IMG/VR virus record: IMGVR_UViG_3300042992_001376
Location: 1-64,000 of that record
DNA: 64,000 nt
Strand: one strand, 5' to 3'
Source: a virus
Part shown: positions 1 through 64,000 of the stretch, piece by piece
How the letters are laid out: each line of letters begins with the position of its first letter
Position numbering within the stretch: position 1 is the first letter of the stretch
Notes under the pieces: model-generated
Seen by the model: only the letters and a program-made list of their open reading frames with translations
Told to the model about the DNA's origin: nothing
Databases searched by the model: none
Made by a program: the position numbers and the translations under genes

Positions 1-55
1 ACATATTGGGGTTCTACTGCTAATTGATTTGCTCTATTTGTTTCGTTTTTTTGCA

Positions 56-523
56 TTATGATACTCTTTCTTCAGTTTGTAATGTTGTTCTTCTACTCAT
101 AAATGTAGAGCAAATAATTGAAAACTTTTCACCACTACCAGTCTCAACCCTACCACCAATTAATTGGTCTTCGGTTACATTATCAATTTCGAAATATGCA
201 TCATTGTGATAAATAATATCACCAATTTCAGGATAAAAGTTATTATCTTTCAATGTAAATCTATTGAAACGAAATTTTACATTTTGATTAGCATCTGCAC
301 CAAAACCTTCGTAATTAGCTGTGGTATCATCTCTTTCGATTATTGAAGTAGTTTCAACTCCTTTATAATAAGTTTTGTTTAAAGATTCACCATAAAGATT
401 AGTTTTACTTTCACCTATAATTAATTTGTATAATACAACAGTAGTTTGAATGACAGCATCAACCAATTCGGCAGATATTCCTTCAAAGAATCTTATATCT
501 CTATCTAATGCAAATCTAGCCAT
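56..523 (-). CDS. gp14-like neck protein
   Basis: A 155-residue protein that probably forms part of the head-tail neck, completing the head before tail attachment. The central and C-terminal part (KGVET, then a segment with PEIGDIIYHNDAYFEI) resembles the T4 gp14 stretch in which an acidic-Gly 'GDLIY' turn is followed by a 'FEI' strand. It lies 8 bases after the putative gp13-like neck gene, the T4 gene 13-14 order. It is shorter than T4 gp14 (256 residues). The start ATG has no obvious Shine-Dalgarno site. Assignment rests on remembered family patterns and gene order; another head-completion protein is possible. Confidence 0.55.
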   Translation of the reverse strand: MARFALDRDIRFFEGISAELVDAVIQTTVVLYKLIIGESKTNLYGESLNKTYYKGVETTSIIERDDTTANYEGFGADANQNVKFRFNRFTLKDNNFYPEIGDIIYHNDAYFEIDNVTEDQLIGGRVETGSGEKFSIICSTFMSRRTTLQTEERVS

Positions 524-531
524 ATTTTAGT

Positions 532-1689
532 TTAACCTATGTAAATTGCCAATGGAATCTTTTGTAACATTTCCTGCGTTTGGGTGGCTTCTGAATTTCT
601 ATATTCAAACTGATTTTTTCTACTAAGTTCTTCCAAAGTTTCTCTCAGTTGAGTCATTAGATTATCCTTCTCAGTTTGTGCTTCTGCTCTTAACGCACCC
701 CCATCCAAACTTATCTCAGAACCTGGAATTGGAATAGTAGAATATTTTTCTCTAATCGCTCCTAATAATTCTTTTACTAAAGCAAGTGTATATTTTCTAA
801 TCCATTGTCTACCAACATCATTTATTTTTCTATATGAAATAAAATCATATTCCACATCAGAATAATCCGACACTACATCTGCTTTAACTATTGTTGAATT
901 TGCAAAGTATTCATCTCTAACTATATAATCAAAATATAAAGTTGTTATCAATGATGTGCTTGATGGAATTGGAAATATTCTTATTTTATTATTTACTATA
1001 TTAAATGTAAATGCTGATTTACGGAATTGATCGTTAAATTCAATTGCTTGAATTCTTAACATATCTTCATACATCGGCATTAGAACAAATTGTGCAGATG
1101 GTGAAAACGAACCGAATCCGAACTCATCAATTAGGTTCAATGTTCCTTGTCCACTAACTGAATATGGATCAAAAAATCTATTGATTGCTGGCGTTGCTTC
1201 GTGAAATACTCTTGTTATATCAATTTTTTTACCACTCTCACTTACATCTGCAAATAAGGTATCTAAATCATATTCCTGCTTACCAATTTCCAATGGAATA
1301 CTTCCCTTCTTAATATCAGTATTACCACCAACTCCAGCTTGAGTTCCATAAGAATCCGCCAACCCAACCAAATATGGTAGATTAGTTCCTTGAACCATTT
1401 TTTGAGAATAGTTCGTTCCTATTGGTTTACCTAACAATGAAGTTAGATTATTTCGGATATTAAATTGATTTACTTGAGCAGAGTATTCAGATGCTGCTTC
1501 TTCAAAACAGGCATAGAAATTCTCATCAATAAGTTCCACATTTTGGATAGGATAACCTAATCTTCTAGCACACCAAAGTGCTACTTTAGGAGCATCATCT
1601 CCAAAAACATAATCATTGTCATAGATACCAAATGGTGTCTGACCTGGGAAAAATGATGATGAGCCTGGATATATTAAAGGTTGTATCAT
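532..1689 (-). CDS. gp13-like neck protein
   Basis: A 385-residue soluble protein without signal peptide or membrane segment. The N-terminal part contains a WCARRLGYPI segment followed by a conserved acidic helix (FEEAASEYSAQVNQFN) that recurs in neck or head-completion proteins of T4-like environmental phages. The C-terminal 60 residues are helical and charged. It is immediately upstream of the gp14-like gene and is preceded by its own phage-type promoter motif. Placement and pattern suggest a neck role like T4 gp13 (309 residues), but I recognise no catalytic motif, so the exact role is inferred. Confidence 0.5.
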   Translation of the reverse strand: MIQPLIYPGSSSFFPGQTPFGIYDNDYVFGDDAPKVALWCARRLGYPIQNVELIDENFYACFEEAASEYSAQVNQFNIRNNLTSLLGKPIGTNYSQKMVQGTNLPYLVGLADSYGTQAGVGGNTDIKKGSIPLEIGKQEYDLDTLFADVSESGKKIDITRVFHEATPAINRFFDPYSVSGQGTLNLIDEFGFGSFSPSAQFVLMPMYEDMLRIQAIEFNDQFRKSAFTFNIVNNKIRIFPIPSSTSLITTLYFDYIVRDEYFANSTIVKADVVSDYSDVEYDFISYRKINDVGRQWIRKYTLALVKELLGAIREKYSTIPIPGSEISLDGGALRAEAQTEKDNLMTQLRETLEELSRKNQFEYRNSEATQTQEMLQKIPLAIYIG

Positions 1690-1710
1690 TTATAGATAAT
1701 TTGAGTTACC

Positions 1711-1719
1711 TATAAATAT
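1711..1719 (-). promoter_or_regulatory. phage-type promoter motif upstream of neck genes
   Basis: Minus strand reads ATATTTATA, ending about 21 bases before the ATG of the gp13-like gene. It is one of about 17 copies of ATAYTTATA in front of genes in this window. Confidence 0.45.
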
Positions 1720-1761
1720 AAAAAAATTAAAGAATAGTGTTTAGAATCGGATTATCTAAAA

Positions 1762-3711
1762 TTATGCCACTTGCGTTACTGTCACAATTACCGATGGTGT
1801 TGCCGGTCTAGTTGGTGATACCTGCGTTCCCTTATATTGCAATTGTCCGTTTGCCGTTGTTTTTGACCAATACAATTCTACATAACTTCCGGATGTAATT
1901 GGAGTTAAGAAGTTTAATGCTGCCACTTGGAATCCACCACCACTTACCTTTTCAATAGAGAAATCCGTATTTGAATTAGCTATATTAGAACCTGTCATAG
2001 CAAACCAAACAGAAAAATCACACGACTCGTTTGAGGTGGTATGTAATTGTGCTGAAAATTGAATGTTATATAATCCGTTATTTTCTACATAAATTCTAGT
2101 TGGAAATCCACTACCATTATTACCAACATATATACCTTCAAATTCAGGAACCGGCACTTCCAACTTCATAGCGTATGCCGTATTAGCAGAACCAGTTTGA
2201 GTTTCTAATGAAGCCCATTGTCCGTAGTTGAATTGTTTGTTACCATCCTTATAGATAGAACCACTTACATATACTGAACCACTTATATATTGTGAACCAT
2301 TAAATTGATTTGAACCAGTTGTTGGTAAATTACGAGCTCCATTTATACTACCTGTTAAATTAAAATTACCACTTTCTCCAAAAGTCCATTCTCTTAAAGG
2401 AGGTCCGGCTTTGATTTTCAATGTCTCATTTCCTACACCAAGTATAATTTGTGAGTTTGGTGCTACATTTTCAGCCGAAGTTCCAATTCTAACCGAATAA
2501 TTTTCATCATCCGCATATATTTCACCAAACCCATTATTTAATTTTAAGATACCATCATCACCTAATACTATACTATGTTCACCCACTTTAAGTTCTACAG
2601 AAGCATCTGAACCAAGTTGGTAATCTGGACTTTCTATAGTCAAAGGATATGCTGGATTAAGGGATACAGATGAACCAAATGCAATAGTTCTAAAAGACTC
2701 TCCAGATGGGACATAATTACCAGTTACCGTCCTTATTGTACCATCATAAAATCTAATTATCCATCCATTTTGTACTCCACTACTTTCTGCATTATCAGCT
2801 ACAATTAATCCACTACCATTCAAACCAGTACCACCATAATAGTCTTGTGCAATTGTTATTTGTGTACCAACTGTCTCAACACTACTACCTGAAATTATAT
2901 TGCCTTCAAATGTTAAAGTAGAGTCCAACAATATGGATGTACCGGAAGTTCCACTTGTACCACTTTCACCGGATGTGCCACTTTCACCAGAAGTTCCAGA
3001 TGTACCATCTACTCCACTCGTACCACTTTCGCCAGATGTGCCACCATTTCCAGATAAACTTGTATAAGTTACTCCATTTAATATAATAGAACCAGTCATT
3101 AGTAAAGAACCAGTTAAATTAATATCACCATTAGTAATGTTTAATGAACCAGAAGTTAATCCGCTACCCAATGAATTATATCCAATATTAATATCACTAG
3201 GAAAATAACTTTTACCATCATAATCAAATACCCAATTAGATTGGAATGAACCTGATTTTTGAACTAATATTGCTGCAGTAGGTCCATCTGAAACAGGATA
3301 TGAATTTAATTGATTTGCAAAAAAGGATGCATCATCAGATACATTCGTAGGATTAGTAATAGCTCCAATTAATAAAGTTCCATCAGATGTTAGAAATAGT
3401 GGAGCTCCATCAGAACCGGTTACTCTTAAACCAAAAGAAGGACCTCCAATAAAATTTACGTCTCCTATTGTAAGTGAAATATCACCACTACCACTTATTG
3501 TTTGAGTTCCAGTAAAAACGTTAGAACCAGTTGTTGCCAACGAATTACTATCTGCAAATACCGAAGTACCAGAAGTTCCATTTACACCCGATGTTCCAGA
3601 TGTACCAGCTACACCAACTACATCAGGTAAGTGAGATAACGATACTTTACCATCACCATCTAACGGAGCGTATCCATTTACTTTTCCTCTATTTATTTTA
3701 CTTTCAAACAT
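1762..3711 (-). CDS. collagen-like tail fibre with jelly-roll head
   Basis: A 649-residue fibre protein. Two Gly-X-Y tracts are visible: five triplets near residues 36-50 and twelve near residues 224-259, almost all GTS or GES. Between and after them are TGSNxFxGxQxISGS modules typical of fibre shafts. The last 150 residues form a C1q/TNF-like jelly-roll (strands around NIQFSAQL, SYVELYWS, final TVTQVA), a head domain common at the tip of phage fibres. The overall plan of collagen stalk plus globular head resembles C1q. Its start overlaps the end of the 2-oxoglutarate oxygenase gene by 8 bases, so the two are translationally coupled. It probably binds the host surface. Confidence 0.75.
   Translation of the reverse strand: MFESKINRGKVNGYAPLDGDGKVSLSHLPDVVGVAGTSGTSGVNGTSGTSVFADSNSLATTGSNVFTGTQTISGSGDISLTIGDVNFIGGPSFGLRVTGSDGAPLFLTSDGTLLIGAITNPTNVSDDASFFANQLNSYPVSDGPTAAILVQKSGSFQSNWVFDYDGKSYFPSDINIGYNSLGSGLTSGSLNITNGDINLTGSLLMTGSIILNGVTYTSLSGNGGTSGESGTSGVDGTSGTSGESGTSGESGTSGTSGTSILLDSTLTFEGNIISGSSVETVGTQITIAQDYYGGTGLNGSGLIVADNAESSGVQNGWIIRFYDGTIRTVTGNYVPSGESFRTIAFGSSVSLNPAYPLTIESPDYQLGSDASVELKVGEHSIVLGDDGILKLNNGFGEIYADDENYSVRIGTSAENVAPNSQIILGVGNETLKIKAGPPLREWTFGESGNFNLTGSINGARNLPTTGSNQFNGSQYISGSVYVSGSIYKDGNKQFNYGQWASLETQTGSANTAYAMKLEVPVPEFEGIYVGNNGSGFPTRIYVENNGLYNIQFSAQLHTTSNESCDFSVWFAMTGSNIANSNTDFSIEKVSGGGFQVAALNFLTPITSGSYVELYWSKTTANGQLQYKGTQVSPTRPATPSVIVTVTQVA
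2935..3042 (-). repeat. collagen-like Gly-X-Y tract, twelve triplets
   Basis: Codes for twelve consecutive Gly-X-Y triplets (GTS, GES, GVD) with no proline. Collagen triple helices in phage fibres often replace proline with threonine or charged residues. Confidence 0.85.
3562..3606 (-). repeat. short collagen-like tract, five triplets
   Basis: Codes for GTS GTS GVN GTS GTS near the N-terminus of the collagen-like fibre. Confidence 0.75.
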
Positions 3712-4357
3712 TTTCTATTGTTTTTTGGAAATATCTTTCTATTCTTTTACTCAAACGAACTCTTACATCTGTTTCGGTTCTGCCTACCACATCGTATGGT
3801 AATAAAAAACCAAAACTTAGGAAAACTCTTCTTGATTTGAATTCGTTTGTCCAATGTTTGTATAACGATGCTTCAAATCCGTATAAATCACCTTCATTTA
3901 TAGTTATAACATCTTTATCTAAAAACAATTCGTAATCCTCTGATAAAACACTTATGTTACATTTATAATTAACATATCCTTCAACTGCCGCATCATAGTG
4001 AGGATTTATCTTCCCACCACTATTCATATCTACCGCTTGTAAGAAGATATGATTTTTAGGAAAATGGAATTCTTTTGCAATCCTATCAATGATACTATGA
4101 ATAAAATCAGGTAGTTTCTCTTTTGAAACATCTGATACGGATTGGAACTTTGTAATATAATTTGTAAAAGGTGTATCCGAAATATCGAACATATAGGATT
4201 TACCTTTTAGTTCTTTTGATAATTCCGAAAGATGATGATTAGCACCATTACCACTATGGTCAATCGAGTCTATCCAATTTATTATTTGTTTAGACTCGGT
4301 AGGTGTAATAAATCCCCTTTTTATTTTATAATTACTAAAATCCAAAACTTTTTCCAA
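3704..4357 (-). CDS. 2-oxoglutarate/Fe(II) dioxygenase (hydroxylase-like)
   Basis: A 217-residue protein with the facial triad of the 2-oxoglutarate and iron-dependent oxygenase superfamily: H120 and D122 (PHYD), a distal H168 (YKHW), and arginines 176-177 that could bind the 2-oxoglutarate carboxylate (SRRVFLSFGF). The core strands around NISVLSEDYELF and EGDLYGFEA fit the double-stranded beta-helix of prolyl-hydroxylase-like members. It overlaps the following collagen-like fibre gene by 8 bases and the preceding 86-residue gene by 23 bases, so the three form one translational unit. Known family members hydroxylate protein side chains, nucleobases or small molecules; the neighbour suggests a fibre substrate, but this is inference. 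Confidence 0.75.
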   Translation of the reverse strand: MEKVLDFSNYKIKRGFITPTESKQIINWIDSIDHSGNGANHHLSELSKELKGKSYMFDISDTPFTNYITKFQSVSDVSKEKLPDFIHSIIDRIAKEFHFPKNHIFLQAVDMNSGGKINPHYDAAVEGYVNYKCNISVLSEDYELFLDKDVITINEGDLYGFEASLYKHWTNEFKSRRVFLSFGFLLPYDVVGRTETDVRVRLSKRIERYFQKTIENV

Positions 4358-4595
4358 TTTTTTTCAAACCATACTTTGCTAAAAACTCTTTTGGGTTCAT
4401 TGCCTCTATTATAGTTAATTCAGCAGAACTCATCATCTGATTAGCTTTTTCTTCGGTAACTGCCATTACACACAATTTGTGAGTTGCAGGTAATTCTCCG
4501 CTTGGTGATAAATCTATTTTTAAGATATTATCATTTTTCATTTTTTCTCTTGCTTGCTGAACTTTTGATTCTTCGCATAATATACATATTCTCAT
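4335..4595 (-). CDS. small conserved phage protein
   Basis: An 86-residue protein beginning MRICILCEES and ending in a basic helix. A pattern of a CxxC pair at the N-terminus, a PATHKLCV strand and a NPKEFLAKYGLKKI tail recurs in small proteins next to T4-like fibre genes, but I know no function. It overlaps the oxygenase gene by 23 bases, which suggests coupled translation. It could be a chaperone or accessory factor for fibre maturation; no catalytic motif is seen. Confidence 0.6.
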   Translation of the reverse strand: MRICILCEESKVQQAREKMKNDNILKIDLSPSGELPATHKLCVMAVTEEKANQMMSSAELTIIEAMNPKEFLAKYGLKKIGKSFGF

Positions 4596-4610
4596 ATTTC
4601 TTTCGTTTTA

Positions 4611-7271
4611 TTAGTCTATTGCTTCGGTGATGGCTTGAGTTATATAGAATTGATTACTATCATCTAACGCAGTTAATACAATCGTTCCATCAAATCTTCT
4701 TTGAATAGTTTTGTTATAATTTCCATAAACCATTGGGGCTGGGTGTAATTCAGTAACTGTTAATACTAAATCAGTAGTTCCACCAAATGAACCAGATGCT
4801 ATTGTTATAGTATCATCCACTTCGTATAGATTTCCACTATTTGTAATTGCAATATTACTAACAATACTTGATGCAACAGTTACTTCAAATACCGAACCCG
4901 AACCAAACCCTGCAGTTGAACCAGTTAAATCTGAATAAACTCCATCAGTTCCATCGGTTATCGAAGATGATATGGTATTGATTACCCCTAAATATGTGGT
5001 AAAATCATAATCATCCAATTCCGTTTCTATTCTATTATATTGGAAGTCATTACCTATTCTATTGTATGTAAATCTATCTCCAATATTGTTATCGTAGAAG
5101 TATTCTCCGATTATATTGTCAGTAAAACTATTTCCAATTACATTACCTCTATACGAACTGCCACCAAATCCAAAACCATCACCAATCATATTATCAGTAA
5201 AATCATTTCCAATTTTATTACTTTTGAAATCATTAGCAATGGTGTTATCAATAAAATTATTTAATATAAAATTCTCCACGAACCCATTACCAATATTATT
5301 TTCAATAGTATAATCACCAAATATGTTACTGATACAGCCTTCTCCTATATCGTTTCCGGTAAAAATATTACCAATAGTATTACTATTAAACCCATCTCCA
5401 ATTTCATTTCCTACAAATGCATAACCAATTTTATTTGAGATAAAACTACCTGAAATTAAATTTCCTTTCATCTCATTACCTATTTGATTGTACTCAAACG
5501 ATTCTAGTTCACCATTATTTACTATTGTATTCGATTCAAAATCACTTTCAATATTATTGTGTAAAAATTCATTATTAATAGTATTATCGTAAAAACCACT
5601 ACCGATTACATTATCCTCAAAAGATTGGCTAACAATATTATCATAAAAATCATTACCGATTTTGTTTCGGGAAAAATTCGTATCACCATAATCATCAGAC
5701 TCTCCTATATCGTTATTTCGAAAACTAGAACCTATTTGATTATCTTCGGTCCAACTGTAAAAGTTATTATTATAAACTTCATGTCCTATTATTGTATTAC
5801 CTAAGAATGATGAAAAGAAGTTATTATTATAAACCTCATCCGCTATTGTATTTTCTCTAAATTCATTGTAGGTCTTATTTCCGTAAAAACTTTCACCTAT
5901 TCTATTATCACCAAATTCACCACCTAACACATTATTATAAAACCCATTAAGAGTATTTTTACTAAATTCATCAAGTATGATGTTGTGGTCAAAACCTCCG
6001 TTGATTATGTTATAATAAAAATCATCATCTGATGTGTAGAAGTTATTATAGAACTCACCATTAATGATATTGTAATCAAAATCATCCTCATCCTCATCTC
6101 CAAAATGATTATTGTGGAACTCACCACTAACTGTGTTGTATCTAAAATCACAAACAATTATATTATTGTAAAAACTATCTTTGATTATGTTATTATCAAA
6201 ATCGTTATTAATAATATTATTATAAAATCTATCCATAACTATATTAGAGTTAGAACTAGCATCATTAAATGTGTTATTTCTAAAAACTTGTGAGAATGAA
6301 TTATCTCTATAAGTGTTTTCACCTTTGAATACATTGTTTGGTAATAGGAAAGTATTTTCATCCCATACCGTAAATGCAGCCGTATTTGTAGATGTGTTAT
6401 TAAAACAGTCTCCTATATACTCAAAGGTTGGTATTTCTATTGAAGCTGAATTAGATAGGATGTTATTTTGTTTCCAAGACACTCCTTCTAATAGATTTGC
6501 ATCTAACAAACGAGTATCACTAGGAGAGTTATATCTACTTCCAGTAACAACCATACGATAATCATCTTCAATTGATACGATTTCATAGTAAAATACAAGA
6601 GGGTCATTATTGATATTCAAAACACCAACAACACTTCCAGTTGTGAAATTTTCAAAAAATGTTCCACTACCGGTGATAAAAGCAAAACTACCAGATTCTT
6701 CAACAGAAATAGTTCCATCATAAACATCTTCAGAATAATATGCATCATATCTTTTGAAAAGAACTTCTCTGAAATCGTAATCCATTTCGTTTCCTTGATT
6801 ATCTTTTCTATATATAATTCTACCAAATGCAGGACTATCAGTTACTTCGGTTTGATTAAATGTAATATCGTATTTAATATTATCATTTGGATATTCGGGT
6901 TGATATGCATCTGATGCCAAAGAACCGGAGTCTAATGCGAATACAATTATAGGTGAAATACTACCTGTTCTATAATTACCAACTTGAATTGAGTTACCAT
7001 AAACATCATAATCCGGTTGGTCATAACAAGTCCTAAAATCGGTAATCTTATAGTAAGTACCAGGTGTTAATGAATCAGTCGCTAATGAAGCGGTTAATCC
7101 ATTATAAGTGGTTTCTACTAATCCACCACCAGCTCCACCACCGGTTAGATTACCTTCACTATCTTTTGCTTTGATAGAGCCATTTGTTGTATCTATAAAC
7201 AAATTATACCCACCTTCTAATGGAGTATCTAAATCTGCGGCTACTTGCCCTTGTAATTGAATGTATTGCAT
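4611..7271 (-). CDS. nonapeptide-repeat beta-solenoid fibre protein
   Basis: An 886-residue protein. Residues 1-60 are a fibre-type adaptor (DTPLEGGYNLFIDTTNGSIK). Residues about 60-330 form a mixed domain. From about residue 340 to 750 there is a long array of nine-residue repeats with consensus N-x-I-G-x-x-F-x-x, about 45 copies, interrupted by a few insertions. Asn and Ile/Phe ladders at fixed spacing are the signature of a beta-solenoid, here probably 18 residues per turn. The last 110 residues are a beta-rich cap. It lies between fibre genes, so it is probably a tail spike or side fibre. No glycosidase residues are recognisable. Confidence 0.7.
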   Translation of the reverse strand: MQYIQLQGQVAADLDTPLEGGYNLFIDTTNGSIKAKDSEGNLTGGGAGGGLVETTYNGLTASLATDSLTPGTYYKITDFRTCYDQPDYDVYGNSIQVGNYRTGSISPIIVFALDSGSLASDAYQPEYPNDNIKYDITFNQTEVTDSPAFGRIIYRKDNQGNEMDYDFREVLFKRYDAYYSEDVYDGTISVEESGSFAFITGSGTFFENFTTGSVVGVLNINNDPLVFYYEIVSIEDDYRMVVTGSRYNSPSDTRLLDANLLEGVSWKQNNILSNSASIEIPTFEYIGDCFNNTSTNTAAFTVWDENTFLLPNNVFKGENTYRDNSFSQVFRNNTFNDASSNSNIVMDRFYNNIINNDFDNNIIKDSFYNNIIVCDFRYNTVSGEFHNNHFGDEDEDDFDYNIINGEFYNNFYTSDDDFYYNIINGGFDHNIILDEFSKNTLNGFYNNVLGGEFGDNRIGESFYGNKTYNEFRENTIADEVYNNNFFSSFLGNTIIGHEVYNNNFYSWTEDNQIGSSFRNNDIGESDDYGDTNFSRNKIGNDFYDNIVSQSFEDNVIGSGFYDNTINNEFLHNNIESDFESNTIVNNGELESFEYNQIGNEMKGNLISGSFISNKIGYAFVGNEIGDGFNSNTIGNIFTGNDIGEGCISNIFGDYTIENNIGNGFVENFILNNFIDNTIANDFKSNKIGNDFTDNMIGDGFGFGGSSYRGNVIGNSFTDNIIGEYFYDNNIGDRFTYNRIGNDFQYNRIETELDDYDFTTYLGVINTISSSITDGTDGVYSDLTGSTAGFGSGSVFEVTVASSIVSNIAITNSGNLYEVDDTITIASGSFGGTTDLVLTVTELHPAPMVYGNYNKTIQRRFDGTIVLTALDDSNQFYITQAITEAID
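5015..6250 (-). repeat. array of 27-base coding repeats (nonapeptide N-x-I-G-x-x-F-x-x)
   Basis: About 45 in-frame degenerate 27-base units, each coding one nine-residue solenoid unit. The DNA is repetitive at about 27-base spacing but diverged, so selection acts on the protein rather than on the DNA. Confidence 0.8.
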
Positions 7272-7275
7272 ATTT

Positions 7276-8040
7276 TTATATTATTGTTCCTGTTCCGTCT
7301 ATTGATGAATTACCTATTAATATAACTTCTCCACCCACACTTATCTTACCATTATTTTCAATAACACTATCTTTAAGTAATAGATTTCCACCTATAAATA
7401 GTGTTCCTTCTTTTTTGAATGATTTGTTTGCGGAGTATTCTACTTCTTCATCACCACCTTCAATTAATAAAAATCCGTTTTCTAAAATATAATCTCCCGA
7501 AAAAGTTAATTGTTCTGTTTTTCTTATTAAATATGAATCGTATGTGTTATTCCAATTTGTATTTGCTGATAAATTTGTTAGTTGTCTACCATCTCCTAAA
7601 TAAGCCGATGCTGTTAGTGCTGCCGTATATTTTACAGTCTTTTGTCCACCAGCATTATTCTCAATTGAAAATGATGAAGTTTCTTGCGTTACCGCATCTA
7701 CGAAAATAATTGAACCTTGTGATATATAAAGGTCTTTCCAAGCATTTGATGGTGAACCTAAACTAAATGAAGATGTGAATGTTCCTTGTCCAGTTGCCGG
7801 TACTAATGAACCACTAATTAGGATTGAGCCACTTATAACTTGCTCACCTCTAAAGGTATTCGAACCTGTGATTGCAAATTTATTATTTAATGTGGCTTGT
7901 GATGCTGTATAATCATTAAAAGAAGATGTTGTTACTAAGAAAGATAAATCACTATCTTGTGCAGAATCTCCTTTTGGTCCTTGAACACCAACCGATGATA
8001 TAGTTACTTTTGTTAAATTTTGTGTTACTTTTATTGCCAT
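7276..8040 (-). CDS. tail fibre protein with short collagen-like start
   Basis: A 254-residue fibre-type protein. Near residue 20 there is a GPKGD segment; then comes a TGSNTFRGEQVISGS module shared with the collagen-like fibre, and an LGSPSNAWKDLYISQGSI motif, which is widespread in phage fibre shafts. The C-terminal third has strand repeats (GGNLLLKDSVIENNGKISVGG) consistent with a beta-roll. It lies 4 bases from the solenoid gene and 1 base from the 127-residue gene, so all are in one transcript. It probably links or extends the fibre complex. Confidence 0.6.
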   Translation of the reverse strand: MAIKVTQNLTKVTISSVGVQGPKGDSAQDSDLSFLVTTSSFNDYTASQATLNNKFAITGSNTFRGEQVISGSILISGSLVPATGQGTFTSSFSLGSPSNAWKDLYISQGSIIFVDAVTQETSSFSIENNAGGQKTVKYTAALTASAYLGDGRQLTNLSANTNWNNTYDSYLIRKTEQLTFSGDYILENGFLLIEGGDEEVEYSANKSFKKEGTLFIGGNLLLKDSVIENNGKISVGGEVILIGNSSIDGTGTII

Positions 8041-8041
8041 T

Positions 8042-8425
8042 TTATCTCGTTACGTTTTTAGATAATTTAACTTTACCTTCCAATAATCTCGTAACTTCAC
8101 ACCCTTTAACCACTTCTAAATCATAAACTGCTTCACCAAAATCTAATAAAGATGATGAATATGCTGATATATAGATACCTATTGAACCACTTTGTATTGG
8201 TGTTATACCATTTGAACCACTTAGATTAATACCCGTTCCACAACTATCCGAAAGTGATGATGATAGTGATAACAATGTTGTTGTTGACTCTACGTGCGGA
8301 CGTATTTGCATTCTCGCATGATAACCACTCAAATCAATTGCCGAACCACTTTCATCGGTCCAATCAATTTGAAAATTAGTTGTTGCTCCTTGCTCTATTA
8401 CAAATGAGTATCTTCCTGCTGCCAT
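8042..8425 (-). CDS. structural protein, Ig-like fold suspected
   Basis: A 127-residue beta-rich protein. The start (YSFVIEQGATTNFQIDWTDESG) and the IDLSGYHARMQIR strand are a pattern seen in small tail or baseplate-fibre proteins of many phages, thought to be immunoglobulin-like sandwiches. It opens the fibre gene cluster, with a phage-type promoter motif 20 bases upstream and a terminator just before that. The precise position in the virion is not clear from sequence. Confidence 0.5.
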   Translation of the reverse strand: MAAGRYSFVIEQGATTNFQIDWTDESGSAIDLSGYHARMQIRPHVESTTTLLSLSSSLSDSCGTGINLSGSNGITPIQSGSIGIYISAYSSSLLDFGEAVYDLEVVKGCEVTRLLEGKVKLSKNVTR

Positions 8426-8445
8426 TATAATTGATGTTTAATACT

Positions 8446-8454
8446 TATAAATAT
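8446..8454 (-). promoter_or_regulatory. phage-type promoter motif for the fibre cluster
   Basis: Minus strand ATATTTATA, about 20 bases before the ATG of the 127-residue gene and just after the terminator of the previous unit. Confidence 0.45.
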
Positions 8455-8490
8455 TGTAAAATTTAGTAATGGAAAAAAAAGCATAAAAAA

Positions 8491-8514
8491 AGAGGAATAG
8501 TTCCCTATCCCTCT
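8491..8514 (-). terminator. Rho-independent terminator after DUF2589-like gene pair
   Basis: A 10-base stem (AGAGGAATAG against CTATCCCTCT, one mismatch) with loop TTCC, followed on the minus strand by a run of seven T. It closes the 9921-8532 unit. Confidence 0.8.
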
Positions 8515-8531
8515 GATTTTATAATAAAATT

Positions 8532-9008
8532 TTATTTTTGATTCGGGTCTTCCAAATTTTTAATATATTCATCAATTAATCGACTAACCGCTTCCGGCTT
8601 TTCATCTGCCTTAAATTTTACTTTAATCTTAGCCATACCAGCTTCACTTGGATTGTAACCGGAATCAACCTCAATACCTTTGATATTGTGTTCGTATCCC
8701 TTTTTCTTAAATAACCCCAATAGAGATTTTTTAAGATTGGAAACTTCCTTTTCTTCATCACCAAATATAAGTCTACAAGAGAACTCAATATCTAATTCTT
8801 CCAACCCAATAGATGAGTGGTCTGCTAAAATATAAAGAGGAACAATCATATCCCTACCACCTATATTAAAGGAAGTAGTTTTGGGTGTACCATCTTCATT
8901 GAAATAGTTTCGGAGAGCATTAATATGCTGTCTTTCACTTATACCTTGAGAAACCATGGCGGCCTCTAACAGACCGCCAACTAGTTCCTCTACATTTAAT
9001 CTTGCCAT
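8532..9008 (-). CDS. DUF2589-like protein, copy 2
   Basis: A 158-residue protein resembling the DUF2589 family: an N-terminal helix (VEELVGGLLEAAMVSQ), then a segment in which the hydrophobic IVPLYILADHSSIGLEELDIEFSCRL strand pair matches the 'VPL..L..IPSLGI..ADVEF' hallmark of that family. The C-terminal part is charged. No function is established for the family as far as I know. It follows a second, clearer DUF2589 gene by 26 bases and ends at a strong terminator. The set looks like a transferred cassette rather than a T4 core gene. Confidence 0.6.
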   Translation of the reverse strand: MARLNVEELVGGLLEAAMVSQGISERQHINALRNYFNEDGTPKTTSFNIGGRDMIVPLYILADHSSIGLEELDIEFSCRLIFGDEEKEVSNLKKSLLGLFKKKGYEHNIKGIEVDSGYNPSEAGMAKIKVKFKADEKPEAVSRLIDEYIKNLEDPNQK

Positions 9009-9034
9009 AATATATAACCTTTATTGTTTAATTA

Positions 9035-9637
9035 TTACTTAGCTGCAGTACCTTCTCCGAATGGAATTAACGATGGCTCTAACATTTGAGTTAGGTAATC
9101 AGATAATTTCAACATACCTTCAGTTGCTGGTAATTGCTCAGCATGTACTTTTACATTGTATTTTGCTGAGTTATCAGTTGAACGAGTGTTTTCTTTGTTG
9201 GTTGAAACTTTACCTGCTACTTTAGCGTTAAAGCTCATTCCCCACCATTTTCCACCTGCAGACATTTCATAGCTGTTTTCACTAGCTGATGTATCCTTCG
9301 ATGCTTCAGATGTTTTAACTTCCATAGCGAATTCGATGTCCGCTGATGTAATAGCCAATGATGGTAGTGGTACTAATGGTAACATTGGAACTTTACTATA
9401 CAATTTTTGTATTTCTTGTTCACCTGTATCTGCGTTAGTAACAACACGATTCATTTCTACGTCTAATGAACGAGCAGATGTTTTACCTGTCTTTTCATCT
9501 TTTACGAAAGCAACTTCAGAAATGTACTTCCAAGTTACTTCATTTAATTTTGCTTGCCCTTTAGCCATTCCAATAATAGGAGAAACAATTAGTTCTTCTA
9601 TTGGAAGACCTGCGAACTGGTCTGCGATTGATGCCAT
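9035..9637 (-). CDS. DUF2589 family protein, copy 1
   Basis: A 200-residue protein matching the DUF2589 pattern: N-terminal amphipathic segment (LPIEELIVSPIIGMAKGQAKLNEVTWKYI), a beta segment, then the hallmark VPMLPLVPLPSLAITSADIEFAMEV, and a polar Ser/Asn/Lys-rich C-terminal half. DUF2589 proteins occur in many bacteria, including Bacteroidota, with unknown role. In this window it sits between the capsid and fibre genes with its own promoter motif and shared terminator, next to a zinc-ribbon gene and a second DUF2589-like gene. Confidence 0.75.
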   Translation of the reverse strand: MASIADQFAGLPIEELIVSPIIGMAKGQAKLNEVTWKYISEVAFVKDEKTGKTSARSLDVEMNRVVTNADTGEQEIQKLYSKVPMLPLVPLPSLAITSADIEFAMEVKTSEASKDTSASENSYEMSAGGKWWGMSFNAKVAGKVSTNKENTRSTDNSAKYNVKVHAEQLPATEGMLKLSDYLTQMLEPSLIPFGEGTAAK

Positions 9638-9682
9638 AAAATTTATTTTTTTTTATATTAGTTTAACGTAACCAAAGTTGTT

Positions 9683-9691
9683 TATAAGTAT
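9683..9691 (-). promoter_or_regulatory. phage-type promoter motif before DUF2589 gene
   Basis: Minus strand ATACTTATA, about 45 bases upstream of the ATG at 9637. Confidence 0.4.
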
Positions 9692-9717
9692 GTAGTATTT
9701 TTTGAAAGCAAATAGCT

Positions 9718-9921
9718 TTATGAAAATTTAACCATACCCTTATATTTCTTTTTTATTTTATCTATTTCCGAAATTGCTTCCGTAAAACTTTTTTTAATTT
9801 CTTCATTTACAGTAAAATCCATTATAACTTCACAATGTGGGCATGCCATCACTGGATGCTTTATAATAAATTGTAAAGTTAAACCAAGTGGTTGTTTACA
9901 TGCGGGGCAGGGTAAAGCCAT
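9718..9921 (-). CDS. zinc-ribbon protein
   Basis: A 67-residue protein with two CxxC pairs (CPAC and CPHC, spaced about 20 residues), a classic zinc ribbon, followed by an acidic-basic helix (EEIKKSFTEAISEIDKIKKKYKG). The GLTLQFIIKHP segment between the pairs is hydrophobic. I recall similar zinc-ribbon proteins beside DUF2589 genes in bacteria, which supports the idea that the three genes moved together. Function unknown; it may bind protein or nucleic acid. Confidence 0.65.
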   Translation of the reverse strand: MALPCPACKQPLGLTLQFIIKHPVMACPHCEVIMDFTVNEEIKKSFTEAISEIDKIKKKYKGMVKFS

Positions 9922-9936
9922 AAAATTCTACTTTAT

Positions 9937-9945
9937 TATAAGTAT
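9937..9945 (-). promoter_or_regulatory. phage-type promoter motif before zinc-ribbon gene
   Basis: Minus strand ATACTTATA, 15 bases upstream of the ATG at 9921 and just past the capsid terminator. Confidence 0.45.
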
Positions 9946-9972
9946 AAGAGTTTTAACAAAACCGCATAAAAA

Positions 9973-9996
9973 AGAGGGATAGTTTCCTATCCCTCT
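9973..9996 (-). terminator. Rho-independent terminator after major capsid gene
   Basis: A perfect 10-base stem (AGAGGGATAG, loop TTTC, CTATCCCTCT) followed on the minus strand by a T run. Nearly the same sequence recurs at 8491-8514. Confidence 0.85.
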
Positions 9997-10019
9997 AATT
10001 CTATAAAATTAAGTTTCTA

Positions 10020-11660
10020 TTAAATAGAAGCTAAATCTTTAACAAAAATACGACCGTAGTACTCAGGACGAACCATTTTCTTAGCGTATCTTGTCATTAC
10101 ACCTCTACGAGGAGTAAAGTTTGTTGGGTCATACACCAAAGGAGTCATAATTAATGGAACGTATGGTGCGTAAACAGCTCCAGTTTCCAAGAAGTTTGAA
10201 CCTCTGAATCCTAACAAGATTTCGTTTGAAGTCATGTAAGGGTTTTTGTAAACAGTGTATCTATTAGCGATAGCACCAACTTGCGTTACACCAGCTGCGA
10301 AAGATGCAGAATCCTTATCAGCGTTCACTGTAAATGCAGGAATCGATTCTAAGATAGTACATACATCAGGAGAAGCAACAACGAAGTTAGCTCCACCTCT
10401 TAATGTCAATTGGTGAATTTTGTTAGATACTTTGTTTAATTTAGTACCTAAAGTTTGGAACCAAGTATTCTTTTGGTAAGCCATTCCAGTTGCTGCTCCA
10501 GACCATACGCCTGATGCTGCATTGTATTCTTCACCAATAGTTGCTGACCAATACTCAGTAGTTAAAGCGTTTGATTTTAACATATCTAAGATTTCTAAGT
10601 CAATCTCTAAAGAGATATAATCAGATAACATAGAAGTTAATTCCGCTTCAGCGTCAATTGAGTGGTAAGCGTTCAAATCTTGCGCCAATTCAGGAGTCCA
10701 TACTGCTTTCAACTTACGAGTCTTAGCAACGATAGCCTCTGATTTCAATTCTAAGTCAACCTCAGGAATATCGATATCAGTTCCGATTGTTCCTTCAGTA
10801 TCTGCTCTTTTACCAGAGTTTTTACCATCTTCAAAATCACCTCTAGAGTAATCATTTGGTACAACTGAGTAAGTTAATACTACAGTTTGTGCAGCAGTTT
10901 TAGCAGTTTGTAAACCAGCAGATGCTGATACGAACATTACTAAGTTAGCTCCAGATACTTTGTGGAATTGATTTAAGTTAGTAAGTGAACCACTTGCTAC
11001 GTTAAATGAACGTACACCATCTAAATCAGCTGTTGTTGGAGCTGTGAAAGTTGCTTTATGCACTTGTCCAGCTGCTACAGAAGCAGAAAGTTCAGATGTA
11101 AATCCTACATCAGCCCAAGATGCTGAAGTATAAGTGATTGCAGAGTGAGCGAAAGATGCAGTTACATCATTTACTGTGTATCCGAATCTACCTTCACCAT
11201 ATAAACCATTTTCAGCTACTGCAGTAGTACCGAAACCAGCACCAGCAGCAGAATCTTGTCCGTTACCACCAAAAAGTGATTTTCCAGAGAAAGTTGGGTT
11301 ACCACCTTGAGCAGTACCATATTTGAAATCCAAATAGAATACAAGTCCAGAAGGTAAGTTCATAGGTTGTACACTAACGAATTCTTTAGAAGCAATCTCA
11401 CCGAAGATTCTTCTTACTAAAGGTAAAGCTACACCGCTCCACTCTTCAGAGTTTGCACCAACACCAGTTTGTGTTGCTTCATCAAGCAATTGTTTTGCTT
11501 GGTTTTCCAAAAGTACAGCCATTGCACTTTGGTCTTTTGTCTTTAAGCCTTCAAGAAGTCCAGTTTTTTCCCATTTTGATTTAAGTTGACGAGTTTCGTT
11601 CAACATAACCGATTGTGGGTTCTTTCCTTCCATTAACTTAGATAAATCGAAATTTGCCAT
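10020..11660 (-). CDS. gp23: major capsid protein, gp23 family
   Basis: A 546-residue major head protein, near the T4 gp23 length of 521. The start region shows the gp23 pattern: MLNETRQLKSKWEKTG, a VLLENQAKQLLDEATQ helix, then VALPLVRRIFGEIASKEFVSVQPMNLPSGLVFYLD. The last 150 residues (VGAIANRYTVYKNPY, TPRRGVMTRYAKKMVRPEYYGRI) are also typical. The LLDE-A junction at residues 61-62 fits the prohead protease rule, so the N-terminal about 61 residues are probably removed on maturation as in T4. It follows the scaffold gene and ends at a strong terminator, suiting high expression. Confidence 0.95.
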   Translation of the reverse strand: MANFDLSKLMEGKNPQSVMLNETRQLKSKWEKTGLLEGLKTKDQSAMAVLLENQAKQLLDEATQTGVGANSEEWSGVALPLVRRIFGEIASKEFVSVQPMNLPSGLVFYLDFKYGTAQGGNPTFSGKSLFGGNGQDSAAGAGFGTTAVAENGLYGEGRFGYTVNDVTASFAHSAITYTSASWADVGFTSELSASVAAGQVHKATFTAPTTADLDGVRSFNVASGSLTNLNQFHKVSGANLVMFVSASAGLQTAKTAAQTVVLTYSVVPNDYSRGDFEDGKNSGKRADTEGTIGTDIDIPEVDLELKSEAIVAKTRKLKAVWTPELAQDLNAYHSIDAEAELTSMLSDYISLEIDLEILDMLKSNALTTEYWSATIGEEYNAASGVWSGAATGMAYQKNTWFQTLGTKLNKVSNKIHQLTLRGGANFVVASPDVCTILESIPAFTVNADKDSASFAAGVTQVGAIANRYTVYKNPYMTSNEILLGFRGSNFLETGAVYAPYVPLIMTPLVYDPTNFTPRRGVMTRYAKKMVRPEYYGRIFVKDLASI

Positions 11661-11698
11661 TTTATTTTTCTTTTTTAATGTGTTTGTTAATAAATAAA

Positions 11699-12721
11699 TT
11701 ATTTAATGTTTGCAAGTTCTTTGAATCTTGCAGCCATTAGATTTGTGTTCTCAGAAATGATTTCTTTCTTAGGTGCAGTTGAACGAGTTGGCTTAGATGC
11801 TACGCTTTCAGCGATTGCTCTTTTAGCTTTTCTTTCAGTACCTGTAAAGTTCATTGATTCTGATAACGTTGCGAAAACTAATTTTACTTCTCTAACAGAA
11901 GTTGTTCTGTCAAGATTTTCTACAACTTTACCTTTTTGCTCGTTAGTTAAATTATAACCTCTAAACAATTTGTTAGCGTAAAGTAATTTTGCGTTCAATA
12001 AGTTTACTTCGTTGATTGTAGATTGTAATTTTTTGATTACTGAATAAGCTTCTTCTAATTCTGCTTCTAATTCTGCAGAGTTATCAACAACTTCTTCTTC
12101 ACCTTCAGTTACTTCCTCATCATCCCCGTAACCCATTTCTCTAAGGATTTCCTCTAAGTCGATTTCATCTTCTTCTTCAGATACAGGAGCTTCTTCTTCA
12201 GAACCCATTTCCATTTCTTCCTCTTCAGCTACAGGAGCTTCTTCGGGAGCAATTTCCATTTCTTCTTCTTCAGTTACTTCCTCTTCTTCAGAGTCCATAC
12301 CCATTTCAAGTTCTCTGATGATTTCTTCTAAATCTAACTCATCTTCACCCATCTCATCTTCTTCAGACATTGATGCGTCATCAGCGTTAGTCGGGTCATC
12401 ATACCCTTCAGCTTCTTCCATTGCTTCTTCAGAGTCCATTTCTGTTTCCTCTTCTTCAACAACATCAGTAGCTTCTTCTTCATTGCTTACCATAGCAGTT
12501 TGTTCTTCGTCATCACCCATGTCTAAATCCATTGAGTCCATCTCTTCTTCCATAGTTTCTTCCTCTTCACCTTCCATTTCAGCTTGTAGCTTTCTTGATA
12601 GGATAGATTGTAAACGTGGAGTAAAAGCTTCCTCTAATGCGATTTTAGCGTTAGCGATAGCGGTTTCCCTTACAGCCTTGGCATCAGCAATTGCTTCTTT
12701 TAACAATTTTGAATTTGCCAT
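11699..12721 (-). CDS. gp22: prohead core scaffold, gp22-like
   Basis: A 340-residue protein directly upstream of the capsid gene, the T4 position of gene 22. The N-terminal 45 residues are an Ala/Lys/Glu helix; residues about 50-215 are extremely acidic and low in complexity (runs of E with S, M, A, P); the C-terminal part has a coiled coil (ELEAELEEAYSVIKKLQSTINEVNLLNAKLLYANKLF) and a basic tail. This composition is typical of T4-type scaffolding proteins, which fill the prohead and are then degraded by gp21. Longer than T4 gp22 (269 residues), mainly through the acidic insert. Confidence 0.8.
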   Translation of the reverse strand: MANSKLLKEAIADAKAVRETAIANAKIALEEAFTPRLQSILSRKLQAEMEGEEEETMEEEMDSMDLDMGDDEEQTAMVSNEEEATDVVEEEETEMDSEEAMEEAEGYDDPTNADDASMSEEDEMGEDELDLEEIIRELEMGMDSEEEEVTEEEEMEIAPEEAPVAEEEEMEMGSEEEAPVSEEEDEIDLEEILREMGYGDDEEVTEGEEEVVDNSAELEAELEEAYSVIKKLQSTINEVNLLNAKLLYANKLFRGYNLTNEQKGKVVENLDRTTSVREVKLVFATLSESMNFTGTERKAKRAIAESVASKPTRSTAPKKEIISENTNLMAARFKELANIK

Positions 12722-12836
12722 TTCTTTTACCGTGTTTTTTAAAATTTTCTGAAGTTATTTGAGGAACCTCAATGTAGTTGGTTTTGAATTGGTTGTTCGG
12801 TAACTACACATATAGGTGAGTATTCATTAACCAATA

Positions 12837-12854
12837 AACCCATAAGAATGGGTT
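12837..12854 (-). promoter_or_regulatory. hairpin in the leader of the scaffold gene
   Basis: AACCCAT, loop AAGA, ATGGGTT forms a 7-base stem that extends with a one-base bulge through AATA/TATT. It lies in the likely 5' leader of the scaffold-capsid transcript. No T run follows on the minus strand, so it is more likely a leader structure than a terminator. Confidence 0.4.
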
Positions 12855-12859
12855 ATTAA

Positions 12860-12867
12860 CAAAGATA
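12860..12867 (-). promoter_or_regulatory. possible promoter of scaffold-capsid unit
   Basis: Minus strand TATCTTTG fits the Bacteroidota minus-7 element TAnnTTTG, overlapping an ATATTTATC phage-type near match. No TTTG is found at the expected distance upstream, so this is weak. Confidence 0.3.
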
Positions 12868-12937
12868 AATATACATATTTTTTAGAAAACGATAAAAAAT
12901 GTATAATTTTCTTTAGTTTTTTTTAAAATACATAAAA

Positions 12938-12958
12938 AAAGATGGATAAACCACCTTT
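12938..12958 (-). terminator. Rho-independent terminator after 95-residue gene
   Basis: On the minus strand AAAGGTGG pairs with CCATCTTT (one G-U) around loop TTTAT, followed by a T run. It separates the head-core unit from the scaffold-capsid unit. Confidence 0.65.
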
Positions 12959-12960
12959 TA

Positions 12961-13248
12961 TTAATACGATTGCCCAGTATTTATATTAAATTCAGGTATA
13001 CCATAATATGCAATACCTACACCAGATGATTGTGTAATCTCAGTTATACTACCGAATACATCTACTCCAGCTGGTATTGTATTTAAACCAAATGAACCAG
13101 ATATTTGTGAAGCATTAAATTTAAGGTCAGTTACTGTAGCTGTTACCGTCTTATAACGATATACATTACTAACTGTTAATTGCCTAGACCCACTTATAAT
13201 TTGAGCCCCACCTAGCCCATACGCATGTTTGTTAGAATCGATATACAT
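12961..13248 (-). CDS. small beta-rich protein, unrecognised
   Basis: A 95-residue protein rich in Ser, Gly, Thr and Val, with alternating strand patterns (QLTVSNVYRYKTVTATVTDLKF) and an ISGSFG motif of the kind found in the fibre proteins of this phage. No signal peptide or membrane segment. It sits between core protein genes and the scaffold gene and ends at a terminator. It may be a head decoration or minor capsid protein, but this is only positional. Confidence 0.5.
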   Translation of the reverse strand: MYIDSNKHAYGLGGAQIISGSRQLTVSNVYRYKTVTATVTDLKFNASQISGSFGLNTIPAGVDVFGSITEITQSSGVGIAYYGIPEFNINTGQSY

Positions 13249-13271
13249 AATAAAATTGTTTTTTAATATAG

Positions 13272-14408
13272 TTATTTTTTTAATTTTAAACTTCTTTGTG
13301 CGTTGGTTAAACCATCAATGATTGATTGCAATCCCCCCTTAACACCATCAGTATCTTTATCTTTAACTCTCTTATCTAAAATCTTTGTATTCATTTTTAA
13401 AAAGTTAATGATTGCATTTTCAACTGCGCTCCATCTAATTTCTTCTTCATTTACCGATTCATTCTTTTGGTGAAGTTTGATTGTAAGTCTTTGATTTGGA
13501 TTACCATCGTGTCCAACCAATGCACTAACAAAATTCATTTTACCTTGCAAGTTTGCTGATTTAATACTTTTGAAAAGTTTTACACCATCCAAATTATGTT
13601 TATCAATAAAGGCTTGAACCGCATCACCTCTTGTAGCAGTTAATGCTGCAATTCCCATTGCTTCTTTACCAGCACCTTCAGTTACTACTGATTCTCTTTT
13701 ATCAAGCTCAAAGTATATTCTACTTTTAACTTTTTGGAATGTATCAGCTGCTAACTTAGCGTTACCAGTAAATCCCATCTCCAATCCAATTTCTTTTGAA
13801 CGAATACCTTTTTTAGCCAATGCCATTATTTGAGCTGCTACTGGTTTAGAAACTACTTGAGTTGGTGTATCAACGTGAATGATATGTTTGAATGCCTCAG
13901 TTACTACTGATTCTAAATATACATATTTACCATCAAATGATGCTGCTATTTTTTTTGAATTTAAAAAATCTGCTGCTTTTTTAGCATTGTTTGGTGAATC
14001 ATAAACCATTGCACCATCATCTTCTACCATTTTAAATCCCTTATGAATACTACCCATATGTTTAGCAACTTCAGGAGATAACGATTCTTTAATAATATTC
14101 TCCATTAATCCAATTGCAATATCTTTAACTTCTCTTTCTGCACCAGCTGCATATTTCTTATTTACAATTGCAATAGTGTTTCCAGATACTTTAATTCTAT
14201 ACATCGGTATCATTGAAGTTGAGAAATCATACTTTACACCAATTTTCTTTAATTCAGAACCAACGTTCATAAATGATGATGCGTTTTTAACTGCTGCTTC
14301 AATTTTATCTAAATCAGCATCGTATCTTCCTTCGTTTACTGATTCTATTTCTGAAAGAACTGATTCTTTCATAGTTTCTCTTACTATTTTTCTTAATTGC
14401 TCTTTCAT
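13272..14408 (-). CDS. putative head core / internal protein with protease sites
   Basis: A 378-residue protein in the T4 gene 21-23 interval. It starts with an amphipathic helix (MKEQLRKIVRETMKESVLSEIESVNEG) that ends in VNE-G, and carries further ESV(V/N)(T/N)E junctions before Ala, Gly or Glu near residues 169, 243 and 320. T4 internal proteins have an N-terminal capsid-targeting helix cut by gp21 after (L/I)-x-E, and these sites look like diverged versions. The segments between the sites look like separate small domains. I infer a packaged polyprotein; domain functions are unknown. Confidence 0.55.
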   Translation of the reverse strand: MKEQLRKIVRETMKESVLSEIESVNEGRYDADLDKIEAAVKNASSFMNVGSELKKIGVKYDFSTSMIPMYRIKVSGNTIAIVNKKYAAGAEREVKDIAIGLMENIIKESLSPEVAKHMGSIHKGFKMVEDDGAMVYDSPNNAKKAADFLNSKKIAASFDGKYVYLESVVTEAFKHIIHVDTPTQVVSKPVAAQIMALAKKGIRSKEIGLEMGFTGNAKLAADTFQKVKSRIYFELDKRESVVTEGAGKEAMGIAALTATRGDAVQAFIDKHNLDGVKLFKSIKSANLQGKMNFVSALVGHDGNPNQRLTIKLHQKNESVNEEEIRWSAVENAIINFLKMNTKILDKRVKDKDTDGVKGGLQSIIDGLTNAQRSLKLKK

Positions 14409-14410
14409 AA

Positions 14411-14959
14411 TTATTTTTTTCCTAAACGTTCTTTTACAATTTCACCATCTAAATCAGAAATTTCATAGTATCTATTTAATATGTTACCCATATCTTCATA
14501 AAGTGAATGTAATCTCTCATCTAACTGTCTTGCTTCAGTTGCAACCTTTTCAAATGCTTTATCCATTTTATCTAACTCACTCATATTTCTTTTGATGGTT
14601 ACTTTATCAAACCAATCATCAGCTTCAGAAAGTGTTAGGGTTTTAGCAGCTTCTACGATTCCACCCAAAGTTTCAGCTACCTCAACGATATCTGAATTTC
14701 TTTTCATTTGCTCTTGGAATGTTTTATAAGTTGAAATAATTTCTAAGAAGTGTTTTTTAACTTCGTTTGATAATGGTCTATTATCTTCTAATGATTCAGC
14801 TATACTGAATTTACCATTAACTATTTTTACTTCATTGATATTGGTTTTACGAATATCATTATATCCCTTAGATACGTTATTACCACCCTTTTGTTCTACT
14901 TTTAAAGTAAAGGTGTTATTTGTTACATAATCGTATATGTCAAAGTTTTTCTTGCTCAT
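14411..14959 (-). CDS. coiled-coil head core protein
   Basis: A 182-residue, mostly helical protein with long heptad stretches (residues about 65-170, MSELDKMDKAFEKVATEARQLDERLHSLYEDM). Two protease-like junctions (IAE-S near residue 55, LSE-A near residue 112) are visible. It shares a one-base stop/start overlap with the prohead protease gene, so expression is coupled. It is probably a core component that is cut on maturation; no closer family is recognised. Confidence 0.5.
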   Translation of the reverse strand: MSKKNFDIYDYVTNNTFTLKVEQKGGNNVSKGYNDIRKTNINEVKIVNGKFSIAESLEDNRPLSNEVKKHFLEIISTYKTFQEQMKRNSDIVEVAETLGGIVEAAKTLTLSEADDWFDKVTIKRNMSELDKMDKAFEKVATEARQLDERLHSLYEDMGNILNRYYEISDLDGEIVKERLGKK

Positions 14960-15546
14960 TATATTAATCCTGTTATGATTTCTCTCATTAAATCTTGTGC
15001 TTTACAAAATTCACCACAAACATCAGTACCAATAGATTTAACTACCGATTCGTTCATAGGTGTCATAAATGCACCATGCGTAGATGGATTGGAAACAAAA
15101 TCCCAACCGATTAATTCAAAGTCCTCTTGAACTTCTACTTTATTTCCTTCTAATTGTCTAGTAGAACCCATACCTCTTGATGAGATACCTAATAGGATTC
15201 CAGCTCTTAACAATTCTTTTAATATGTTTCCAGATGGTGTTGGTAAGATTTCAACTGTACCACATAAATCATTACCTTCCCAATGAATTTCTCTCACATT
15301 ATGAGATACGTTCTTCAAGTTGATTACAGACGAATCAGGGTGGTCTAATTCACCTAATGCTCGTCTTTCTTTGATAAGTGTTTCATATCTCTTTGCTTCT
15401 CTTTGTAAGATTGGCATTGGATATACTCTACCATTTTGGTTTTCCGCCCCAGCTCTTTGTAGGATTCCTTTAACGATAGTTCTACCAGAGGCATCTTCGT
15501 TAACTAATCCCTTAAACAAATTCGTTTCTATTATTAAGCTTTTCAT
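14959..15546 (-). CDS. gp21: prohead protease, gp21 family
   Basis: A 195-residue serine protease (T4 gp21 is 212). The family signature is present: NGRVYP near residue 39, catalytic H69 in LGELDHP, and catalytic Ser at 122-123 in GISSRG, followed by DFELIGWDFVSNPS. It degrades the scaffold and trims capsid and internal proteins after Glu. An N-terminal LVNE-D at residues 14-18 may be a self-cleavage site. Its position among core proteins is as in T4. Confidence 0.93.
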   Translation of the reverse strand: MKSLIIETNLFKGLVNEDASGRTIVKGILQRAGAENQNGRVYPMPILQREAKRYETLIKERRALGELDHPDSSVINLKNVSHNVREIHWEGNDLCGTVEILPTPSGNILKELLRAGILLGISSRGMGSTRQLEGNKVEVQEDFELIGWDFVSNPSTHGAFMTPMNESVVKSIGTDVCGEFCKAQDLMREIITGLI

Positions 15547-15571
15547 ATCTGCTCCTCTTATTATTTATGGA

Positions 15572-16675
15572 TTAATTTATTGATTTGAATTTAGGATAGC
15601 CCCTACCCTCAACAAATTTAAAACCATTTTGTTTTTTCATACTACCTAAAAACAAATCTTTGTAGTATATTTCAACATACGCATATCCAGTTACTTTACA
15701 AATATGTTCAGCTGCTTTAATTGCGCTTTCCAATGTAGTAGCCAAAAAGTTTGTTTCTCTTTCGGTATTTCTTTGATTGGAATCCGTATAGAAATCAAAC
15801 ATAAATCTTTTTTTAACGTCTGCTGCTTCATTAAATGTATCAGTTTCAGAATTTACATTCTCTTCCAATCCAAATGGCTTTAACCAATTAATCCAATTTT
15901 TTGTAATCCAATTAGTTCTATTTTGTGGAGATACTGTCCAATACTTTTTATATATAGATTTAAATACCGGAATTAAACTACTATTTTTAAAACCTGCAAT
16001 ACCAGACCATCCTTGTCCACCTCTAACTGCTTGTAAAAAATCACTATCATCCTCATAATATTCCATTGAGTTGGATAATATATCTACCAATGCTAACATT
16101 GATTTATCATTACCAATTGCTTCGTTAACTGATTCTTTGATTACAACGATTCCGTTTTCATCACCTCTTTTAGCAGTTTTAATACCACCATCAATATCAC
16201 CTAAACGATGTCTTACTTTTTTTGAACCCTTTGTATTACCATTTTTATCAGATGGAACGAATGTTGCTGAAATACTATCCATATCTACAACTTTATAATA
16301 CTTCCCACCATCTATTCCCTTTAATCGGGTGAATCCTTGTCCTAATATTACAGAACCGATTTTTAAATCAGTTGGATATGATGCTTCATCTACTTTTTTA
16401 CCAGCTCTTAAATCTGCTAAATCATCACTACCGATATCACCATCTTTATCAACATCTAATTTCTTTTGACCACCAACTAATTCTTCATTCTTTTCACCTC
16501 TACCATCCCATGTGGCATCGATTTTATCAAAAAATGCTTTCTTTTCCTCATCACTCATAGATGGGATAGATTTTCCAGCTTTTTCTAATGCGGCTTTGAA
16601 AAATGATTGATACTCCGATTCCTCATTAACGATTGTACGAAGTGTTTCTTTTAGTTTTGCTCTAGTAATATTCAT
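15572..16675 (-). CDS. putative internal head protein with EF-hand-like loop
   Basis: A 367-residue protein with several prohead-protease-like junctions: VNE-E at residue 18, VDE-A near 98, VNE-A near 186, FNE-A near 284. An EF-hand or dockerin-like calcium loop (DVDKDGDIGSDDLADL) lies near residues 74-89, preceded by a FFDKIDATWDGR motif. The C-terminal 80 residues may be a small alpha/beta domain. Like its neighbours it begins with a short basic-amphipathic helix. It lies upstream of gp21 and is probably packaged in the head and processed; the calcium loop is seen, its role is not known. Confidence 0.55.
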   Translation of the reverse strand: MNITRAKLKETLRTIVNEESEYQSFFKAALEKAGKSIPSMSDEEKKAFFDKIDATWDGRGEKNEELVGGQKKLDVDKDGDIGSDDLADLRAGKKVDEASYPTDLKIGSVILGQGFTRLKGIDGGKYYKVVDMDSISATFVPSDKNGNTKGSKKVRHRLGDIDGGIKTAKRGDENGIVVIKESVNEAIGNDKSMLALVDILSNSMEYYEDDSDFLQAVRGGQGWSGIAGFKNSSLIPVFKSIYKKYWTVSPQNRTNWITKNWINWLKPFGLEENVNSETDTFNEAADVKKRFMFDFYTDSNQRNTERETNFLATTLESAIKAAEHICKVTGYAYVEIYYKDLFLGSMKKQNGFKFVEGRGYPKFKSIN

Positions 16676-16690
16676 AGTATAGGTTTCCTA

Positions 16691-17140
16691 TTATAGTTTG
16701 CTAATTGATGTAGCAATATTGTTTAATCTCTCTCTTATTCTGAATAAGTTTGATTTAGTTCTTTTCCAATATTGGTCAGAGTTTAAATCACCTTCATTTT
16801 TAATCTTACCATACCAACCAAGGAATGTTTCGATTTCAGAAAGTTGTCTATTAACATTAGAAATTCCTCTACCAATTTTTTGTTTTGGAGAGGATTCATC
16901 TTTTCTTAATTCATGCCAACGATTTTCATCAACTTTTTTATATCCAGTTGATTGATTTATTCTTTTTGTAATTGCATCATCTGGTTCAGCTTCTTCATCA
17001 GTACCATCCGTTGCTTTGAATGCATTGGGAGTATTGTATCCAGCTACATCACCAGTTGTTGTTGCTTCACCTAACTCTAACTCCTCTTGCTGAATCTCTT
17101 CTAAAAGTTCATCAATTAGTTCTCTTAGTTTACTTGTCAT
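16691..17140 (-). CDS. small head core protein
   Basis: A 149-residue charged protein. The first 25 residues form an acidic amphipathic helix (LRELIDELLEEIQQEELELGEATTTG) ending in LGE-A, an excellent match to a T4-type capsid-targeting leader cut by the prohead protease. The C-terminal half is helical (SEIETFLGWYGKIKNEGDLNSDQYWKRTKSNLFRIRERL). It overlaps the 292-residue gene by 11 bases. Likely an internal core protein; function otherwise unknown. Confidence 0.55.
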   Translation of the reverse strand: MTSKLRELIDELLEEIQQEELELGEATTTGDVAGYNTPNAFKATDGTDEEAEPDDAITKRINQSTGYKKVDENRWHELRKDESSPKQKIGRGISNVNRQLSEIETFLGWYGKIKNEGDLNSDQYWKRTKSNLFRIRERLNNIATSISKL

Positions 17141-18008
17141 TTAATCTACCCTTTAGTTCTTTAATTAATTCGTATGATATCATTAATGATGATACGTGAT
17201 TATCAGAAACAGTCTTACCAATTTTAGTTTTATTTAAAACAGATACAGTCTCAGCTAATTTAATTTTAGTAACTTTGTCATTGATAGACTTATGTAATAC
17301 TTTTAATTCTTTTACTATTGATGGAATTTCCTTCTCAACGTATTCTTTAAATTTAGTAGTATTGGTAATATTATTAATAAACTGCTTTAATAATTCTTTT
17401 TGACTTTCATCTAAATTAGAATATTTTTTATTAAACGTTTCTACTAATATTTTGTAGGTAAGTAATCTTAAATCTTTATCTTGTTTTTTATAAGATTCTA
17501 CTAATTTCTGAGCATCATCTGATTTTTCTACAATTACTGTTTGATTCGATGTTATATTTTCAATTAAAGTAATTTTAGAATTAAAAATATCTTTAACATC
17601 ATAATCTACCATATTCTTAGCTTCAAATACTTTATATATTGATGCTAATACTTTATAGTTAGTTATTGGAGATGATAAGAAATCATCCATATCGAATGAT
17701 TCATTAATCTTCTTAATAAGATTATATTTTTCTCTTTGTAATTTACTTTGATTGATACGGGTATGCGCTTCATTGATTGTATCAATAAATTTTTCAGCTC
17801 TGGATTCTGACTTATATTTCTCCTTTAGTAAGAGTTCATATAATCTATGTTCTTTATTCAATTCAGTTTTTGGTGAAAAGAATTCTCTAACAATATGCTT
17901 TGCTTTTTCAGTCGCATCTCCATTAAGCACTTCTAATGTAATTTGCCTTACAAGAAGTTCAAATAGAATACCTGTGTTCTTAAATTTCGAATGTTTTACC
18001 TTCTTCAT
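17130..18008 (-). CDS. conserved head-module protein, unknown role
   Basis: A 292-residue, Lys-rich, largely helical protein. The start KFKNTGILFELLVRQIT recurs in proteins lying just after the portal gene in environmental T4-like phages. No enzyme motif, signal peptide or membrane segment is visible. It lies 67 bases after the portal gene and is coupled to the next gene by an 11-base overlap. A role in core or portal assembly is inferred only from position. Confidence 0.5.
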   Translation of the reverse strand: MKKVKHSKFKNTGILFELLVRQITLEVLNGDATEKAKHIVREFFSPKTELNKEHRLYELLLKEKYKSESRAEKFIDTINEAHTRINQSKLQREKYNLIKKINESFDMDDFLSSPITNYKVLASIYKVFEAKNMVDYDVKDIFNSKITLIENITSNQTVIVEKSDDAQKLVESYKKQDKDLRLLTYKILVETFNKKYSNLDESQKELLKQFINNITNTTKFKEYVEKEIPSIVKELKVLHKSINDKVTKIKLAETVSVLNKTKIGKTVSDNHVSSLMISYELIKELKGRLNDK

Positions 18009-18056
18009 TTATTTTTGTCCTATAATAATATATTCATAAACGATGTAATCATTGTG

Positions 18057-18065
18057 TATAAATAT
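18057..18065 (-). promoter_or_regulatory. phage-type promoter motif after portal gene
   Basis: Minus strand ATATTTATA, about 48 bases upstream of the ATG at 18008. Confidence 0.4.
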
Positions 18066-18075
18066 AAGTTTTAAT

Positions 18076-19845
18076 TTATTTACTAATTTTTTCCTCGTCT
18101 AACAAATTTGAATCATCTAAAAAGTCAACTTTTTCTTTTATAATTTGTTTTTTTGATGATATTCCGTTAATGTATTCTTTTGCAATATTTGCATTAACTC
18201 TAACCGCTGAACTTTCTCTTTTCAGAGCTTTTTGGTTTTCTTTAGCTCCTAATGGGTCTCTACCATAAGGATGTTTATCTTTACCATAAGTATTACCCTC
18301 TCTTGGTCTACCACCTTCATCCTTTAATTCCGTTTTAAGTTTTTCCAAACTTTCTTCGATATCAGTTGGTTGTTGTGGCATTGCCGGGTCATTTCCTTCG
18401 TTTTCAATAGCGTTATATCTGAATCTATCTTTGAGGTCATTTATCATTCCAGCTTTTTGTTGGTCTACCTCATCTTTACTCATATTGAATATATTTTCAT
18501 ATGCCCAATCTTTAGAAATCATATTTAATGCATTGATATCAGAAACTAATCTTACTTTCTCACTCCAAAGGTTTACTTTCTCTTGCTCATAGATTGTAGA
18601 TGGATTTACCAATGATAATTCAAAATCAACCATATCAGCATCTTCGATACCTTGAGATGCTAAATGTACAATTGCCAATTTAGTAAGTTCGGATACCAAT
18701 GTTCTTTGGATTCTCTCAATCGTTCTTGCAAATCTTACATCTTCTGCAGCAAGTGTTGCTTTACCATTTACATTCTCATCATACCCCAAATATGCTTTTG
18801 GAATTTTAAGAGCTGCAAACAATTTGTTTTTTAAGTAATCAATATCTTCAATAGCTGTGTATTGTAATCCACCTAATGAATCAATTTGAGTACCACTATC
18901 ACCACCCCTAACAGGTAAGAAGAAATCTTCAGTTAAGTTTTGGATATTATATTTTAAGTTATAATCACCACTATTCTTATCAACAAATGGAACTTTCTTC
19001 ATTTTGTTGATAATCTTTTGCATGTAGTTATCCACTTCGTTTGGTGGAATATTACCAATATCAATTTTGAAAACTCTCTTATCCGGTGCTCTCATAATTC
19101 TATGAATTAACATAGCATCTTCCATAAGAGAAACTTGTTTCCAAATTCTTCTACCATTTTCAATCATTGCCTTACCATAAGGTAAGAAGTTGGTATCTGA
19201 TAATAATCTAAAGTGTACTACTTCATAGTTCTCATATTCACCTTTTCCAATAGGGTCATGATTAACTTTGAACTTAACATAGTTTGGATTATTTGGGTCA
19301 GTATTTTCCAATCTTTCAGTTTCATAAACTGGAAGTGGTTGTACATTAATAATACCATTACCTGGTTGTATTTCCACCGAAAGGAAAAAATCACCATACT
19401 TAACCATATTACGAGTCCATGCCCATAGGTTAAATTCAATATTTAAAATATCATAGAAAAGATTTTCTAATAATGCTTTTACTTTTTCGTTTTGAGTTTT
19501 GATTTGAATTACATCTCCAAATTCATTCTTTAATGTAGATTCATCTGAGTATATATCTAATGCCGATGATATAATCGGGTCATTATCCATAGCATCATAA
19601 TCTCTAAATAATTCTCTACGAACTTGATGGTATGCCATTGACTGTGCAGCCATTTGGTCACCAGCAAATCCTCTTTGTAATTTAGTGTACCTATCTCTAA
19701 GGTTCAATAAATTAGTACTTCCTTGCTGTCTGTCATCAACATCAACTACTTTTCTCTTCCCATCCTTGTCAATTTTGACTACGGCTTGAGTAGAAAAGAG
19801 TTTTGTTAATCTTTGAAAAAACGTACTTTGTTGTTGTTCTGCCAT
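18076..19845 (-). CDS. gp20: portal protein, gp20 family
   Basis: A 589-residue portal vertex protein (T4 gp20 is 524). Recognisable family segments are YRQVRRELFRDYDAMDNDP-type sequence with IISSALDIYSDES, VKYGDFFLSVE, EVVHFRLLSDTNFLPYGKAMIENGRRIWKQ, RVFKIDIGNIPP and LAAEDVRFARTIERIQR. Twelve copies would form the DNA entry channel and dock the terminase. I start it at the ATG at 19845 (MAEQQQST); a reading extending to 19932 would use GTG and run into the neighbouring gene. The C-terminal tail is basic and may face the head interior. Confidence 0.92.
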   Translation of the reverse strand: MAEQQQSTFFQRLTKLFSTQAVVKIDKDGKRKVVDVDDRQQGSTNLLNLRDRYTKLQRGFAGDQMAAQSMAYHQVRRELFRDYDAMDNDPIISSALDIYSDESTLKNEFGDVIQIKTQNEKVKALLENLFYDILNIEFNLWAWTRNMVKYGDFFLSVEIQPGNGIINVQPLPVYETERLENTDPNNPNYVKFKVNHDPIGKGEYENYEVVHFRLLSDTNFLPYGKAMIENGRRIWKQVSLMEDAMLIHRIMRAPDKRVFKIDIGNIPPNEVDNYMQKIINKMKKVPFVDKNSGDYNLKYNIQNLTEDFFLPVRGGDSGTQIDSLGGLQYTAIEDIDYLKNKLFAALKIPKAYLGYDENVNGKATLAAEDVRFARTIERIQRTLVSELTKLAIVHLASQGIEDADMVDFELSLVNPSTIYEQEKVNLWSEKVRLVSDINALNMISKDWAYENIFNMSKDEVDQQKAGMINDLKDRFRYNAIENEGNDPAMPQQPTDIEESLEKLKTELKDEGGRPREGNTYGKDKHPYGRDPLGAKENQKALKRESSAVRVNANIAKEYINGISSKKQIIKEKVDFLDDSNLLDEEKISK

Positions 19846-19876
19846 TTTTGTTTTTGTTTTTATAACCTTTATTAAT

Positions 19877-20284
19877 TTACCAAGCTTTACAACTCCAATA
19901 CCTTGCTCCTGTTTTTGGACCAGGTGTATCACAATTGTGTCTTGCTCTAAATGATGCTCTTCGTTCTGGGTCTGATTTTTTAATTCTCATAGTTTCTTCA
20001 CCTGCTGATTTTGCTGATGTTCCGCCATGCCCAAAATTTACTTTTACAACATTCCCTTTTGGATTGTTAACATATACTTTAAACTTCTTAACATCACCTC
20101 TCATCGGTTTATTGAGTTTTACCTCTCTTCCCTGATATTCGGCTTCGTTAACTTCCCCCTTTATGGTTTTTAAGAATTCTATGAATTCTTTTAAATCATC
20201 GTAGTTTTCAACATAATATTCAGTAACATCTTCTTCGAAAATGCCTCTGATTTCATTGTAAAGTTCTAAAGTATAATTTTCCAT
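19877..20284 (-). CDS. conserved small protein with RARHNC motif
   Basis: A 135-residue protein with an acidic helical N-terminus and a VNE-A protease-like junction near residue 47. The C-terminal half (KLNKPMRGDVKKFKVYV..KGNVVKVNFG, then DPERRASFRARHNCDTPGPKTGARYWSCKAW) is a domain common in marine and freshwater T4-like phages, also found at the ends of larger proteins. Two cysteines and the HNC/WSC pairing suggest metal binding. The junction would release this domain inside the head. Function unknown. Confidence 0.6.
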   Translation of the reverse strand: MENYTLELYNEIRGIFEEDVTEYYVENYDDLKEFIEFLKTIKGEVNEAEYQGREVKLNKPMRGDVKKFKVYVNNPKGNVVKVNFGHGGTSAKSAGEETMRIKKSDPERRASFRARHNCDTPGPKTGARYWSCKAW

Positions 20285-20312
20285 ATATTTGACTAAATAT
20301 TATCTAATACTA

Positions 20313-20321
20313 TATAAATAT
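20313..20321 (-). promoter_or_regulatory. phage-type promoter motif between terminase and 135-residue gene
   Basis: Minus strand ATATTTATA, 28 bases before the ATG at 20284. Confidence 0.45.
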
Positions 20322-20345
20322 CATTTTATATAACTTTACATAATT

Positions 20346-21932
20346 TTATAACCATTTACTTAAATCTTCAATACTACCATCCCCAACGTTCATTTGCCAA
20401 GGATTACTATCCATATCGTTACCACCATAAACACCACTATAAGTATATGATGATATACTGTTAATAGCTTGTTTTGTTAAATCAATACCCTCTTGTCTTA
20501 ATCTAAGTGATGTATCTCTAACCCAAAGTGATATGGCTAATGCCATCGTAAGGTCATCATTATAACCACGCATTGCCTCAGCTCTACCATTGTTCCAAAT
20601 GAATGTAAATAACTCATCTATGGTTCTTACTGAACGGATTATGATTGATTTTTCTCTTACATACTCCTCCAACTTTGAAATAATCAAAGGTCGGGTTCTT
20701 GATGTGGTTGAGAATCCAGCTACCATACTTCTATCCTCCGAACGATATTTGTTTGATAATTGATTATCCACATCCACATATTTTAAATCTCGAGATGTAT
20801 AATACAAATTAGTATATCCCCTATCCAATACTTGTTGAATAGCTGCCCAACCAATATTTGCGTTTTCAATTACCAATAGTGCGTTGTTATATTCGGTTGC
20901 TAATGATACTAAGAAATTTCCAAAATCCTTTGTATCCAACTTACCTCTATATTCTGCTACTTGCGCAGATGCTTCAACATCAATAACGTGTGCGGTAGAG
21001 TAATCCGAAGAATCTCCCCTCGAAACGTCAGCTGATACTATGTAAGTTTTATTATAGTTAGGATATTCCCATCTCCAAAGGTTTCCATCAAATCCACCTT
21101 TTTCTACTGGGTCTTGCACAAATGTTTCTTTATAAAATTGTAGGAGTTGTGGTTCGATTACACTATCTCCAGAAGATACGAAATCACAATCACACTCTTG
21201 AGCTGCTCCCTTTGTTCCTAATAGAACCTCTTGTTCATCTCGCCAAGCTTGCTCTCTTTCAGGATGTACACTCCAATGGATTCTAATATTATTAAATGAG
21301 TTTGTTCCATCTTCAGAACCTACCCAAGTTTTGTGGAAAAAGTTTCCAACACCATTTGGTGTAGAAAGGATAATTGCGTTACCCCCAGTTGATAATGTAG
21401 ATTGTGCAGATACCCATATATCTTCAATCTTATCGATAAATGCCGCCTCATCAAATACTAATAAAGATAGTGCTTCAGAACGACCAGCATCACTAGCAGC
21501 AGATGTTGCTTTGATTTGAGAGCCGTTTGCATATCTAAGTGATAATTTGTTATCCTCCACCGTTGTTAGTTTTAACCAACTTGGTAGATATTGATTCATA
21601 ACCCTTACCTTAGTTACTAAGTTTTTAGCAACCTCTTGCTTTGTTGCAATAACCAATACGTTAAAATCATCATTAAATAGCATTTTCCAAAGTGAGAAAC
21701 CAGCAGTCAATGTTGAGATACCAGTTTGTCTTGATTTTAGAATAATATTATAACGATGGTCTTTAAACTGAGTTAGTGTATCTTCTTGAAACGGAAAAAG
21801 GTGAAAGGGTATTTTACCTTTCACCGGATGTTGAATCATACAATATTTTCGCATGAAGTATATCGGGTCTTTTGCACACTTTTGATATTCTTCAGCAATA
21901 ATTTGTTTTAATGATTTCTTTACTTCAGCCAT
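20346..21932 (-). CDS. gp17: terminase large subunit, gp17 family
   Basis: A 528-residue DNA-packaging motor (T4 gp17 is 610). The ATPase domain shows a variant Walker A at residues 67-74 (SRQTGIST), Walker B with D161 E162 (LLVFDEAAF) and a coupling STPNG motif at residues 190-194. The nuclease domain begins at SADVSRGDSSDYS with D302 as the first metal ligand and a later acidic cluster (YNDDLTMALA). It cuts concatemeric DNA and pumps it through the portal. It lies upstream of the portal gene, as in T4. Confidence 0.95.
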   Translation of the reverse strand: MAEVKKSLKQIIAEEYQKCAKDPIYFMRKYCMIQHPVKGKIPFHLFPFQEDTLTQFKDHRYNIILKSRQTGISTLTAGFSLWKMLFNDDFNVLVIATKQEVAKNLVTKVRVMNQYLPSWLKLTTVEDNKLSLRYANGSQIKATSAASDAGRSEALSLLVFDEAAFIDKIEDIWVSAQSTLSTGGNAIILSTPNGVGNFFHKTWVGSEDGTNSFNNIRIHWSVHPEREQAWRDEQEVLLGTKGAAQECDCDFVSSGDSVIEPQLLQFYKETFVQDPVEKGGFDGNLWRWEYPNYNKTYIVSADVSRGDSSDYSTAHVIDVEASAQVAEYRGKLDTKDFGNFLVSLATEYNNALLVIENANIGWAAIQQVLDRGYTNLYYTSRDLKYVDVDNQLSNKYRSEDRSMVAGFSTTSRTRPLIISKLEEYVREKSIIIRSVRTIDELFTFIWNNGRAEAMRGYNDDLTMALAISLWVRDTSLRLRQEGIDLTKQAINSISSYTYSGVYGGNDMDSNPWQMNVGDGSIEDLSKWL

Positions 21933-21935
21933 AAA

Positions 21936-22355
21936 TTACTTTATTAAAAGGACTGTAGTTGCAATTATTCCAACAATTGAAGTTACCTTATAAAATCCAG
22001 TTTTAAACTTCTGTCCTTTTAGTTCTTTTATTAAACTTTCCGATTTTTGTCTCTCTAATGAAAACTGCTCATCCTTTTTAGTAATGATTAATTCTAAGTT
22101 TCCAATCTTTTCGTTTTTAAGAGTATCCTTTTGTTTAAATAAACTTATTTGTTCATCTTTAAGTAATACTGTTTTATTTAATTCAACAATCTCCAATTTA
22201 GCTCCATCAAAACGAATTAGGTCTTGATAAACTAATCTAGCAATTTTTGTTGGTAAAACTACAACACTTGTATCTTTCTTAGTTAGCGTATCTTTCTGTG
22301 AATAAGCGCTCGAGCTCAATGTTACCAATAGTAGCAACGTTATTAACTTTCTCAT
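21936..22355 (-). CDS. signal-peptide, coiled-coil, membrane-tail protein (spanin-like?)
   Basis: A 139-residue protein. Residues 1-19 are a classical signal peptide (MRKLITLLLLVTLSSSAYS-Q) with a signal peptidase I site usual in Bacteroidota. Residues about 45-115 form a charged coiled coil, and residues about 119-138 are a hydrophobic segment (VTSIVGIIATTVLLIK). Its first 77 bases lie inside the preceding membrane-coiled-coil gene in another frame. Such overlapping pairs with export signals recall Rz/Rz1 spanins, which disrupt the outer membrane during lysis. It lacks a lipobox Cys, so it is not a standard o-spanin. Confidence 0.55.
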   Translation of the reverse strand: MRKLITLLLLVTLSSSAYSQKDTLTKKDTSVVVLPTKIARLVYQDLIRFDGAKLEIVELNKTVLLKDEQISLFKQKDTLKNEKIGNLELIITKKDEQFSLERQKSESLIKELKGQKFKTGFYKVTSIVGIIATTVLLIK

Positions 22356-22617
22356 CTGTATTATTTTTAATTATAGTTATGTTTTTTGTTACTTGTTGAA
22401 TATCTTTATCTACATTAGAGATATGTGTATCAACTAAATCAATTTGAGTATCTATCAAATCATTTTTTGTATAAACCGAATCAATATCCTTTTGGATTGA
22501 ATCAATTTTTTGATTATAGCCAGCTATATCAGTTTTAATTTGGCTGGTTGTAAATATACTCCACCCTATTAACACTGCGATAATAACCAATAAAATTACC
22601 AATTTGTTGTCTTTCAT
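22279..22617 (-). CDS. membrane-anchored coiled-coil protein (i-spanin-like?)
   Basis: A 112-residue protein when started at the ATG at 22617 (MKDNKLVIL), which avoids overlapping the preceding gene; an ATG at 22650 is also in frame. Residues about 6-23 are a single membrane anchor (VILLVIIAVLIGWSIFTT), after which the protein is a polar coiled coil (IKTDIAGYNQKIDSIQKDIDS) ending in the periplasm. Topology matches an Rz-type inner-membrane spanin. The next gene starts inside it. No enzymatic motif is seen. Confidence 0.55.
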   Translation of the reverse strand: MKDNKLVILLVIIAVLIGWSIFTTSQIKTDIAGYNQKIDSIQKDIDSVYTKNDLIDTQIDLVDTHISNVDKDIQQVTKNITIIKNNTDEKVNNVATIGNIELERLFTERYAN

Positions 22618-22627
22618 ATTATTAAAT

Positions 22628-23305
22628 TTAAAGTTTTGAAACCAATTCATAATTCTTATCTTTTAATAATTCATATGCTGCGTTTCGTTTTTCTATAACT
22701 TCGATAAGTTCCAACTTACCACTATCAATATCTTTTTGTATTTCAGTTTTTAACTGCTCTACATCTTTATCATTTTGCCATCTTTCAACTGAGCCATCTT
22801 CGTTTACATACTCATGTATATTGGATACCTCTTTATATGCGTTGTTTAATTTTTCCAAAACATCCGTACCATAAGCTGCCATATTTGAATAAATTCTATA
22901 TTCACTATATGCTTCCCATAAACCATCTTGTTTTATTTGAAATTCTCGTCTAGCTAAACAGCCAGCACAATATCCAGTCTTTGAAATTAACTTCTTATCT
23001 GCATTTGAGTAGTTACCACTAACATCACAATCATTTGATTTACAACTTGAAATTTGTTGTAAATAATTTCTAACTTCAGACATGGTATCACTACTCTTAG
23101 ATTGTCTTACTCTACCATATTCTTTTTGTTCCCAAAGATAACCATCTTTATCTTCCCAAATATCTCCAATGGTTCTGGAAACTTCCTCTTTTATATTAGA
23201 GAATCCAACTTGCGTATTTTTTTCGTATTCACCAGTCTGAACCATATCAGCCAACTTTCTACGAGTTGGATGCATGAAACTTTTCTTAAATTCTGTATTA
23301 GCCAT
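22628..23305 (-). CDS. conserved protein upstream of terminase, zinc-binding candidate
   Basis: A 225-residue protein with Cys pairs (SCKSNDC near residues 87-93 and YCAGC near 112-116) that could bind zinc. The start (HPTRRKLADMVQTGEYEKNTQVG) and the GDIWEDKDGYLWEQK strand pair form a pattern I associate with proteins near the terminase genes of T4-like environmental phages. By position it might act as a small terminase (gp16), but no helix-turn-helix is evident and two lysis-type genes lie between, so this is uncertain. Confidence 0.5.
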   Translation of the reverse strand: MANTEFKKSFMHPTRRKLADMVQTGEYEKNTQVGFSNIKEEVSRTIGDIWEDKDGYLWEQKEYGRVRQSKSSDTMSEVRNYLQQISSCKSNDCDVSGNYSNADKKLISKTGYCAGCLARREFQIKQDGLWEAYSEYRIYSNMAAYGTDVLEKLNNAYKEVSNIHEYVNEDGSVERWQNDKDVEQLKTEIQKDIDSGKLELIEVIEKRNAAYELLKDKNYELVSKL

Positions 23306-23329
23306 AAATTGTTCTTATATATTCATATA

Positions 23330-23338
23330 TATAAGTAT
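23330..23338 (-). promoter_or_regulatory. phage-type promoter motif before 225-residue gene
   Basis: Minus strand ATACTTATA, 24 bases upstream of the ATG at 23305. Confidence 0.45.
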
Positions 23339-23349
23339 TGAATTTTTTA

Positions 23350-26300
23350 CTATTCGTAAAATAATCCAAGAATTTGATTTAATGGTGCAAATGTACCTGT
23401 TAGTTTCATTGTATTTCCATTGTACACAAATACGATACCTTCGTTTGGAACTATTTTATCTTTTCCACCAATAGCGTTTAATCTTTGTAATTCCATTTTA
23501 AGTTTTGCTATCTTCTTTTCATCACCACCAGTCTTAACATCTGATATAGTTTTATCTAATCTATCCTTCATAGCTCTAACCGCAGAATCAGGGTTTGCTG
23601 TAAGTACTGAACTCATAAATGAAAGTACTTCAGAGCCAACACCCAAAAATATATCCTCAAAAGGTCTAATATTATCCTTTGCTATCTTAGCGTGGTCATT
23701 CTTATCAATACCAGTTGCCCAACTTAATACTTTAGCATCGGTAATGTTTTTATTGTCTAAACGGAATGATTTATCATAGAATGCCCATCTCTTAACCAAT
23801 CCCATTAGAGTTCTATTATCAATCGGAGATGGTGATTTCTTAGTTACAAAATCAGTCCACCATGCTTGATGATAATCAGCAATACCATCCGTATCGGATA
23901 GTTTAAACTTAGATTGTAGTTTTGTAATCTGTCCACTATATTTTCCTTTTAATGAAGTTAAGTTTTTTGATTGTGGTAACTTAACAACTGGAGGTCCTTG
24001 TATTGTATAAGCCGATTGTACGTTTTGATTTACTTGCTTAATCATACCAGCCAAAACTTTAGCTGCTTCTTGATTTTCACCAATTGCTATACCAGCTTCA
24101 TTATATTCCATTGTTCCATGAAATACTAATAGTGCTTGTCCATAAGGAATTACATTTACCGAAGTTGGATATATTACCTCCAAATTCATAAAACATGCAC
24201 CATTCTTAAAAACTTTTTCTCTTTGTTTTTCTGAAAGTGATTTTATTGCTTTTGATAAATCACTCATAGCAAAGTTGTATGCTTTTTCTAACTCACCTCT
24301 TCCGGCAAACTTAGTAGCTACTCCATTTATATCCAATGCCTTCTCACCTCTATTAGCTAGATGTCCTTTGTTTCTAGCAGCAACTAATCTTCCATTCACC
24401 CAACTGATTGCTAATGCTTGTCCATCAGTTTTTTCTCTTGTCAATTCCAACTTACCTTCTAATGCACGATTCACAATATCTTTAAGTTGTCCAAATGTTA
24501 AGTTAATTTCAGTATCAAATGGATGATTCATATGTCCATACGCACCACCTTCAGTTAATAACCCCTCAGTTATGTTTGGGTTATTATCAGTTCCACATTT
24601 GTGACACATATAGGTATCACTTCCACCTTCAGAAATTTTCCAACTCCAACCACAATTATCACAAATTACTTTACCATTTTCTACTCTTTCACTAATCCCA
24701 CCACCCAATGCGTATGGTTCGTTATATTGTAATTTCTCAGCGTTAAATTTCTTTCTTAATCTTTTAAGAACTTCTTTATGTTTATCAATCCATGCTTGGT
24801 CTGGGTAACCCATTCCAATTCCTTCAAATGCTGATTTGGTTTTTACTTTATACCAACCACCACCCGGTGTTCTGAATATTCTTGCAGGTATTTCTAATAT
24901 TCCATTTGATGGTAATTTAGAATGATACTTTGAATCAATATGAACAACCTTTACAATGAATACTTTTTTCTTATTATCAGCTCCAATCAATTCAACTTCT
25001 AATGGAACTGCTACTCCACCTATTTTAAGTTTACCACCAAAGATATTACCTTTAGTGTATGCTTCTTCTACTGATTTTTTAACCATTTCATATCCTTTAT
25101 CTTCGGTATCCTTTGTATTTGTTTGATGACCAGGTTCTGTTTTTTTACTATCATCAAAATCAATTGTATCCAATTCTGCACCATATCCCATATCAGGTGT
25201 ATATGTTCCCGATTTGTGATGTTGTAAAAAATTATGGTCTATTGTACCATCCGATTTATGATTTTTTGAATTAATATTTTCATTTTTACTTATTTCAATT
25301 GCTCTTAATTGCTTAAGTGCTTTCTCTTTAGTATCATGTGTTCCTAATCTATCACCACCATCCTTTGGATATACCACCCACTTACCATCAATATGTTTGA
25401 TTGTTTCAACAGTCAATTTCATTGATTCTTTGCTTCTAAAATCTCTAGTTCCACCTTTATTATCTTTAAATCCGAATGATTTATAGAATTGGATTAATCT
25501 TCCCTTAGAACCCCCAAAATCAGATGATGGAGTTAAGAATACATCTTTTTTGGTTTTCTTTGCATAAGTAATAATATCATTCATTACTTTTGTACCAATA
25601 CCCTCACTTCTTTTTTCTTTTGGAACAACTATTCTGTGAATTTCTAAGTATTCTGGATATTCATATACATCCAATTCCACACCATGTTTTTTCCCCAAAT
25701 GAGAGTCTAACGTTTCAGCAATTACTGATTCAAATTTATATTCAGGTGTTGTTGTTTTGAATTCACCTTTTCTCATTATAGTTTTTGCAATAGCTTTATT
25801 AGCTTGAAGCATAAATGGTATATTGATATTAGTTCTATTATCCTTTGCTACAACTTGGTTGTATTGAGTTAAGAATTCAACAAATTTCTTTTTATTTCTA
25901 CCTAATCTTTTAAAGAACCCAGTTAGTTCTGCTGCTGATATTTCCTTACCATTTCTCGTATCATTTAATCTATCGAAAAAATGTTTATCAGTAAGAACGA
26001 TATCAATTGGATTTAATTGTCTATCAGCGTATTTATCAATTTGTTGTAAATCAGCCATTGGGATTTCGTTAATTACCGATTCGTTTTTACCAGTATCTGC
26101 TTTTTTAGCAGCAACACCAATTTCTTCTGCAAATTTATTTGACATTGGTATCACATCCTTTATATCGGCATCAATAACAATAACTTTCATATTAGCAGGT
26201 TTCCCATCTCTAATTGCGTTTGTTGTTACAGCTGCCCAACGATGATGACCATCCACTACATATCCATCTCTACTTACATAGATTGGAGCAGTAATCTTTG

Positions 26301-27822
26301 GATGATTCGGGTCATTCTCTAATGCCTTTGCCATACCAGCTACCTTTGCACCAACTAATTCAGATTGAGTTGCTTTTAGAGAATCCGATGGTAATTCAGT
26401 TTGGATAGTTTTAATACCCTTTCTTTTCAATAGTTCTCTAAACATTGGTTCCGTATCAACTTCACCATTTATATCTTTTTCCATACTTGCCGCAGGTGAA
26501 CCTTCGGTTGGTTTGCCTTTAAATTGTGGCATTTCCTCACGAGGAATTCCAGCATTACCAGCACAATATAAGTTTGTTCCAGCTACAGTTATTTTACATA
26601 AATTGTAATTAGGAGCTGCTTCACCATTTTCTTTTGCCTGATTTGTTAGTTGAACCAACTTATCAATCTGCATTGAAATTTCTCTTTGTTGCTTATTTGA
26701 AATTTTAGGAATATCCGATTCTGAACTAAATGTATCTGAATCTGCTTTTGGTAATACCTTAGTTACATTATCTAATGCAACATTTGGTATTTCAGTTTTG
26801 GGTTTTTCTTTTTGCTTAACATCAGGTGCATGTTTAAACATATCCGAACCGGCTACTTTAGTTCCTTTAGATGGTTCCGATTTTGTATCACTAGCTCCAT
26901 CTATTTTAACATACTTACCACCATCATTCTTTGAAAAAGATGGAGAAGATTCATCATCCTCTTTACCTTTTTGTTTATACACACCATGTCCAATATGAGT
27001 GTATTTGGAATCATCATTTTCATCTTCAAAGATTACTTGATATCCTTCCTTTATCATTCTAAAAGTTGCTACCTTTTTACCATTGATAGTTGGCATTCCA
27101 TGTTCATCTTTTCCAATAGTTTTTACAATAACTTTTTTATTTTTAAATCTACCCATTAAAATGGTATCTCCGATTTCAACATCTAATGTAATACCTTCAT
27201 CTAAATTAATTGATTCTGGTAATTTGGAAAGTTTATCAACAACCATATCAAAAATTGATTGATTGAATTTACCATAAGCTTTCTTTACAAAGAAATCTTT
27301 TTTATCCTCAGTACTACCTTTTTTTAAACCAATCCTAACATCAGTACCACTAATTGCATTTGGTTGTGCTGGTGATATAAAAACATACCCCCTATCAGCA
27401 TATCCTTCCAATTCAATACTATCTTTGTATTTTTCAAAATACTTCCCACCCAAACGACTTGAATCTTTCTCACCAACCACAGTTATAAATGCAGTAGTTT
27501 CTTTATTGAATTTGCTTAGGATTTCAGTTGGAGCATAGGGATTTTTGACCTGAGCTATTTTGTTTGATGGGATACCAAACATAGTGGTCATTACCTTTAC
27601 TTTCTCCTTAAAATTGAATGGGGATTTTTGATTGTCTGTTTTATCAGAGGTTCCGATATAAACATTATTTTTTCCAAACTTTTTTACTAATGTTTGGTAA
27701 GTAGCGAAGTGCCCTTTATGAAAAGGTTGAAAGCGACCAGAGTAAACAACAACTAAGTCCTTTACACTGCTCGCTTCTCCTAATAATATACTCTCTACTA
27801 AAAACTTTGATAAATCACTCAT
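23350..27822 (-). CDS. giant multi-enzyme internal protein (NMNAT-like, ParB-like, GNAT, zinc finger, nucleic acid ligase-like)
   Basis: A 1490-residue protein. Domains in order: an N-terminal helix ending LGE-A at 16-17, like a capsid-targeting leader; a nucleotidyltransferase (22-195) with SGRFQPFHKGH, as in nicotinamide mononucleotide adenylyltransferases; a low-complexity linker; a ParB/sulfiredoxin-like fold with DGHHRWAA at 524-531; a phage-specific domain (597-690); a GNAT acetyltransferase (705-800, RSEGIGTKVM); a WVVYPKDGG domain; a four-Cys zinc finger (C1054, C1057, C1073, C1076); and an ATP-dependent ligase-like domain with KTDGQ at 1131 and EGIVFVYNGNTMKLTG near the end. Junctions resembling prohead protease sites (LDE-G, INE-I, IAE-T, VEE-A, LTE-G) lie between domains. 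Probably packaged, cut and perhaps injected. Confidence 0.7.
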   Translation of the reverse strand: MSDLSKFLVESILLGEASSVKDLVVVYSGRFQPFHKGHFATYQTLVKKFGKNNVYIGTSDKTDNQKSPFNFKEKVKVMTTMFGIPSNKIAQVKNPYAPTEILSKFNKETTAFITVVGEKDSSRLGGKYFEKYKDSIELEGYADRGYVFISPAQPNAISGTDVRIGLKKGSTEDKKDFFVKKAYGKFNQSIFDMVVDKLSKLPESINLDEGITLDVEIGDTILMGRFKNKKVIVKTIGKDEHGMPTINGKKVATFRMIKEGYQVIFEDENDDSKYTHIGHGVYKQKGKEDDESSPSFSKNDGGKYVKIDGASDTKSEPSKGTKVAGSDMFKHAPDVKQKEKPKTEIPNVALDNVTKVLPKADSDTFSSESDIPKISNKQQREISMQIDKLVQLTNQAKENGEAAPNYNLCKITVAGTNLYCAGNAGIPREEMPQFKGKPTEGSPAASMEKDINGEVDTEPMFRELLKRKGIKTIQTELPSDSLKATQSELVGAKVAGMAKALENDPNHPKITAPIYVSRDGYVVDGHHRWAAVTTNAIRDGKPANMKVIVIDADIKDVIPMSNKFAEEIGVAAKKADTGKNESVINEIPMADLQQIDKYADRQLNPIDIVLTDKHFFDRLNDTRNGKEISAAELTGFFKRLGRNKKKFVEFLTQYNQVVAKDNRTNINIPFMLQANKAIAKTIMRKGEFKTTTPEYKFESVIAETLDSHLGKKHGVELDVYEYPEYLEIHRIVVPKEKRSEGIGTKVMNDIITYAKKTKKDVFLTPSSDFGGSKGRLIQFYKSFGFKDNKGGTRDFRSKESMKLTVETIKHIDGKWVVYPKDGGDRLGTHDTKEKALKQLRAIEISKNENINSKNHKSDGTIDHNFLQHHKSGTYTPDMGYGAELDTIDFDDSKKTEPGHQTNTKDTEDKGYEMVKKSVEEAYTKGNIFGGKLKIGGVAVPLEVELIGADNKKKVFIVKVVHIDSKYHSKLPSNGILEIPARIFRTPGGGWYKVKTKSAFEGIGMGYPDQAWIDKHKEVLKRLRKKFNAEKLQYNEPYALGGGISERVENGKVICDNCGWSWKISEGGSDTYMCHKCGTDNNPNITEGLLTEGGAYGHMNHPFDTEINLTFGQLKDIVNRALEGKLELTREKTDGQALAISWVNGRLVAARNKGHLANRGEKALDINGVATKFAGRGELEKAYNFAMSDLSKAIKSLSEKQREKVFKNGACFMNLEVIYPTSVNVIPYGQALLVFHGTMEYNEAGIAIGENQEAAKVLAGMIKQVNQNVQSAYTIQGPPVVKLPQSKNLTSLKGKYSGQITKLQSKFKLSDTDGIADYHQAWWTDFVTKKSPSPIDNRTLMGLVKRWAFYDKSFRLDNKNITDAKVLSWATGIDKNDHAKIAKDNIRPFEDIFLGVGSEVLSFMSSVLTANPDSAVRAMKDRLDKTISDVKTGGDEKKIAKLKMELQRLNAIGGKDKIVPNEGIVFVYNGNTMKLTGTFAPLNQILGLFYE

Positions 27823-27849
27823 TATATGATAATTATTTCTCTTATACCA

Positions 27850-27858
27850 TATAAATAT
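27850..27858 (-). promoter_or_regulatory. phage-type promoter motif of the giant internal protein
   Basis: Minus strand ATATTTATA, 27 bases upstream of the ATG at 27822. Confidence 0.45.
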
Positions 27859-27880
27859 AATAATTTATTGTTTTAGTTTT

Positions 27881-28207
27881 TTATTTAGCCGCTTGCTCTT
27901 TAAAAGCTGGATTATAAGTAATAGTACCTTCTCTTAAATCGATTTGACCTCTTGGGTATTCCTTTTCAAGACCAGCTACTAATTCTCTCATCGCATCATT
28001 TTGAGATTTAAAATCAGCTTCAGCTCTTTCTAAACCATCATGTAGTTTATCCATTTCTTCTTCTAATTCTTTTCTTCTCAAATAGATTTGCCCGAAAGCG
28101 TTTACTAATTCTTGAATTTTACCATTGCCTTCTCTTAGTGGAGTAAGGATATCTTCGGTTAATTCTACTGTAACTAACTCGATTTTTTGAATTGTTTCGT
28201 TTGCCAT
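27881..28207 (-). CDS. coiled-coil protein, paralogue A
   Basis: A 108-residue protein: a helical N-terminus, a strong coiled coil (residues about 45-85, RRKELEEEMDKLHDGLERAEADFKSQ) and a C-terminal motif LEKEYPRGQIDLREGTITY. The same architecture and ending occur in the 90-residue protein at 32754-33026, so the two are paralogues. They flank the sugar cassette on both sides. Role unknown; the length and coiled coil would suit a small structural or chaperone protein. Confidence 0.6.
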   Translation of the reverse strand: MANETIQKIELVTVELTEDILTPLREGNGKIQELVNAFGQIYLRRKELEEEMDKLHDGLERAEADFKSQNDAMRELVAGLEKEYPRGQIDLREGTITYNPAFKEQAAK

Positions 28208-28242
28208 TGTTTTTTTAATTAAAAATTGTTTTTGAATTCATA

Positions 28243-28251
28243 TATAAATAT
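28243..28251 (-). promoter_or_regulatory. phage-type promoter motif after the sugar cassette
   Basis: Minus strand ATATTTATA, 35 bases upstream of the ATG at 28207 and directly after the stop codon of the kinase gene. Confidence 0.45.
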
Positions 28252-28253
28252 AT

Positions 28254-29006
28254 CTAACTGAAATTTTCAGAAATTACACTTACCCCACGTTTTTGTATAA
28301 CCTGAGATGAACATCGATTTCCAAATATAATTGATTCATTAATATTATTTGTTTCCAAATACTTTGTAGTGAATCCTGCTACAAAAGTATCACCTGCTCC
28401 TGAGATATCCATTATCTCAACTTTATCAGTTGGATACATATTGTTTAAATACATACATCCATCTTTATCTAATGTGATTATTAGTTTTTCTAAAATCCAT
28501 TCATTATTTTCAATAAATGATTTATTATTTTGATATTCGGTTCTGTTTAATTTAATGAACTTTAAATCAGTGCACCATTCTCCTAATTTTTTTTTAGTAT
28601 CACAAATTGTATTAGGGTGATTAAATGCTATTTTAGCAATATCAGTATCACTTAGAAATCCTTTGTTATAATCCGATATGACTATCATATCAAAATCATA
28701 AAAATTTATTTCAGAAAGTGTATTACCAATAGGCGGAACTACATCATCAATATCAACTCGTAAAAGTAAATGATTAAAACTTTCCTCAACATATCTCTTT
28801 TTTACAATCAATTGAGTATTACAAATCAATTCAGTTTTACAACCCAATGCTTCTAAATTTTCTTTAACATTATAAGCCATACCACCATTGGTGATTGTAT
28901 GTGATTCTATAAAAACAGGTGCAGGTCCTTCAGGTGATAATCGTGTAGCTTTTCCATAAACGAATTCATCTAAACATCCCTCACCTATAATTAATACTTT
29001 ACTCAT
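28254..29006 (-). CDS. HldE-N-like sugar kinase (PfkB/ribokinase family)
   Basis: A 250-residue kinase of the ribokinase superfamily, shorter than HldE-N (about 315). Matching HldE segments are RLSPEGPAPV at residues 22-31 (SPEAPVPV in E. coli), GGMAYNV at 41-47, a VISDYNKG strand near 109-116 and the anion-hole/catalytic ISGAGDTF with D206. HldE-N phosphorylates D-glycero-beta-D-manno-heptose 7-phosphate at C1 in ADP-heptose synthesis. It overlaps the nucleotidyltransferase gene by 8 bases; in E. coli the two activities are one fused protein. The substrate could be another sugar, since the central part is trimmed. Confidence 0.75.
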   Translation of the reverse strand: MSKVLIIGEGCLDEFVYGKATRLSPEGPAPVFIESHTITNGGMAYNVKENLEALGCKTELICNTQLIVKKRYVEESFNHLLLRVDIDDVVPPIGNTLSEINFYDFDMIVISDYNKGFLSDTDIAKIAFNHPNTICDTKKKLGEWCTDLKFIKLNRTEYQNNKSFIENNEWILEKLIITLDKDGCMYLNNMYPTDKVEIMDISGAGDTFVAGFTTKYLETNNINESIIFGNRCSSQVIQKRGVSVISENFS

Positions 29007-29388
29007 TTGTTAATATTTTAGTTGTACTGAAATCATCCATTCGATTAAAATACACAATTGATTTTGCGTATTGTTCTCCCACTATTGGTTTATTTTTATA
29101 ATCAGACCCAATTACAAATATATCAGGGTTATATGTTTTAATTACATTTTCTAATAATTCAGCTGAATCAAATATAACTACTTTACTAACTCCTTTAATT
29201 CTTTCCAAATTATACTTTCGTTCTTCTTCAGTATGGAACGGTCTATCTTCTCCTTTTAATTCCTTTACTCTCCTATCGGAATCAATTCCAATAATAACAA
29301 TATCACCAAAGGCAGATGCGAACTCAATCATCTTAAAATGCGCATGATGTAAAACATCAAAACATCCATTTAACCAAACCTTTTTCAT
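28999..29388 (-). CDS. HldE-C-like heptose-1-phosphate nucleotidyltransferase
   Basis: A 129-residue cytidylyltransferase-fold enzyme, the size of HldC/RfaE2. It has LNGCFDVLHHAHF, in which the HxGH motif is H14-H15-A16-H17 (Gly replaced by Ala), then IGIDSDRRVKELKGEDRPFHTEEERKYNLERIKGV and FVIGSDY, and ends in the DDFSTTKI form of the ISSTxx motif. The close order of these segments follows E. coli HldE-C. It would join the sugar 1-phosphate to ATP giving ADP-heptose. It overlaps the upstream transferase by 4 bases and the kinase by 8, so all are co-translated. A TagD-like CTP enzyme is a less likely alternative. Confidence 0.75.
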   Translation of the reverse strand: MKKVWLNGCFDVLHHAHFKMIEFASAFGDIVIIGIDSDRRVKELKGEDRPFHTEEERKYNLERIKGVSKVVIFDSAELLENVIKTYNPDIFVIGSDYKNKPIVGEQYAKSIVYFNRMDDFSTTKILTNE

Positions 29389-30536
29389 AGAAACTTTTCT
29401 AATTCATTAATAACCATCTGAGATGTAATTGCTTTAGTACATTCAAATTGCCTATCCGTACCTTTATGGTCTGGACACCAATTCCAATCACCAGCATCTA
29501 ATTTTAATCGGTTAAAGCATCCACCACATTTATCTTTAGGTGAAGTTATTCTAACACAATCTTGCATTTCTGCCCAATCATATGAGAATCCACTAATCAA
29601 TACCGTCTTTGTACCCAATGCCCAACTTAACCAACTTAACCCACTACCAATACCAATGAATGCTTTTGATTTTCTCATTTCATCCATTACTTTTTCCAAA
29701 GAACCGGCTGGGTGTTTGACTACTCCAGTTGGGTGTTTATTACCCATATAATCATTATTCTCTTGTGATAATAGTTTAACTGTATAACCTTTATCATTTA
29801 ACCAATTCACTACTTCTTGCCAACCATTTGGGTTATTCCAATACTTAGATTGAGCAGTTCCATGTATTGCTATTGTTATTAACTTATCATCTTTAACAAT
29901 ATCTGATGATGGTAACTTTGGTTTTATTTCTTTATATGGTAATCCCAATATATCAGAACCCATTTTTTGCATTGTTTGGGATTTAAAATCGTTTGGATTT
30001 TTTCTGTTATTTACACTACCATCTTCATTATAGAATAAACCAACAGTATACATTGCGTATAAATTTTCAACACTTTGACCTGGTTTTACAAATTCTATAT
30101 TTGGATATTGTGACTCTAACATTTCGTTATGAAATGTAGATACAATTAATTCACAATTATGTACTTTCTGAAATTCGTCAAAGTATGGAAACCATGCTAA
30201 TGTATCACCCAATGCTTTTGATGATAGTGCTAGATAAACTCTCTTATTAGTTGCGGTATAATCATGTTCAAAAAATAAAGTATTACCTTCCCATATTTCA
30301 ATTCTCCAATCTATAAAATACTCAATATTACATTTAGCCCAAGTATTGTTTGATAATTCGGTTGTGAATAAAACATTACCATTACGTTTGTTTATAAACT
30401 TAACATTGTATTTACCCGTTTGGTTTCCCAATACTTCAGCCCAAGGACCATTTACGAAATGATAATTTACTTTATTTCGTACTTCAACAATGTTATTTAA
30501 ATTTTTAGTTAATTTATCGTAAATCATTAATTCCAT
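29385..30536 (-). CDS. TibC/BAHT-type protein O-heptosyltransferase
   Basis: A 383-residue transferase closely following the autotransporter heptosyltransferase (TibC/BAHT) family. The N-terminal beta-domain includes NYHFVNGPWAEV and WRIEIW; the catalytic domain has SSKALGDTLAWFPY with D111, ENLYAMYTVGLFY, SDILGLPYKEIKPKL and HGTAQSKYWNNPNGWQ with K231; and the C-terminal part carries four cysteines, C337, C340, C354 and C366, matching the iron-finger of TibC. In bacteria these enzymes form rings and use ADP-heptose to modify serines of autotransporter adhesins. With the two HldE-like genes directly downstream, it probably modifies a phage or host surface protein with heptose. Confidence 0.88.
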   Translation of the reverse strand: MELMIYDKLTKNLNNIVEVRNKVNYHFVNGPWAEVLGNQTGKYNVKFINKRNGNVLFTTELSNNTWAKCNIEYFIDWRIEIWEGNTLFFEHDYTATNKRVYLALSSKALGDTLAWFPYFDEFQKVHNCELIVSTFHNEMLESQYPNIEFVKPGQSVENLYAMYTVGLFYNEDGSVNNRKNPNDFKSQTMQKMGSDILGLPYKEIKPKLPSSDIVKDDKLITIAIHGTAQSKYWNNPNGWQEVVNWLNDKGYTVKLLSQENNDYMGNKHPTGVVKHPAGSLEKVMDEMRKSKAFIGIGSGLSWLSWALGTKTVLISGFSYDWAEMQDCVRITSPKDKCGGCFNRLKLDAGDWNWCPDHKGTDRQFECTKAITSQMVINELEKFL

Positions 30537-32689
30537 TTTTTTACTTCTCTATCAATAAGAGAAAATCCATCTGCTTGTTTAACATACATTTTATTTGTAG
30601 TATATCGTAATTTAGATTCTTTATTAAACACATCAGTTAACCATAAATCATATCCCTCCCATAGGGTATCATTAAATCTATCAATCCACCAACTCTTTGT
30701 TCTATTTGGTATTAGATACGCATGTGCTAAATCTTGGTTTGATGCAGTTTTACTGAATAAATCATCAATGTATTCTTTACTTCTGGAATTATTGTTTGAT
30801 AATCCAATAAAGTAAACATCATCTCTTTCAGAAATAAAACATGCTTTATGAACTGCTTCAACAAATTCTTTTAATCCAGTGAATATAAACGCATCAGCTT
30901 CAAATACTAATGTATAATCAAATTCATCATCCATAGCTTCTAATGCTCCCCTATGTGCGTTAAAGCACCCATAATGCCTACCCGTTAATGGACCTAATCC
31001 ATTCCCAAAGTTTCCCGGCTTATCCGATATCTGATTTGGTCTTTTACAAAAATCAGATGGTGGTGTTCCATCAAATGGAGTATTTACAATTGGTTGATAC
31101 ACCATTCCATAACTTTCCAATTGTTTTAGTGATTCTGAACTAATTTGTTCTCTCAAATCATTTGGCTTAGTCATCAAATGTTTAATTTGAATCTTTGGTT
31201 TTTTTCTAACAAATGAACGATATACGTGCTTTGCTTGATTATAAAAAAATTCATCAGCTGCTCTAGTAACCCCCGGAAAGAAACTTCCACCATAATCATC
31301 TCCACTAATAACACCACCCGGTTTTACTTTATGATACCAAAAGTTTAAATCGGATTTTAAAGAATCATAAGTATGACCCGCATCCAACATAATAAAATCA
31401 ATTGAGTTATGTTGAAATTGATTTGATGCGTTTTCAGATGTATCCTTTATTACGTTAAATAATTTTGAGTTATTACTTAACATAGTATTTTCCATAAATT
31501 CTGAAAATATATCCCCACCAAATCCACCAACTATTGTATCATGTATTTCTTCACCATCGGTACCTTTCCAAGTATCAACAGTTGTAAATTTAATATCTTT
31601 ATTAGAATCTTTAATTAAGGTAGCCATATGATTGGTTGATTTACCCAACCATGCACCCAACTCAACAAATACATCACCATCGGTTCCATTTTCAACCATT
31701 TCATTATACAAATGTTCATATGAAAACCAACCAGGAATTTCATTAAATTCAGGTTGTAGTTTTTCTAATATAATTTGTTTGGTTTGATTTAGGTTATCAT
31801 CGATATAAGTAACCAATTCATTATTATCATATGAATCCAAATATGTGTGTAGTTTTCTGAATATAGATGGTAATCCATATCCCAATGCCTCTTTAATAGA
31901 TAATGGATTTAATTCCAATTTAGAACTAAAGTAAAACATATCCGATGCTTTGTAGAATTTATCTACATCACTACGTTCACCCCATACAATACAATTATCA
32001 GGTTTGTGTTTCATTATTGGTCCCCAATATGATTCAAAGTTCATAGCTTGGTTTCCGATAAAATGAAATTTAATTTTATATTTTTCTAATAATCTAGCTA
32101 CGTTGAATATTTCACCCTGATTCTTACCTTCAGTAAATAATCCAACCATAAGAACATGCTTCCAATCAGATTCAAATCCCAATTCGTTTTTGAATTCGTT
32201 TTTATCATACTCAATAGTTTCTATTGGATAATCCCATACACGTGTATCTACTCCCACCAATTCAAATCTTCGTCTACTCCATTCAGATACTAAAACATAT
32301 CTATCTGGATGATATTTGATTTCATTTGGATTTGTATGAGAACCATGTGTAGATGCTACAATATAGTAATTTCTACTATTGTCAAAAATAGTATCTAATA
32401 TATTGTGAGCTAAAAAATGTTCGGGGATTTCCGTAAAATGAATTATGTTTGGTTGAGTTGATTTAATAATATCCACAAGTTCGGATTTATTATCACCCAA
32501 TGTGTACAACTTACATAAATCAGCTATTTGATTCTTTTGTACTACAAAGGCATCACCAGAGTGATTGTTTACCTCAACTACCTCAATATCAAATTTATCT
32601 TTAAAGATTTGAATTTGCTTTAAAAGGTATTGTGGCATCCCACCAGTTGAGAGATGGGATGCTATATATAACAATTTTTGTTTTGACAT
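30527..32689 (-). CDS. fusion: GT4-like glycosyltransferase, SAM methyltransferase, GT25-like domain
   Basis: A 720-residue three-domain protein. Residues 1-305 resemble GT-B glycosyltransferases (ASHLSTGGMPQYLL at the start, VGLFTEGKNQG near 182, and LELNPLSIKEALGYGLPSI near 258-275 for the sugar-nucleotide site). Residues about 315-490 are a class I SAM methyltransferase (VFVELGAWLGKS, IDFIMLDAGHTYDSLKSDL, KPGGVISGDDY). Residues about 520-720 resemble GT25-type transferases (GCFNAHRGALEAM, TLVFEADAF with acidic residues 597 and 599). It opens the sugar operon behind a host-like promoter and overlaps the heptosyltransferase by 10 bases. It probably extends or caps the glycan. Confidence 0.72.
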   Translation of the reverse strand: MSKQKLLYIASHLSTGGMPQYLLKQIQIFKDKFDIEVVEVNNHSGDAFVVQKNQIADLCKLYTLGDNKSELVDIIKSTQPNIIHFTEIPEHFLAHNILDTIFDNSRNYYIVASTHGSHTNPNEIKYHPDRYVLVSEWSRRRFELVGVDTRVWDYPIETIEYDKNEFKNELGFESDWKHVLMVGLFTEGKNQGEIFNVARLLEKYKIKFHFIGNQAMNFESYWGPIMKHKPDNCIVWGERSDVDKFYKASDMFYFSSKLELNPLSIKEALGYGLPSIFRKLHTYLDSYDNNELVTYIDDNLNQTKQIILEKLQPEFNEIPGWFSYEHLYNEMVENGTDGDVFVELGAWLGKSTNHMATLIKDSNKDIKFTTVDTWKGTDGEEIHDTIVGGFGGDIFSEFMENTMLSNNSKLFNVIKDTSENASNQFQHNSIDFIMLDAGHTYDSLKSDLNFWYHKVKPGGVISGDDYGGSFFPGVTRAADEFFYNQAKHVYRSFVRKKPKIQIKHLMTKPNDLREQISSESLKQLESYGMVYQPIVNTPFDGTPPSDFCKRPNQISDKPGNFGNGLGPLTGRHYGCFNAHRGALEAMDDEFDYTLVFEADAFIFTGLKEFVEAVHKACFISERDDVYFIGLSNNNSRSKEYIDDLFSKTASNQDLAHAYLIPNRTKSWWIDRFNDTLWEGYDLWLTDVFNKESKLRYTTNKMYVKQADGFSLIDREVKKWN

Positions 32690-32714
32690 AACTTATTTAT
32701 ATGTTCATATCTTA

Positions 32715-32746
32715 CAAAGATACAAAATTAATTTGGTATTTCCAAA
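32715..32746 (-). promoter_or_regulatory. host-like (Bacteroidota sigma-A) promoter of the sugar cassette
   Basis: On the minus strand TTTG (32746-32743), a 20-base spacer and TATCTTTG (32722-32715) match the Bacteroidota consensus TTTG, about 19-20 bases, TAnnTTTG. The element lies 25 bases before the ATG at 32689. Confidence 0.7.
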
Positions 32747-32753
32747 TTATTTA

Positions 32754-33026
32754 TTAATAAACTACCGTCCCAGCTTCTAAATCAATTTGTCCATTTGGAT
32801 ATTTAATATCCAATTCAGCAAGTTCGGTATTCATATCAGCAATAGATTTATCGATTCTATTACCAAATTCTTTTTCTTGAGATTCAATATCTGCAATTTG
32901 AGATTGTAATTGTCTTTTACGAACAGCCGATTGTCCCAATGCAATAATCATATTGTTTTGTTCTTCTTGAATTGATTTTAATTTATCAATTACCGATTGT
33001 TCTAATTGTTCAGTTTTTTGTTCCAT
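32754..33026 (-). CDS. coiled-coil protein, paralogue B
   Basis: A 90-residue coiled-coil protein with the ending LDIKYPNGQIDLEAGTVVY, matching LEKEYPRGQIDLREGTITY of the 27881-28207 protein. The helical part (residues about 25-70, RKRQLQSQIADIESQEKEFGNRIDK) has clear heptads. It lies immediately upstream of the sugar cassette. Function unknown; the duplication frames the cassette. Confidence 0.6.
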   Translation of the reverse strand: MEQKTEQLEQSVIDKLKSIQEEQNNMIIALGQSAVRKRQLQSQIADIESQEKEFGNRIDKSIADMNTELAELDIKYPNGQIDLEAGTVVY

Positions 33027-33050
33027 AATTATTGTGTTTGTATATTCATA

Positions 33051-33059
33051 TATAAGTAT
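33051..33059 (-). promoter_or_regulatory. phage-type promoter motif before paralogue B
   Basis: Minus strand ATACTTATA, 24 bases upstream of the ATG at 33026. Confidence 0.45.
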
Positions 33060-33081
33060 ATACTTTTTTATTTAAACGAAA

Positions 33082-33468
33082 TTATTCAGGTTGTATTGGG
33101 TAAATATATGGAGTTGTATTTGTAATATCTCGTAATGCTTGTCTATAAGTTGCCCACTCCAATTTCTTTTCAGCTGATAGTGGTGAATCATTAAATTGAG
33201 TCCAATCGGATTCAGATAATAGATTATTTCGTTTCAGTCTAACCGTAAATAAATCCCGTTCAGCTTGTTCATCATTAGTAAGTGGGTTTTTAGTATGTAC
33301 ACTATTTACATATTTACATCGAGTACTAATTGCCTCTTGCCACTCATCATAGGTGAGTTCAATTCGATTTTCCGTAGGAATATACTTAATATCCCAAACA
33401 TCAGTTGGGTAAAATCCAGTGTAATTCCCATCAGAATCGTATGTTGCAAAAATTTGTCTTTCAGTCAT
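33082..33468 (-). CDS. tail fibre assembly chaperone-like protein
   Basis: A 128-residue protein. The C-terminal part, RLKRNNLLSESDWTQFNDSPLSAEKKLEWATYRQALRDI, is the widespread signature of fibre-assembly or XkdW/DUF4376-like proteins found next to tail fibre genes. The N-terminal YDSDGNYTGFYPTDVW region is also typical. It follows the giant fibre gene by 26 bases, as these chaperones usually do, and would help fold or trimerise that fibre. Confidence 0.75.
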   Translation of the reverse strand: MTERQIFATYDSDGNYTGFYPTDVWDIKYIPTENRIELTYDEWQEAISTRCKYVNSVHTKNPLTNDEQAERDLFTVRLKRNNLLSESDWTQFNDSPLSAEKKLEWATYRQALRDITNTTPYIYPIQPE

Positions 33469-33494
33469 AATTTAATTTTAATTAATATAATATA

Positions 33495-36400
33495 TTATCC
33501 CGTTGGAAGATTACCAATAGCTATCCAATACCCATCAACACTATCTAATACTAAACTAACACCAGATGTGGTAAGGTTATATATATGATTATATCCATTT
33601 GAACCATTTGAACTTCTATAAGATGCACAAGTTACAACCGGTGGTGAACCAAATGTTACAGGGAATGTTACGTTAGCAGAACTATTTATTCTTCCCCATT
33701 GTATAATACTACCATCTGATAATTTTTGGTAATTATTTGTAGACATTGAACTAGCAACCGTATTTGTTTGGTGTTGGTTTCCTAATCCAATAAGGTTATC
33801 GGTATAAGTATATGCAAACCTATTTGATGAGTTACCAATATTGTACAATGAATCAGATTCAGGTATAATATCACCCTTTGAATTAATAGCTGTTGAGGTA
33901 TCAACCCCAAGACCAACTGTTTTTTCAAAATATGATATACCACCGGCTGCTTTAAGTACTTCTTGATTAGCTGAACCTGCTGGTTTTCTTGGTATTCTAA
34001 CATAGGTATCAGGTGTTGATACTACTTGAATACCACCGGCTTTAATCTCAACGAAATTGGATGGAACAGATACATTTAATATAGTATCGTATGTTGGTGT
34101 ATTTGCTAAAGTTGGCCCAACAGTATGTGATTGGTATGTAAATGAATATGAATTAATACTGGAACCAATATTTGCTCTTTGACCCGAATACCCATAAAAT
34201 CTAATTGAATATCTAAATCTAATATTACCAGTAGATGTTAGATTCATTGAGCGCGTTACACCAGTTTGGGCAGAAACATTATTTTGATAACCACTTATAG
34301 TGTTGGTTGAAATATATGTCCAAGTACCATCATTATGTGATATAATATCATCTGAAACATAGTTATGAACTCCAGGTACAGAAAATGTATATACCCATTC
34401 ATCGGTTTTAATAATTTCAACACTATCAACTAATACCAATTTAATACCATTACCATCTTTGATGTTAATCATACTTTTACCAGCAACTAATTCAACAGTC
34501 TTTATTTGTTTATTATCGTTTAACCAAAATCCATGCGAATCAGATACTCTAATAGTTTTACCACCGGCTGATACTTTGTAAACTTTATCAACTTTTCTCT
34601 TTTTAATTTTAGCTATTTCAAATTCACTAAATTTGTTTACTTCAGTATTATCTAATTTATCATTCCAACTCCATGCTATTATTTTTTCACCTTCAACAAC
34701 ATCTTTAGCAAGAATAGTTTCACCAGATGATAATATAATTTTAGTATCACCAGTTACGGATACAAAACTTTCAAGTTTTACGTTGTGGGTTAATATACCA
34801 TTAACATAATAAGTATGCTTACCAGATACTCTAATGTTATAAACATCATCGGTTTTCTCATTTATAGTTATTGATGTTATCTCAACTTCTTCATTTTCTG
34901 AATTTAGGAATATATCTCCAACATTTATTTTATCAGTTGTTTTAATACACCAAACACCATTTTGTTTAATAATATGTTTGTGTGAGTGTGTACATTCAAT
35001 TAATCCATTATTTATATTGTAAATTTCATTATCAGCATATGATTTGATATCCAACACCTCTTCAATTGTTTTTTCGGAATCGGATATATGGGTTGCAGTC
35101 CAATCATTTTCTTCGGAATATTTTGGTGTTAATGAATCAATATCTAATGATTTAATAAAATCACCAATTTGAATATCTTTAATTTGTTTGAATGAACCAT
35201 CACCCATTTCAATTAGTGATGTTCCAACTAAACACGTTCCACCTCCCCCTTCTTCTATATATTCTCCGGTATAATAATTACCAGCATTATATGAACTAAC
35301 AGCTGCGGCTGTTCCAAGTAAAGTTCTACCCACAACAACACCAGTAGAAATATTAACTGCTTCTAAATTTAATTCTGCGTATGCAACAGATGGTGATGAA
35401 TACCCACCATGGAATTGCCCATTGAATGTAGGTAAATACGATGGGTATGATGTGGTATGACTAACTCCTGCTGGAATTGATACAGATACGGCTGGTATAT
35501 TTAGTGCAACTTCAAGTGCTCCTGCTGCTGTAACATTATATGAACCCGTTGATGGTAATGATACCATATAACTCGAATAAACAAAATTGGCATTAGATGT
35601 ATTTGTTGTTACCGATTGTGGTGTTGGATATACAACCCCCGAACCCGTAAACTGAAAGTATTTAACATCACCTGTGGTTGTTGTTAATTCATTTGAAGGT
35701 GATATAATTACCTTTTTTTCACTACCAGTATAAAATTGTAATTCAGGTAAAGATGGGTCAAATATTATTTCACTATTATCATCACGTAAATTACCACTAT
35801 CAGCATCAATAATCCAATCTCCGATTCTACCATCAGTTGCGTTAATACTACCAGATAAACCTGCATTATTAGCGTTTACATTTCCATTAGCATCAACAGT
35901 AAAATTATATCTAATTGGATTTGAACCAGAAATTATTCCTATGTTAATAGCTCCTCCATTTATTTCAGAACCATTAATTGTTGAACCTTGAACGTTTCCT
36001 GAGAAATTAACACCATCACCCGTATAGTTCAAATATGCACCATCTTTACTTCGTAATGAGAATAACGGGTCATCTGACCCAGATGGAAATCCTAAAAATA
36101 CACCAACCTCATCAAAACTTTGACTTAATTGCCCCATTGAAAGGTATGGTTTATCGGATTGATTTAATGTTGAACCTGATGTTGATAATCGCAATCCCTC
36201 ACCAGAAATTATTCTAAATTCACGACTACCCGCTGATAATGAACCTTGTGTATATGTGTAATCACCATTGGTATTGGGATAATAATAAGAGGCACTTGCG
36301 GCGGAATTAAATTTAATTGTTTGACCATATGGATTTGATGCTGATAGAAATAATCGAGTTTCATCTTCAGAAATTCCATAAATTTTCATTGCAGGGAAAT

Positions 36401-39400
36401 TCAAAACATTACCAATACCCAATACAGCTACATCAAATGCTTTTATAATATGAGATTTTAAATCACTTGGTACTTCTGGATATGCACTTTCAGGTTGGTC
36501 ATAAAGTAATTCTTGTATAAAATCATAATATGATAATGGAAAATCACCAGTTTGCCTTACTTCTAAATAATTTGCACCAGATGGCCATGCAATATATGAG
36601 TCTAAAGAAGAAGATACGACTTGCAGTGATGATGTTGTGTGGAATGCAATTTGATAAGATGAACTATCTGCATATAATCCATTTGATAAAAATAATTTTG
36701 AATTACCAATTTCACTATTACTTGCACTATTACTTGCGCTTAATATTCTATGATTCGTAGTAAGTGTACCAAATACCGTTAAAAGTGCAGAACCACTACC
36801 ATCAAATGGATTAGGTCCTTTAAGTGCTCTATTTGCTCCAAAACCTACTAGATTATTCAACCCAGCATATACATCATTATGTAGAGATGCTGTTACTTCC
36901 GTATTATATTGATATCCAACGGGGAATGTAGTTGGGAAGTAGATACCAGATGGGTCAATTATCCATCCACCAAATTTACCAGCAGATGCTGATACAATAC
37001 CAGATACATTTAATTCATTTCCATCCCAACGTAAGTGTCTTGTACCATCACCATTTTCAATTGATAATAATCCAGTTGTTCCAGCAGTTCCAGTAGGTCC
37101 ACCATCTTCAGTTACACCAATATAAACTCCCTTTTGTCCATAACCTTGAATTGATTGTCCGATTGATATATATGGTTCACTATCTCCACCATAAATTGTA
37201 ATTTGTGGATTAACATCATATGAAGTTGCTGGTGAACCTACATTAATTGTATTTTTAATAAATGATTCTTCGAAGATACCAATCTTAGCTGCTACAAAGA
37301 AATCTTCTTCTCCTAACTCTTCCCAATAATCAGTTTGAGTATTAGGTTGTTTGGCGCCAATTAAAGTATATCCAGAGGGTACAGTATCAATTGATTGAGT
37401 ATATAATCCAGAAACAGTATTTGATAAATAAGTATGAGGACCCGATGGTAATTTAGTTGCGTAATACATCTCAGGTGTACCATCTCCATTCTTATCAAAT
37501 AAAACTGCATCTCTCCTTTTCTGATTTAAATCAAAAAGATAATTAGTTGAACCACTCCACTCTCCTCTAAATACAACACCAGGACCAGTTGCTCCTTCAA
37601 ATACTGTTGTTAATGATTGTGATAAGAAATAAGTTGCTCTACCATTTTCTATATCAACTTTATAAACAATTGTAGCTGCTTTATTATCTTGTGGATTTGC
37701 CCAAGTTTGAATTGGTGCCACCGTAGCAGGACTTCCTGTTGGTCGATTTGTTTGAGTTATAAATCCGGGTTTACTATATAATGATGCTGAGAATTCTCCC
37801 AATGTACCAATAACATTACCAATTAAATCTAATGTTTCCTCAGAGTAAGTACTAACATGCGTTAATTCAGTAGTTCCTTTAAATGCTCTAATTTGTGTAC
37901 CAGTACCAGTTAACGTTGTACTTCCATCAGTTTCAACTAATACAGCAGTTGCTGGATTTGTTAATGAAACTTGATAGTTATCAGCTCCCGCTTTTATACC
38001 AGTAATAGTTACTTCAGATGTAGCAATTACCCCAGAGGTAGTATTACCATCTCTAATTTGAACTTGCCATGTTGCATTTTCGCCAGGAGATGTAGCATCA
38101 CCGGAACCAATTTCAAATACATTATCAGTACTAATTGTACTATAAGCAAATCCATCTTTAAAATATTGGTAATAAGTTTGAGATGCGGTAACATTAAATG
38201 CAGTTGCCGTTAAAAATATTGAATCTAAGGGAGAAGTTACTACACCATCTCCATCAAAATTAACTACTAATGATGATGCAGCCAAACTAACCGAACGAGC
38301 ATTTACTCCTTCTTTTTGTTTTGTAAAAGATTGTGTACGAGTTACATATTGTGAACCAGTTACAATACCATTTGTAATTGAAAATGGTCTTATTAAAATT
38401 GAATAATCAATACTAGCTGAATCATCCGTCATATTACTCATTGATACAAATAACATTGTATCATTTAACCCATTATCAGTTGTTTCCGTTTTTGATGCAG
38501 TTAATAAACCAACAGTAATATTATTTACCGAAATAGATGCGGTAAATGTTCCTGGTAATTCTTGTGAATTAAACTCTAAATATTCATCACCTTGCTTAAC
38601 TTTTAAAGTTGTGTTTGTTGTTGTGTAATCATATACACCACCATTTTCATCAGCAGATAACGCGAGTATTGTTGGGGCTAATTCAATATTGATTGCAGCT
38701 GCCCCATCAACACTTTTTTGGAATTGTTGAAAGAAACTTTGTGTATAATAAGATGCGGTATAGAATGGATGAATTTCTAATTTATATTCAACACTAGCGG
38801 TTAAATCAGTCATATTGCTAAATCCACTTATACTCATAGATGCATCTCCCATTATTTCATCAAAGGTAGAATATTGAATTCCTTTTGTAATAATAGATGC
38901 AGTTGTAAATGTACCCGGTTTTTTACTACTTGTAAATATAAGTGGTAAGAATCCCTGCGTTATAGTAATATCCGTAGCTGCTGTTTCATAACTAAATACT
39001 CTACCTCTTTGGTCAGCATTTAAAGTTATTGGATTTGGATTAATTTTTACTACAATTGCATCATCACCCGGGTCTCCATCGGGTACAGATACGAATGTTT
39101 TATCAATACTAATAGATGCTGATGTATAATCTTCTAAATAAGTAAATTTAGTACTTAATTGTTTTGTTTGAACTGCTTCATAAAATGGAATACCATTTTG
39201 ACCGGGAATACCACTATTAATTATATTATTATCAAAATCCGTTACCTCAACACTAATTCTTCTATCAAATGTACCGGTAACATAAAACATATAGTAATAT
39301 GGTTCAATTGTTTCCGGGTCAACAGACATCGATGGGAATATATTCAATGTACCACTTATAGGTGCTTCGTTTGTTCCTCTCAAATAGAATGAACCAGTTA

Positions 39401-41864
39401 CTCTACCAATATTTGGAGTAAACTCTCTTTCGGTTCTTGATTTAATACCAAATTGTTCGGTATCGATTGGTATAAATCCAGATGCTAAACCATCTTGTAA
39501 ATCGGTTAGGATAATTGAAGTTAAAATATCATTTTGAGTTGGACCATCCATAAGGAAAACCGTCAACTCCCCATCAATAGAATCTCTATTAAATGTTGCG
39601 TTATAATTCAACTCACCACTACCAGTTGTACCAGCTTTTAATCCTCTAATAAATCCACTACTACTTGCTTCAGATAATAGATAATATGATGATGTTGGTT
39701 GTCCTAATGGTGTTAATGATGATGATAATACTCTTAACTTTGCATCGGAGAATCCAATTTGTGGTAATCCATTTTTTAATATAATTTCATTTGTACCATC
39801 AATACGAATAGCTTGTAGTTCTAAATCGTTATCAGAACTATTCTTTATAAATGTTCCTCTATAAGGTCTAATTTCAAAGTTTACACCACCCTTACCATCA
39901 GCAACTCTTGTAATTACAACTTCATCAGTTACTCCTTCTACTTCTCCAGTAAATCTGATATATTGTACAGTGATATCATTTCTAGAACCAGTAAAATTAG
40001 AAACGTTTAATGTTGGAGTAAGTGTGTTTATATTATTTAATAAACCCGGATATCTTCCACCAATATATTCAGATGGTAATATATAATCACCAAACTCATC
40101 ATAGGCACCAGACGTATATGTGATTGAACCAGTTATTACACTTGTTTCAACATTAAATATAATTGTAGTTGGTGGTAATGGATTAGCAGGTGCAGATGCG
40201 GAATCAAACGCAAAATATAATTGATTTGGTGTAATTGTAAGACTCTTATTATAAAGATTCAAATTACCACCATCAAATGTTTTTGTTTTTTCTACTGCTA
40301 CTGGAATGTAATTATTGTTAATATCGTAGAATTCAAAACGATAATCAAATGTTTCTTTTTGTAATGTTTTTGGTACAGTTTGTACAAATGTTATTTCATC
40401 AGGTGAAAATGAAGTTTCTTGCGATGCTTTAAAACTAATATCACTTATATACCAATCACTTCCCTTAACTTCAAAATATAATCTAGCATTATCAAAATCA
40501 TTAGCTATAATATTTTCACTTAAGTTTACTTTTTGTAATACTGAAGTTGATGAATCAATTGTAGTAATTGTTTGAGATGTAGGTGTTCCATTTAATGAAC
40601 CACTTAAAAATACTTTAATAAAATCACCAGTTGTATTTTGTGATTTTCTTGCATTTAAATTTAATGTATATTCAACACCTTGTTGGATACTTAAACTTTG
40701 AGTTGTATAAAAATACGTTCCCGCATTTGAATTTATTTTGGCCGAATTAAATAAGAAATCTCTATTAAATTCAACCGAAACTGCATTTGATGAGGTTAAC
40801 CAATAATTATCTAACCTAATATCAGTTAAATTACCATAGTATTCTTCAGTAGCAGTTACAGTTTCAATATCTCTTAATAATTCATTAGATTCTAATTGTA
40901 AATCTTGAACAAATTCATAATCAGTAAGATTTGATTGAGAACGTCTAAATACTTTAACTCTTGCCGCATCACCAACGAATGTTTTCATATCGGTGATATT
41001 GATTTTTGCAAATGAACCAGTAAGTGCAGTTGCTAAATCAGAAACCCCCTCCAAATAATTGAATGTTACTGAGTAGTTTTGATTTGTAAATGATTTTACA
41101 ATACCATTTTGAGAATATGGTGTAGTTACTATAATTTCAGTATCGCTTACAATATCATCAATTATACTACTATAATTTAAGCTATCTACCGTAATAGTTT
41201 GACCAACAACAGACCCTGTCCAATTATCACCACTAGCTACATTTAATCTGTATGATGTTGGTAATGTGAATCCCGTTAATTTTGCGTTTTCATTTGGTAC
41301 TAAAGGAACACCATTAACAGTACCTGTCTTAGTTATTGCTAATGAATTATTATTAAAAATTGGTTTATTTATTTCAGTAATCTCAACTTGAGGTCTACGA
41401 TAAAATCTAACTCTATCTTCATTGGCAAGGTTTTTATTAACTTGAAAAGTTCTTTCCCATTTAACATTATATGCACCCTTCCATTCAGCAGGAATATCTC
41501 TTGTTACACCATTGTCAACATATTGATTAAGTTCACCTAATACAGTAACTTTACCTAATCCAATTGGAGTATCTTCATAAATGTAAACTGCTATTAGTTT
41601 GGAAATTCCTTCATAATATTCAGGTATACCATTTCCAGGTTCGTAATAGATAGGGTCACCATTAACATCTAATATTTCAATTTTGATTTCAGTAGATGGT
41701 TGCAAGTATTGCGAACCTTCAATTAGGAATCCATTTTTACCACCTGTAAACGTATCATTAAATTCAGTAATTCTGAAATAATCCGAATTTGGGTTATTAT
41801 CTATTACAAATGTACCAAATGATGATAAATTTTGTTCTGGTGAATATTTTTTAATTCTAGCCAT
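33495..41864 (-). CDS. giant tail fibre with tandem Hint domains
   Basis: A 2789-residue fibre. Residues about 1-1000 hold beta-sandwich domains; residues about 960-1400 hold Ig-like repeats (two parallel copies with TLKVKQGDEYLEFNSQELPGTFTASI and DITITQGFLPLIFTSSKKPGTFTTASI). Residues about 1590-2190 hold fibre modules with FGGWIIDPSGIYFP and a glycine-rich region. Two Hint domains occupy residues 2211-2361 and 2369-2511. The last 100 residues (SDGSIIQWGRINSSANVTFPVTFGSPPVV, ending YWIAIGNLPTG) are a gp53-like receptor-binding tip. It has its own promoter motif and a chaperone gene just downstream. Probably the main host-recognition fibre. Confidence 0.75.
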   Translation of the reverse strand: MARIKKYSPEQNLSSFGTFVIDNNPNSDYFRITEFNDTFTGGKNGFLIEGSQYLQPSTEIKIEILDVNGDPIYYEPGNGIPEYYEGISKLIAVYIYEDTPIGLGKVTVLGELNQYVDNGVTRDIPAEWKGAYNVKWERTFQVNKNLANEDRVRFYRRPQVEITEINKPIFNNNSLAITKTGTVNGVPLVPNENAKLTGFTLPTSYRLNVASGDNWTGSVVGQTITVDSLNYSSIIDDIVSDTEIIVTTPYSQNGIVKSFTNQNYSVTFNYLEGVSDLATALTGSFAKINITDMKTFVGDAARVKVFRRSQSNLTDYEFVQDLQLESNELLRDIETVTATEEYYGNLTDIRLDNYWLTSSNAVSVEFNRDFLFNSAKINSNAGTYFYTTQSLSIQQGVEYTLNLNARKSQNTTGDFIKVFLSGSLNGTPTSQTITTIDSSTSVLQKVNLSENIIANDFDNARLYFEVKGSDWYISDISFKASQETSFSPDEITFVQTVPKTLQKETFDYRFEFYDINNNYIPVAVEKTKTFDGGNLNLYNKSLTITPNQLYFAFDSASAPANPLPPTTIIFNVETSVITGSITYTSGAYDEFGDYILPSEYIGGRYPGLLNNINTLTPTLNVSNFTGSRNDITVQYIRFTGEVEGVTDEVVITRVADGKGGVNFEIRPYRGTFIKNSSDNDLELQAIRIDGTNEIILKNGLPQIGFSDAKLRVLSSSLTPLGQPTSSYYLLSEASSSGFIRGLKAGTTGSGELNYNATFNRDSIDGELTVFLMDGPTQNDILTSIILTDLQDGLASGFIPIDTEQFGIKSRTEREFTPNIGRVTGSFYLRGTNEAPISGTLNIFPSMSVDPETIEPYYYMFYVTGTFDRRISVEVTDFDNNIINSGIPGQNGIPFYEAVQTKQLSTKFTYLEDYTSASISIDKTFVSVPDGDPGDDAIVVKINPNPITLNADQRGRVFSYETAATDITITQGFLPLIFTSSKKPGTFTTASIITKGIQYSTFDEIMGDASMSISGFSNMTDLTASVEYKLEIHPFYTASYYTQSFFQQFQKSVDGAAAINIELAPTILALSADENGGVYDYTTTNTTLKVKQGDEYLEFNSQELPGTFTASISVNNITVGLLTASKTETTDNGLNDTMLFVSMSNMTDDSASIDYSILIRPFSITNGIVTGSQYVTRTQSFTKQKEGVNARSVSLAASSLVVNFDGDGVVTSPLDSIFLTATAFNVTASQTYYQYFKDGFAYSTISTDNVFEIGSGDATSPGENATWQVQIRDGNTTSGVIATSEVTITGIKAGADNYQVSLTNPATAVLVETDGSTTLTGTGTQIRAFKGTTELTHVSTYSEETLDLIGNVIGTLGEFSASLYSKPGFITQTNRPTGSPATVAPIQTWANPQDNKAATIVYKVDIENGRATYFLSQSLTTVFEGATGPGVVFRGEWSGSTNYLFDLNQKRRDAVLFDKNGDGTPEMYYATKLPSGPHTYLSNTVSGLYTQSIDTVPSGYTLIGAKQPNTQTDYWEELGEEDFFVAAKIGIFEESFIKNTINVGSPATSYDVNPQITIYGGDSEPYISIGQSIQGYGQKGVYIGVTEDGGPTGTAGTTGLLSIENGDGTRHLRWDGNELNVSGIVSASAGKFGGWIIDPSGIYFPTTFPVGYQYNTEVTASLHNDVYAGLNNLVGFGANRALKGPNPFDGSGSALLTVFGTLTTNHRILSASNSASNSEIGNSKLFLSNGLYADSSSYQIAFHTTSSLQVVSSSLDSYIAWPSGANYLEVRQTGDFPLSYYDFIQELLYDQPESAYPEVPSDLKSHIIKAFDVAVLGIGNVLNFPAMKIYGISEDETRLFLSASNPYGQTIKFNSAASASYYYPNTNGDYTYTQGSLSAGSREFRIISGEGLRLSTSGSTLNQSDKPYLSMGQLSQSFDEVGVFLGFPSGSDDPLFSLRSKDGAYLNYTGDGVNFSGNVQGSTINGSEINGGAINIGIISGSNPIRYNFTVDANGNVNANNAGLSGSINATDGRIGDWIIDADSGNLRDDNSEIIFDPSLPELQFYTGSEKKVIISPSNELTTTTGDVKYFQFTGSGVVYPTPQSVTTNTSNANFVYSSYMVSLPSTGSYNVTAAGALEVALNIPAVSVSIPAGVSHTTSYPSYLPTFNGQFHGGYSSPSVAYAELNLEAVNISTGVVVGRTLLGTAAAVSSYNAGNYYTGEYIEEGGGGTCLVGTSLIEMGDGSFKQIKDIQIGDFIKSLDIDSLTPKYSEENDWTATHISDSEKTIEEVLDIKSYADNEIYNINNGLIECTHSHKHIIKQNGVWCIKTTDKINVGDIFLNSENEEVEITSITINEKTDDVYNIRVSGKHTYYVNGILTHNVKLESFVSVTGDTKIILSSGETILAKDVVEGEKIIAWSWNDKLDNTEVNKFSEFEIAKIKKRKVDKVYKVSAGGKTIRVSDSHGFWLNDNKQIKTVELVAGKSMINIKDGNGIKLVLVDSVEIIKTDEWVYTFSVPGVHNYVSDDIISHNDGTWTYISTNTISGYQNNVSAQTGVTRSMNLTSTGNIRFRYSIRFYGYSGQRANIGSSINSYSFTYQSHTVGPTLANTPTYDTILNVSVPSNFVEIKAGGIQVVSTPDTYVRIPRKPAGSANQEVLKAAGGISYFEKTVGLGVDTSTAINSKGDIIPESDSLYNIGNSSNRFAYTYTDNLIGLGNQHQTNTVASSMSTNNYQKLSDGSIIQWGRINSSANVTFPVTFGSPPVVTCASYRSSNGSNGYNHIYNLTTSGVSLVLDSVDGYWIAIGNLPTG
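34332..34760 (-). other. Hint domain 2 (143 residues, Ser at position 1)
   Basis: Residues S2369 to N2511. It starts SVTGDTKI (the usual Cys1 replaced by Ser), has an SDSH in the block B TxxH place, and ends with VYTFSVPGVHNYVSDDIISHN, the C-terminal intein blocks F and G. The residue after the final Asn is Asp, not Cys/Ser/Thr, so standard splicing is not expected. It is too short for a homing endonuclease. Confidence 0.8.
34782..35234 (-). other. Hint domain 1 (151 residues, Cys at position 1)
   Basis: Residues C2211 to N2361. It starts CLVGTSLIEMGDGS, has THSH as the block B motif (ECTHSHKHII), and ends DVYNIRVSGKHTYYVNGILTHN. The following residue is Val, so it resembles type A bacterial intein-like domains, which cleave or splice atypically. 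A seven-residue linker joins it to Hint 2. Confidence 0.85.
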
Positions 41865-41893
41865 TTAACTAAGATTTCTTTGTTGTTTCTCTT

Positions 41894-41902
41894 TATAAGT
41901 AT
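41894..41902 (-). promoter_or_regulatory. phage-type promoter motif of the giant fibre
   Basis: Minus strand ATACTTATA, 29 bases upstream of the ATG at 41864. Confidence 0.45.
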
Positions 41903-41921
41903 TTGTATTTTTTAAATATAC

Positions 41922-41930
41922 ATACTTATT
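41922..41930 (+). promoter_or_regulatory. possible promoter of the plus-strand regulator
   Basis: Plus strand ATACTTATT, one base off the phage motif ATAYTTATA, directly followed by the CTAAAGA repeats. Confidence 0.3.
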
Positions 41931-41957
41931 CTAAAGAAAACTAAAGAGTTCTAAAGA
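41931..41957 (+). repeat. three tandem CTAAAGA repeats, operator-like
   Basis: CTAAAGA starts at 41931, 41941 and 41951, exactly ten bases apart, so all face the same side of the helix. They lie between the divergent fibre and regulator starts. Ribbon-helix-helix proteins typically bind such tandem short sites. Confidence 0.55.
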
Positions 41958-41981
41958 ATGGTTAGTTTAATACGATAAATT

Positions 41982-42155
41982 ATGAATAAGAAATATGCTA
42001 TGTTACAAATTGATGCTGAGGTTCATCAATTGTTAAAAGATTTTTGTAAAGATAAGGGTTATAAAATGAATGGGTTGGTTGAGAGTCTAATTAAAGATAA
42101 AGTATCCCCATTTAAAACTCAACAACCAACCAATATTTTAAGAACTAGAACTTAA
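41982..42155 (+). CDS. small ribbon-helix-helix regulator (Arc/CopG-like)
   Basis: A 57-residue protein and the only gene on the plus strand. MNKKYAMLQIDAEVHQLLKD gives the beta strand (MLQI) and helix A; CKDKGYKMNGLVESLIKDK gives the GYKMNGLVE turn and helix B, matching the ribbon-helix-helix fold of Arc and CopG repressors. A polar 17-residue tail follows. It converges on the gp47-gp46 fusion gene and overlaps its 3' end by 11 bases. Three 10-base tandem repeats lie 25 bases upstream, a likely self-control site. I infer regulation of this locus; the target is not known. Confidence 0.72.
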   Translation: MNKKYAMLQIDAEVHQLLKDFCKDKGYKMNGLVESLIKDKVSPFKTQQPTNILRTRT

Positions 42156-45100
42156 CGCTAGAGAACCCATTCACTTTTTTAATTTCCATTAAGGAATCTA
42201 CTACATCTCGCATTGAATCAATATGTGATATAATCATCACAAAGTCAAATTGAGTTTTAAGATAAGCGAACAACATATACAATGATGTTAAGTTCTCATT
42301 ATCTAATGTTCCAAATCCTTCATCCACTACTAAGAAGTTTGGACGAGGCAGGTTACATACGTTGATTAGAGCGATTCTAATTGCCAATCCTGATATAAAC
42401 TTCTCCATACCACTACACATCTCTAAACTCCATTTCTGGTCATCATAGACAATATTAGCGTTGATGTTTTTACCATCCATATCCAATTGAACTCCGAACT
42501 CTACAATTTGACCTAAGATATTATTAACCTCACCTTCAATCATAGGAAGTGCCTTTGATATCAATTCATATGATATACCATCCTTACTTAATGCATTTAA
42601 ATAGTATTCATATAATCCAAATTGTTCTTCTAACTCCTCAACCTCTTTTATTCTCGCCTCAATAGTTTCCTTTTGATTTGTAAGGGATGATACATCACCA
42701 TTTAAGTTAAGAAGTAATTTATTCTTTTGCTCTACTAATGTTTTAGAAGATGCTAAATCAGTTCTTACAATTTGAATTTCAGTTCTGATTTCTTTGTTCT
42801 TTTGGATTTGTTTTTCATTCTCCAAATAATCAGCTATAAGTTGTGTAACTTCCTTAACTTCATTCTCTAGCTTAACTTCTTGAGTTTCAATTGTTGATAA
42901 CTTGTTAATAAGTGTTGATAACTCTCGTTCTACCTTAGTTTCATCTGATTTGGTATCACTTAACAACTTCCAACTTACTTCATAATTCAATAATGAATTT
43001 ACAGATGATTCTAATTCTAACTTAGTTTCATTATACTGAGATTGCCTTTCCTTAAATTCTTTAATAGATTCAACGGCTTCCTTTTTAGCTTCTAAAATAG
43101 TTGCTGAGTTTTCCATACAAACATTACAATCTTCATTGTACTTATGGGAATCTAAATGTTCCTTTTTATCATATAAAGATTCTAACTTAATATCAATCTT
43201 TTCAATTTCGTTTGTAAGGGTTTGTAATTGCTCCCTTTGAGTTTTTAATCTACCAATACCACTTTCTATATCTGCTTCATCAAATCCCTCCAATGCCCCT
43301 AATAACCTATCTCTATCGGATTGTAATATAACGATATCAGCTTTAGTTTTAGATTGTTGTTTCAACAAGTCGATTAAATTATTTCCTAATGTCGATTTTT
43401 TATTTTCTAATTCAGTTAATGAATATGTATCCGATTTTAAAGGAACTATTTTTTCGTTGAGAGAAATTAATTTTTGATTGTAGGTATCCACACTTCCAGT
43501 TGCTTCATTAAGTTGAGCTTCTATCAAACTATACTCTTTGTTCTTACTAATAAGGTTAGTTTCTATATCAGCTAATCGTTGAGTGAAATCATCCTGCTTA
43601 AACTTTCTGATTAGAGAAGCGTTATCCCTATTTTCATCCGATGCTATGGTGTATAACTTATCAAATACATCAACTCCCATAAACTGAGCAAGAATCTCTT
43701 TACGTTCGGTTTGTGATTTATCAATAAATAGTGCGTTATTACCCTGAAGTGATAATGTAGTTAATACAAAATCCTCATAACTTCCCATATATTGTTGGAT
43801 GATGGAATTGGTTTCCCTCCTTTGCTCTCCATTCAAAGAGGTAACCAACCCATCTTCAACTTTCCAAAAGTCAACATCAACTTTGATGTTTTTTCCTTTA
43901 TTAATTATTTTTGCTTTCCTTTCAATAAAGTAATTAATCCCATCGATTTGGAAATTAAGTTTACAGTCAAATTCCGTTTTTCTATTATTAAGAATGTTCT
44001 TTGCTAAATACGTTCTACTTGTCTTGTCAAAAATACAAAATGAAATAGCATCAAATAGAGATGATTTACCACTAGCATTTGGTGCAAATACACCAACCAT
44101 TCCCTTAGCGTTATCAAAACGAATTAAGTTGTTTGGTCCATATGAAAACATATTTGAAAACTCAAATGTCTTTGGTATCCATTGTATATTAGGAATACTT
44201 TCCTCATCAACTAATCGAGTATTTAATTCTCTATTAATTTGTTGAATCTTATCAATCGTATCAGCATCAGCGAAGTATTGTCTTTTTAGATAATCTCTAA
44301 TCAATTCATTTTGGAATTCAACATCCCTAACATTACCAATAGAAAGTTTATCATCATAATTACCAGTCTTTTGTTTGGATAATGTATCCATTCTAGTTAC
44401 TGTAAATTCTTCAACTTTGTATTTCTTTTTGATATCAGTTAATACTCTTTTAATTTTAGATGGGTCAGTATTGGAAATACGAACTCTCAAACGAGGTTTT
44501 GCCGGCATATCCGTAACCGCTGGTACAACCCCATTAATTACATCTAATGTATAAAACCCATAATCATTTTCAATATCAAATTCCTCAAATGTTCTTGATT
44601 CAACATCCCATAAAAGGTAACCATGCTTATCCAATGATTCTCCGTGGTTTTGTTGGATAAGTGAACCAGCATATGCAATGGTAGGAATACCCAACGTTTG
44701 TCTTTTATGGATATCACCTAACATAACCATATCAAATCCTTCAAACATATCAGTTGTAAATGAATTTGATGATACAGTATAACCAATATCAGTTTCTGCA
44801 TTATTTACAGGCCCGTGAAATAAACAAATTTTATTCTCACCTTCTACCACTTCAGCCTTTGGCCAATTCTCTTTTTTGTCAAGTATCGAATACACAACAA
44901 AAGTAATATTGTTAAAGGGATAGATGCCAGTATCTCTAAGATAGTGAATTCTTTCATTATTTAAGTTTTCTACGATTGGTGTAAGTACATCCAATCTATA
45001 ATTATTATTTAAGTTACAGTCGTGATTTCCGGTAATTAAAAATGTTTCTTTTAAATTAGCACATTCGGTTAGAAACCAACTAATCTCTCTAACCAATTCC

Positions 45101-45276
45101 GGACTCATTTCAGTTTTAGCATGGGCAATATCACCAGCCAAATAGATAATAGAATTTTCAATATTATCTTTTCTAACATTTTCTAAAAACTTATTGAATA
45201 CATCTCTGTACTCATTATGTCTTTTTAAGTTACGGATATGTAAATCCGCTAAGTGATAGATTTTTTCTACTTTCAT
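42145..45276 (-). CDS. fused gp47-gp46 recombination nuclease/ATPase (SbcD-SbcC in one chain)
   Basis: A 1043-residue single-chain version of the Mre11-Rad50 type complex. Residues about 1-340 are the nuclease: HLADLHI, YLAGDIAH, ITGNHD, LGDIHKRQ carry the metal ligands. Residues about 370-1043 are the ATPase: Walker A FAPNASGKSS near 400, a long coiled coil with a zinc hook C717/C720 (CNVC), a signature-type segment CSGMEKFISGLAIRIAL, and Walker B FLVVDEGFGTLDNEN near 980. In T4 these are separate proteins gp47 (339) and gp46 (560), which process DNA ends for recombination-dependent replication. It overlaps the primase gene by 4 bases. Confidence 0.9.
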   Translation of the reverse strand: MKVEKIYHLADLHIRNLKRHNEYRDVFNKFLENVRKDNIENSIIYLAGDIAHAKTEMSPELVREISWFLTECANLKETFLITGNHDCNLNNNYRLDVLTPIVENLNNERIHYLRDTGIYPFNNITFVVYSILDKKENWPKAEVVEGENKICLFHGPVNNAETDIGYTVSSNSFTTDMFEGFDMVMLGDIHKRQTLGIPTIAYAGSLIQQNHGESLDKHGYLLWDVESRTFEEFDIENDYGFYTLDVINGVVPAVTDMPAKPRLRVRISNTDPSKIKRVLTDIKKKYKVEEFTVTRMDTLSKQKTGNYDDKLSIGNVRDVEFQNELIRDYLKRQYFADADTIDKIQQINRELNTRLVDEESIPNIQWIPKTFEFSNMFSYGPNNLIRFDNAKGMVGVFAPNASGKSSLFDAISFCIFDKTSRTYLAKNILNNRKTEFDCKLNFQIDGINYFIERKAKIINKGKNIKVDVDFWKVEDGLVTSLNGEQRRETNSIIQQYMGSYEDFVLTTLSLQGNNALFIDKSQTERKEILAQFMGVDVFDKLYTIASDENRDNASLIRKFKQDDFTQRLADIETNLISKNKEYSLIEAQLNEATGSVDTYNQKLISLNEKIVPLKSDTYSLTELENKKSTLGNNLIDLLKQQSKTKADIVILQSDRDRLLGALEGFDEADIESGIGRLKTQREQLQTLTNEIEKIDIKLESLYDKKEHLDSHKYNEDCNVCMENSATILEAKKEAVESIKEFKERQSQYNETKLELESSVNSLLNYEVSWKLLSDTKSDETKVERELSTLINKLSTIETQEVKLENEVKEVTQLIADYLENEKQIQKNKEIRTEIQIVRTDLASSKTLVEQKNKLLLNLNGDVSSLTNQKETIEARIKEVEELEEQFGLYEYYLNALSKDGISYELISKALPMIEGEVNNILGQIVEFGVQLDMDGKNINANIVYDDQKWSLEMCSGMEKFISGLAIRIALINVCNLPRPNFLVVDEGFGTLDNENLTSLYMLFAYLKTQFDFVMIISHIDSMRDVVDSLMEIKKVNGFSSVKF

Positions 45277-46211
45277 AAATTATTAAGTTTGGATAGGATT
45301 AAGGAATCCCATTCCGTTATATTTGCGTTTTTAACTAAATCATTAACCTCATCAAATCCCATATCACCAGCATCTTTACCAATTGGAATAATGTTTTTAA
45401 CACTTATCCCATTTTTAGTAAAGTATTCAGAATGTTTAACTGAATCACTAACAGCATCCGAATCTAATATGATTGTGATTTCCTTAACGCCTCTTTCAAA
45501 TATTTTCTTCTTTAATGTTTTTGGTAAAAACTTACCTAAGATTGGAATTACATTTCTCTTAACTGAGAATGAATCAAATACACCTTCCACCAATGTAATA
45601 GGTTCGTTCCAATTGATTTGATTATCAAATACAATTACATCTCTACTAACAGGTGGATTTTTATATTTCATTGTAGCATCTTCATAAAACGAACGAGCTA
45701 CAAAATAATTTAATTCATCATTCTCATTATAAGATGGTACAATTACTCTACCACCATATAATCCATCTTCACAATACCCCATACCATATTTAAGAATCTC
45801 ATCTTTAGAAATTCCTCTACGATGTAGATATCCCAACGCTTGGTTGTATGCGATGTTGATTGATTTTGGTTTGATGTGTAATGGTTTGAATTCTTTTGGA
45901 AGTTGTAGTTTAATTACTTCCTCATTCTCATCCGAACTAGTTGGTGTGTAATCACCATAAATGGATATTATTTTACCCAACTCATTTCTATCCACATTTA
46001 ATTTGCGGAGTAATGATTGGATACTACGTCCTTTTGAATCACAAACCCAACAATGCCAATATTGGGTATCCAAATTGACTTGTAGTTTCTTTTTGTGGTG
46101 ATGACAAAATGGACAATGATGGGTTTGTTCGTTGCCCTTCAAAGAAGTACCAACGCCTAAAACACCATCTAATACATTTATAACAATTAATTTATTTCTA
46201 GCGGAGAGCAT
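45273..46211 (-). CDS. DNA primase, DnaG/gp61 type
   Basis: A 312-residue primase. A CHC2-type zinc ribbon has C33 and C36 (HCPFC) and C54 and C57 (CWVC). A helical linker with RRGISKDEILKYGMGY follows, then the TOPRIM domain: ITLVEGVFDSFSV with the catalytic Glu and IILDSDAVSDSV with the DxD pair. It is close in length to T4 gp61 (342). It would make RNA primers at the fork. It is followed by the gp47-gp46 fusion with a 4-base overlap, a replication-recombination operon driven by a host-like promoter. Confidence 0.9.
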   Translation of the reverse strand: MLSARNKLIVINVLDGVLGVGTSLKGNEQTHHCPFCHHHKKKLQVNLDTQYWHCWVCDSKGRSIQSLLRKLNVDRNELGKIISIYGDYTPTSSDENEEVIKLQLPKEFKPLHIKPKSINIAYNQALGYLHRRGISKDEILKYGMGYCEDGLYGGRVIVPSYNENDELNYFVARSFYEDATMKYKNPPVSRDVIVFDNQINWNEPITLVEGVFDSFSVKRNVIPILGKFLPKTLKKKIFERGVKEITIILDSDAVSDSVKHSEYFTKNGISVKNIIPIGKDAGDMGFDEVNDLVKNANITEWDSLILSKLNNL

Positions 46212-46232
46212 ATATTTAAATTATGGTTTATA

Positions 46233-46264
46233 CAAATATACGAATAATATTTGATATATCCAAA
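46233..46264 (-). promoter_or_regulatory. host-like promoter of the primase operon
   Basis: Minus strand TTTG (46264-46261), 20-base spacer, TATATTTG (46240-46233), matching the Bacteroidota consensus. It lies 21 bases before the ATG at 46211. Confidence 0.7.
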
Positions 46265-46465
46265 TTAAATACCAGAATTCTTTACTTCTCTTAAAAATTC
46301 AGCTAATAGTTCTAATTGCTTGATTACATTTGTATCACCATTACGTGCTTGCATTCCCCTAACAATATCTTGGATTGAAGTTGCTGCTACAATTAGAGCA
46401 TCATCCTTTGAATTTAAGAATGCTTCCGAAATATTGAATTTTTGTGCTACTTGTGTTAAGTTCAT
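46265..46465 (-). CDS. small helical protein, unrecognised
   Basis: A 66-residue protein with a helical N-terminus (MNLTQVAQKFNISEAFLNSK, recalling a helix-turn-helix like start) and a second helix (VIKQLELLAEFLREVKN). No family is recognised. It is driven by two tandem host-like promoters and lies upstream of the primase promoter. It might be an early regulator or small replication factor; this is positional inference. Confidence 0.55.
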   Translation of the reverse strand: MNLTQVAQKFNISEAFLNSKDDALIVAATSIQDIVRGMQARNGDTNVIKQLELLAEFLREVKNSGI

Positions 46466-46496
46466 AATATGTTCTATTTAATTTATAGTTTATACT

Positions 46497-46528
46497 CAAA
46501 TATACGAAAAATTTCCCAGTATACCAAA
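46497..46528 (-). promoter_or_regulatory. host-like promoter P1 of the 66-residue gene
   Basis: Minus strand TTTG (46528-46525), 20-base spacer, TATATTTG (46504-46497). Confidence 0.7.
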
Positions 46529-46568
46529 TATTTTTGATAAAATTTTCCACTATAAATTGATTTAAGTA

Positions 46569-46600
46569 CAAATATAGTGAAAATTTTCCATTATACCAAG
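46569..46600 (-). promoter_or_regulatory. host-like promoter P2 of the 66-residue gene
   Basis: Minus strand CTTG (46600-46597), 20-base spacer, TATATTTG (46576-46569); diverged copy of P1, partly inside the end of the upstream gene. Confidence 0.6.
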
Positions 46601-47052
46601 TCTTTTCGGTAAAATTTTCCACTAATATTGCCATTTAGGCAATTGTCATCTGAAAGGACATCGTATTTGAACATCCAATATACCTCATAATAAGATAGTG
46701 ATTTTTTAGAATTGCAGAATTGGATGATTTCTCGTTTGAACTCATCTTGCTTTCCTTCTTTAACTTGTTCGTTTATCCACTCATTAGATGAGTAGTATTT
46801 TTCCCAATCGGATGTTTTACGAACCTTCTTTTTAAGAGGAGCTCTACCACCCATTCCGGCTGCCTTACGCTCCCCCTTAATTTTTGCAAGTTCTCTTACT
46901 CCGATTTTTACATTACGAACACTTTCAAGTGATTTCTTTCCAATGTAGTATTTGCCGCTTGGGGTGTGTGTTATCATATAGATAAACCCAACAGCTTCTT
47001 CAGAGATTACATCTTCGGTAATCTCTTTATTTTCACATAACCAATTTGACAT
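46591..47052 (-). CDS. GIY-YIG-like nuclease domain protein
   Basis: A 153-residue protein. Residues about 22-42, GFIYMITHTPSGKYYIGKKS, match the GIY...YIG first motif of the GIY-YIG nuclease family (Tyr-Met instead of Ile-Tyr variants are common in phage members). A basic segment with KKKVRKTSDWEKYYSS and a later YYEVYWMFKYDVL, with the Glu possibly the metal ligand, follow the phage Seg-like pattern. Members are homing endonucleases or DNA repair nucleases. It lies between a small gene and the replication operon, not inside another gene, so a homing role is not demonstrated. Confidence 0.6.
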   Translation of the reverse strand: MSNWLCENKEITEDVISEEAVGFIYMITHTPSGKYYIGKKSLESVRNVKIGVRELAKIKGERKAAGMGGRAPLKKKVRKTSDWEKYYSSNEWINEQVKEGKQDEFKREIIQFCNSKKSLSYYEVYWMFKYDVLSDDNCLNGNISGKFYRKDLV

Positions 47053-47055
47053 AAA

Positions 47056-47268
47056 CTATTTTTTAAATTTATCAGAATAAGGTTTACCTGGAGCAAATCC
47101 AGAGGCACCTTGTCCTAATTTTCTTCCGCCAGCAGCTTCAATTGCTTTTTCATCTTTTGATAAATCTCTTCCGCCATCAGCTTCAAGTGGAGTTTTGTCA
47201 CCACCTTTAATATTTGCTTTAGATGCAGCGGGTGGAGTTTTTGCTAATAATTCTTCTAATGTTGCCAT
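47056..47268 (-). CDS. small Gly/Lys/Ala-rich protein, unrecognised
   Basis: A 70-residue hydrophilic, probably disordered protein (TPPAASKANIKGGDKTPLEADGGRDLSKDEK, two GGR(D/K)L repeats). No family is recognised. It lies 3 bases before the GIY-YIG-like gene and has a phage-type promoter motif 13 bases upstream. Might be a small virion or core protein. Confidence 0.5.
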   Translation of the reverse strand: MATLEELLAKTPPAASKANIKGGDKTPLEADGGRDLSKDEKAIEAAGGRKLGQGASGFAPGKPYSDKFKK

Positions 47269-47281
47269 AATTTTTGTTTAT

Positions 47282-47290
47282 TATAAATAT
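47282..47290 (-). promoter_or_regulatory. phage-type promoter motif before 70-residue gene
   Basis: Minus strand ATATTTATA, 13 bases upstream of the ATG at 47268. Confidence 0.45.
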
Positions 47291-47293
47291 TAT

Positions 47294-48232
47294 TTAAGTA
47301 TCGAAACGTACAATAAAATTAATAGGATAATCCGGTAATGATTTTATTGGTTTTGGTAATTTAGCTACTGCTACCATATTAAGTCCATCATCATATAATC
47401 CAATTGTTGTAATATATGGTGCTAAGTATGAACCAGTAGGGTCAACTGAACCACTATTGATATAATCATCAAAACTTCCAATAGATACCCCATCTAATTG
47501 AGAAACGTATGGATGTTGTGAATCACGAATTAATTTAAACCCAGGTTTATAATATGATGCAGTGGTAAACTGATTTGATGATAGTTTTTTATCTCTTCTA
47601 TTTGTTACAATATCAATTTTTTCTGCACCTTGCTCATAAACAGCAGTTGGGTTTTGTGATACGTTAAATTCATTCTCATTAACTGATAGGAATATTTCAT
47701 TCTCATAAATTGTCATTGTAGAACGATATGATATTTCAAAATTACTAAGAGTTGTTTCATCAACAACATCTTTAGTAACTACAACTAATCCCCTATCGTA
47801 AAATACATTTCCTTTTATATTACCAGAATTATCTACCAAATTAGAATTACCATCATCAGTTACACTAACCGCTCCATATTGTAATTCCATTGTTCCTATT
47901 TTTATACCCTCACCATAATACTCCTGTGGTATTGATATTACACCAATAGCATTACCCATAATTCTTTCATTAGTGGATGCATATGATTCACGATTACCAA
48001 CTTCAGTTAATACCGATGCGGTTGCTGGATTTAAATAGAATTGTGCATATATTGAATCATACAAAGTTCGTTTGGATATACCATTGGAATTTGTATCGTC
48101 TGTTTCAGAATCATACAAATCACTTTGTAGTGTTCCATACAATGGGGTAATATCAGTCTCATCCAAAGTCCACTCTTTGTAAACTTTGAAAGGTCTAACG
48201 ATTACATCCGATTTTGGAATTTCTTTTATCAT
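47294..48232 (-). CDS. structural protein, paralogue of the 401-residue tail protein
   Basis: A 312-residue protein started at the ATG at 48232 (MIKEIPKSD), because an extension to 48268 would use TTG and run through a terminator. The last half shares with the 48323-49528 protein the pattern NEFNVSQNPTAVYE, then a YITTIGLYDDGLNMVAVAKLPKPIKSLPDYPINFIVRF ending, so the two are paralogues. Such proteins occur in tails of environmental T4-like phages. Function probably structural, in the tail or baseplate. Confidence 0.55.
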   Translation of the reverse strand: MIKEIPKSDVIVRPFKVYKEWTLDETDITPLYGTLQSDLYDSETDDTNSNGISKRTLYDSIYAQFYLNPATASVLTEVGNRESYASTNERIMGNAIGVISIPQEYYGEGIKIGTMELQYGAVSVTDDGNSNLVDNSGNIKGNVFYDRGLVVVTKDVVDETTLSNFEISYRSTMTIYENEIFLSVNENEFNVSQNPTAVYEQGAEKIDIVTNRRDKKLSSNQFTTASYYKPGFKLIRDSQHPYVSQLDGVSIGSFDDYINSGSVDPTGSYLAPYITTIGLYDDGLNMVAVAKLPKPIKSLPDYPINFIVRFDT

Positions 48233-48248
48233 TCGAAATATACTTTCA

Positions 48249-48257
48249 TATAAATAT
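48249..48257 (-). promoter_or_regulatory. phage-type promoter motif before the 312-residue gene
   Basis: Minus strand ATATTTATA, 16 bases before the ATG at 48232 and just past the terminator. Confidence 0.45.
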
Positions 48258-48269
48258 CTAATAAACAAA

Positions 48270-48292
48270 AAACCCCCTTATTCAGGGGGTTT
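48270..48292 (-). terminator. Rho-independent terminator after the 401-residue tail gene
   Basis: Stem AAACCCCCT pairs with AGGGGGTTT (9 bases), loop five bases, with a T run on the minus-strand side. It ends the 50166-48323 unit. Confidence 0.85.
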
Positions 48293-48322
48293 CTATAATT
48301 TAGGGTTTATTAATTTCTAATT

Positions 48323-49528
48323 TTAGAATGATAATTTAACTTTTATAAGTACCTCTTTATCAAATGATTTGTTTATAGGTTGAGATGTTTTAGCTACTGC
48401 GATTAATTCGTTTGAATCGTTTAATAATCCTACTGTTGTTATGAATGTTTGTGGGTCAGTTTCGAAAGTTGTTTCTACAAATGTTCCATCAGTATTTGTG
48501 TACGTTGGGTTATTTGAATAGTTGAACTCTCTATTTGTTGCTCTAACAAAGAAATGTTGTGTAGAAACGTTTTCAGTTCTACGAGCTTCAAAATCTGCAC
48601 CATTAGCAATTGCTTGTACTAATCTTTTGTGATTTTGTTGTTCTGCTGCTACTGATATAGAACCACTAACATTAACAGACGTTGTTCCCCAAGGTTTAAC
48701 AGTACCAATTGTTGTACCAATTGCGGTTGGGTTTAATATAATAATACCTCTATCAGGATAGAACAATCCAAATCCTTCGTTTGTAGAAGATGTTGTTGTA
48801 TTGATTGTAGCTTCGTTTTCAGTACCTAAGTTAAGTGAACCACTTACTACTTTAAATACTCTACCAGCTTTACCTAATGTATCACCAAATTTCTTACCAC
48901 TATCATCAATGAAAGTGAAAACTCCATTTGAACCAGAAACGGTCATTGACCAGTTTCCTGCATCCATCTTTTCTCTATATCTTGCTCTATTTAATGTGAT
49001 AGCGTAGATTGAATTTGAATCATTAGCTATACCACTTCCATTTTCAAATGAGAATTGTGTATCAGTTGGGTCTAATAGAATAGAACGATATTGTGCGTAA
49101 GTTGCTTTAGAAGCAAGTAATGCATTATCATCATTCTGAAGTGATACTGAACCACTACCATTCACATGTCCATAAGCTACACCGAATTGAACTTCAGCAG
49201 CAGTATCCGTTCTTGGGTCAGTACTATACACATCATAATAGTAATTACCACTTTGGGCTACTTGCGTTGATGAAGTATAAGCTGCGGTTAGGGAACCAGC
49301 ATCTCCACTCCATATTCCAGTTGTTACGATTTCTACTTTTGCATTTACTTTATCGAATTCACCGAATCTTTTGTAAACTCCAGTAGATACTCCAGCACCT
49401 GCTTGTAGTTGTTGTCCAGCCGGTAGGGCTGAATTTAAAAGAGCTACGATATCATTACTATCGATTTGCCCTCCAGCTGCTAGTGCTGCGATTTGGGATG
49501 CGATTTGTGGGTTGTTTATAATTGCCAT
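48323..49528 (-). CDS. structural tail protein
   Basis: A 401-residue beta-rich protein. The N-terminal 40 residues are an Ala/Gln helix (IASQIAALAAGGQIDSNDIVALLNSALPAGQQ). The C-terminal half carries NREFNYSNNPTYTN and ends FITTVGLLNDSNELIAVAKTSQPINKSFDKEVLIKVKLSF, a signature shared with its downstream neighbour and, as I recall, with tail proteins of uncultured marine phages. A terminator follows directly. Likely part of the tail or baseplate edge; no enzyme motif is seen. Confidence 0.55.
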   Translation of the reverse strand: MAIINNPQIASQIAALAAGGQIDSNDIVALLNSALPAGQQLQAGAGVSTGVYKRFGEFDKVNAKVEIVTTGIWSGDAGSLTAAYTSSTQVAQSGNYYYDVYSTDPRTDTAAEVQFGVAYGHVNGSGSVSLQNDDNALLASKATYAQYRSILLDPTDTQFSFENGSGIANDSNSIYAITLNRARYREKMDAGNWSMTVSGSNGVFTFIDDSGKKFGDTLGKAGRVFKVVSGSLNLGTENEATINTTTSSTNEGFGLFYPDRGIIILNPTAIGTTIGTVKPWGTTSVNVSGSISVAAEQQNHKRLVQAIANGADFEARRTENVSTQHFFVRATNREFNYSNNPTYTNTDGTFVETTFETDPQTFITTVGLLNDSNELIAVAKTSQPINKSFDKEVLIKVKLSF

Positions 49529-49542
49529 ATCTTATTTTCCTT

Positions 49543-50166
49543 TTATGCTCTATATGTTACAGTTACAGGAATAGTTTGTGAACCTCCAGTTTCGTTACCA
49601 TAAACAGTTATTGTTGTTGAAATATTTGTAGTTAACGATGGATTTGGTGTAAATGCAAATGATAAACCATTTACTACTTGTGCAGTAGTTGTGATTTCCT
49701 CACCTAAAAATACCGGTACAGTTCCTGCCCCAGCTGCCCCTTGCGATACTGATAATGTTCCAGCTCTTTGGTCAGCTAATACAACAGTGTATCCAGCGTT
49801 TGTATTTCCAGCAGGAGAAGTTGTTGGAGAAAGAGAAACGATTCCCTCATTCTGAAAAACTCCTATTGATGGAATACCCAATGATACAATTGGAATTTGT
49901 GTTGTACCCTTTGGTAGTGTAACTAATTTATAACGTAATACCTGCGTTTCATCAGGCGATGCTTCCAAAATTGGAATTGCTTTTATTGCCGAATCATAAT
50001 ATGCACTTCCTTTTGGATGAGCTGGTTCGTACAATGTATAATCAATCTCATCATCACCTAATGCAAATTTGGTTATGTTAAGAGATTGACCCGATGCCAA
50101 TTTTTGTCTACCTTTTTTGGTAAGAATAGCATCTACTGTAATTGATGTGTTATTTAAATATCCCAT
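49543..50166 (-). CDS. structural tail protein with KKGRQKLASG motif
   Basis: A 207-residue protein. The start (LTKKGRQKLASGQSLNITKFALGDDEIDYTLYEP) is a pattern found in a tail protein of many T4-like environmental phages. The rest is beta-rich (VVLADQRAGTLSVSQGAAGAG). It lies 14 bases from the next tail gene and has a phage-type motif upstream. Probably structural; position in the virion unknown. Confidence 0.55.
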   Translation of the reverse strand: MGYLNNTSITVDAILTKKGRQKLASGQSLNITKFALGDDEIDYTLYEPAHPKGSAYYDSAIKAIPILEASPDETQVLRYKLVTLPKGTTQIPIVSLGIPSIGVFQNEGIVSLSPTTSPAGNTNAGYTVVLADQRAGTLSVSQGAAGAGTVPVFLGEEITTTAQVVNGLSFAFTPNPSLTTNISTTITVYGNETGGSQTIPVTVTYRA

Positions 50167-50193
50167 AATTTTTTATTATCCCTTTTGATATAC

Positions 50194-50202
50194 TATAAAT
50201 AT
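50194..50202 (-). promoter_or_regulatory. phage-type promoter motif before 207-residue gene
   Basis: Minus strand ATATTTATA, 27 bases before the ATG at 50166. Confidence 0.45.
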
Positions 50203-50230
50203 AACTTTTTTTAAATTTAATTAATTTTGA

Positions 50231-53200
50231 TTAGTCAACCTCCAATATTGGTTCACCTGAACCTCTACCAGTATTAGCCACTCTAAGAATGTTAGGATTA
50301 GTAGTAAATATTTCAACCGGGTCTAATCCATCAGGCGTTGTAGTTGATGTTTGTTGTGAACCTTCGAAAAATGAATATTTTAATCCTTGTGTTAAATTAT
50401 TTTTATAACGATAATGTGATGGGAAGTAACCATTTAATGGAGTTACCTCTATTACATTATTACCAATCGATGGTGGAGTTGCCCCAACCGGTACAATTGA
50501 TACATTATACCTATAATTAGTTACTTCTTGAATTTCGTACTTAATTTGTTCATTATTTGTTGTTGCCGGCCAACCTTCAGTTTGAACACTTACTTTTTCT
50601 ATATAAGATTCCTTAACTTTATATATTTGCTTTCTTGATGAAGTCATATTACCAAATATATCTAATGTTGTCAACGAACCAGTTCCATTTAATGCATATA
50701 ATCCAAATCCTGCCAAATCCAATGATTTATCATCCATTCCAATTTGTGTAGATGAGAATGAATCAACAGTAGATTCTAATTTGGAACCATTTGGAATTTC
50801 AATTTCTACTTCATAAGTTGGATATGAACCTTCTAATACCGTAACATCTTCTAATTCAATTAATGAATCATATGTAGGATAATCAACTAATAATCTTGTA
50901 ATTTCATCTGAATTAATGGTTGCTTCATAGTTATCCATTTGAAATGAAAACTCAACATTATCAGTTGTATTAATAGATGTATCATGTACATTATAAGTAG
51001 ATTCAACTTCTATATTATCACGTGTATCAATTGATGATTCATAATCACCCCTTTCAGCTGCTGGTTGTTTCCATTTAGTTTTACTTCTTTCTAAATAATG
51101 TGGTTCAATTAATAAACCTTTAGAAACACTAGCTCTAGCCGGAACTAAATCTTGTAATACATCAAATAATGATTTGTCGATTTGTCTAACTAACTGAATG
51201 TATTCATAAATATCTCTATCTAATCTTTCAAAATAGTATTCTCTTAAAATTCTAAGTTCGTTGTAATCATCCTTATATTCATCAGCAGGTGCACCAATAT
51301 AATTGTCAATGTTGAATGAACCAAATGATTTTAAGATATCCATATTCAATTCCTTAACAGGCGAAAAGAATAATCCTAATCTATTTGAATCAACTGGTGC
51401 TCTATCAAATGCTTTTTTGGTTGCTCTAACTTTGTGAGATAAATCACCAACTAAAGTTTGTTGTTCAAATCTAATTTTATCAGATTGATTAAATCCTAAT
51501 GACGGTACGTTTGCCGTTACAGTCCTATCATATGGAGTATATTGGTATGGATAAATGCTTGATGATGGGAATGATACAGTTGTACCATATGTTACACCAT
51601 AAGCTTGAGAAACCGCAACATTCAATAAGTTGTTATCGGCTGTTCTATCTTTTGGGTATTCAAAATCAAATCTAACCCATAAATCTTCAGTAGATGCTGT
51701 ATATGAATTTCCATTGGTTGCATCAGGTAGAAGTGTATGTGTTTCAATTACACCATCTTCCAATGGTTGTTTCCATAAACGGAACTCATCCATTGAACCA
51801 CTTAATGCATATCCAATTTTAATCAAACTACCAGTATTCCAAGAAGTATTACCAGTTAATACTAATGGTGCCGATGTTACTTGCGTTCTAATTCTATCAC
51901 CCAATGCATCCTTTGCAATAATTTGAAAAGATGAATTAGCTCCAACTAATGTTCTATTAATTACAATCTCAGTATATTCATCATTGAATATATTAAATTC
52001 AGATGTGGATGCGGATGCTACTAATCCAGTCGATGCTGATACATAAAAATCTAATGTACCAAATGTACCCTTTGTATTAGTAACTCCCAGTTTCCAATTT
52101 TGAATAGAACCACTTTCAGCTTTTACAATACCATAATTACCCGGCTGAGTTAGATTAACTCTTAACTCAACTGAATTTGGATATGTACCACTTACTTCTT
52201 TCCAATCCGTTTGAACATATTCATTTGTATTGGTAAAGTTAATAGCTGCCGTTCTATCATCAAATGTAAATTTGGTGCTACCACCCAATGTTGGGTCTTG
52301 TGGTCCACCAAACTCCATAATAGTTAATAGAGATTGTGGTACTCCATAACAAGCCATTACAGCTTTTAAAGAACGAGCCGTACCTTTATGTTTTAATAAA
52401 TAAGGTAAGTTGTTTAATATTCTTCTCCAAACTTCTTCGTTTGCAGATTTTAAACTTGTACCATATTTTTCAGTTCCATCTTTGTTTTGTCCAAATGCAT
52501 ACTCCCATAGGAATTGAGAATCGTATGCACGTTTCCCCTCCCATCCCATTGATTCCAACATTTGGAATACCAATTCATCTGAGAATCCATTTGAAGTGGC
52601 TTGGTTAAGATTTTTTAATTGTTTTAATGAATTTATGTATGCCCAAATGATATCAAAGTGCTGTCCAATCATATCTAAGAATAACATATATTCTTCATTG
52701 TCATAATCCTCTTTGATAAATCTAGGAAGATTATTATTTAGATAGTTTGGATTATACTTATCATAATCATCAGCCACACTTATAATAGTATCATACCAAT
52801 CAATTGCCGTATTACTTGTAGTTGCTACAATTGTATTAGAAACTTTTGGATATGCTAAAGAATTTGTTGATGTATATAAGAATGTTTCAAATCCATCAAA
52901 TGAACCAATTAAATTATTAATATTATCTAATTGTTTATTTGCTTCAATTTGAGATAGAATATTGTAAGAAGGAGTTTCGTACTCTAAAAATAAATCATTT
53001 TCGGTTAATAAATAATAATCATTCTCCGTTGTTAAATAAGTTAATACAACATTTTGAGAAGAAACTGAGTTATAGGTTGTTTGGTATGTTTCTAATAATT
53101 GAATCTTATACCAAAAGTTTTTAACTCTTTCAGCAGATGAACCAAAATGTACATAGTTATCAAAGGTATATGTTGAACCAGATACATATTCAATATTTAA

Positions 53201-54487
53201 TTGAGATGTATCAATATCATTATTTGTTATATACTTTTGTATTAATGATGTTGATGTAGTTGAACCACTTGCAATCAAATCAGCAAAGATTTGCATTCCA
53301 GTTCCATTATCAGTTTCTAATGTAAAATTAGGTCCTTTTAATGGTTGACATAAACTATCTAATTTACCAACCAATGTAACCATTTCAATCATTGGTTCCG
53401 TTTGTGCCTTTGTTATCCAAACTTTTTGGTTTGGTTGCACAGACGTTGGTAATGGTTCGTATAATTTAAGGATTAATGAATCCTCAGTTGGAGATAATAC
53501 TGCTTTATCAATATTACTCTCATCTAATCCAGTCCAAGTTGTAATTACTTTGTTATCACCATTACCTAAATGTAATAAGTGAGTTAAGAATTTAGATTCA
53601 TCAAATATTTTTCTATCGAACTGAGCAACAAATCCTTCAACAATTCTATTGATTGCTAAATCTCTTGGTATCTCTAAGTCACCCTTATCAAATAGGATAG
53701 GAATAAATTCAATAGGCCCCGTTACAACTTCTTTACCTGCAGTATTATATGGTATTAATTTAAGAGGAATTGTTACTTTATCAGTAGTAGATTGGTTTAT
53801 ATTAACCATATCTCCATTTCTTCTAAAATCAGATTGAGCTATGCCATCTTCCAAATTAACTGAAATTTCTTTTTTAGTTAATTTAGTACTAATTGGAGTA
53901 GCCGTTTCAAAAACACTAGCTGGGTATTTCTCAACTAATTGTTTTACATTAAATGTTTGCGTACCCTTTGGTGAAACTTGAATATAATCAGTTGAATTAC
54001 CAACATATATTCTAACATATGTAGTATCAACAGAATTCCAACTAATATCAAAGTTTACATCATACCCAATAAAATCAGCACCTCTAACTACTTTAGGATA
54101 ACTAATTTCTCTAATATCAGGCACATTTACAAATACATCATCAACTACATTAATGAAAATATCTAAACCAAATTCAGATACATTTATTGATTCTTGAGTA
54201 GGTTGATTTGTAACAATACTTTGAGCTACAGTTATTGGAGCTGGTTTGATTTGTTCCCTTATAGGATTATTTGTAAGTAATCCAATTTCATTTTTAGGTG
54301 TTGTTGGAAATGTAATTGGTGTTATTGGAATTGTTATAGGTGGTTGTGATACAATTGTCGCACCTCCACCGCCGCCTCCTCCTCCATAATTTGGAAAATT
54401 AAAGCCACCGCCTCCACCACCATCATTGATGAATGAAAATCCACCCTCTGTGTTGGAACCTAAATCCGTTTGTAGTGCTCTTATCAT
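50231..54487 (-). CDS. large baseplate/tail protein with LamG-like domain
   Basis: A 1418-residue protein. The N-terminus has two glycine tracts (GGGGGG near 24 and about nine Gly near 37), then beta domains. Around residues 630-760 a helical region (GQNKDGTEKYGTSLKSANEEVWRRILNNLPYLLKHKGTARSLKAVMACYGVP) recalls the P2 gpI-like baseplate fold. Around residues 770-960 a LamG/concanavalin-like domain is seen (SVELRVNLTQPGNYGIVKAESG, ending GSMDEFRLWKQPL). It sits between glycine-rich neighbours; by size and position it could replace T4 gp7. Confidence 0.55.
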   Translation of the reverse strand: MIRALQTDLGSNTEGGFSFINDGGGGGGFNFPNYGGGGGGGGATIVSQPPITIPITPITFPTTPKNEIGLLTNNPIREQIKPAPITVAQSIVTNQPTQESINVSEFGLDIFINVVDDVFVNVPDIREISYPKVVRGADFIGYDVNFDISWNSVDTTYVRIYVGNSTDYIQVSPKGTQTFNVKQLVEKYPASVFETATPISTKLTKKEISVNLEDGIAQSDFRRNGDMVNINQSTTDKVTIPLKLIPYNTAGKEVVTGPIEFIPILFDKGDLEIPRDLAINRIVEGFVAQFDRKIFDESKFLTHLLHLGNGDNKVITTWTGLDESNIDKAVLSPTEDSLILKLYEPLPTSVQPNQKVWITKAQTEPMIEMVTLVGKLDSLCQPLKGPNFTLETDNGTGMQIFADLIASGSTTSTSLIQKYITNNDIDTSQLNIEYVSGSTYTFDNYVHFGSSAERVKNFWYKIQLLETYQTTYNSVSSQNVVLTYLTTENDYYLLTENDLFLEYETPSYNILSQIEANKQLDNINNLIGSFDGFETFLYTSTNSLAYPKVSNTIVATTSNTAIDWYDTIISVADDYDKYNPNYLNNNLPRFIKEDYDNEEYMLFLDMIGQHFDIIWAYINSLKQLKNLNQATSNGFSDELVFQMLESMGWEGKRAYDSQFLWEYAFGQNKDGTEKYGTSLKSANEEVWRRILNNLPYLLKHKGTARSLKAVMACYGVPQSLLTIMEFGGPQDPTLGGSTKFTFDDRTAAINFTNTNEYVQTDWKEVSGTYPNSVELRVNLTQPGNYGIVKAESGSIQNWKLGVTNTKGTFGTLDFYVSASTGLVASASTSEFNIFNDEYTEIVINRTLVGANSSFQIIAKDALGDRIRTQVTSAPLVLTGNTSWNTGSLIKIGYALSGSMDEFRLWKQPLEDGVIETHTLLPDATNGNSYTASTEDLWVRFDFEYPKDRTADNNLLNVAVSQAYGVTYGTTVSFPSSSIYPYQYTPYDRTVTANVPSLGFNQSDKIRFEQQTLVGDLSHKVRATKKAFDRAPVDSNRLGLFFSPVKELNMDILKSFGSFNIDNYIGAPADEYKDDYNELRILREYYFERLDRDIYEYIQLVRQIDKSLFDVLQDLVPARASVSKGLLIEPHYLERSKTKWKQPAAERGDYESSIDTRDNIEVESTYNVHDTSINTTDNVEFSFQMDNYEATINSDEITRLLVDYPTYDSLIELEDVTVLEGSYPTYEVEIEIPNGSKLESTVDSFSSTQIGMDDKSLDLAGFGLYALNGTGSLTTLDIFGNMTSSRKQIYKVKESYIEKVSVQTEGWPATTNNEQIKYEIQEVTNYRYNVSIVPVGATPPSIGNNVIEVTPLNGYFPSHYRYKNNLTQGLKYSFFEGSQQTSTTTPDGLDPVEIFTTNPNILRVANTGRGSGEPILEVD

Positions 54488-54491
54488 ATCT

Positions 54492-54500
54492 TATAAATAT
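54492..54500 (-). promoter_or_regulatory. phage-type motif directly before the 1418-residue gene
   Basis: Minus strand ATATTTATA, only 4 bases before the ATG at 54487. If this is a promoter the transcript would be nearly leaderless. Confidence 0.35.
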
Positions 54501-54534
54501 CCAATTTATAATTCTTATTTGTCTTATTTACCAC

Positions 54535-55947
54535 TTATCTAAAGTTTTGTTCCCTATTTCTACTAGGTCCTCCACCTCCACCATAAGGTGAACCACCTCC
54601 ACCTGATGATGGTTTTGGTGTTACTGTAACTGGTTTTGGTGTTCCTATTGATGGAGTTCCTCCACCAGCATAAGGATTAGATACTACCTTTGGTGGTGTT
54701 GATACTACTACCTCAGTAAGAACTTCACGAGATGGTCCTCCACCTCCACTATATGGATTTGTTGTTATTTTTATAGGTGCTTCAACCGGTCTTACTTCAT
54801 TTTCATAATCACTTAATGAAAATGGAAAAATCTTAGCACCATATTTACCAATATTTTTAAATACAGAATGTGGTATTGTTATTCCAGCTACATCACCATC
54901 CTGTAAATCATCAAACTCCAATATATCTTGTCCAATAATAACAGTAACAGCTTTAACATCTGCGTTTTTTAAAAATCCAATAGGTACACCTAACTTAGAA
55001 TTTATGTTATATATTATTGATTGCTTTTTTAATAATGTTATTTGTGGGTTTAATGCAGGTCTAGGTGCTTTAACCAACTCAGTTGTAATTGTTATTGATG
55101 CGTTATTATTTAATGTTATATTATAACTTAAACTTTCATTTGGCGCTGCTGATATTGGTGGTCTTGTATTTGATTGTATTTGTGTTATTCTGTATAGTGA
55201 AGTATTTGCGGATTCTACTTTAAATGTAGTTCCACTAATATCAGAATATGGAGTTGAACCATTATCAGGAAAAAACTCAACACTTCCATTTTTTACAACC
55301 CTAACCGAATTACCAGCACCACTTACGTTTACAGTAAAATTATATAAAGCGGTATCATTTTCAACTGATTGTTGGGTTAAATTAAAATTTAAATTTGAAA
55401 CAACAGATGAAACAGCGGCTGTTGTATTTGTTGATTGTTCCACATCATTTATATAATGCTTTACTTTCATTTGAGTTGATGTAATTCCCAATGTACCCAA
55501 TGATGATAAATCAGGTAAATTAAATATATTAAGGAATGGTCTATTAATAATAGTTGCACCATTTGGATTTTCTAATGAAATTACATATTTATCACTACTG
55601 GTGTATCCTTGTTTTTCTATTGTTATTACCTTATCACCATTTTTTAATTCTTCTTTACTAAAAGTTAAATTTTCTGATGTTGTTTTTGATGAATTTATAC
55701 CATTAATATAAATACTTGCACCAGCTATGTTTGATGTTATTTGAAATGTTCTATTAGATGGTGTTGCTATAATTGTTGGCGTAGGTACAGCTATTGGTGT
55801 TGGTGTAATAAAAGTACTACCACCACCGCCGCCACCGCCGCCACCACCAAAAGATAAGTTTGAACCGAAATTACCAAATTGGTTTTCGCCAAACCCATTA
55901 CCAAAGGAGTTTAAATTAAAATCATCATATTGTAATGCTTGTATCAT
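54535..55947 (-). CDS. glycine-rich tail protein with PEGA domain
   Basis: A 470-residue protein. Residues about 33-42 are a poly-Gly tract, followed by a Pro/Thr linker. Residues about 66-135 are a PEGA domain (RTFQITSNIAGASIYINGINSS, then a KVITIEKQGYTSSDKYVISLE strand), a beta fold usually found on surfaces. The C-terminus has repeats of PYxGGGGxPSR (three copies). The N-terminal MIQALQYDD resembles MIRALQTDL of the 1418-residue protein, so they share a leader. Structural role in the tail is inferred. Confidence 0.55.
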   Translation of the reverse strand: MIQALQYDDFNLNSFGNGFGENQFGNFGSNLSFGGGGGGGGGGSTFITPTPIAVPTPTIIATPSNRTFQITSNIAGASIYINGINSSKTTSENLTFSKEELKNGDKVITIEKQGYTSSDKYVISLENPNGATIINRPFLNIFNLPDLSSLGTLGITSTQMKVKHYINDVEQSTNTTAAVSSVVSNLNFNLTQQSVENDTALYNFTVNVSGAGNSVRVVKNGSVEFFPDNGSTPYSDISGTTFKVESANTSLYRITQIQSNTRPPISAAPNESLSYNITLNNNASITITTELVKAPRPALNPQITLLKKQSIIYNINSKLGVPIGFLKNADVKAVTVIIGQDILEFDDLQDGDVAGITIPHSVFKNIGKYGAKIFPFSLSDYENEVRPVEAPIKITTNPYSGGGGPSREVLTEVVVSTPPKVVSNPYAGGGTPSIGTPKPVTVTPKPSSGGGGSPYGGGGGPSRNREQNFR

Positions 55948-55951
55948 ATCT

Positions 55952-55960
55952 TATAAATAT
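55952..55960 (-). promoter_or_regulatory. phage-type motif directly before the PEGA gene
   Basis: Minus strand ATATTTATA, 4 bases before the ATG at 55947, same placement as in the previous gene. Confidence 0.35.
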
Positions 55961-55965
55961 CAAAT

Positions 55966-57168
55966 TTAAGAATCTCTACTAATTCCACCACCACCTCCAT
56001 ATCCACCACCGCTAGTTTCGGTTGGTGTTGGTGTTATTTGGCTTGGGGTTGGTATTGTTACTGGGTCAGGAGACACTACCGTTGATTTAACTGGGTTAGG
56101 TGTTGAAAATACAGGTATAGGAATTCCAACAGGTATAGCATCTTGAATACTAACATCTCGTGTTGGATTACTAACTTCAGTTTTTTGTTTGGTTACCATT
56201 ACCACAGCAGGTTTAGCTCCAATCATAACATCCGATTCTCTTCTTTGTAATACAACACCAACATCATCTTTACTTTCATCAAAGCCAGCATCGATTTCAG
56301 TTTTTGTTTGTATCGTTCTCATTGGTAAATAAACTTGTACAATTTCTATTAAGATTATTTGTGCTATTTTAAACACATCTTCTCTGGATAATTGTAGTGG
56401 TAAACTTATCGATTTTTTATTTCCATAATTTGCCGATTTAATTGATGACTCTCTACCAGCAAATTCATATTTAACTGCTTCAACAAATTTAGTATGTATT
56501 TTAGTAGCTAATGTATCCAATCCAGCTATACCAAATTCAGCAACTAATTTATTATACCATTGTTGACTATAAGTTCTTTTAATAAAATCATCAACTATTG
56601 ATGGATTTATTGATTCCAAAAAAGTTGGAACATATGGAATAACATCATCTTTAAAATCTCCACCATTAATTAATATATTAAATCTCTGAAGTAAATCAGT
56701 TTTTTTAGATACATCATTTATTAATGGTAATAGTTTAACTTCAGTTCTGGATGGTGATATTTGCTTAATCCACATTTTTTCATTTGGTGATTCAAACCCA
56801 ACTCGTTTATTTAATAAAGTTATTTGAGTTTTAAATATACCATTATCATAACCACTTTCTTTTAACAATCTTTCTATATCAATAAAGTATTCTTTTGGGA
56901 ATTGCAATGCTTGAAATAATGTGTTATCTGCAATTAAAAAGTAATCACTAATATTTTGTGAGTTTAATGGGACATACCTAACTAATTCACCAAATTCACC
57001 CTGTGGTAATTGTGTATCGTTAACATCATAGATGATAAATTCAATCATATCCGAATCAGAAAAACCAAAGAATGATTGAAGAGTTCCCTGTTCAAAAATT
57101 GCTCGGTCTTTAGCACTAATTCTAAATGCTTGATTATCAATTATTTGTTTAAATGTTTGTATTGCCAT
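55966..57168 (-). CDS. tail protein with glycine-rich C-terminus
   Basis: A 400-residue protein. The main part is mixed alpha/beta without a recognised motif (residues 1-300; the helix EDVFKIAQIILIEIVQVYLP near 265). The last 80 residues are Pro/Thr-rich and end GGGYGGGGGISRDS, like the endings of the next protein. It follows the coiled-coil protein by 14 bases. Probably structural and part of the same appendage as its two glycine-rich neighbours. Confidence 0.5.
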   Translation of the reverse strand: MAIQTFKQIIDNQAFRISAKDRAIFEQGTLQSFFGFSDSDMIEFIIYDVNDTQLPQGEFGELVRYVPLNSQNISDYFLIADNTLFQALQFPKEYFIDIERLLKESGYDNGIFKTQITLLNKRVGFESPNEKMWIKQISPSRTEVKLLPLINDVSKKTDLLQRFNILINGGDFKDDVIPYVPTFLESINPSIVDDFIKRTYSQQWYNKLVAEFGIAGLDTLATKIHTKFVEAVKYEFAGRESSIKSANYGNKKSISLPLQLSREDVFKIAQIILIEIVQVYLPMRTIQTKTEIDAGFDESKDDVGVVLQRRESDVMIGAKPAVVMVTKQKTEVSNPTRDVSIQDAIPVGIPIPVFSTPNPVKSTVVSPDPVTIPTPSQITPTPTETSGGGYGGGGGISRDS

Positions 57169-57182
57169 TTTTATATTTTATA

Positions 57183-58247
57183 TTATGTAGCCCTTCTACG
57201 TCTTGCTTGCCAATAATGTGTGTTTAATGTAAGTGTACCTTTTGAATTAGCATCTTTTAAAACTACTTTACCATCAAATGTACCTTCATTATCATATTTA
57301 CCACCTCTTCTAGAAACTACTATGGCTACTTTACCAGGTGTACTACCACCATCAGTTGATTTTGGTATTGTTATTTTACCACCAACAACATTACTAAAAT
57401 CAAATGCATTATTTCCTTGTTCTGATACTGTTAATACCGCATCAATATCACCCACATTATACAAATCAAATCCATTTCCAATAAGAAATCCCCTAGCATC
57501 TTTTTTTCTATCATCATACCAAATCTGGAAACCTTCATTAAACTTATCTGCAATTTGTACTTGTATAACTTTATATCCGATTTTTTCCGATATTGCGTAT
57601 TGGTTTGGTAATCCATTTATAAAATCTAATAAACTAGCTTTCTTAGCAGCATCAGTTGCTAACTCTTGTTGCTCTTTAAGTTTTCTTTCAAGTTTAAATG
57701 CTTCCTGCAATGCCTCAACCCTAGCTTCTAAGGATACCCTTTGTATTGCTTCATTTAATGAATTAACAATTGCGTTTTGTAAATCAATTGTAGTTGTTGC
57801 TATTTGTGAGTTAGCAACTGTAGATTGATTTTCAGCAATACTAGCTTTAAGCTTTTCACCATCAACTTCAACTCTCAAACTTTGTGTTACAATTTCAAGA
57901 CCACTAACCTTAGAACGTAAATCTGATACTGTCCTAGTTAAATCCTTTACCTGAAGTGTTAAATCAAATACACTTTGAGTTGCTTCATTATATATAGGTC
58001 TAGCTACACCATCAAATGGTTGAACACGTCTTTGTGGTATTAATTCAAATATAGTTGTATCAACTGCTTTAGTTAACTCATCTATATTATAGTTAGGTTT
58101 AACCAATTTACCAGAAATAATACCATCTGCCAAATCTGATTCTTGAAACAAACGGACACCAGCTGCGTTCTTCTCATTTAATGCTTGAGAACCACTAACT
58201 ATTATTCTACCAACTTGTTGTTCGTTTTTTAAACCGGAATCTTTCAT
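57183..58247 (-). CDS. coiled-coil tail protein, unrecognised
   Basis: A 354-residue protein with a long coiled coil (residues about 90-200, VKDLTRTVSDLRSKVSGLEIVTQSLRVEVDGEKLKASIAEN and LEARVEALQEAFKLERKLKEQQEL) and a beta-rich C-terminal domain ending in a short basic tail (QARRRRAT). It lies 2 bases downstream of the DNRLRE-like gene. The coiled coil suits a trimeric baseplate or fibre attachment protein. Confidence 0.5.
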   Translation of the reverse strand: MKDSGLKNEQQVGRIIVSGSQALNEKNAAGVRLFQESDLADGIISGKLVKPNYNIDELTKAVDTTIFELIPQRRVQPFDGVARPIYNEATQSVFDLTLQVKDLTRTVSDLRSKVSGLEIVTQSLRVEVDGEKLKASIAENQSTVANSQIATTTIDLQNAIVNSLNEAIQRVSLEARVEALQEAFKLERKLKEQQELATDAAKKASLLDFINGLPNQYAISEKIGYKVIQVQIADKFNEGFQIWYDDRKKDARGFLIGNGFDLYNVGDIDAVLTVSEQGNNAFDFSNVVGGKITIPKSTDGGSTPGKVAIVVSRRGGKYDNEGTFDGKVVLKDANSKGTLTLNTHYWQARRRRAT

Positions 58248-58249
58248 AA

Positions 58250-59314
58250 TTATGCTATAACACTAAATGTATAATCTTCATCAAAAAATTGAGGTGTTCC
58301 ATCAACCACAACTTTAATTTCTATTTTATATACTCTGTCAACTTCCCAATTAGATAAATTTAATTTAAAGAAGTTTCCATCCGTATCACAACTTACTTTA
58401 GTAAATTCACCAAATGGTACAATTACATCACCACTGTGGTAATCTGATATTTGGTAATACGTTTGTTCATTTAAGAACTTTGATGTTGAGTATTGAGCGG
58501 TTGAACTAAATGTTTTAATTGGATATAATTCTCTACCAACTACTCTTATTTTAGGAGTTGTATTTACTTTATATTCCTTTTTAAAATTTCTTAATCCAAC
58601 TTTTATTTCTTCTGCTACCAATTCAGTCATTGAACCAGTTACAAAAGTTGTATCATCCCAACCAATTCTAATTTTTGGTTGATGTATTGTTTTTGTTTCT
58701 TTACTAAAGAATTTTAAAATACCATAATCAGATGTATTATATTCATTTGCAAATGGTAGTTTTAAAATAAGACCATCATTTGGAATTGAACCACTAATCC
58801 AATCTTGCATAATATCGTTGATATCCATATTGACATCAGTTGTACGATATTCAAAATCTTGCGTAGCAAATACATTTGAATAAAATGTACCACCTAAACC
58901 AGCATAAGAACCAGTAGATACTTCAGAAAATTCTGCGGTTTGTAACCAACGTAATACTGAATCTCCCTCTCTATTGTTCCAAGTTACCCCAGCGGTTGTG
59001 ATATCATCAAATCGAGTACCCTTGCCCATTTCCCAACTTTGTGAGATTGGATATGCCTCCAATGTAAATTCCAATGGTAGTTCCTCAGAATCAGTTTCTC
59101 TCAAAACTAACTCAGCAGAACTCATTGTTACATCACCACTAGCTATACTAGCTGAGAGTGGCTCTATATCGAATTTAAGGAGTGCTCTTGATATATCTTT
59201 TATGTTACCATAAAATACCTTACTCACTTCCAATACTTCATCTAAACCAGTGTTTTGGTCTGGTTGTTGTAAGTACACCGATGCATCTTTTGATGCTGTT
59301 AAAAAGTATATCAT
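58250..59314 (-). CDS. baseplate-region protein with DNRLRE-like domain
   Basis: A 354-residue protein. The first 200 residues follow the DNRLRE domain: ASKDASVYLQ, a TGLDEVLEV strand, SRALLKFDIEPL, SSAELVLRE, TLEAYPISQSWEMG and VTWNNREG. DNRLRE domains are beta sandwiches found on cell-surface and phage proteins. The C-terminal part is beta-rich (YHSGDVIVPFGEFTKVSCDTDG). Its ATG shares one base with the stop codon of gp6, so both are translated together. Probably part of the baseplate wedge. Confidence 0.6.
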   Translation of the reverse strand: MIYFLTASKDASVYLQQPDQNTGLDEVLEVSKVFYGNIKDISRALLKFDIEPLSASIASGDVTMSSAELVLRETDSEELPLEFTLEAYPISQSWEMGKGTRFDDITTAGVTWNNREGDSVLRWLQTAEFSEVSTGSYAGLGGTFYSNVFATQDFEYRTTDVNMDINDIMQDWISGSIPNDGLILKLPFANEYNTSDYGILKFFSKETKTIHQPKIRIGWDDTTFVTGSMTELVAEEIKVGLRNFKKEYKVNTTPKIRVVGRELYPIKTFSSTAQYSTSKFLNEQTYYQISDYHSGDVIVPFGEFTKVSCDTDGNFFKLNLSNWEVDRVYKIEIKVVVDGTPQFFDEDYTFSVIA

Positions 59315-61347
59315 TATTTAGCTCTTCCTTTTATATCCACGTCCGGAAACTTAACTTCAAAAACCGATGGGTCCAATGATGGATAAATTACTTTATCTTT
59401 AGTTGCCGCCATTATATTATATGAATTAGCAGAATATTGTCCACCACATTTATTTACAATTTCCATTTTTGGTACTGAACTTACCCCATCCACATTAGCT
59501 ACTATTAATTCCAATTCACTTAAGTTGATAGTATTATTAAATGTCCAATTATCAATATTAAAATAATCTTTTAATTCTTGAATACAATTAGATAGTACTT
59601 CACTATTGTTGTAATTTCTAAGTGTAATAATTTCAAAATTAATTCCAATGTTTATAATATATCCATTTGATATATTTACACCATCGGTAAGAATTTTATA
59701 TTCTGTTAAATATGTTTTTAAGTTTTCCTTAACTGCTCTATTCAGTTCCGAAAGTTTACCATCTGCATCATATCCTAATAAATAAAGATTGATTGCGAAT
59801 GGGTTATTTTTTTCATTATCATTTGAAGTTTTACCAACTAAGAAATCTCTAATTTCAGTTTGTACACTTCTCCTATCAGGTTCTTCATTATCCGGCTTAT
59901 TAACAAAACTCATTACCAAATCAGTAAACTCATTTAGAGCCGATGGTGATGATAATATTGCTGATGGGGAGTTGTTATCCAATGTACCATCTGCCGTAGC
60001 GTATGCCTTTGCAATACCCCCAAATTTGGATGGCATTGCCAATACTCTAATTTGATAATCTTTAGCAGTTACTGCTCTATTTTGTGAACCAAAGTTTGCT
60101 AATGCATTTTGTCTAATCTCTTCAATTGCTTCACCATCTCTACCACCAGTTGCAGGTACTTCATTATCAACGGCAATTGATGCTTTTGTTGTATTATAAA
60201 TTGCACGTTCCGTATCAGTAAATAATTGTGTATCTTCTTCAAATTGAATACCAGTAATTCTAGTAAGTGTACCTTTACCAACATTTGATGAAACACCACC
60301 ACCAACTAAATACTTAAGAGTTATAGTTGTATTTGATGGTGAAGTACCATAAGTTTTAGTATGTAAGAAATTGGTTGGGTCAAATGATGCTTCCAATCTA
60401 TTGATTGAATTTGGTAAACCTAATCCAACATTTTTTAAATTTGGAATTAAAGTTTCATCATTTGCAGTTGGGTCACCAGCACCAAATTGAACAGTAGTTG
60501 TACTATCTGAATTTACTTTCTTTACAAAACGTTTTGGTGTTTTTATTGTTTTAAGAATGTAAGGTACTGTTGTTTTAAATTGATATAAGTCCGGGTCATT
60601 ATTTTCAGTATTTGGGTAATCCACAAATACCATTTCTTGTCCTAAATATGGAACCTCATAATATTTGTTTCCGTTTAAATCTCTTACATCATAAATATCA
60701 ATTACATTAGTATCAGCAATATCAATTTTTTGAAATGCTTCATATGAACCAAAATCAAAATCTTGCGTTTTTATTTCAGCTGAAATTGCGTTTACATATT
60801 TCTTAACTAAATAAAATGATGGTTCACCAGAAATGGCATCCCTTTCATATAAAGTTAGTTCTCTATCAGTTGAATCGGTAAAATCTATAACATTTTGAGT
60901 AATGAATTTAATACCACTTGCTGATTCAACCTGCATACCCTCTTTAATCCTAAGTAAAAACTTAGTATCAATTGTATTATTAACACCAGTACCAATAGCT
61001 GGTACTAATTGGTAAACCGATAATGTTGTAATTGCAGGTGATGTTACTTTTGGAGTGTATCCTAAATATTGTGATAATGCAATAACATTTTCAATATCTT
61101 CCGCATGAACCATTAATGATTCCTTTAACGTATCATCAATGTAATATGAAAGTGAATCACCTATATACGATGCCATTTCAATGAACATCATACCAGGAGA
61201 TGATTCATTAAAATCAGAATATGTTTTAGGGAAATAAGTTTTACTAAACTCTATTAAATTATTTCTAAAGTCCGTAAAATCTTTATTAAGGTATTTTATA
61301 TCCTTACCCTTATTCTTAAAATTCTTATTTGTTTTAGTTATTGCCAT
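59314..61347 (-). CDS. gp6: baseplate wedge protein, gp6 family
   Basis: A 677-residue baseplate J-type protein (T4 gp6 is 660). Family segments are visible: KDIKYLNKDFTDFRNNLIEFSKTYFP, a DFNESSPGMMFIEMASYIGDSLSYYIDDTLKE stretch, a GGGVSSNVGKGTLTRI strand and NRAVTAKDYQIRVLAMPSKFG. gp6 dimers make the hexagonal baseplate ring. It follows gp25 by 6 bases, as in T4-like genomes, and shares one base with the next gene. Confidence 0.92.
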   Translation of the reverse strand: MAITKTNKNFKNKGKDIKYLNKDFTDFRNNLIEFSKTYFPKTYSDFNESSPGMMFIEMASYIGDSLSYYIDDTLKESLMVHAEDIENVIALSQYLGYTPKVTSPAITTLSVYQLVPAIGTGVNNTIDTKFLLRIKEGMQVESASGIKFITQNVIDFTDSTDRELTLYERDAISGEPSFYLVKKYVNAISAEIKTQDFDFGSYEAFQKIDIADTNVIDIYDVRDLNGNKYYEVPYLGQEMVFVDYPNTENNDPDLYQFKTTVPYILKTIKTPKRFVKKVNSDSTTTVQFGAGDPTANDETLIPNLKNVGLGLPNSINRLEASFDPTNFLHTKTYGTSPSNTTITLKYLVGGGVSSNVGKGTLTRITGIQFEEDTQLFTDTERAIYNTTKASIAVDNEVPATGGRDGEAIEEIRQNALANFGSQNRAVTAKDYQIRVLAMPSKFGGIAKAYATADGTLDNNSPSAILSSPSALNEFTDLVMSFVNKPDNEEPDRRSVQTEIRDFLVGKTSNDNEKNNPFAINLYLLGYDADGKLSELNRAVKENLKTYLTEYKILTDGVNISNGYIINIGINFEIITLRNYNNSEVLSNCIQELKDYFNIDNWTFNNTINLSELELIVANVDGVSSVPKMEIVNKCGGQYSANSYNIMAATKDKVIYPSLDPSVFEVKFPDVDIKGRAK

Positions 61348-61353
61348 ATTATA

Positions 61354-61782
61354 TTATCCTTGTACATTAAATGTTACTTCATTTAAATCTACACTACCAT
61401 TAACTTGAAACTTTAGTGAAATATTTATTTGATTCCTATCTTTTAATGCATCTGTTTGTTCAACTACTATATCAGCTATTGTAACATAAGGTAGCCATTG
61501 TTCAAATGCCTCATTTATAGCATCCTCAATTTTGCCCTCAATATCATCATTATTAAAATCAAATAGTATTTCATGTAATCCACTACCAAATTCAGGTTGT
61601 AAAATTCTTTCACCTCTTTGTGTTAATAATAAATTTTTTATGTTTGACTTTATTTGGTCGGTTGTATTATATGTTTGAGTGAATCCATTTCCTCCAATTT
61701 GAAGAGGCAAAGATATACCTATCGCATAATCATTGTACGTTTGGGTATCTTTTACTATCTTTGAACCTAATTCAATTGCCAT
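61354..61782 (-). CDS. gp25: baseplate wedge protein, gp25 family
   Basis: A 142-residue protein (T4 gp25 is 132) with the GPW/gp25 signature: IKNLLLTQRGERILQPEFGSGLHEILFDFNNDDIEGKIEDAINEAFEQWLPYV. The lysozyme-like fold of this family sits at the inner baseplate, starting sheath polymerisation. A short spacing places it directly upstream of gp6. Confidence 0.95.
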   Translation of the reverse strand: MAIELGSKIVKDTQTYNDYAIGISLPLQIGGNGFTQTYNTTDQIKSNIKNLLLTQRGERILQPEFGSGLHEILFDFNNDDIEGKIEDAINEAFEQWLPYVTIADIVVEQTDALKDRNQINISLKFQVNGSVDLNEVTFNVQG

Positions 61783-61791
61783 ATCTTATAA

Positions 61792-62340
61792 TTACATTCC
61801 AGGTCTCCAACCACCTTTTGATTTATCAAATGCTTTAACTAATGCTGAGTTATCTCTATTAAGAATTCTATCCAATCCAGCTAATCCAGTTGTTATACCC
61901 AATCCAGCTTTAGATGGACCTGAGCTCATATCACCATATCCCATTTTTTCTGCTATATTTTGTGCACCCATTGTATGAACATCTGATGTATTAAAATTTA
62001 ATGTTTTATATTCATCTCCCATTGGAGCCCCAGCGTATGGTGATTCCGTATGTTGTGTTCCATTAAATGGCTGTGTTTGGTTTAACACTTCATTCAATAA
62101 AGGATTTTTACTTAACATTCTAGTTGGTTGTGGAGTATGTTGAATACCCTCACTAACCTCATTATCCATAAATGTTGGTTGAGCAGGTTTTTTAGTTAGA
62201 GCTCCTCTTAATTGAGAATTCTCTCTTAATAACTTTTTCATTTCAGCCTTTACACCTTCTTTAACTAAGGTTGGTAATACGGCTTTTATTTCATCTTTAA
62301 CAATAATTTGTATTGCTTTTACTAATTTATCAGTATCCAT
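61792..62340 (-). CDS. small structural protein, unrecognised
   Basis: A 182-residue protein. The N-terminal 45 residues are a helix (LVKAIQIIVKDEIKAVLPTLVKEGVKAEMKKLLREN); the rest is polar with Asn/Gln/Thr and a PAGE-like linker (AQNIAEKMGYGDMSSGPSKAGLGITTGLAGLDRIL). No family is recognised. It lies 9 bases before gp25 and may be a tail hub accessory or a small adaptor. A phage-type motif is 26 bases upstream. Confidence 0.5.
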   Translation of the reverse strand: MDTDKLVKAIQIIVKDEIKAVLPTLVKEGVKAEMKKLLRENSQLRGALTKKPAQPTFMDNEVSEGIQHTPQPTRMLSKNPLLNEVLNQTQPFNGTQHTESPYAGAPMGDEYKTLNFNTSDVHTMGAQNIAEKMGYGDMSSGPSKAGLGITTGLAGLDRILNRDNSALVKAFDKSKGGWRPGM

Positions 62341-62366
62341 ACTTGTTTAGTTTTTATTCCCTTCAC

Positions 62367-62375
62367 TATAAATAT
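62367..62375 (-). promoter_or_regulatory. phage-type promoter motif before 182-residue gene
   Basis: Minus strand ATATTTATA, 26 bases upstream of the ATG at 62340. Confidence 0.45.
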
Positions 62376-62420
62376 CTTATTATAATTTTTTGGTTATTGA
62401 AGTGATAGGTACGTTATGTT

Positions 62421-63812
62421 CTATTTTTTTACACAAGGAGGTGGTATAACAAACCCATCATATTTTTTTGGTGCTTTTGAAAATACACCACATCCATTTC
62501 TATTAAATCCACCACCACCAGTGTTTCCTTCTATTGTTGTTATTGAACCATTTGGTAAAACCGCTGATACAATTCCAATATGATGTGCATGTCCTGTCTT
62601 ATCTGAATATATTACAGCTGCTCCTAATACTGGTTTAGATGACCAATATCCTTTTGATTTTGCCCAAGATTTCCAACTTGCACAAGCTGCTGCTCCGGGT
62701 GGAGTTGGTAAACCGGCTTCTTTCCACCAAGTAGTTACAGCACCCGCACACCAATAATAACCAGAACCAGATGATTTAACTTTCGCTTGATTATTTAATC
62801 CAGCAAATCCAATCATAGCATCAATTCTACCTGCTTTTGGTAATTGCCTACCTCCAGTAAAACCACCATAGTTTTTACCAGGTGGAGTACCAGTTTCTAA
62901 TATACCAATATCCTTTTTGGCCGCATTAACTACCTTAGCCCCAGCAGGACATTTAGCATCAGTTATTTCAGCCAATGCATCAACTTCCTCTTCAGTTAAA
63001 TCAACATCAGCTGCGTTTTGTTCACCTGCTTCTAATTCTTCTTCTTTTAATGTAGCATATTCTGCAGCTGGTTCCCTTTCTTCTAATGAAAGTGTTTCAT
63101 CATTAGCTTCTATTTCAGCTTCAGCTTTTTCAGCTTGAAATGATTCAATTTGCTCAGGTGATAATGTTGTATCAGCTGCATTTTCAACCTTTGCTAATGC
63201 TACGGCAGCTGCTGCAGCTATAGCGGGTACTGATACCGATGGTGAAGATGGTGGTACCATATATCCAGTCCAAGGTAAAATACCCGGAGCTGGTAATGGT
63301 GATGGTACGGCTGGGTATAATGATGTAGTTTGTACAACTCCAGATACCGTTGTTAAATGAATCGTTGCTGCCAAAATGAATTGGTCAACAATTAATCCAG
63401 TATTATCATTTGGTGGTATTGGTGGTTGTGGAGTCCAAACTCCAGGGTTTACAACCAAATTAGATATAACCGCAACGTTTTGAACCGAACCGGGTGCAGG
63501 TATCATTGGTATTGGATAATTGTTCATAATCCCACCGGCCCAATAAGCTTGTACACCTTTTCCAAATTCACTAACTAAACTAAAAGCAGGTGAGTTAGAT
63601 GCTTGTCCTTGATATAATGAAATTTTAAATAAATTTTCCATTACAGATGTATTTCCATTTTGAAGAGAAACCATATGAAGTAAATCCTTACCTGCTTTTA
63701 TGGCTTTATCATACTCAGTTGCCCATAGGTTCGCTACAAAGTCAATATCCTCTATATTCTCAGGTGAATTTGCTTTATTTAATATGTTTGATTTAAAAGT
63801 TGCCCAAGACAT
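62421..63812 (-). CDS. virion protein with CHAP-type peptidoglycan hydrolase domain
   Basis: A 463-residue protein. The N-terminal 190 residues look structural (VSLQNGNTSVMENLFKISLYQG, then a Pro-rich part); residues about 205-285 are a very acidic helical linker (LEEREPAAEYATLKEEELEAGEQ); residues about 300-463 are a CHAP-type amidase/endopeptidase: catalytic Cys in YYWCAGAV, His in TGHAHHIGIV and the polar partner in TIEGNTGGG. It would cut the cell wall during injection, like the T4 gp5 lysozyme in role. It sits at the baseplate hub end of the cluster, close to gp25. Confidence 0.8.
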   Translation of the reverse strand: MSWATFKSNILNKANSPENIEDIDFVANLWATEYDKAIKAGKDLLHMVSLQNGNTSVMENLFKISLYQGQASNSPAFSLVSEFGKGVQAYWAGGIMNNYPIPMIPAPGSVQNVAVISNLVVNPGVWTPQPPIPPNDNTGLIVDQFILAATIHLTTVSGVVQTTSLYPAVPSPLPAPGILPWTGYMVPPSSPSVSVPAIAAAAAVALAKVENAADTTLSPEQIESFQAEKAEAEIEANDETLSLEEREPAAEYATLKEEELEAGEQNAADVDLTEEEVDALAEITDAKCPAGAKVVNAAKKDIGILETGTPPGKNYGGFTGGRQLPKAGRIDAMIGFAGLNNQAKVKSSGSGYYWCAGAVTTWWKEAGLPTPPGAAACASWKSWAKSKGYWSSKPVLGAAVIYSDKTGHAHHIGIVSAVLPNGSITTIEGNTGGGGFNRNGCGVFSKAPKKYDGFVIPPPCVKK

Positions 63813-64000
63813 TTATGATGTTTTATTTAGAGTACTTAAAAATTCTTTAAGTCTTGATTTAATAGAGTTAAAATCTGCAATATTTGTTGGGCCTGTTGCT
63901 GATGGGCCTGATGGTGTTAAATATATTTGTGCTACAATAGCATCAATTAATTCTTCCATTAATCCCAATAGAGTTTCTCCTCTAACTAATGATTCCAAAT
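63813..64000 (-). CDS. C-terminal part of a structural (hub-like) protein, cut by the window edge
   Basis: About 62 residues; the reading frame continues past the window edge, so the first in-frame TTG is not a real start. The sequence GETLLGLMEELIDAIVAQIYLTPSGPSATGPTNIADFNSIKSRL resembles the C-terminal end of VgrG/Mu gp45-like baseplate hub or puncture proteins. It directly abuts the CHAP-domain gene, suggesting a hub-lysin pair. Confidence 0.55.
   Translation of the reverse strand, partial: LESLVRGETLLGLMEELIDAIVAQIYLTPSGPSATGPTNIADFNSIKSRLKEFLSTLNKTS

Follow-up and report, generated by a model that had tools for sequence, protein, structure and literature searches.

A tail fibre gene with two adjacent Hint domains

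The DNA analysed here (the window) is a stretch of 64,000 nucleotides, positions 1 to 64,000 of virus record IMGVR_UViG_3300042992_001376. On its minus strand lies a long tail fibre gene that carries two Hint domains of different types near the tip of the encoded protein. The features relevant to this region are:

33495-41864, minus strand: tail fibre gene (2789 aa), an uninterrupted single open frame that holds both Hints
35265-35534, minus strand: beta-rich flank before the Hints, approximately residues 2111-2200 (pLDDT 74-89 by blocks; counterpart in relatives)
34782-35234, minus strand: Hint1, Cys1 type, C2211-N2361, with T2292 and H2295 in block B and H2360 and N2361 at the end (PT-HINT, alignment)
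34761-34781, minus strand: spacer VKLESFV, residues 2362-2368, seven residues between Hint1 and Hint2
34332-34760, minus strand: Hint2, Ser1 type, S2369-N2511, with S2441 and H2444 in block B and H2510 and N2511 at the end (Intein_splicing, 23-row alignment, AlphaFold2, VIA-align)
34125-34331, minus strand: beta-rich flank after the Hints, approximately residues 2512-2580, beginning with the +1 residue D2512 (pLDDT 70-87 by blocks; alignment)
33510-33725, minus strand: Gp53-like_C domain at the fibre C-terminus, residues 2714-2785 (PF21882, 1.3e-6)
33082-33468, minus strand: gene for a tail assembly chaperone, next after the fibre gene (PF16778, 5.9e-16; phrog_8716, phrog_4912)
55966-57168, minus strand: Hint-less orthologue of a tail-region protein of the L123 type (32% identity over 356 columns)

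An earlier, sequence-only reading of this DNA had placed the domain ends at C2211, N2361, S2369 and N2511, with a seven-residue gap and no Cys, Ser or Thr at +1, all of which is confirmed in the translated ORF. Both domains end in HN; the residues that follow, V2362 behind Hint1 and D2512 behind Hint2, are unable to act as a splicing nucleophile. Hint1 comprises 151 and Hint2 143 residues, leaving no space for an endonuclease, and a mobile intein equipped with one was rejected because the domains are too short. By eye, the spacer resembles the tails VKEL and VQQEL that follow HN in Cys Hints of neighbour genes in two relatives (L023, L026). The N-terminus of the fibre shows likeness to unannotated stretches of Microcystis phage Mel-JY01 and phage LR756508, and Gp53-like_C is also found in the fibre of phage L019, its place being taken by Peptidase_S74 in L024.

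In eight other contigs, the bases of the fibre gene are 100% identical to the window (the whole gene in six, 7218 and 2103 bases in the other two), which makes an assembly artefact an unlikely source of the tandem Hints. When longer sequences are searched with Intein_splicing (E up to 0.05), the fibre is the sole match; this holds for a 270,865-base and a 168,635-base contig of this phage and for L059, a 252,603-base record of the L019-type phage.

Domain identity and predicted fold of Hint1 and Hint2

Scanned as separate pieces, Hint1 scores 28.6 bits against Pfam PT-HINT (2e-6; cut-off 27.7), and Hint2 reaches 35.8 bits against Intein_splicing, exactly the cut-off (8.4e-9). Both fall under the Pfam cut-offs when the whole 2789-aa protein is scanned (22.8 bits for Hint1, 32.6 bits for Hint2), and both exceed them in a scan of a 586-aa region. 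The NCBIfam model intein_Cterm is over its cut-off in both pieces and intein_Nterm in Hint2.

The AlphaFold2 model of Hint2 is good, with 10-residue blocks mostly at pLDDT 79-95 and one of 54. In VIA-align comparisons, whose rows cover mostly model residues 304-453, it superimposes on the Ssp DnaB intein 1mi8 (Z 20.7, rmsd 1.9, 137 residues) and on BIL (bacterial intein-like) structure 2lwy (Z 18.9). Models of Hint1 are poor (pLDDT 51), and its Hint fold is suggested by sequence. The horseshoe fold anticipated for both domains is thus borne out by structure prediction for Hint2, and for Hint1 it is a probable assignment. A BUBL BIL is the top Foldseek match of both models, the BIL matches of the Hint1 model being low (TM-scores 0.3-0.4). 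Sequence profiles find the same BUBL BIL at 7e-10 with the Hint1 family and 2.6e-7 with the Hint2 family, and a C. thermocellum BIL at 6e-9 and 0.002, respectively; by this measure the Hint1 family lies nearer to BIL domains and the Hint2 family nearer to the DnaB intein (1mi8, 1.5e-9).

Hint2 recurs in a family of phage fibres

To what extent Hint2 is carried by related fibres is best judged from a scan with the flank behind it, which returned 25 loci, 23 of them with Hint2; copies of this phage and the L019 phage are counted in. This is the fair count of carriage, although its query, too, was built from Hint-bearing relatives. One of the remaining two loci (L057) ends before the Hint2 position and the other (L061) is without Hint2. 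A scan with Hint2 itself led to further uncultured phages (39 loci), whose rows carry the domain by construction. Once duplicates (identical or overlapping) and L095, which is truncated, had been removed and loci of another scan added, 22 distinct relatives were obtained, which together with the window form a 23-row alignment at 28-49% identity to the window segment. Ser-Hint fibres found later (L132-L136, L139, L140, L142) stand outside the 23-row counts. Intein_splicing is matched by 21 of the 23 fibres at E up to 0.01, and none of the 22 aligned relatives carries Hint1.

Invariant in all 23 Hint2 rows are Ser1, Val2, the Ser and His of block B, the penultimate His and the terminal Asn, the block B invariance being partly selected, as most rows were found by scans demanding Hint2 block B or F letters. 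Among the 126 Hint2 columns outside the scan patterns, six are invariant, three of them being Ser1, His and Asn; the chance probability of 6e-5 serves only as a guide given the relatedness of the rows. The eight rows found through the flank (window included) likewise keep all five catalytic positions. The +1 residue, on the other hand, is free: Pro in eight rows, itself unusual, Val in five, Ser in three, Ala and Thr in two each, and Asp, Phe and Ile in one each, so that Ser or Thr occurs in 5/23; the -1 residue is variable too. When rows are clustered at 80% identity, Cys, Ser or Thr stands at +1 in 3 of 15 clusters, against 27% for these residues across the next 40 positions. Since the catalytic residues are invariant and +1 is free, both half-reactions seem to be under selection and splicing via +1 does not. 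Judging from this alignment, Hint2 is probably a long-standing processing domain of the fibre family, and it is the only one of the two Hints that appears to belong to that family.

Hint-free forms among relatives, which the sequence-only reading had proposed to look for, were found in three settings: the L061 fibre, which has a short Gly/Asn-rich loop where a Hint might lie (its flank similarity is weak, 21 bits), the orthologue at 55966-57168, and small proteins of L024 and L028. In bacterial genome contigs, 98 pattern matches to the Ser Hint gave no confirmed relative. No comparable Ser-Hint fibre was seen by tblastn in isolated or GenBank phages: one query returned three records, none spanning 80% of the query, another returned three records with partial matches, a further one had no match, and one retrieved the terminase inteins of nine Corynebacterium phage records.

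Selection and possible exchange around Hint2

In 9 of 9 pairs of fibres, dN of Hint2 is below that of both flanks and dN/dS behaves likewise, bearing in mind that the pairs share sequences and some have few changes. In L027/L029, for example, Hint2 dS is 0.61 against 0.77 and 0.99 in the flanks, and dN is 0.065 against 0.29 and 0.28. A different pattern is displayed by L088, L091 and L093, in which Hint2 forms an island: its nucleotide identity is 81-98%, that of the nearest flanks roughly 48-70%. Between L088 and L093, dS is 0.07 in Hint2 and 0.63 and 0.53 in the flanks. The low dS points to either the Hint or the flanks having been exchanged, and the island is a candidate recombination or transfer block. 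From these comparisons, we read the region as a conserved processing core surrounded by a variable tip. The earlier proposal that the Hints could give diversity in host recognition goes further than these data, which place Hint2 among variable tips without demonstrating swapping.

Hint1 belongs to a separate group of Cys Hints

Hint1 groups with the Cys Hints of L123-L129, its nearest relatives (support 100/99, 41-44% identity), and Hint2 sits within the Ser clade (support 100/100); the deeper branching that connects the groups is uncertain, its branches being long. The two domains therefore have separate origins, and a tandem duplication of one Hint is rejected by this grouping. The earlier reading took the pair as one unit; only Hint2 is part of the fibre family.

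Proteins of the loci L123-L129 carry a single Hint near the C-terminus, in several cases behind Gly- or Pro-rich linkers. Their orthologue in the window (55966-57168), whose gene lies two genes from the one for a baseplate wedge protein (59314-61347), lacks a Hint and terminates in the Gly-rich end SGGGYGGGGGISRDS. The sequence behind the Hint in L126 and L128 looks like the start of a Peptidase_S74 domain (Pfam 0.0025 in L126, under the cut-off). Cys Hints are also found beside Ser-Hint fibres: of 25 loci tested (24 contigs), five (L023, L026, L029, L132 and L139) have a small protein with a Cys Hint at its C-terminus encoded immediately behind the fibre, and in the other 20 none was detected within 3.8 to 8 kb downstream. 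Such neighbour-type Cys Hints of L026, L023, L029 and L051 match phrog_38766, a "virion structural protein". The first 43 residues of the small protein of L029 match Alteromonas phage proteins, one of them annotated as tail fibre domain-containing; L024 and L028 encode a small protein that looks similar at its start, has a Gly-rich end and lacks a Hint. In the Cys-Hint alignment, rows were picked by Cys and HN ends and the letters of blocks B and F alone are informative; there, the block B His is replaced by Gln in the neighbour-gene proteins of L139, L151 and L156, so activity is probably not retained in every Cys Hint.

Outside these phages, Cys Hints form the C-terminus of tail-region proteins in phage NCTB and in jumbo phages of Erwinia and Yersinia, and tblastn alone adds Cys1 Hint tail-region proteins of Dickeya phage AD1 and further Erwinia phages. 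Like the Hints described here, those of NCTB, Alexandra, Yoloswag and fHe-Yen9-02 end in His-Asn; they follow a Gly-rich or SG/KG linker and are located at the protein C-terminus, in some cases of collagen-like proteins, whereas the fibre Hints lie between two flanks. The records call them tail fibre, virion structural, intein domain or hypothetical proteins and give no function. In NCTB (L101), a small "intein domain protein" gene (744-1205) with a Cys-Hint profile match and a degenerate-looking start comes behind a tail protein with a complete Cys Hint. Hint1 appears to be a later acquisition, the likely source being the class of Cys1 Hints that are C-terminal in other phage tail proteins behind Gly-rich linkers.

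Tandem Hints in other phage proteins

The best 80 of 90 stretches with Hint matches correspond to 78 loci, of which 69 were examined for tandem Hints; the nine set aside are L051, L052 and seven further copies of this phage. No match was obtained in L188. Two ORFs counted as distinct when they differed in the last 200 residues, and a Hint was counted if the merged match was at least 90 residues. By these rules, 17 of 57 distinct ORFs (window fibre included) contain two to four Hints, 38 contain one and two contain none. Four Hints are present in L130, L131 and L153, three in L149, L162, L164, L166, L168, L169, L171 and L180, and two in L146, L157, L163, L165 and L167. Complete proteins of this set are about 640-920 aa long; all are from phages and carry the Hints in a row at the C-terminus, and most end in HNK; Pfam gave no match outside the Hint region in L163, L130 and L146. 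The earlier statement that tandem Hints in a phage fibre are undescribed was therefore too strong with regard to tandem Hints as such, which recur in 16 other distinct phage ORFs, none of them a fibre of this type; among the ORFs examined, a Cys and a Ser Hint of different origin within a fibre tip are seen only here. As a separate observation, a 1387-aa protein of a 484-kb phage (LR756508; L100, 13628-17788) contains, by eye, three insertions that look like inteins; the residues behind them are Ser, Thr and Ser, and two of the insertions lie near each other.

Comparison with known self-processing domains

Known A-type BIL domains mostly begin with Cys1. Like the Hints here, they combine a Hint fold, an N-terminal Cys or Ser and a terminal His-Asn with the lack of a conserved Cys, Ser or Thr at +1 (Amitai 2003, Dassa 2004, as cited in excerpts of PMC4031507 and PMC7765530). 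They are seated in variable parts of non-conserved proteins (excerpts of PMC2814812 and PMC7765530), as is Hint2, whose flanks outpace it in all nine pairs. Unlike them, Hint2 has a conserved Ser1, lies in a phage fibre tip and is a regular part of its family, and the protein joins two Hints of different origin. With class 1 inteins, both domains share Cys1 or Ser1, a block B Thr or Ser with His, and the terminal His-Asn, and differ from them at +1 (V2362, D2512; no Cys, Ser or Thr in 18/23 rows). The presence of Ser1 and Cys1 separates them from class 3 inteins, which have neither and carry a block F Cys; position 4 of block F, in the numbering we take to apply, is Thr in 19 and Ser in 4 of the 23 Hint2 rows and Asn in Hint1. 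In place of the sterol-recognition region of Hedgehog autoprocessing domains, Hint1 is followed by seven residues and then Hint2, and Hint2 by fibre sequence alignable to relatives.

The BILs of the Tetrahymena BUBL1 locus (PDB 6tmm, 6y75) are the best profile match of the Hint1 family and among the best of Hint2; they belong to a ciliate protein, whereas a virion fibre is concerned here. The Ssp DnaB mini-intein, which splices with Ser at +1, resembles Hint2 in fold and sequence and differs in being inserted in a conserved enzyme. Peptidase_S74 chaperones are unrelated to Hints in fold and chemistry. They are self-cleaving at the tip of phage fibres and tailspikes (excerpt of PMC7582827), as proposed for the Hints. 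They are C-terminal, and L024 carries one beyond its Hint; the window fibre has a Gp53-like_C match at its C-terminus, and no Peptidase_S74 was found in it.

Excerpts of PMC3556154, PMC6293099, PMC6892783, PMC5259590, PMC7412058, PMC7664689, PMC7765530, PMC4031507, PMC7582827, PMC6690015, PMC7468147, PMC10684548 and PMC2814812 place inteins, among named phage proteins, in terminases, polymerases, reductases, a deaminase and a minor head protein, and name no fibres. "Intein" and tail terms also occur in PMC12386605 and PMC10136315. Among the matches listed, titles and abstract beginnings from literature mostly outside subscription journals hold no account of Hint processing in a phage fibre. 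What we propose below is known chemistry in a new setting.

A proposed autoprocessing of the fibre near its tip

We consider it fairly probable that Hint1 and Hint2 are autoprocessing domains similar to A-type BILs, which would cut the fibre close to its tip and perhaps rejoin it. For type A BILs, an excerpt of PMC4031507 describes a proposed chemistry of an N-terminal thioester, C-terminal Asn cyclisation and ligation by the freed amine, with cleavage products dominant. Applied to the fibre, Ser1 of Hint2 and Cys1 of Hint1 would attack the preceding peptide bond to form an ester and a thioester, respectively, assisted by the Ser/Thr and His of block B; the terminal Asn would cyclise with the help of the penultimate His and cut the C-terminal junction; and the N-terminal ester would then be resolved by hydrolysis or by attack of a free amine. 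Cleavage is expected to outweigh splicing, given the lack of a conserved +1 nucleophile. The Hints would thereby be removed from between two beta-rich flanks, which may form one domain and which would stay together as a nicked unit or be joined by aminolysis; that cut parts may stay together is suggested by the co-occurrence of the flanks in the aligned relatives. The cleavage and joining of ends put forward in the sequence-only reading fit the invariant catalytic residues and the unconstrained +1 well. Processing may unlock the tip, time its maturation or join chains.

In one competing account, the fibre is spliced by the Hints, which would be ordinary mini-inteins whose demand on +1 is unusual or relaxed. 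The DnaB inteins, as best profile match and highest Z of Hint2 (1mi8), the matching flanks on both sides of Hint2 in relatives and the few rows with Ser or Thr at +1 would agree with this. Pro, Val, Ala, Phe, Ile or Asp at this position in 18/23 rows, with Cys, Ser and Thr no commoner there than nearby, a host protein that is variable at the insertion rather than conserved, and domains with no endonuclease space argue against it, and we regard splicing as unlikely. Similarly unlikely, in our view, is that Hint2 is kept mainly as a shared recombination block, or is mobile itself, with variable tips shuffled around it and chemistry being secondary. The identity island of L088, L091 and L093, where dS is low too, is what such a block would leave; in other pairs, however, dS of Hint2 is nearer to that of the flanks and dN far lower (L027/L029), indicating selection on the protein, and a DNA anchor alone is not expected to keep Ser1, His and Asn in 23/23 rows.

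That the Hints are unreactive, folded ornaments or binding domains on the fibre would suit the loss of the block B His in some neighbour-gene Cys Hints, but is hard to reconcile with catalytic residues that are invariant amid variable surroundings, and we give it a poor chance. A composite variant, in which Cys1 of Hint1 forms the T2210 thioester and the amine of D2512, released by Asn2511 of Hint2, attacks it, would excise a 301-residue cassette and rejoin the tip; in trans, relatives with one fibre Hint and a Cys Hint in the next gene would ligate the Gly-rich end of the small tail protein onto the fibre. This scheme, too, strikes us as improbable.

Should the favoured BIL-like chemistry work, this phage family would cut or rejoin its own fibre tip with domesticated intein-like domains. 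This would provide a testable functional setting for BIL domains, whose natural role is little known, and phage fibres would gain a second kind of self-processing in addition to the S74 chaperone. Candidate single-domain cleavage modules are also offered by the conserved Ser1 family, in which +1 is free.

Genes downstream of the fibre

Downstream of the fibre, positions 28254-32689 encode a PfkB-type kinase, a cytidylyltransferase and a family 9 (heptosyl) glycosyltransferase, together with a 720-aa protein with glycosyltransferase and methyltransferase matches. Similar-looking genes lie behind the fibre in L019 and L074. The set is perhaps a phage-borne sugar pathway that coats the virion or the host surface. 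At 23350-27822, a 1490-aa protein combines a cytidylyltransferase-like N-terminus with a weak acetyltransferase-like segment.
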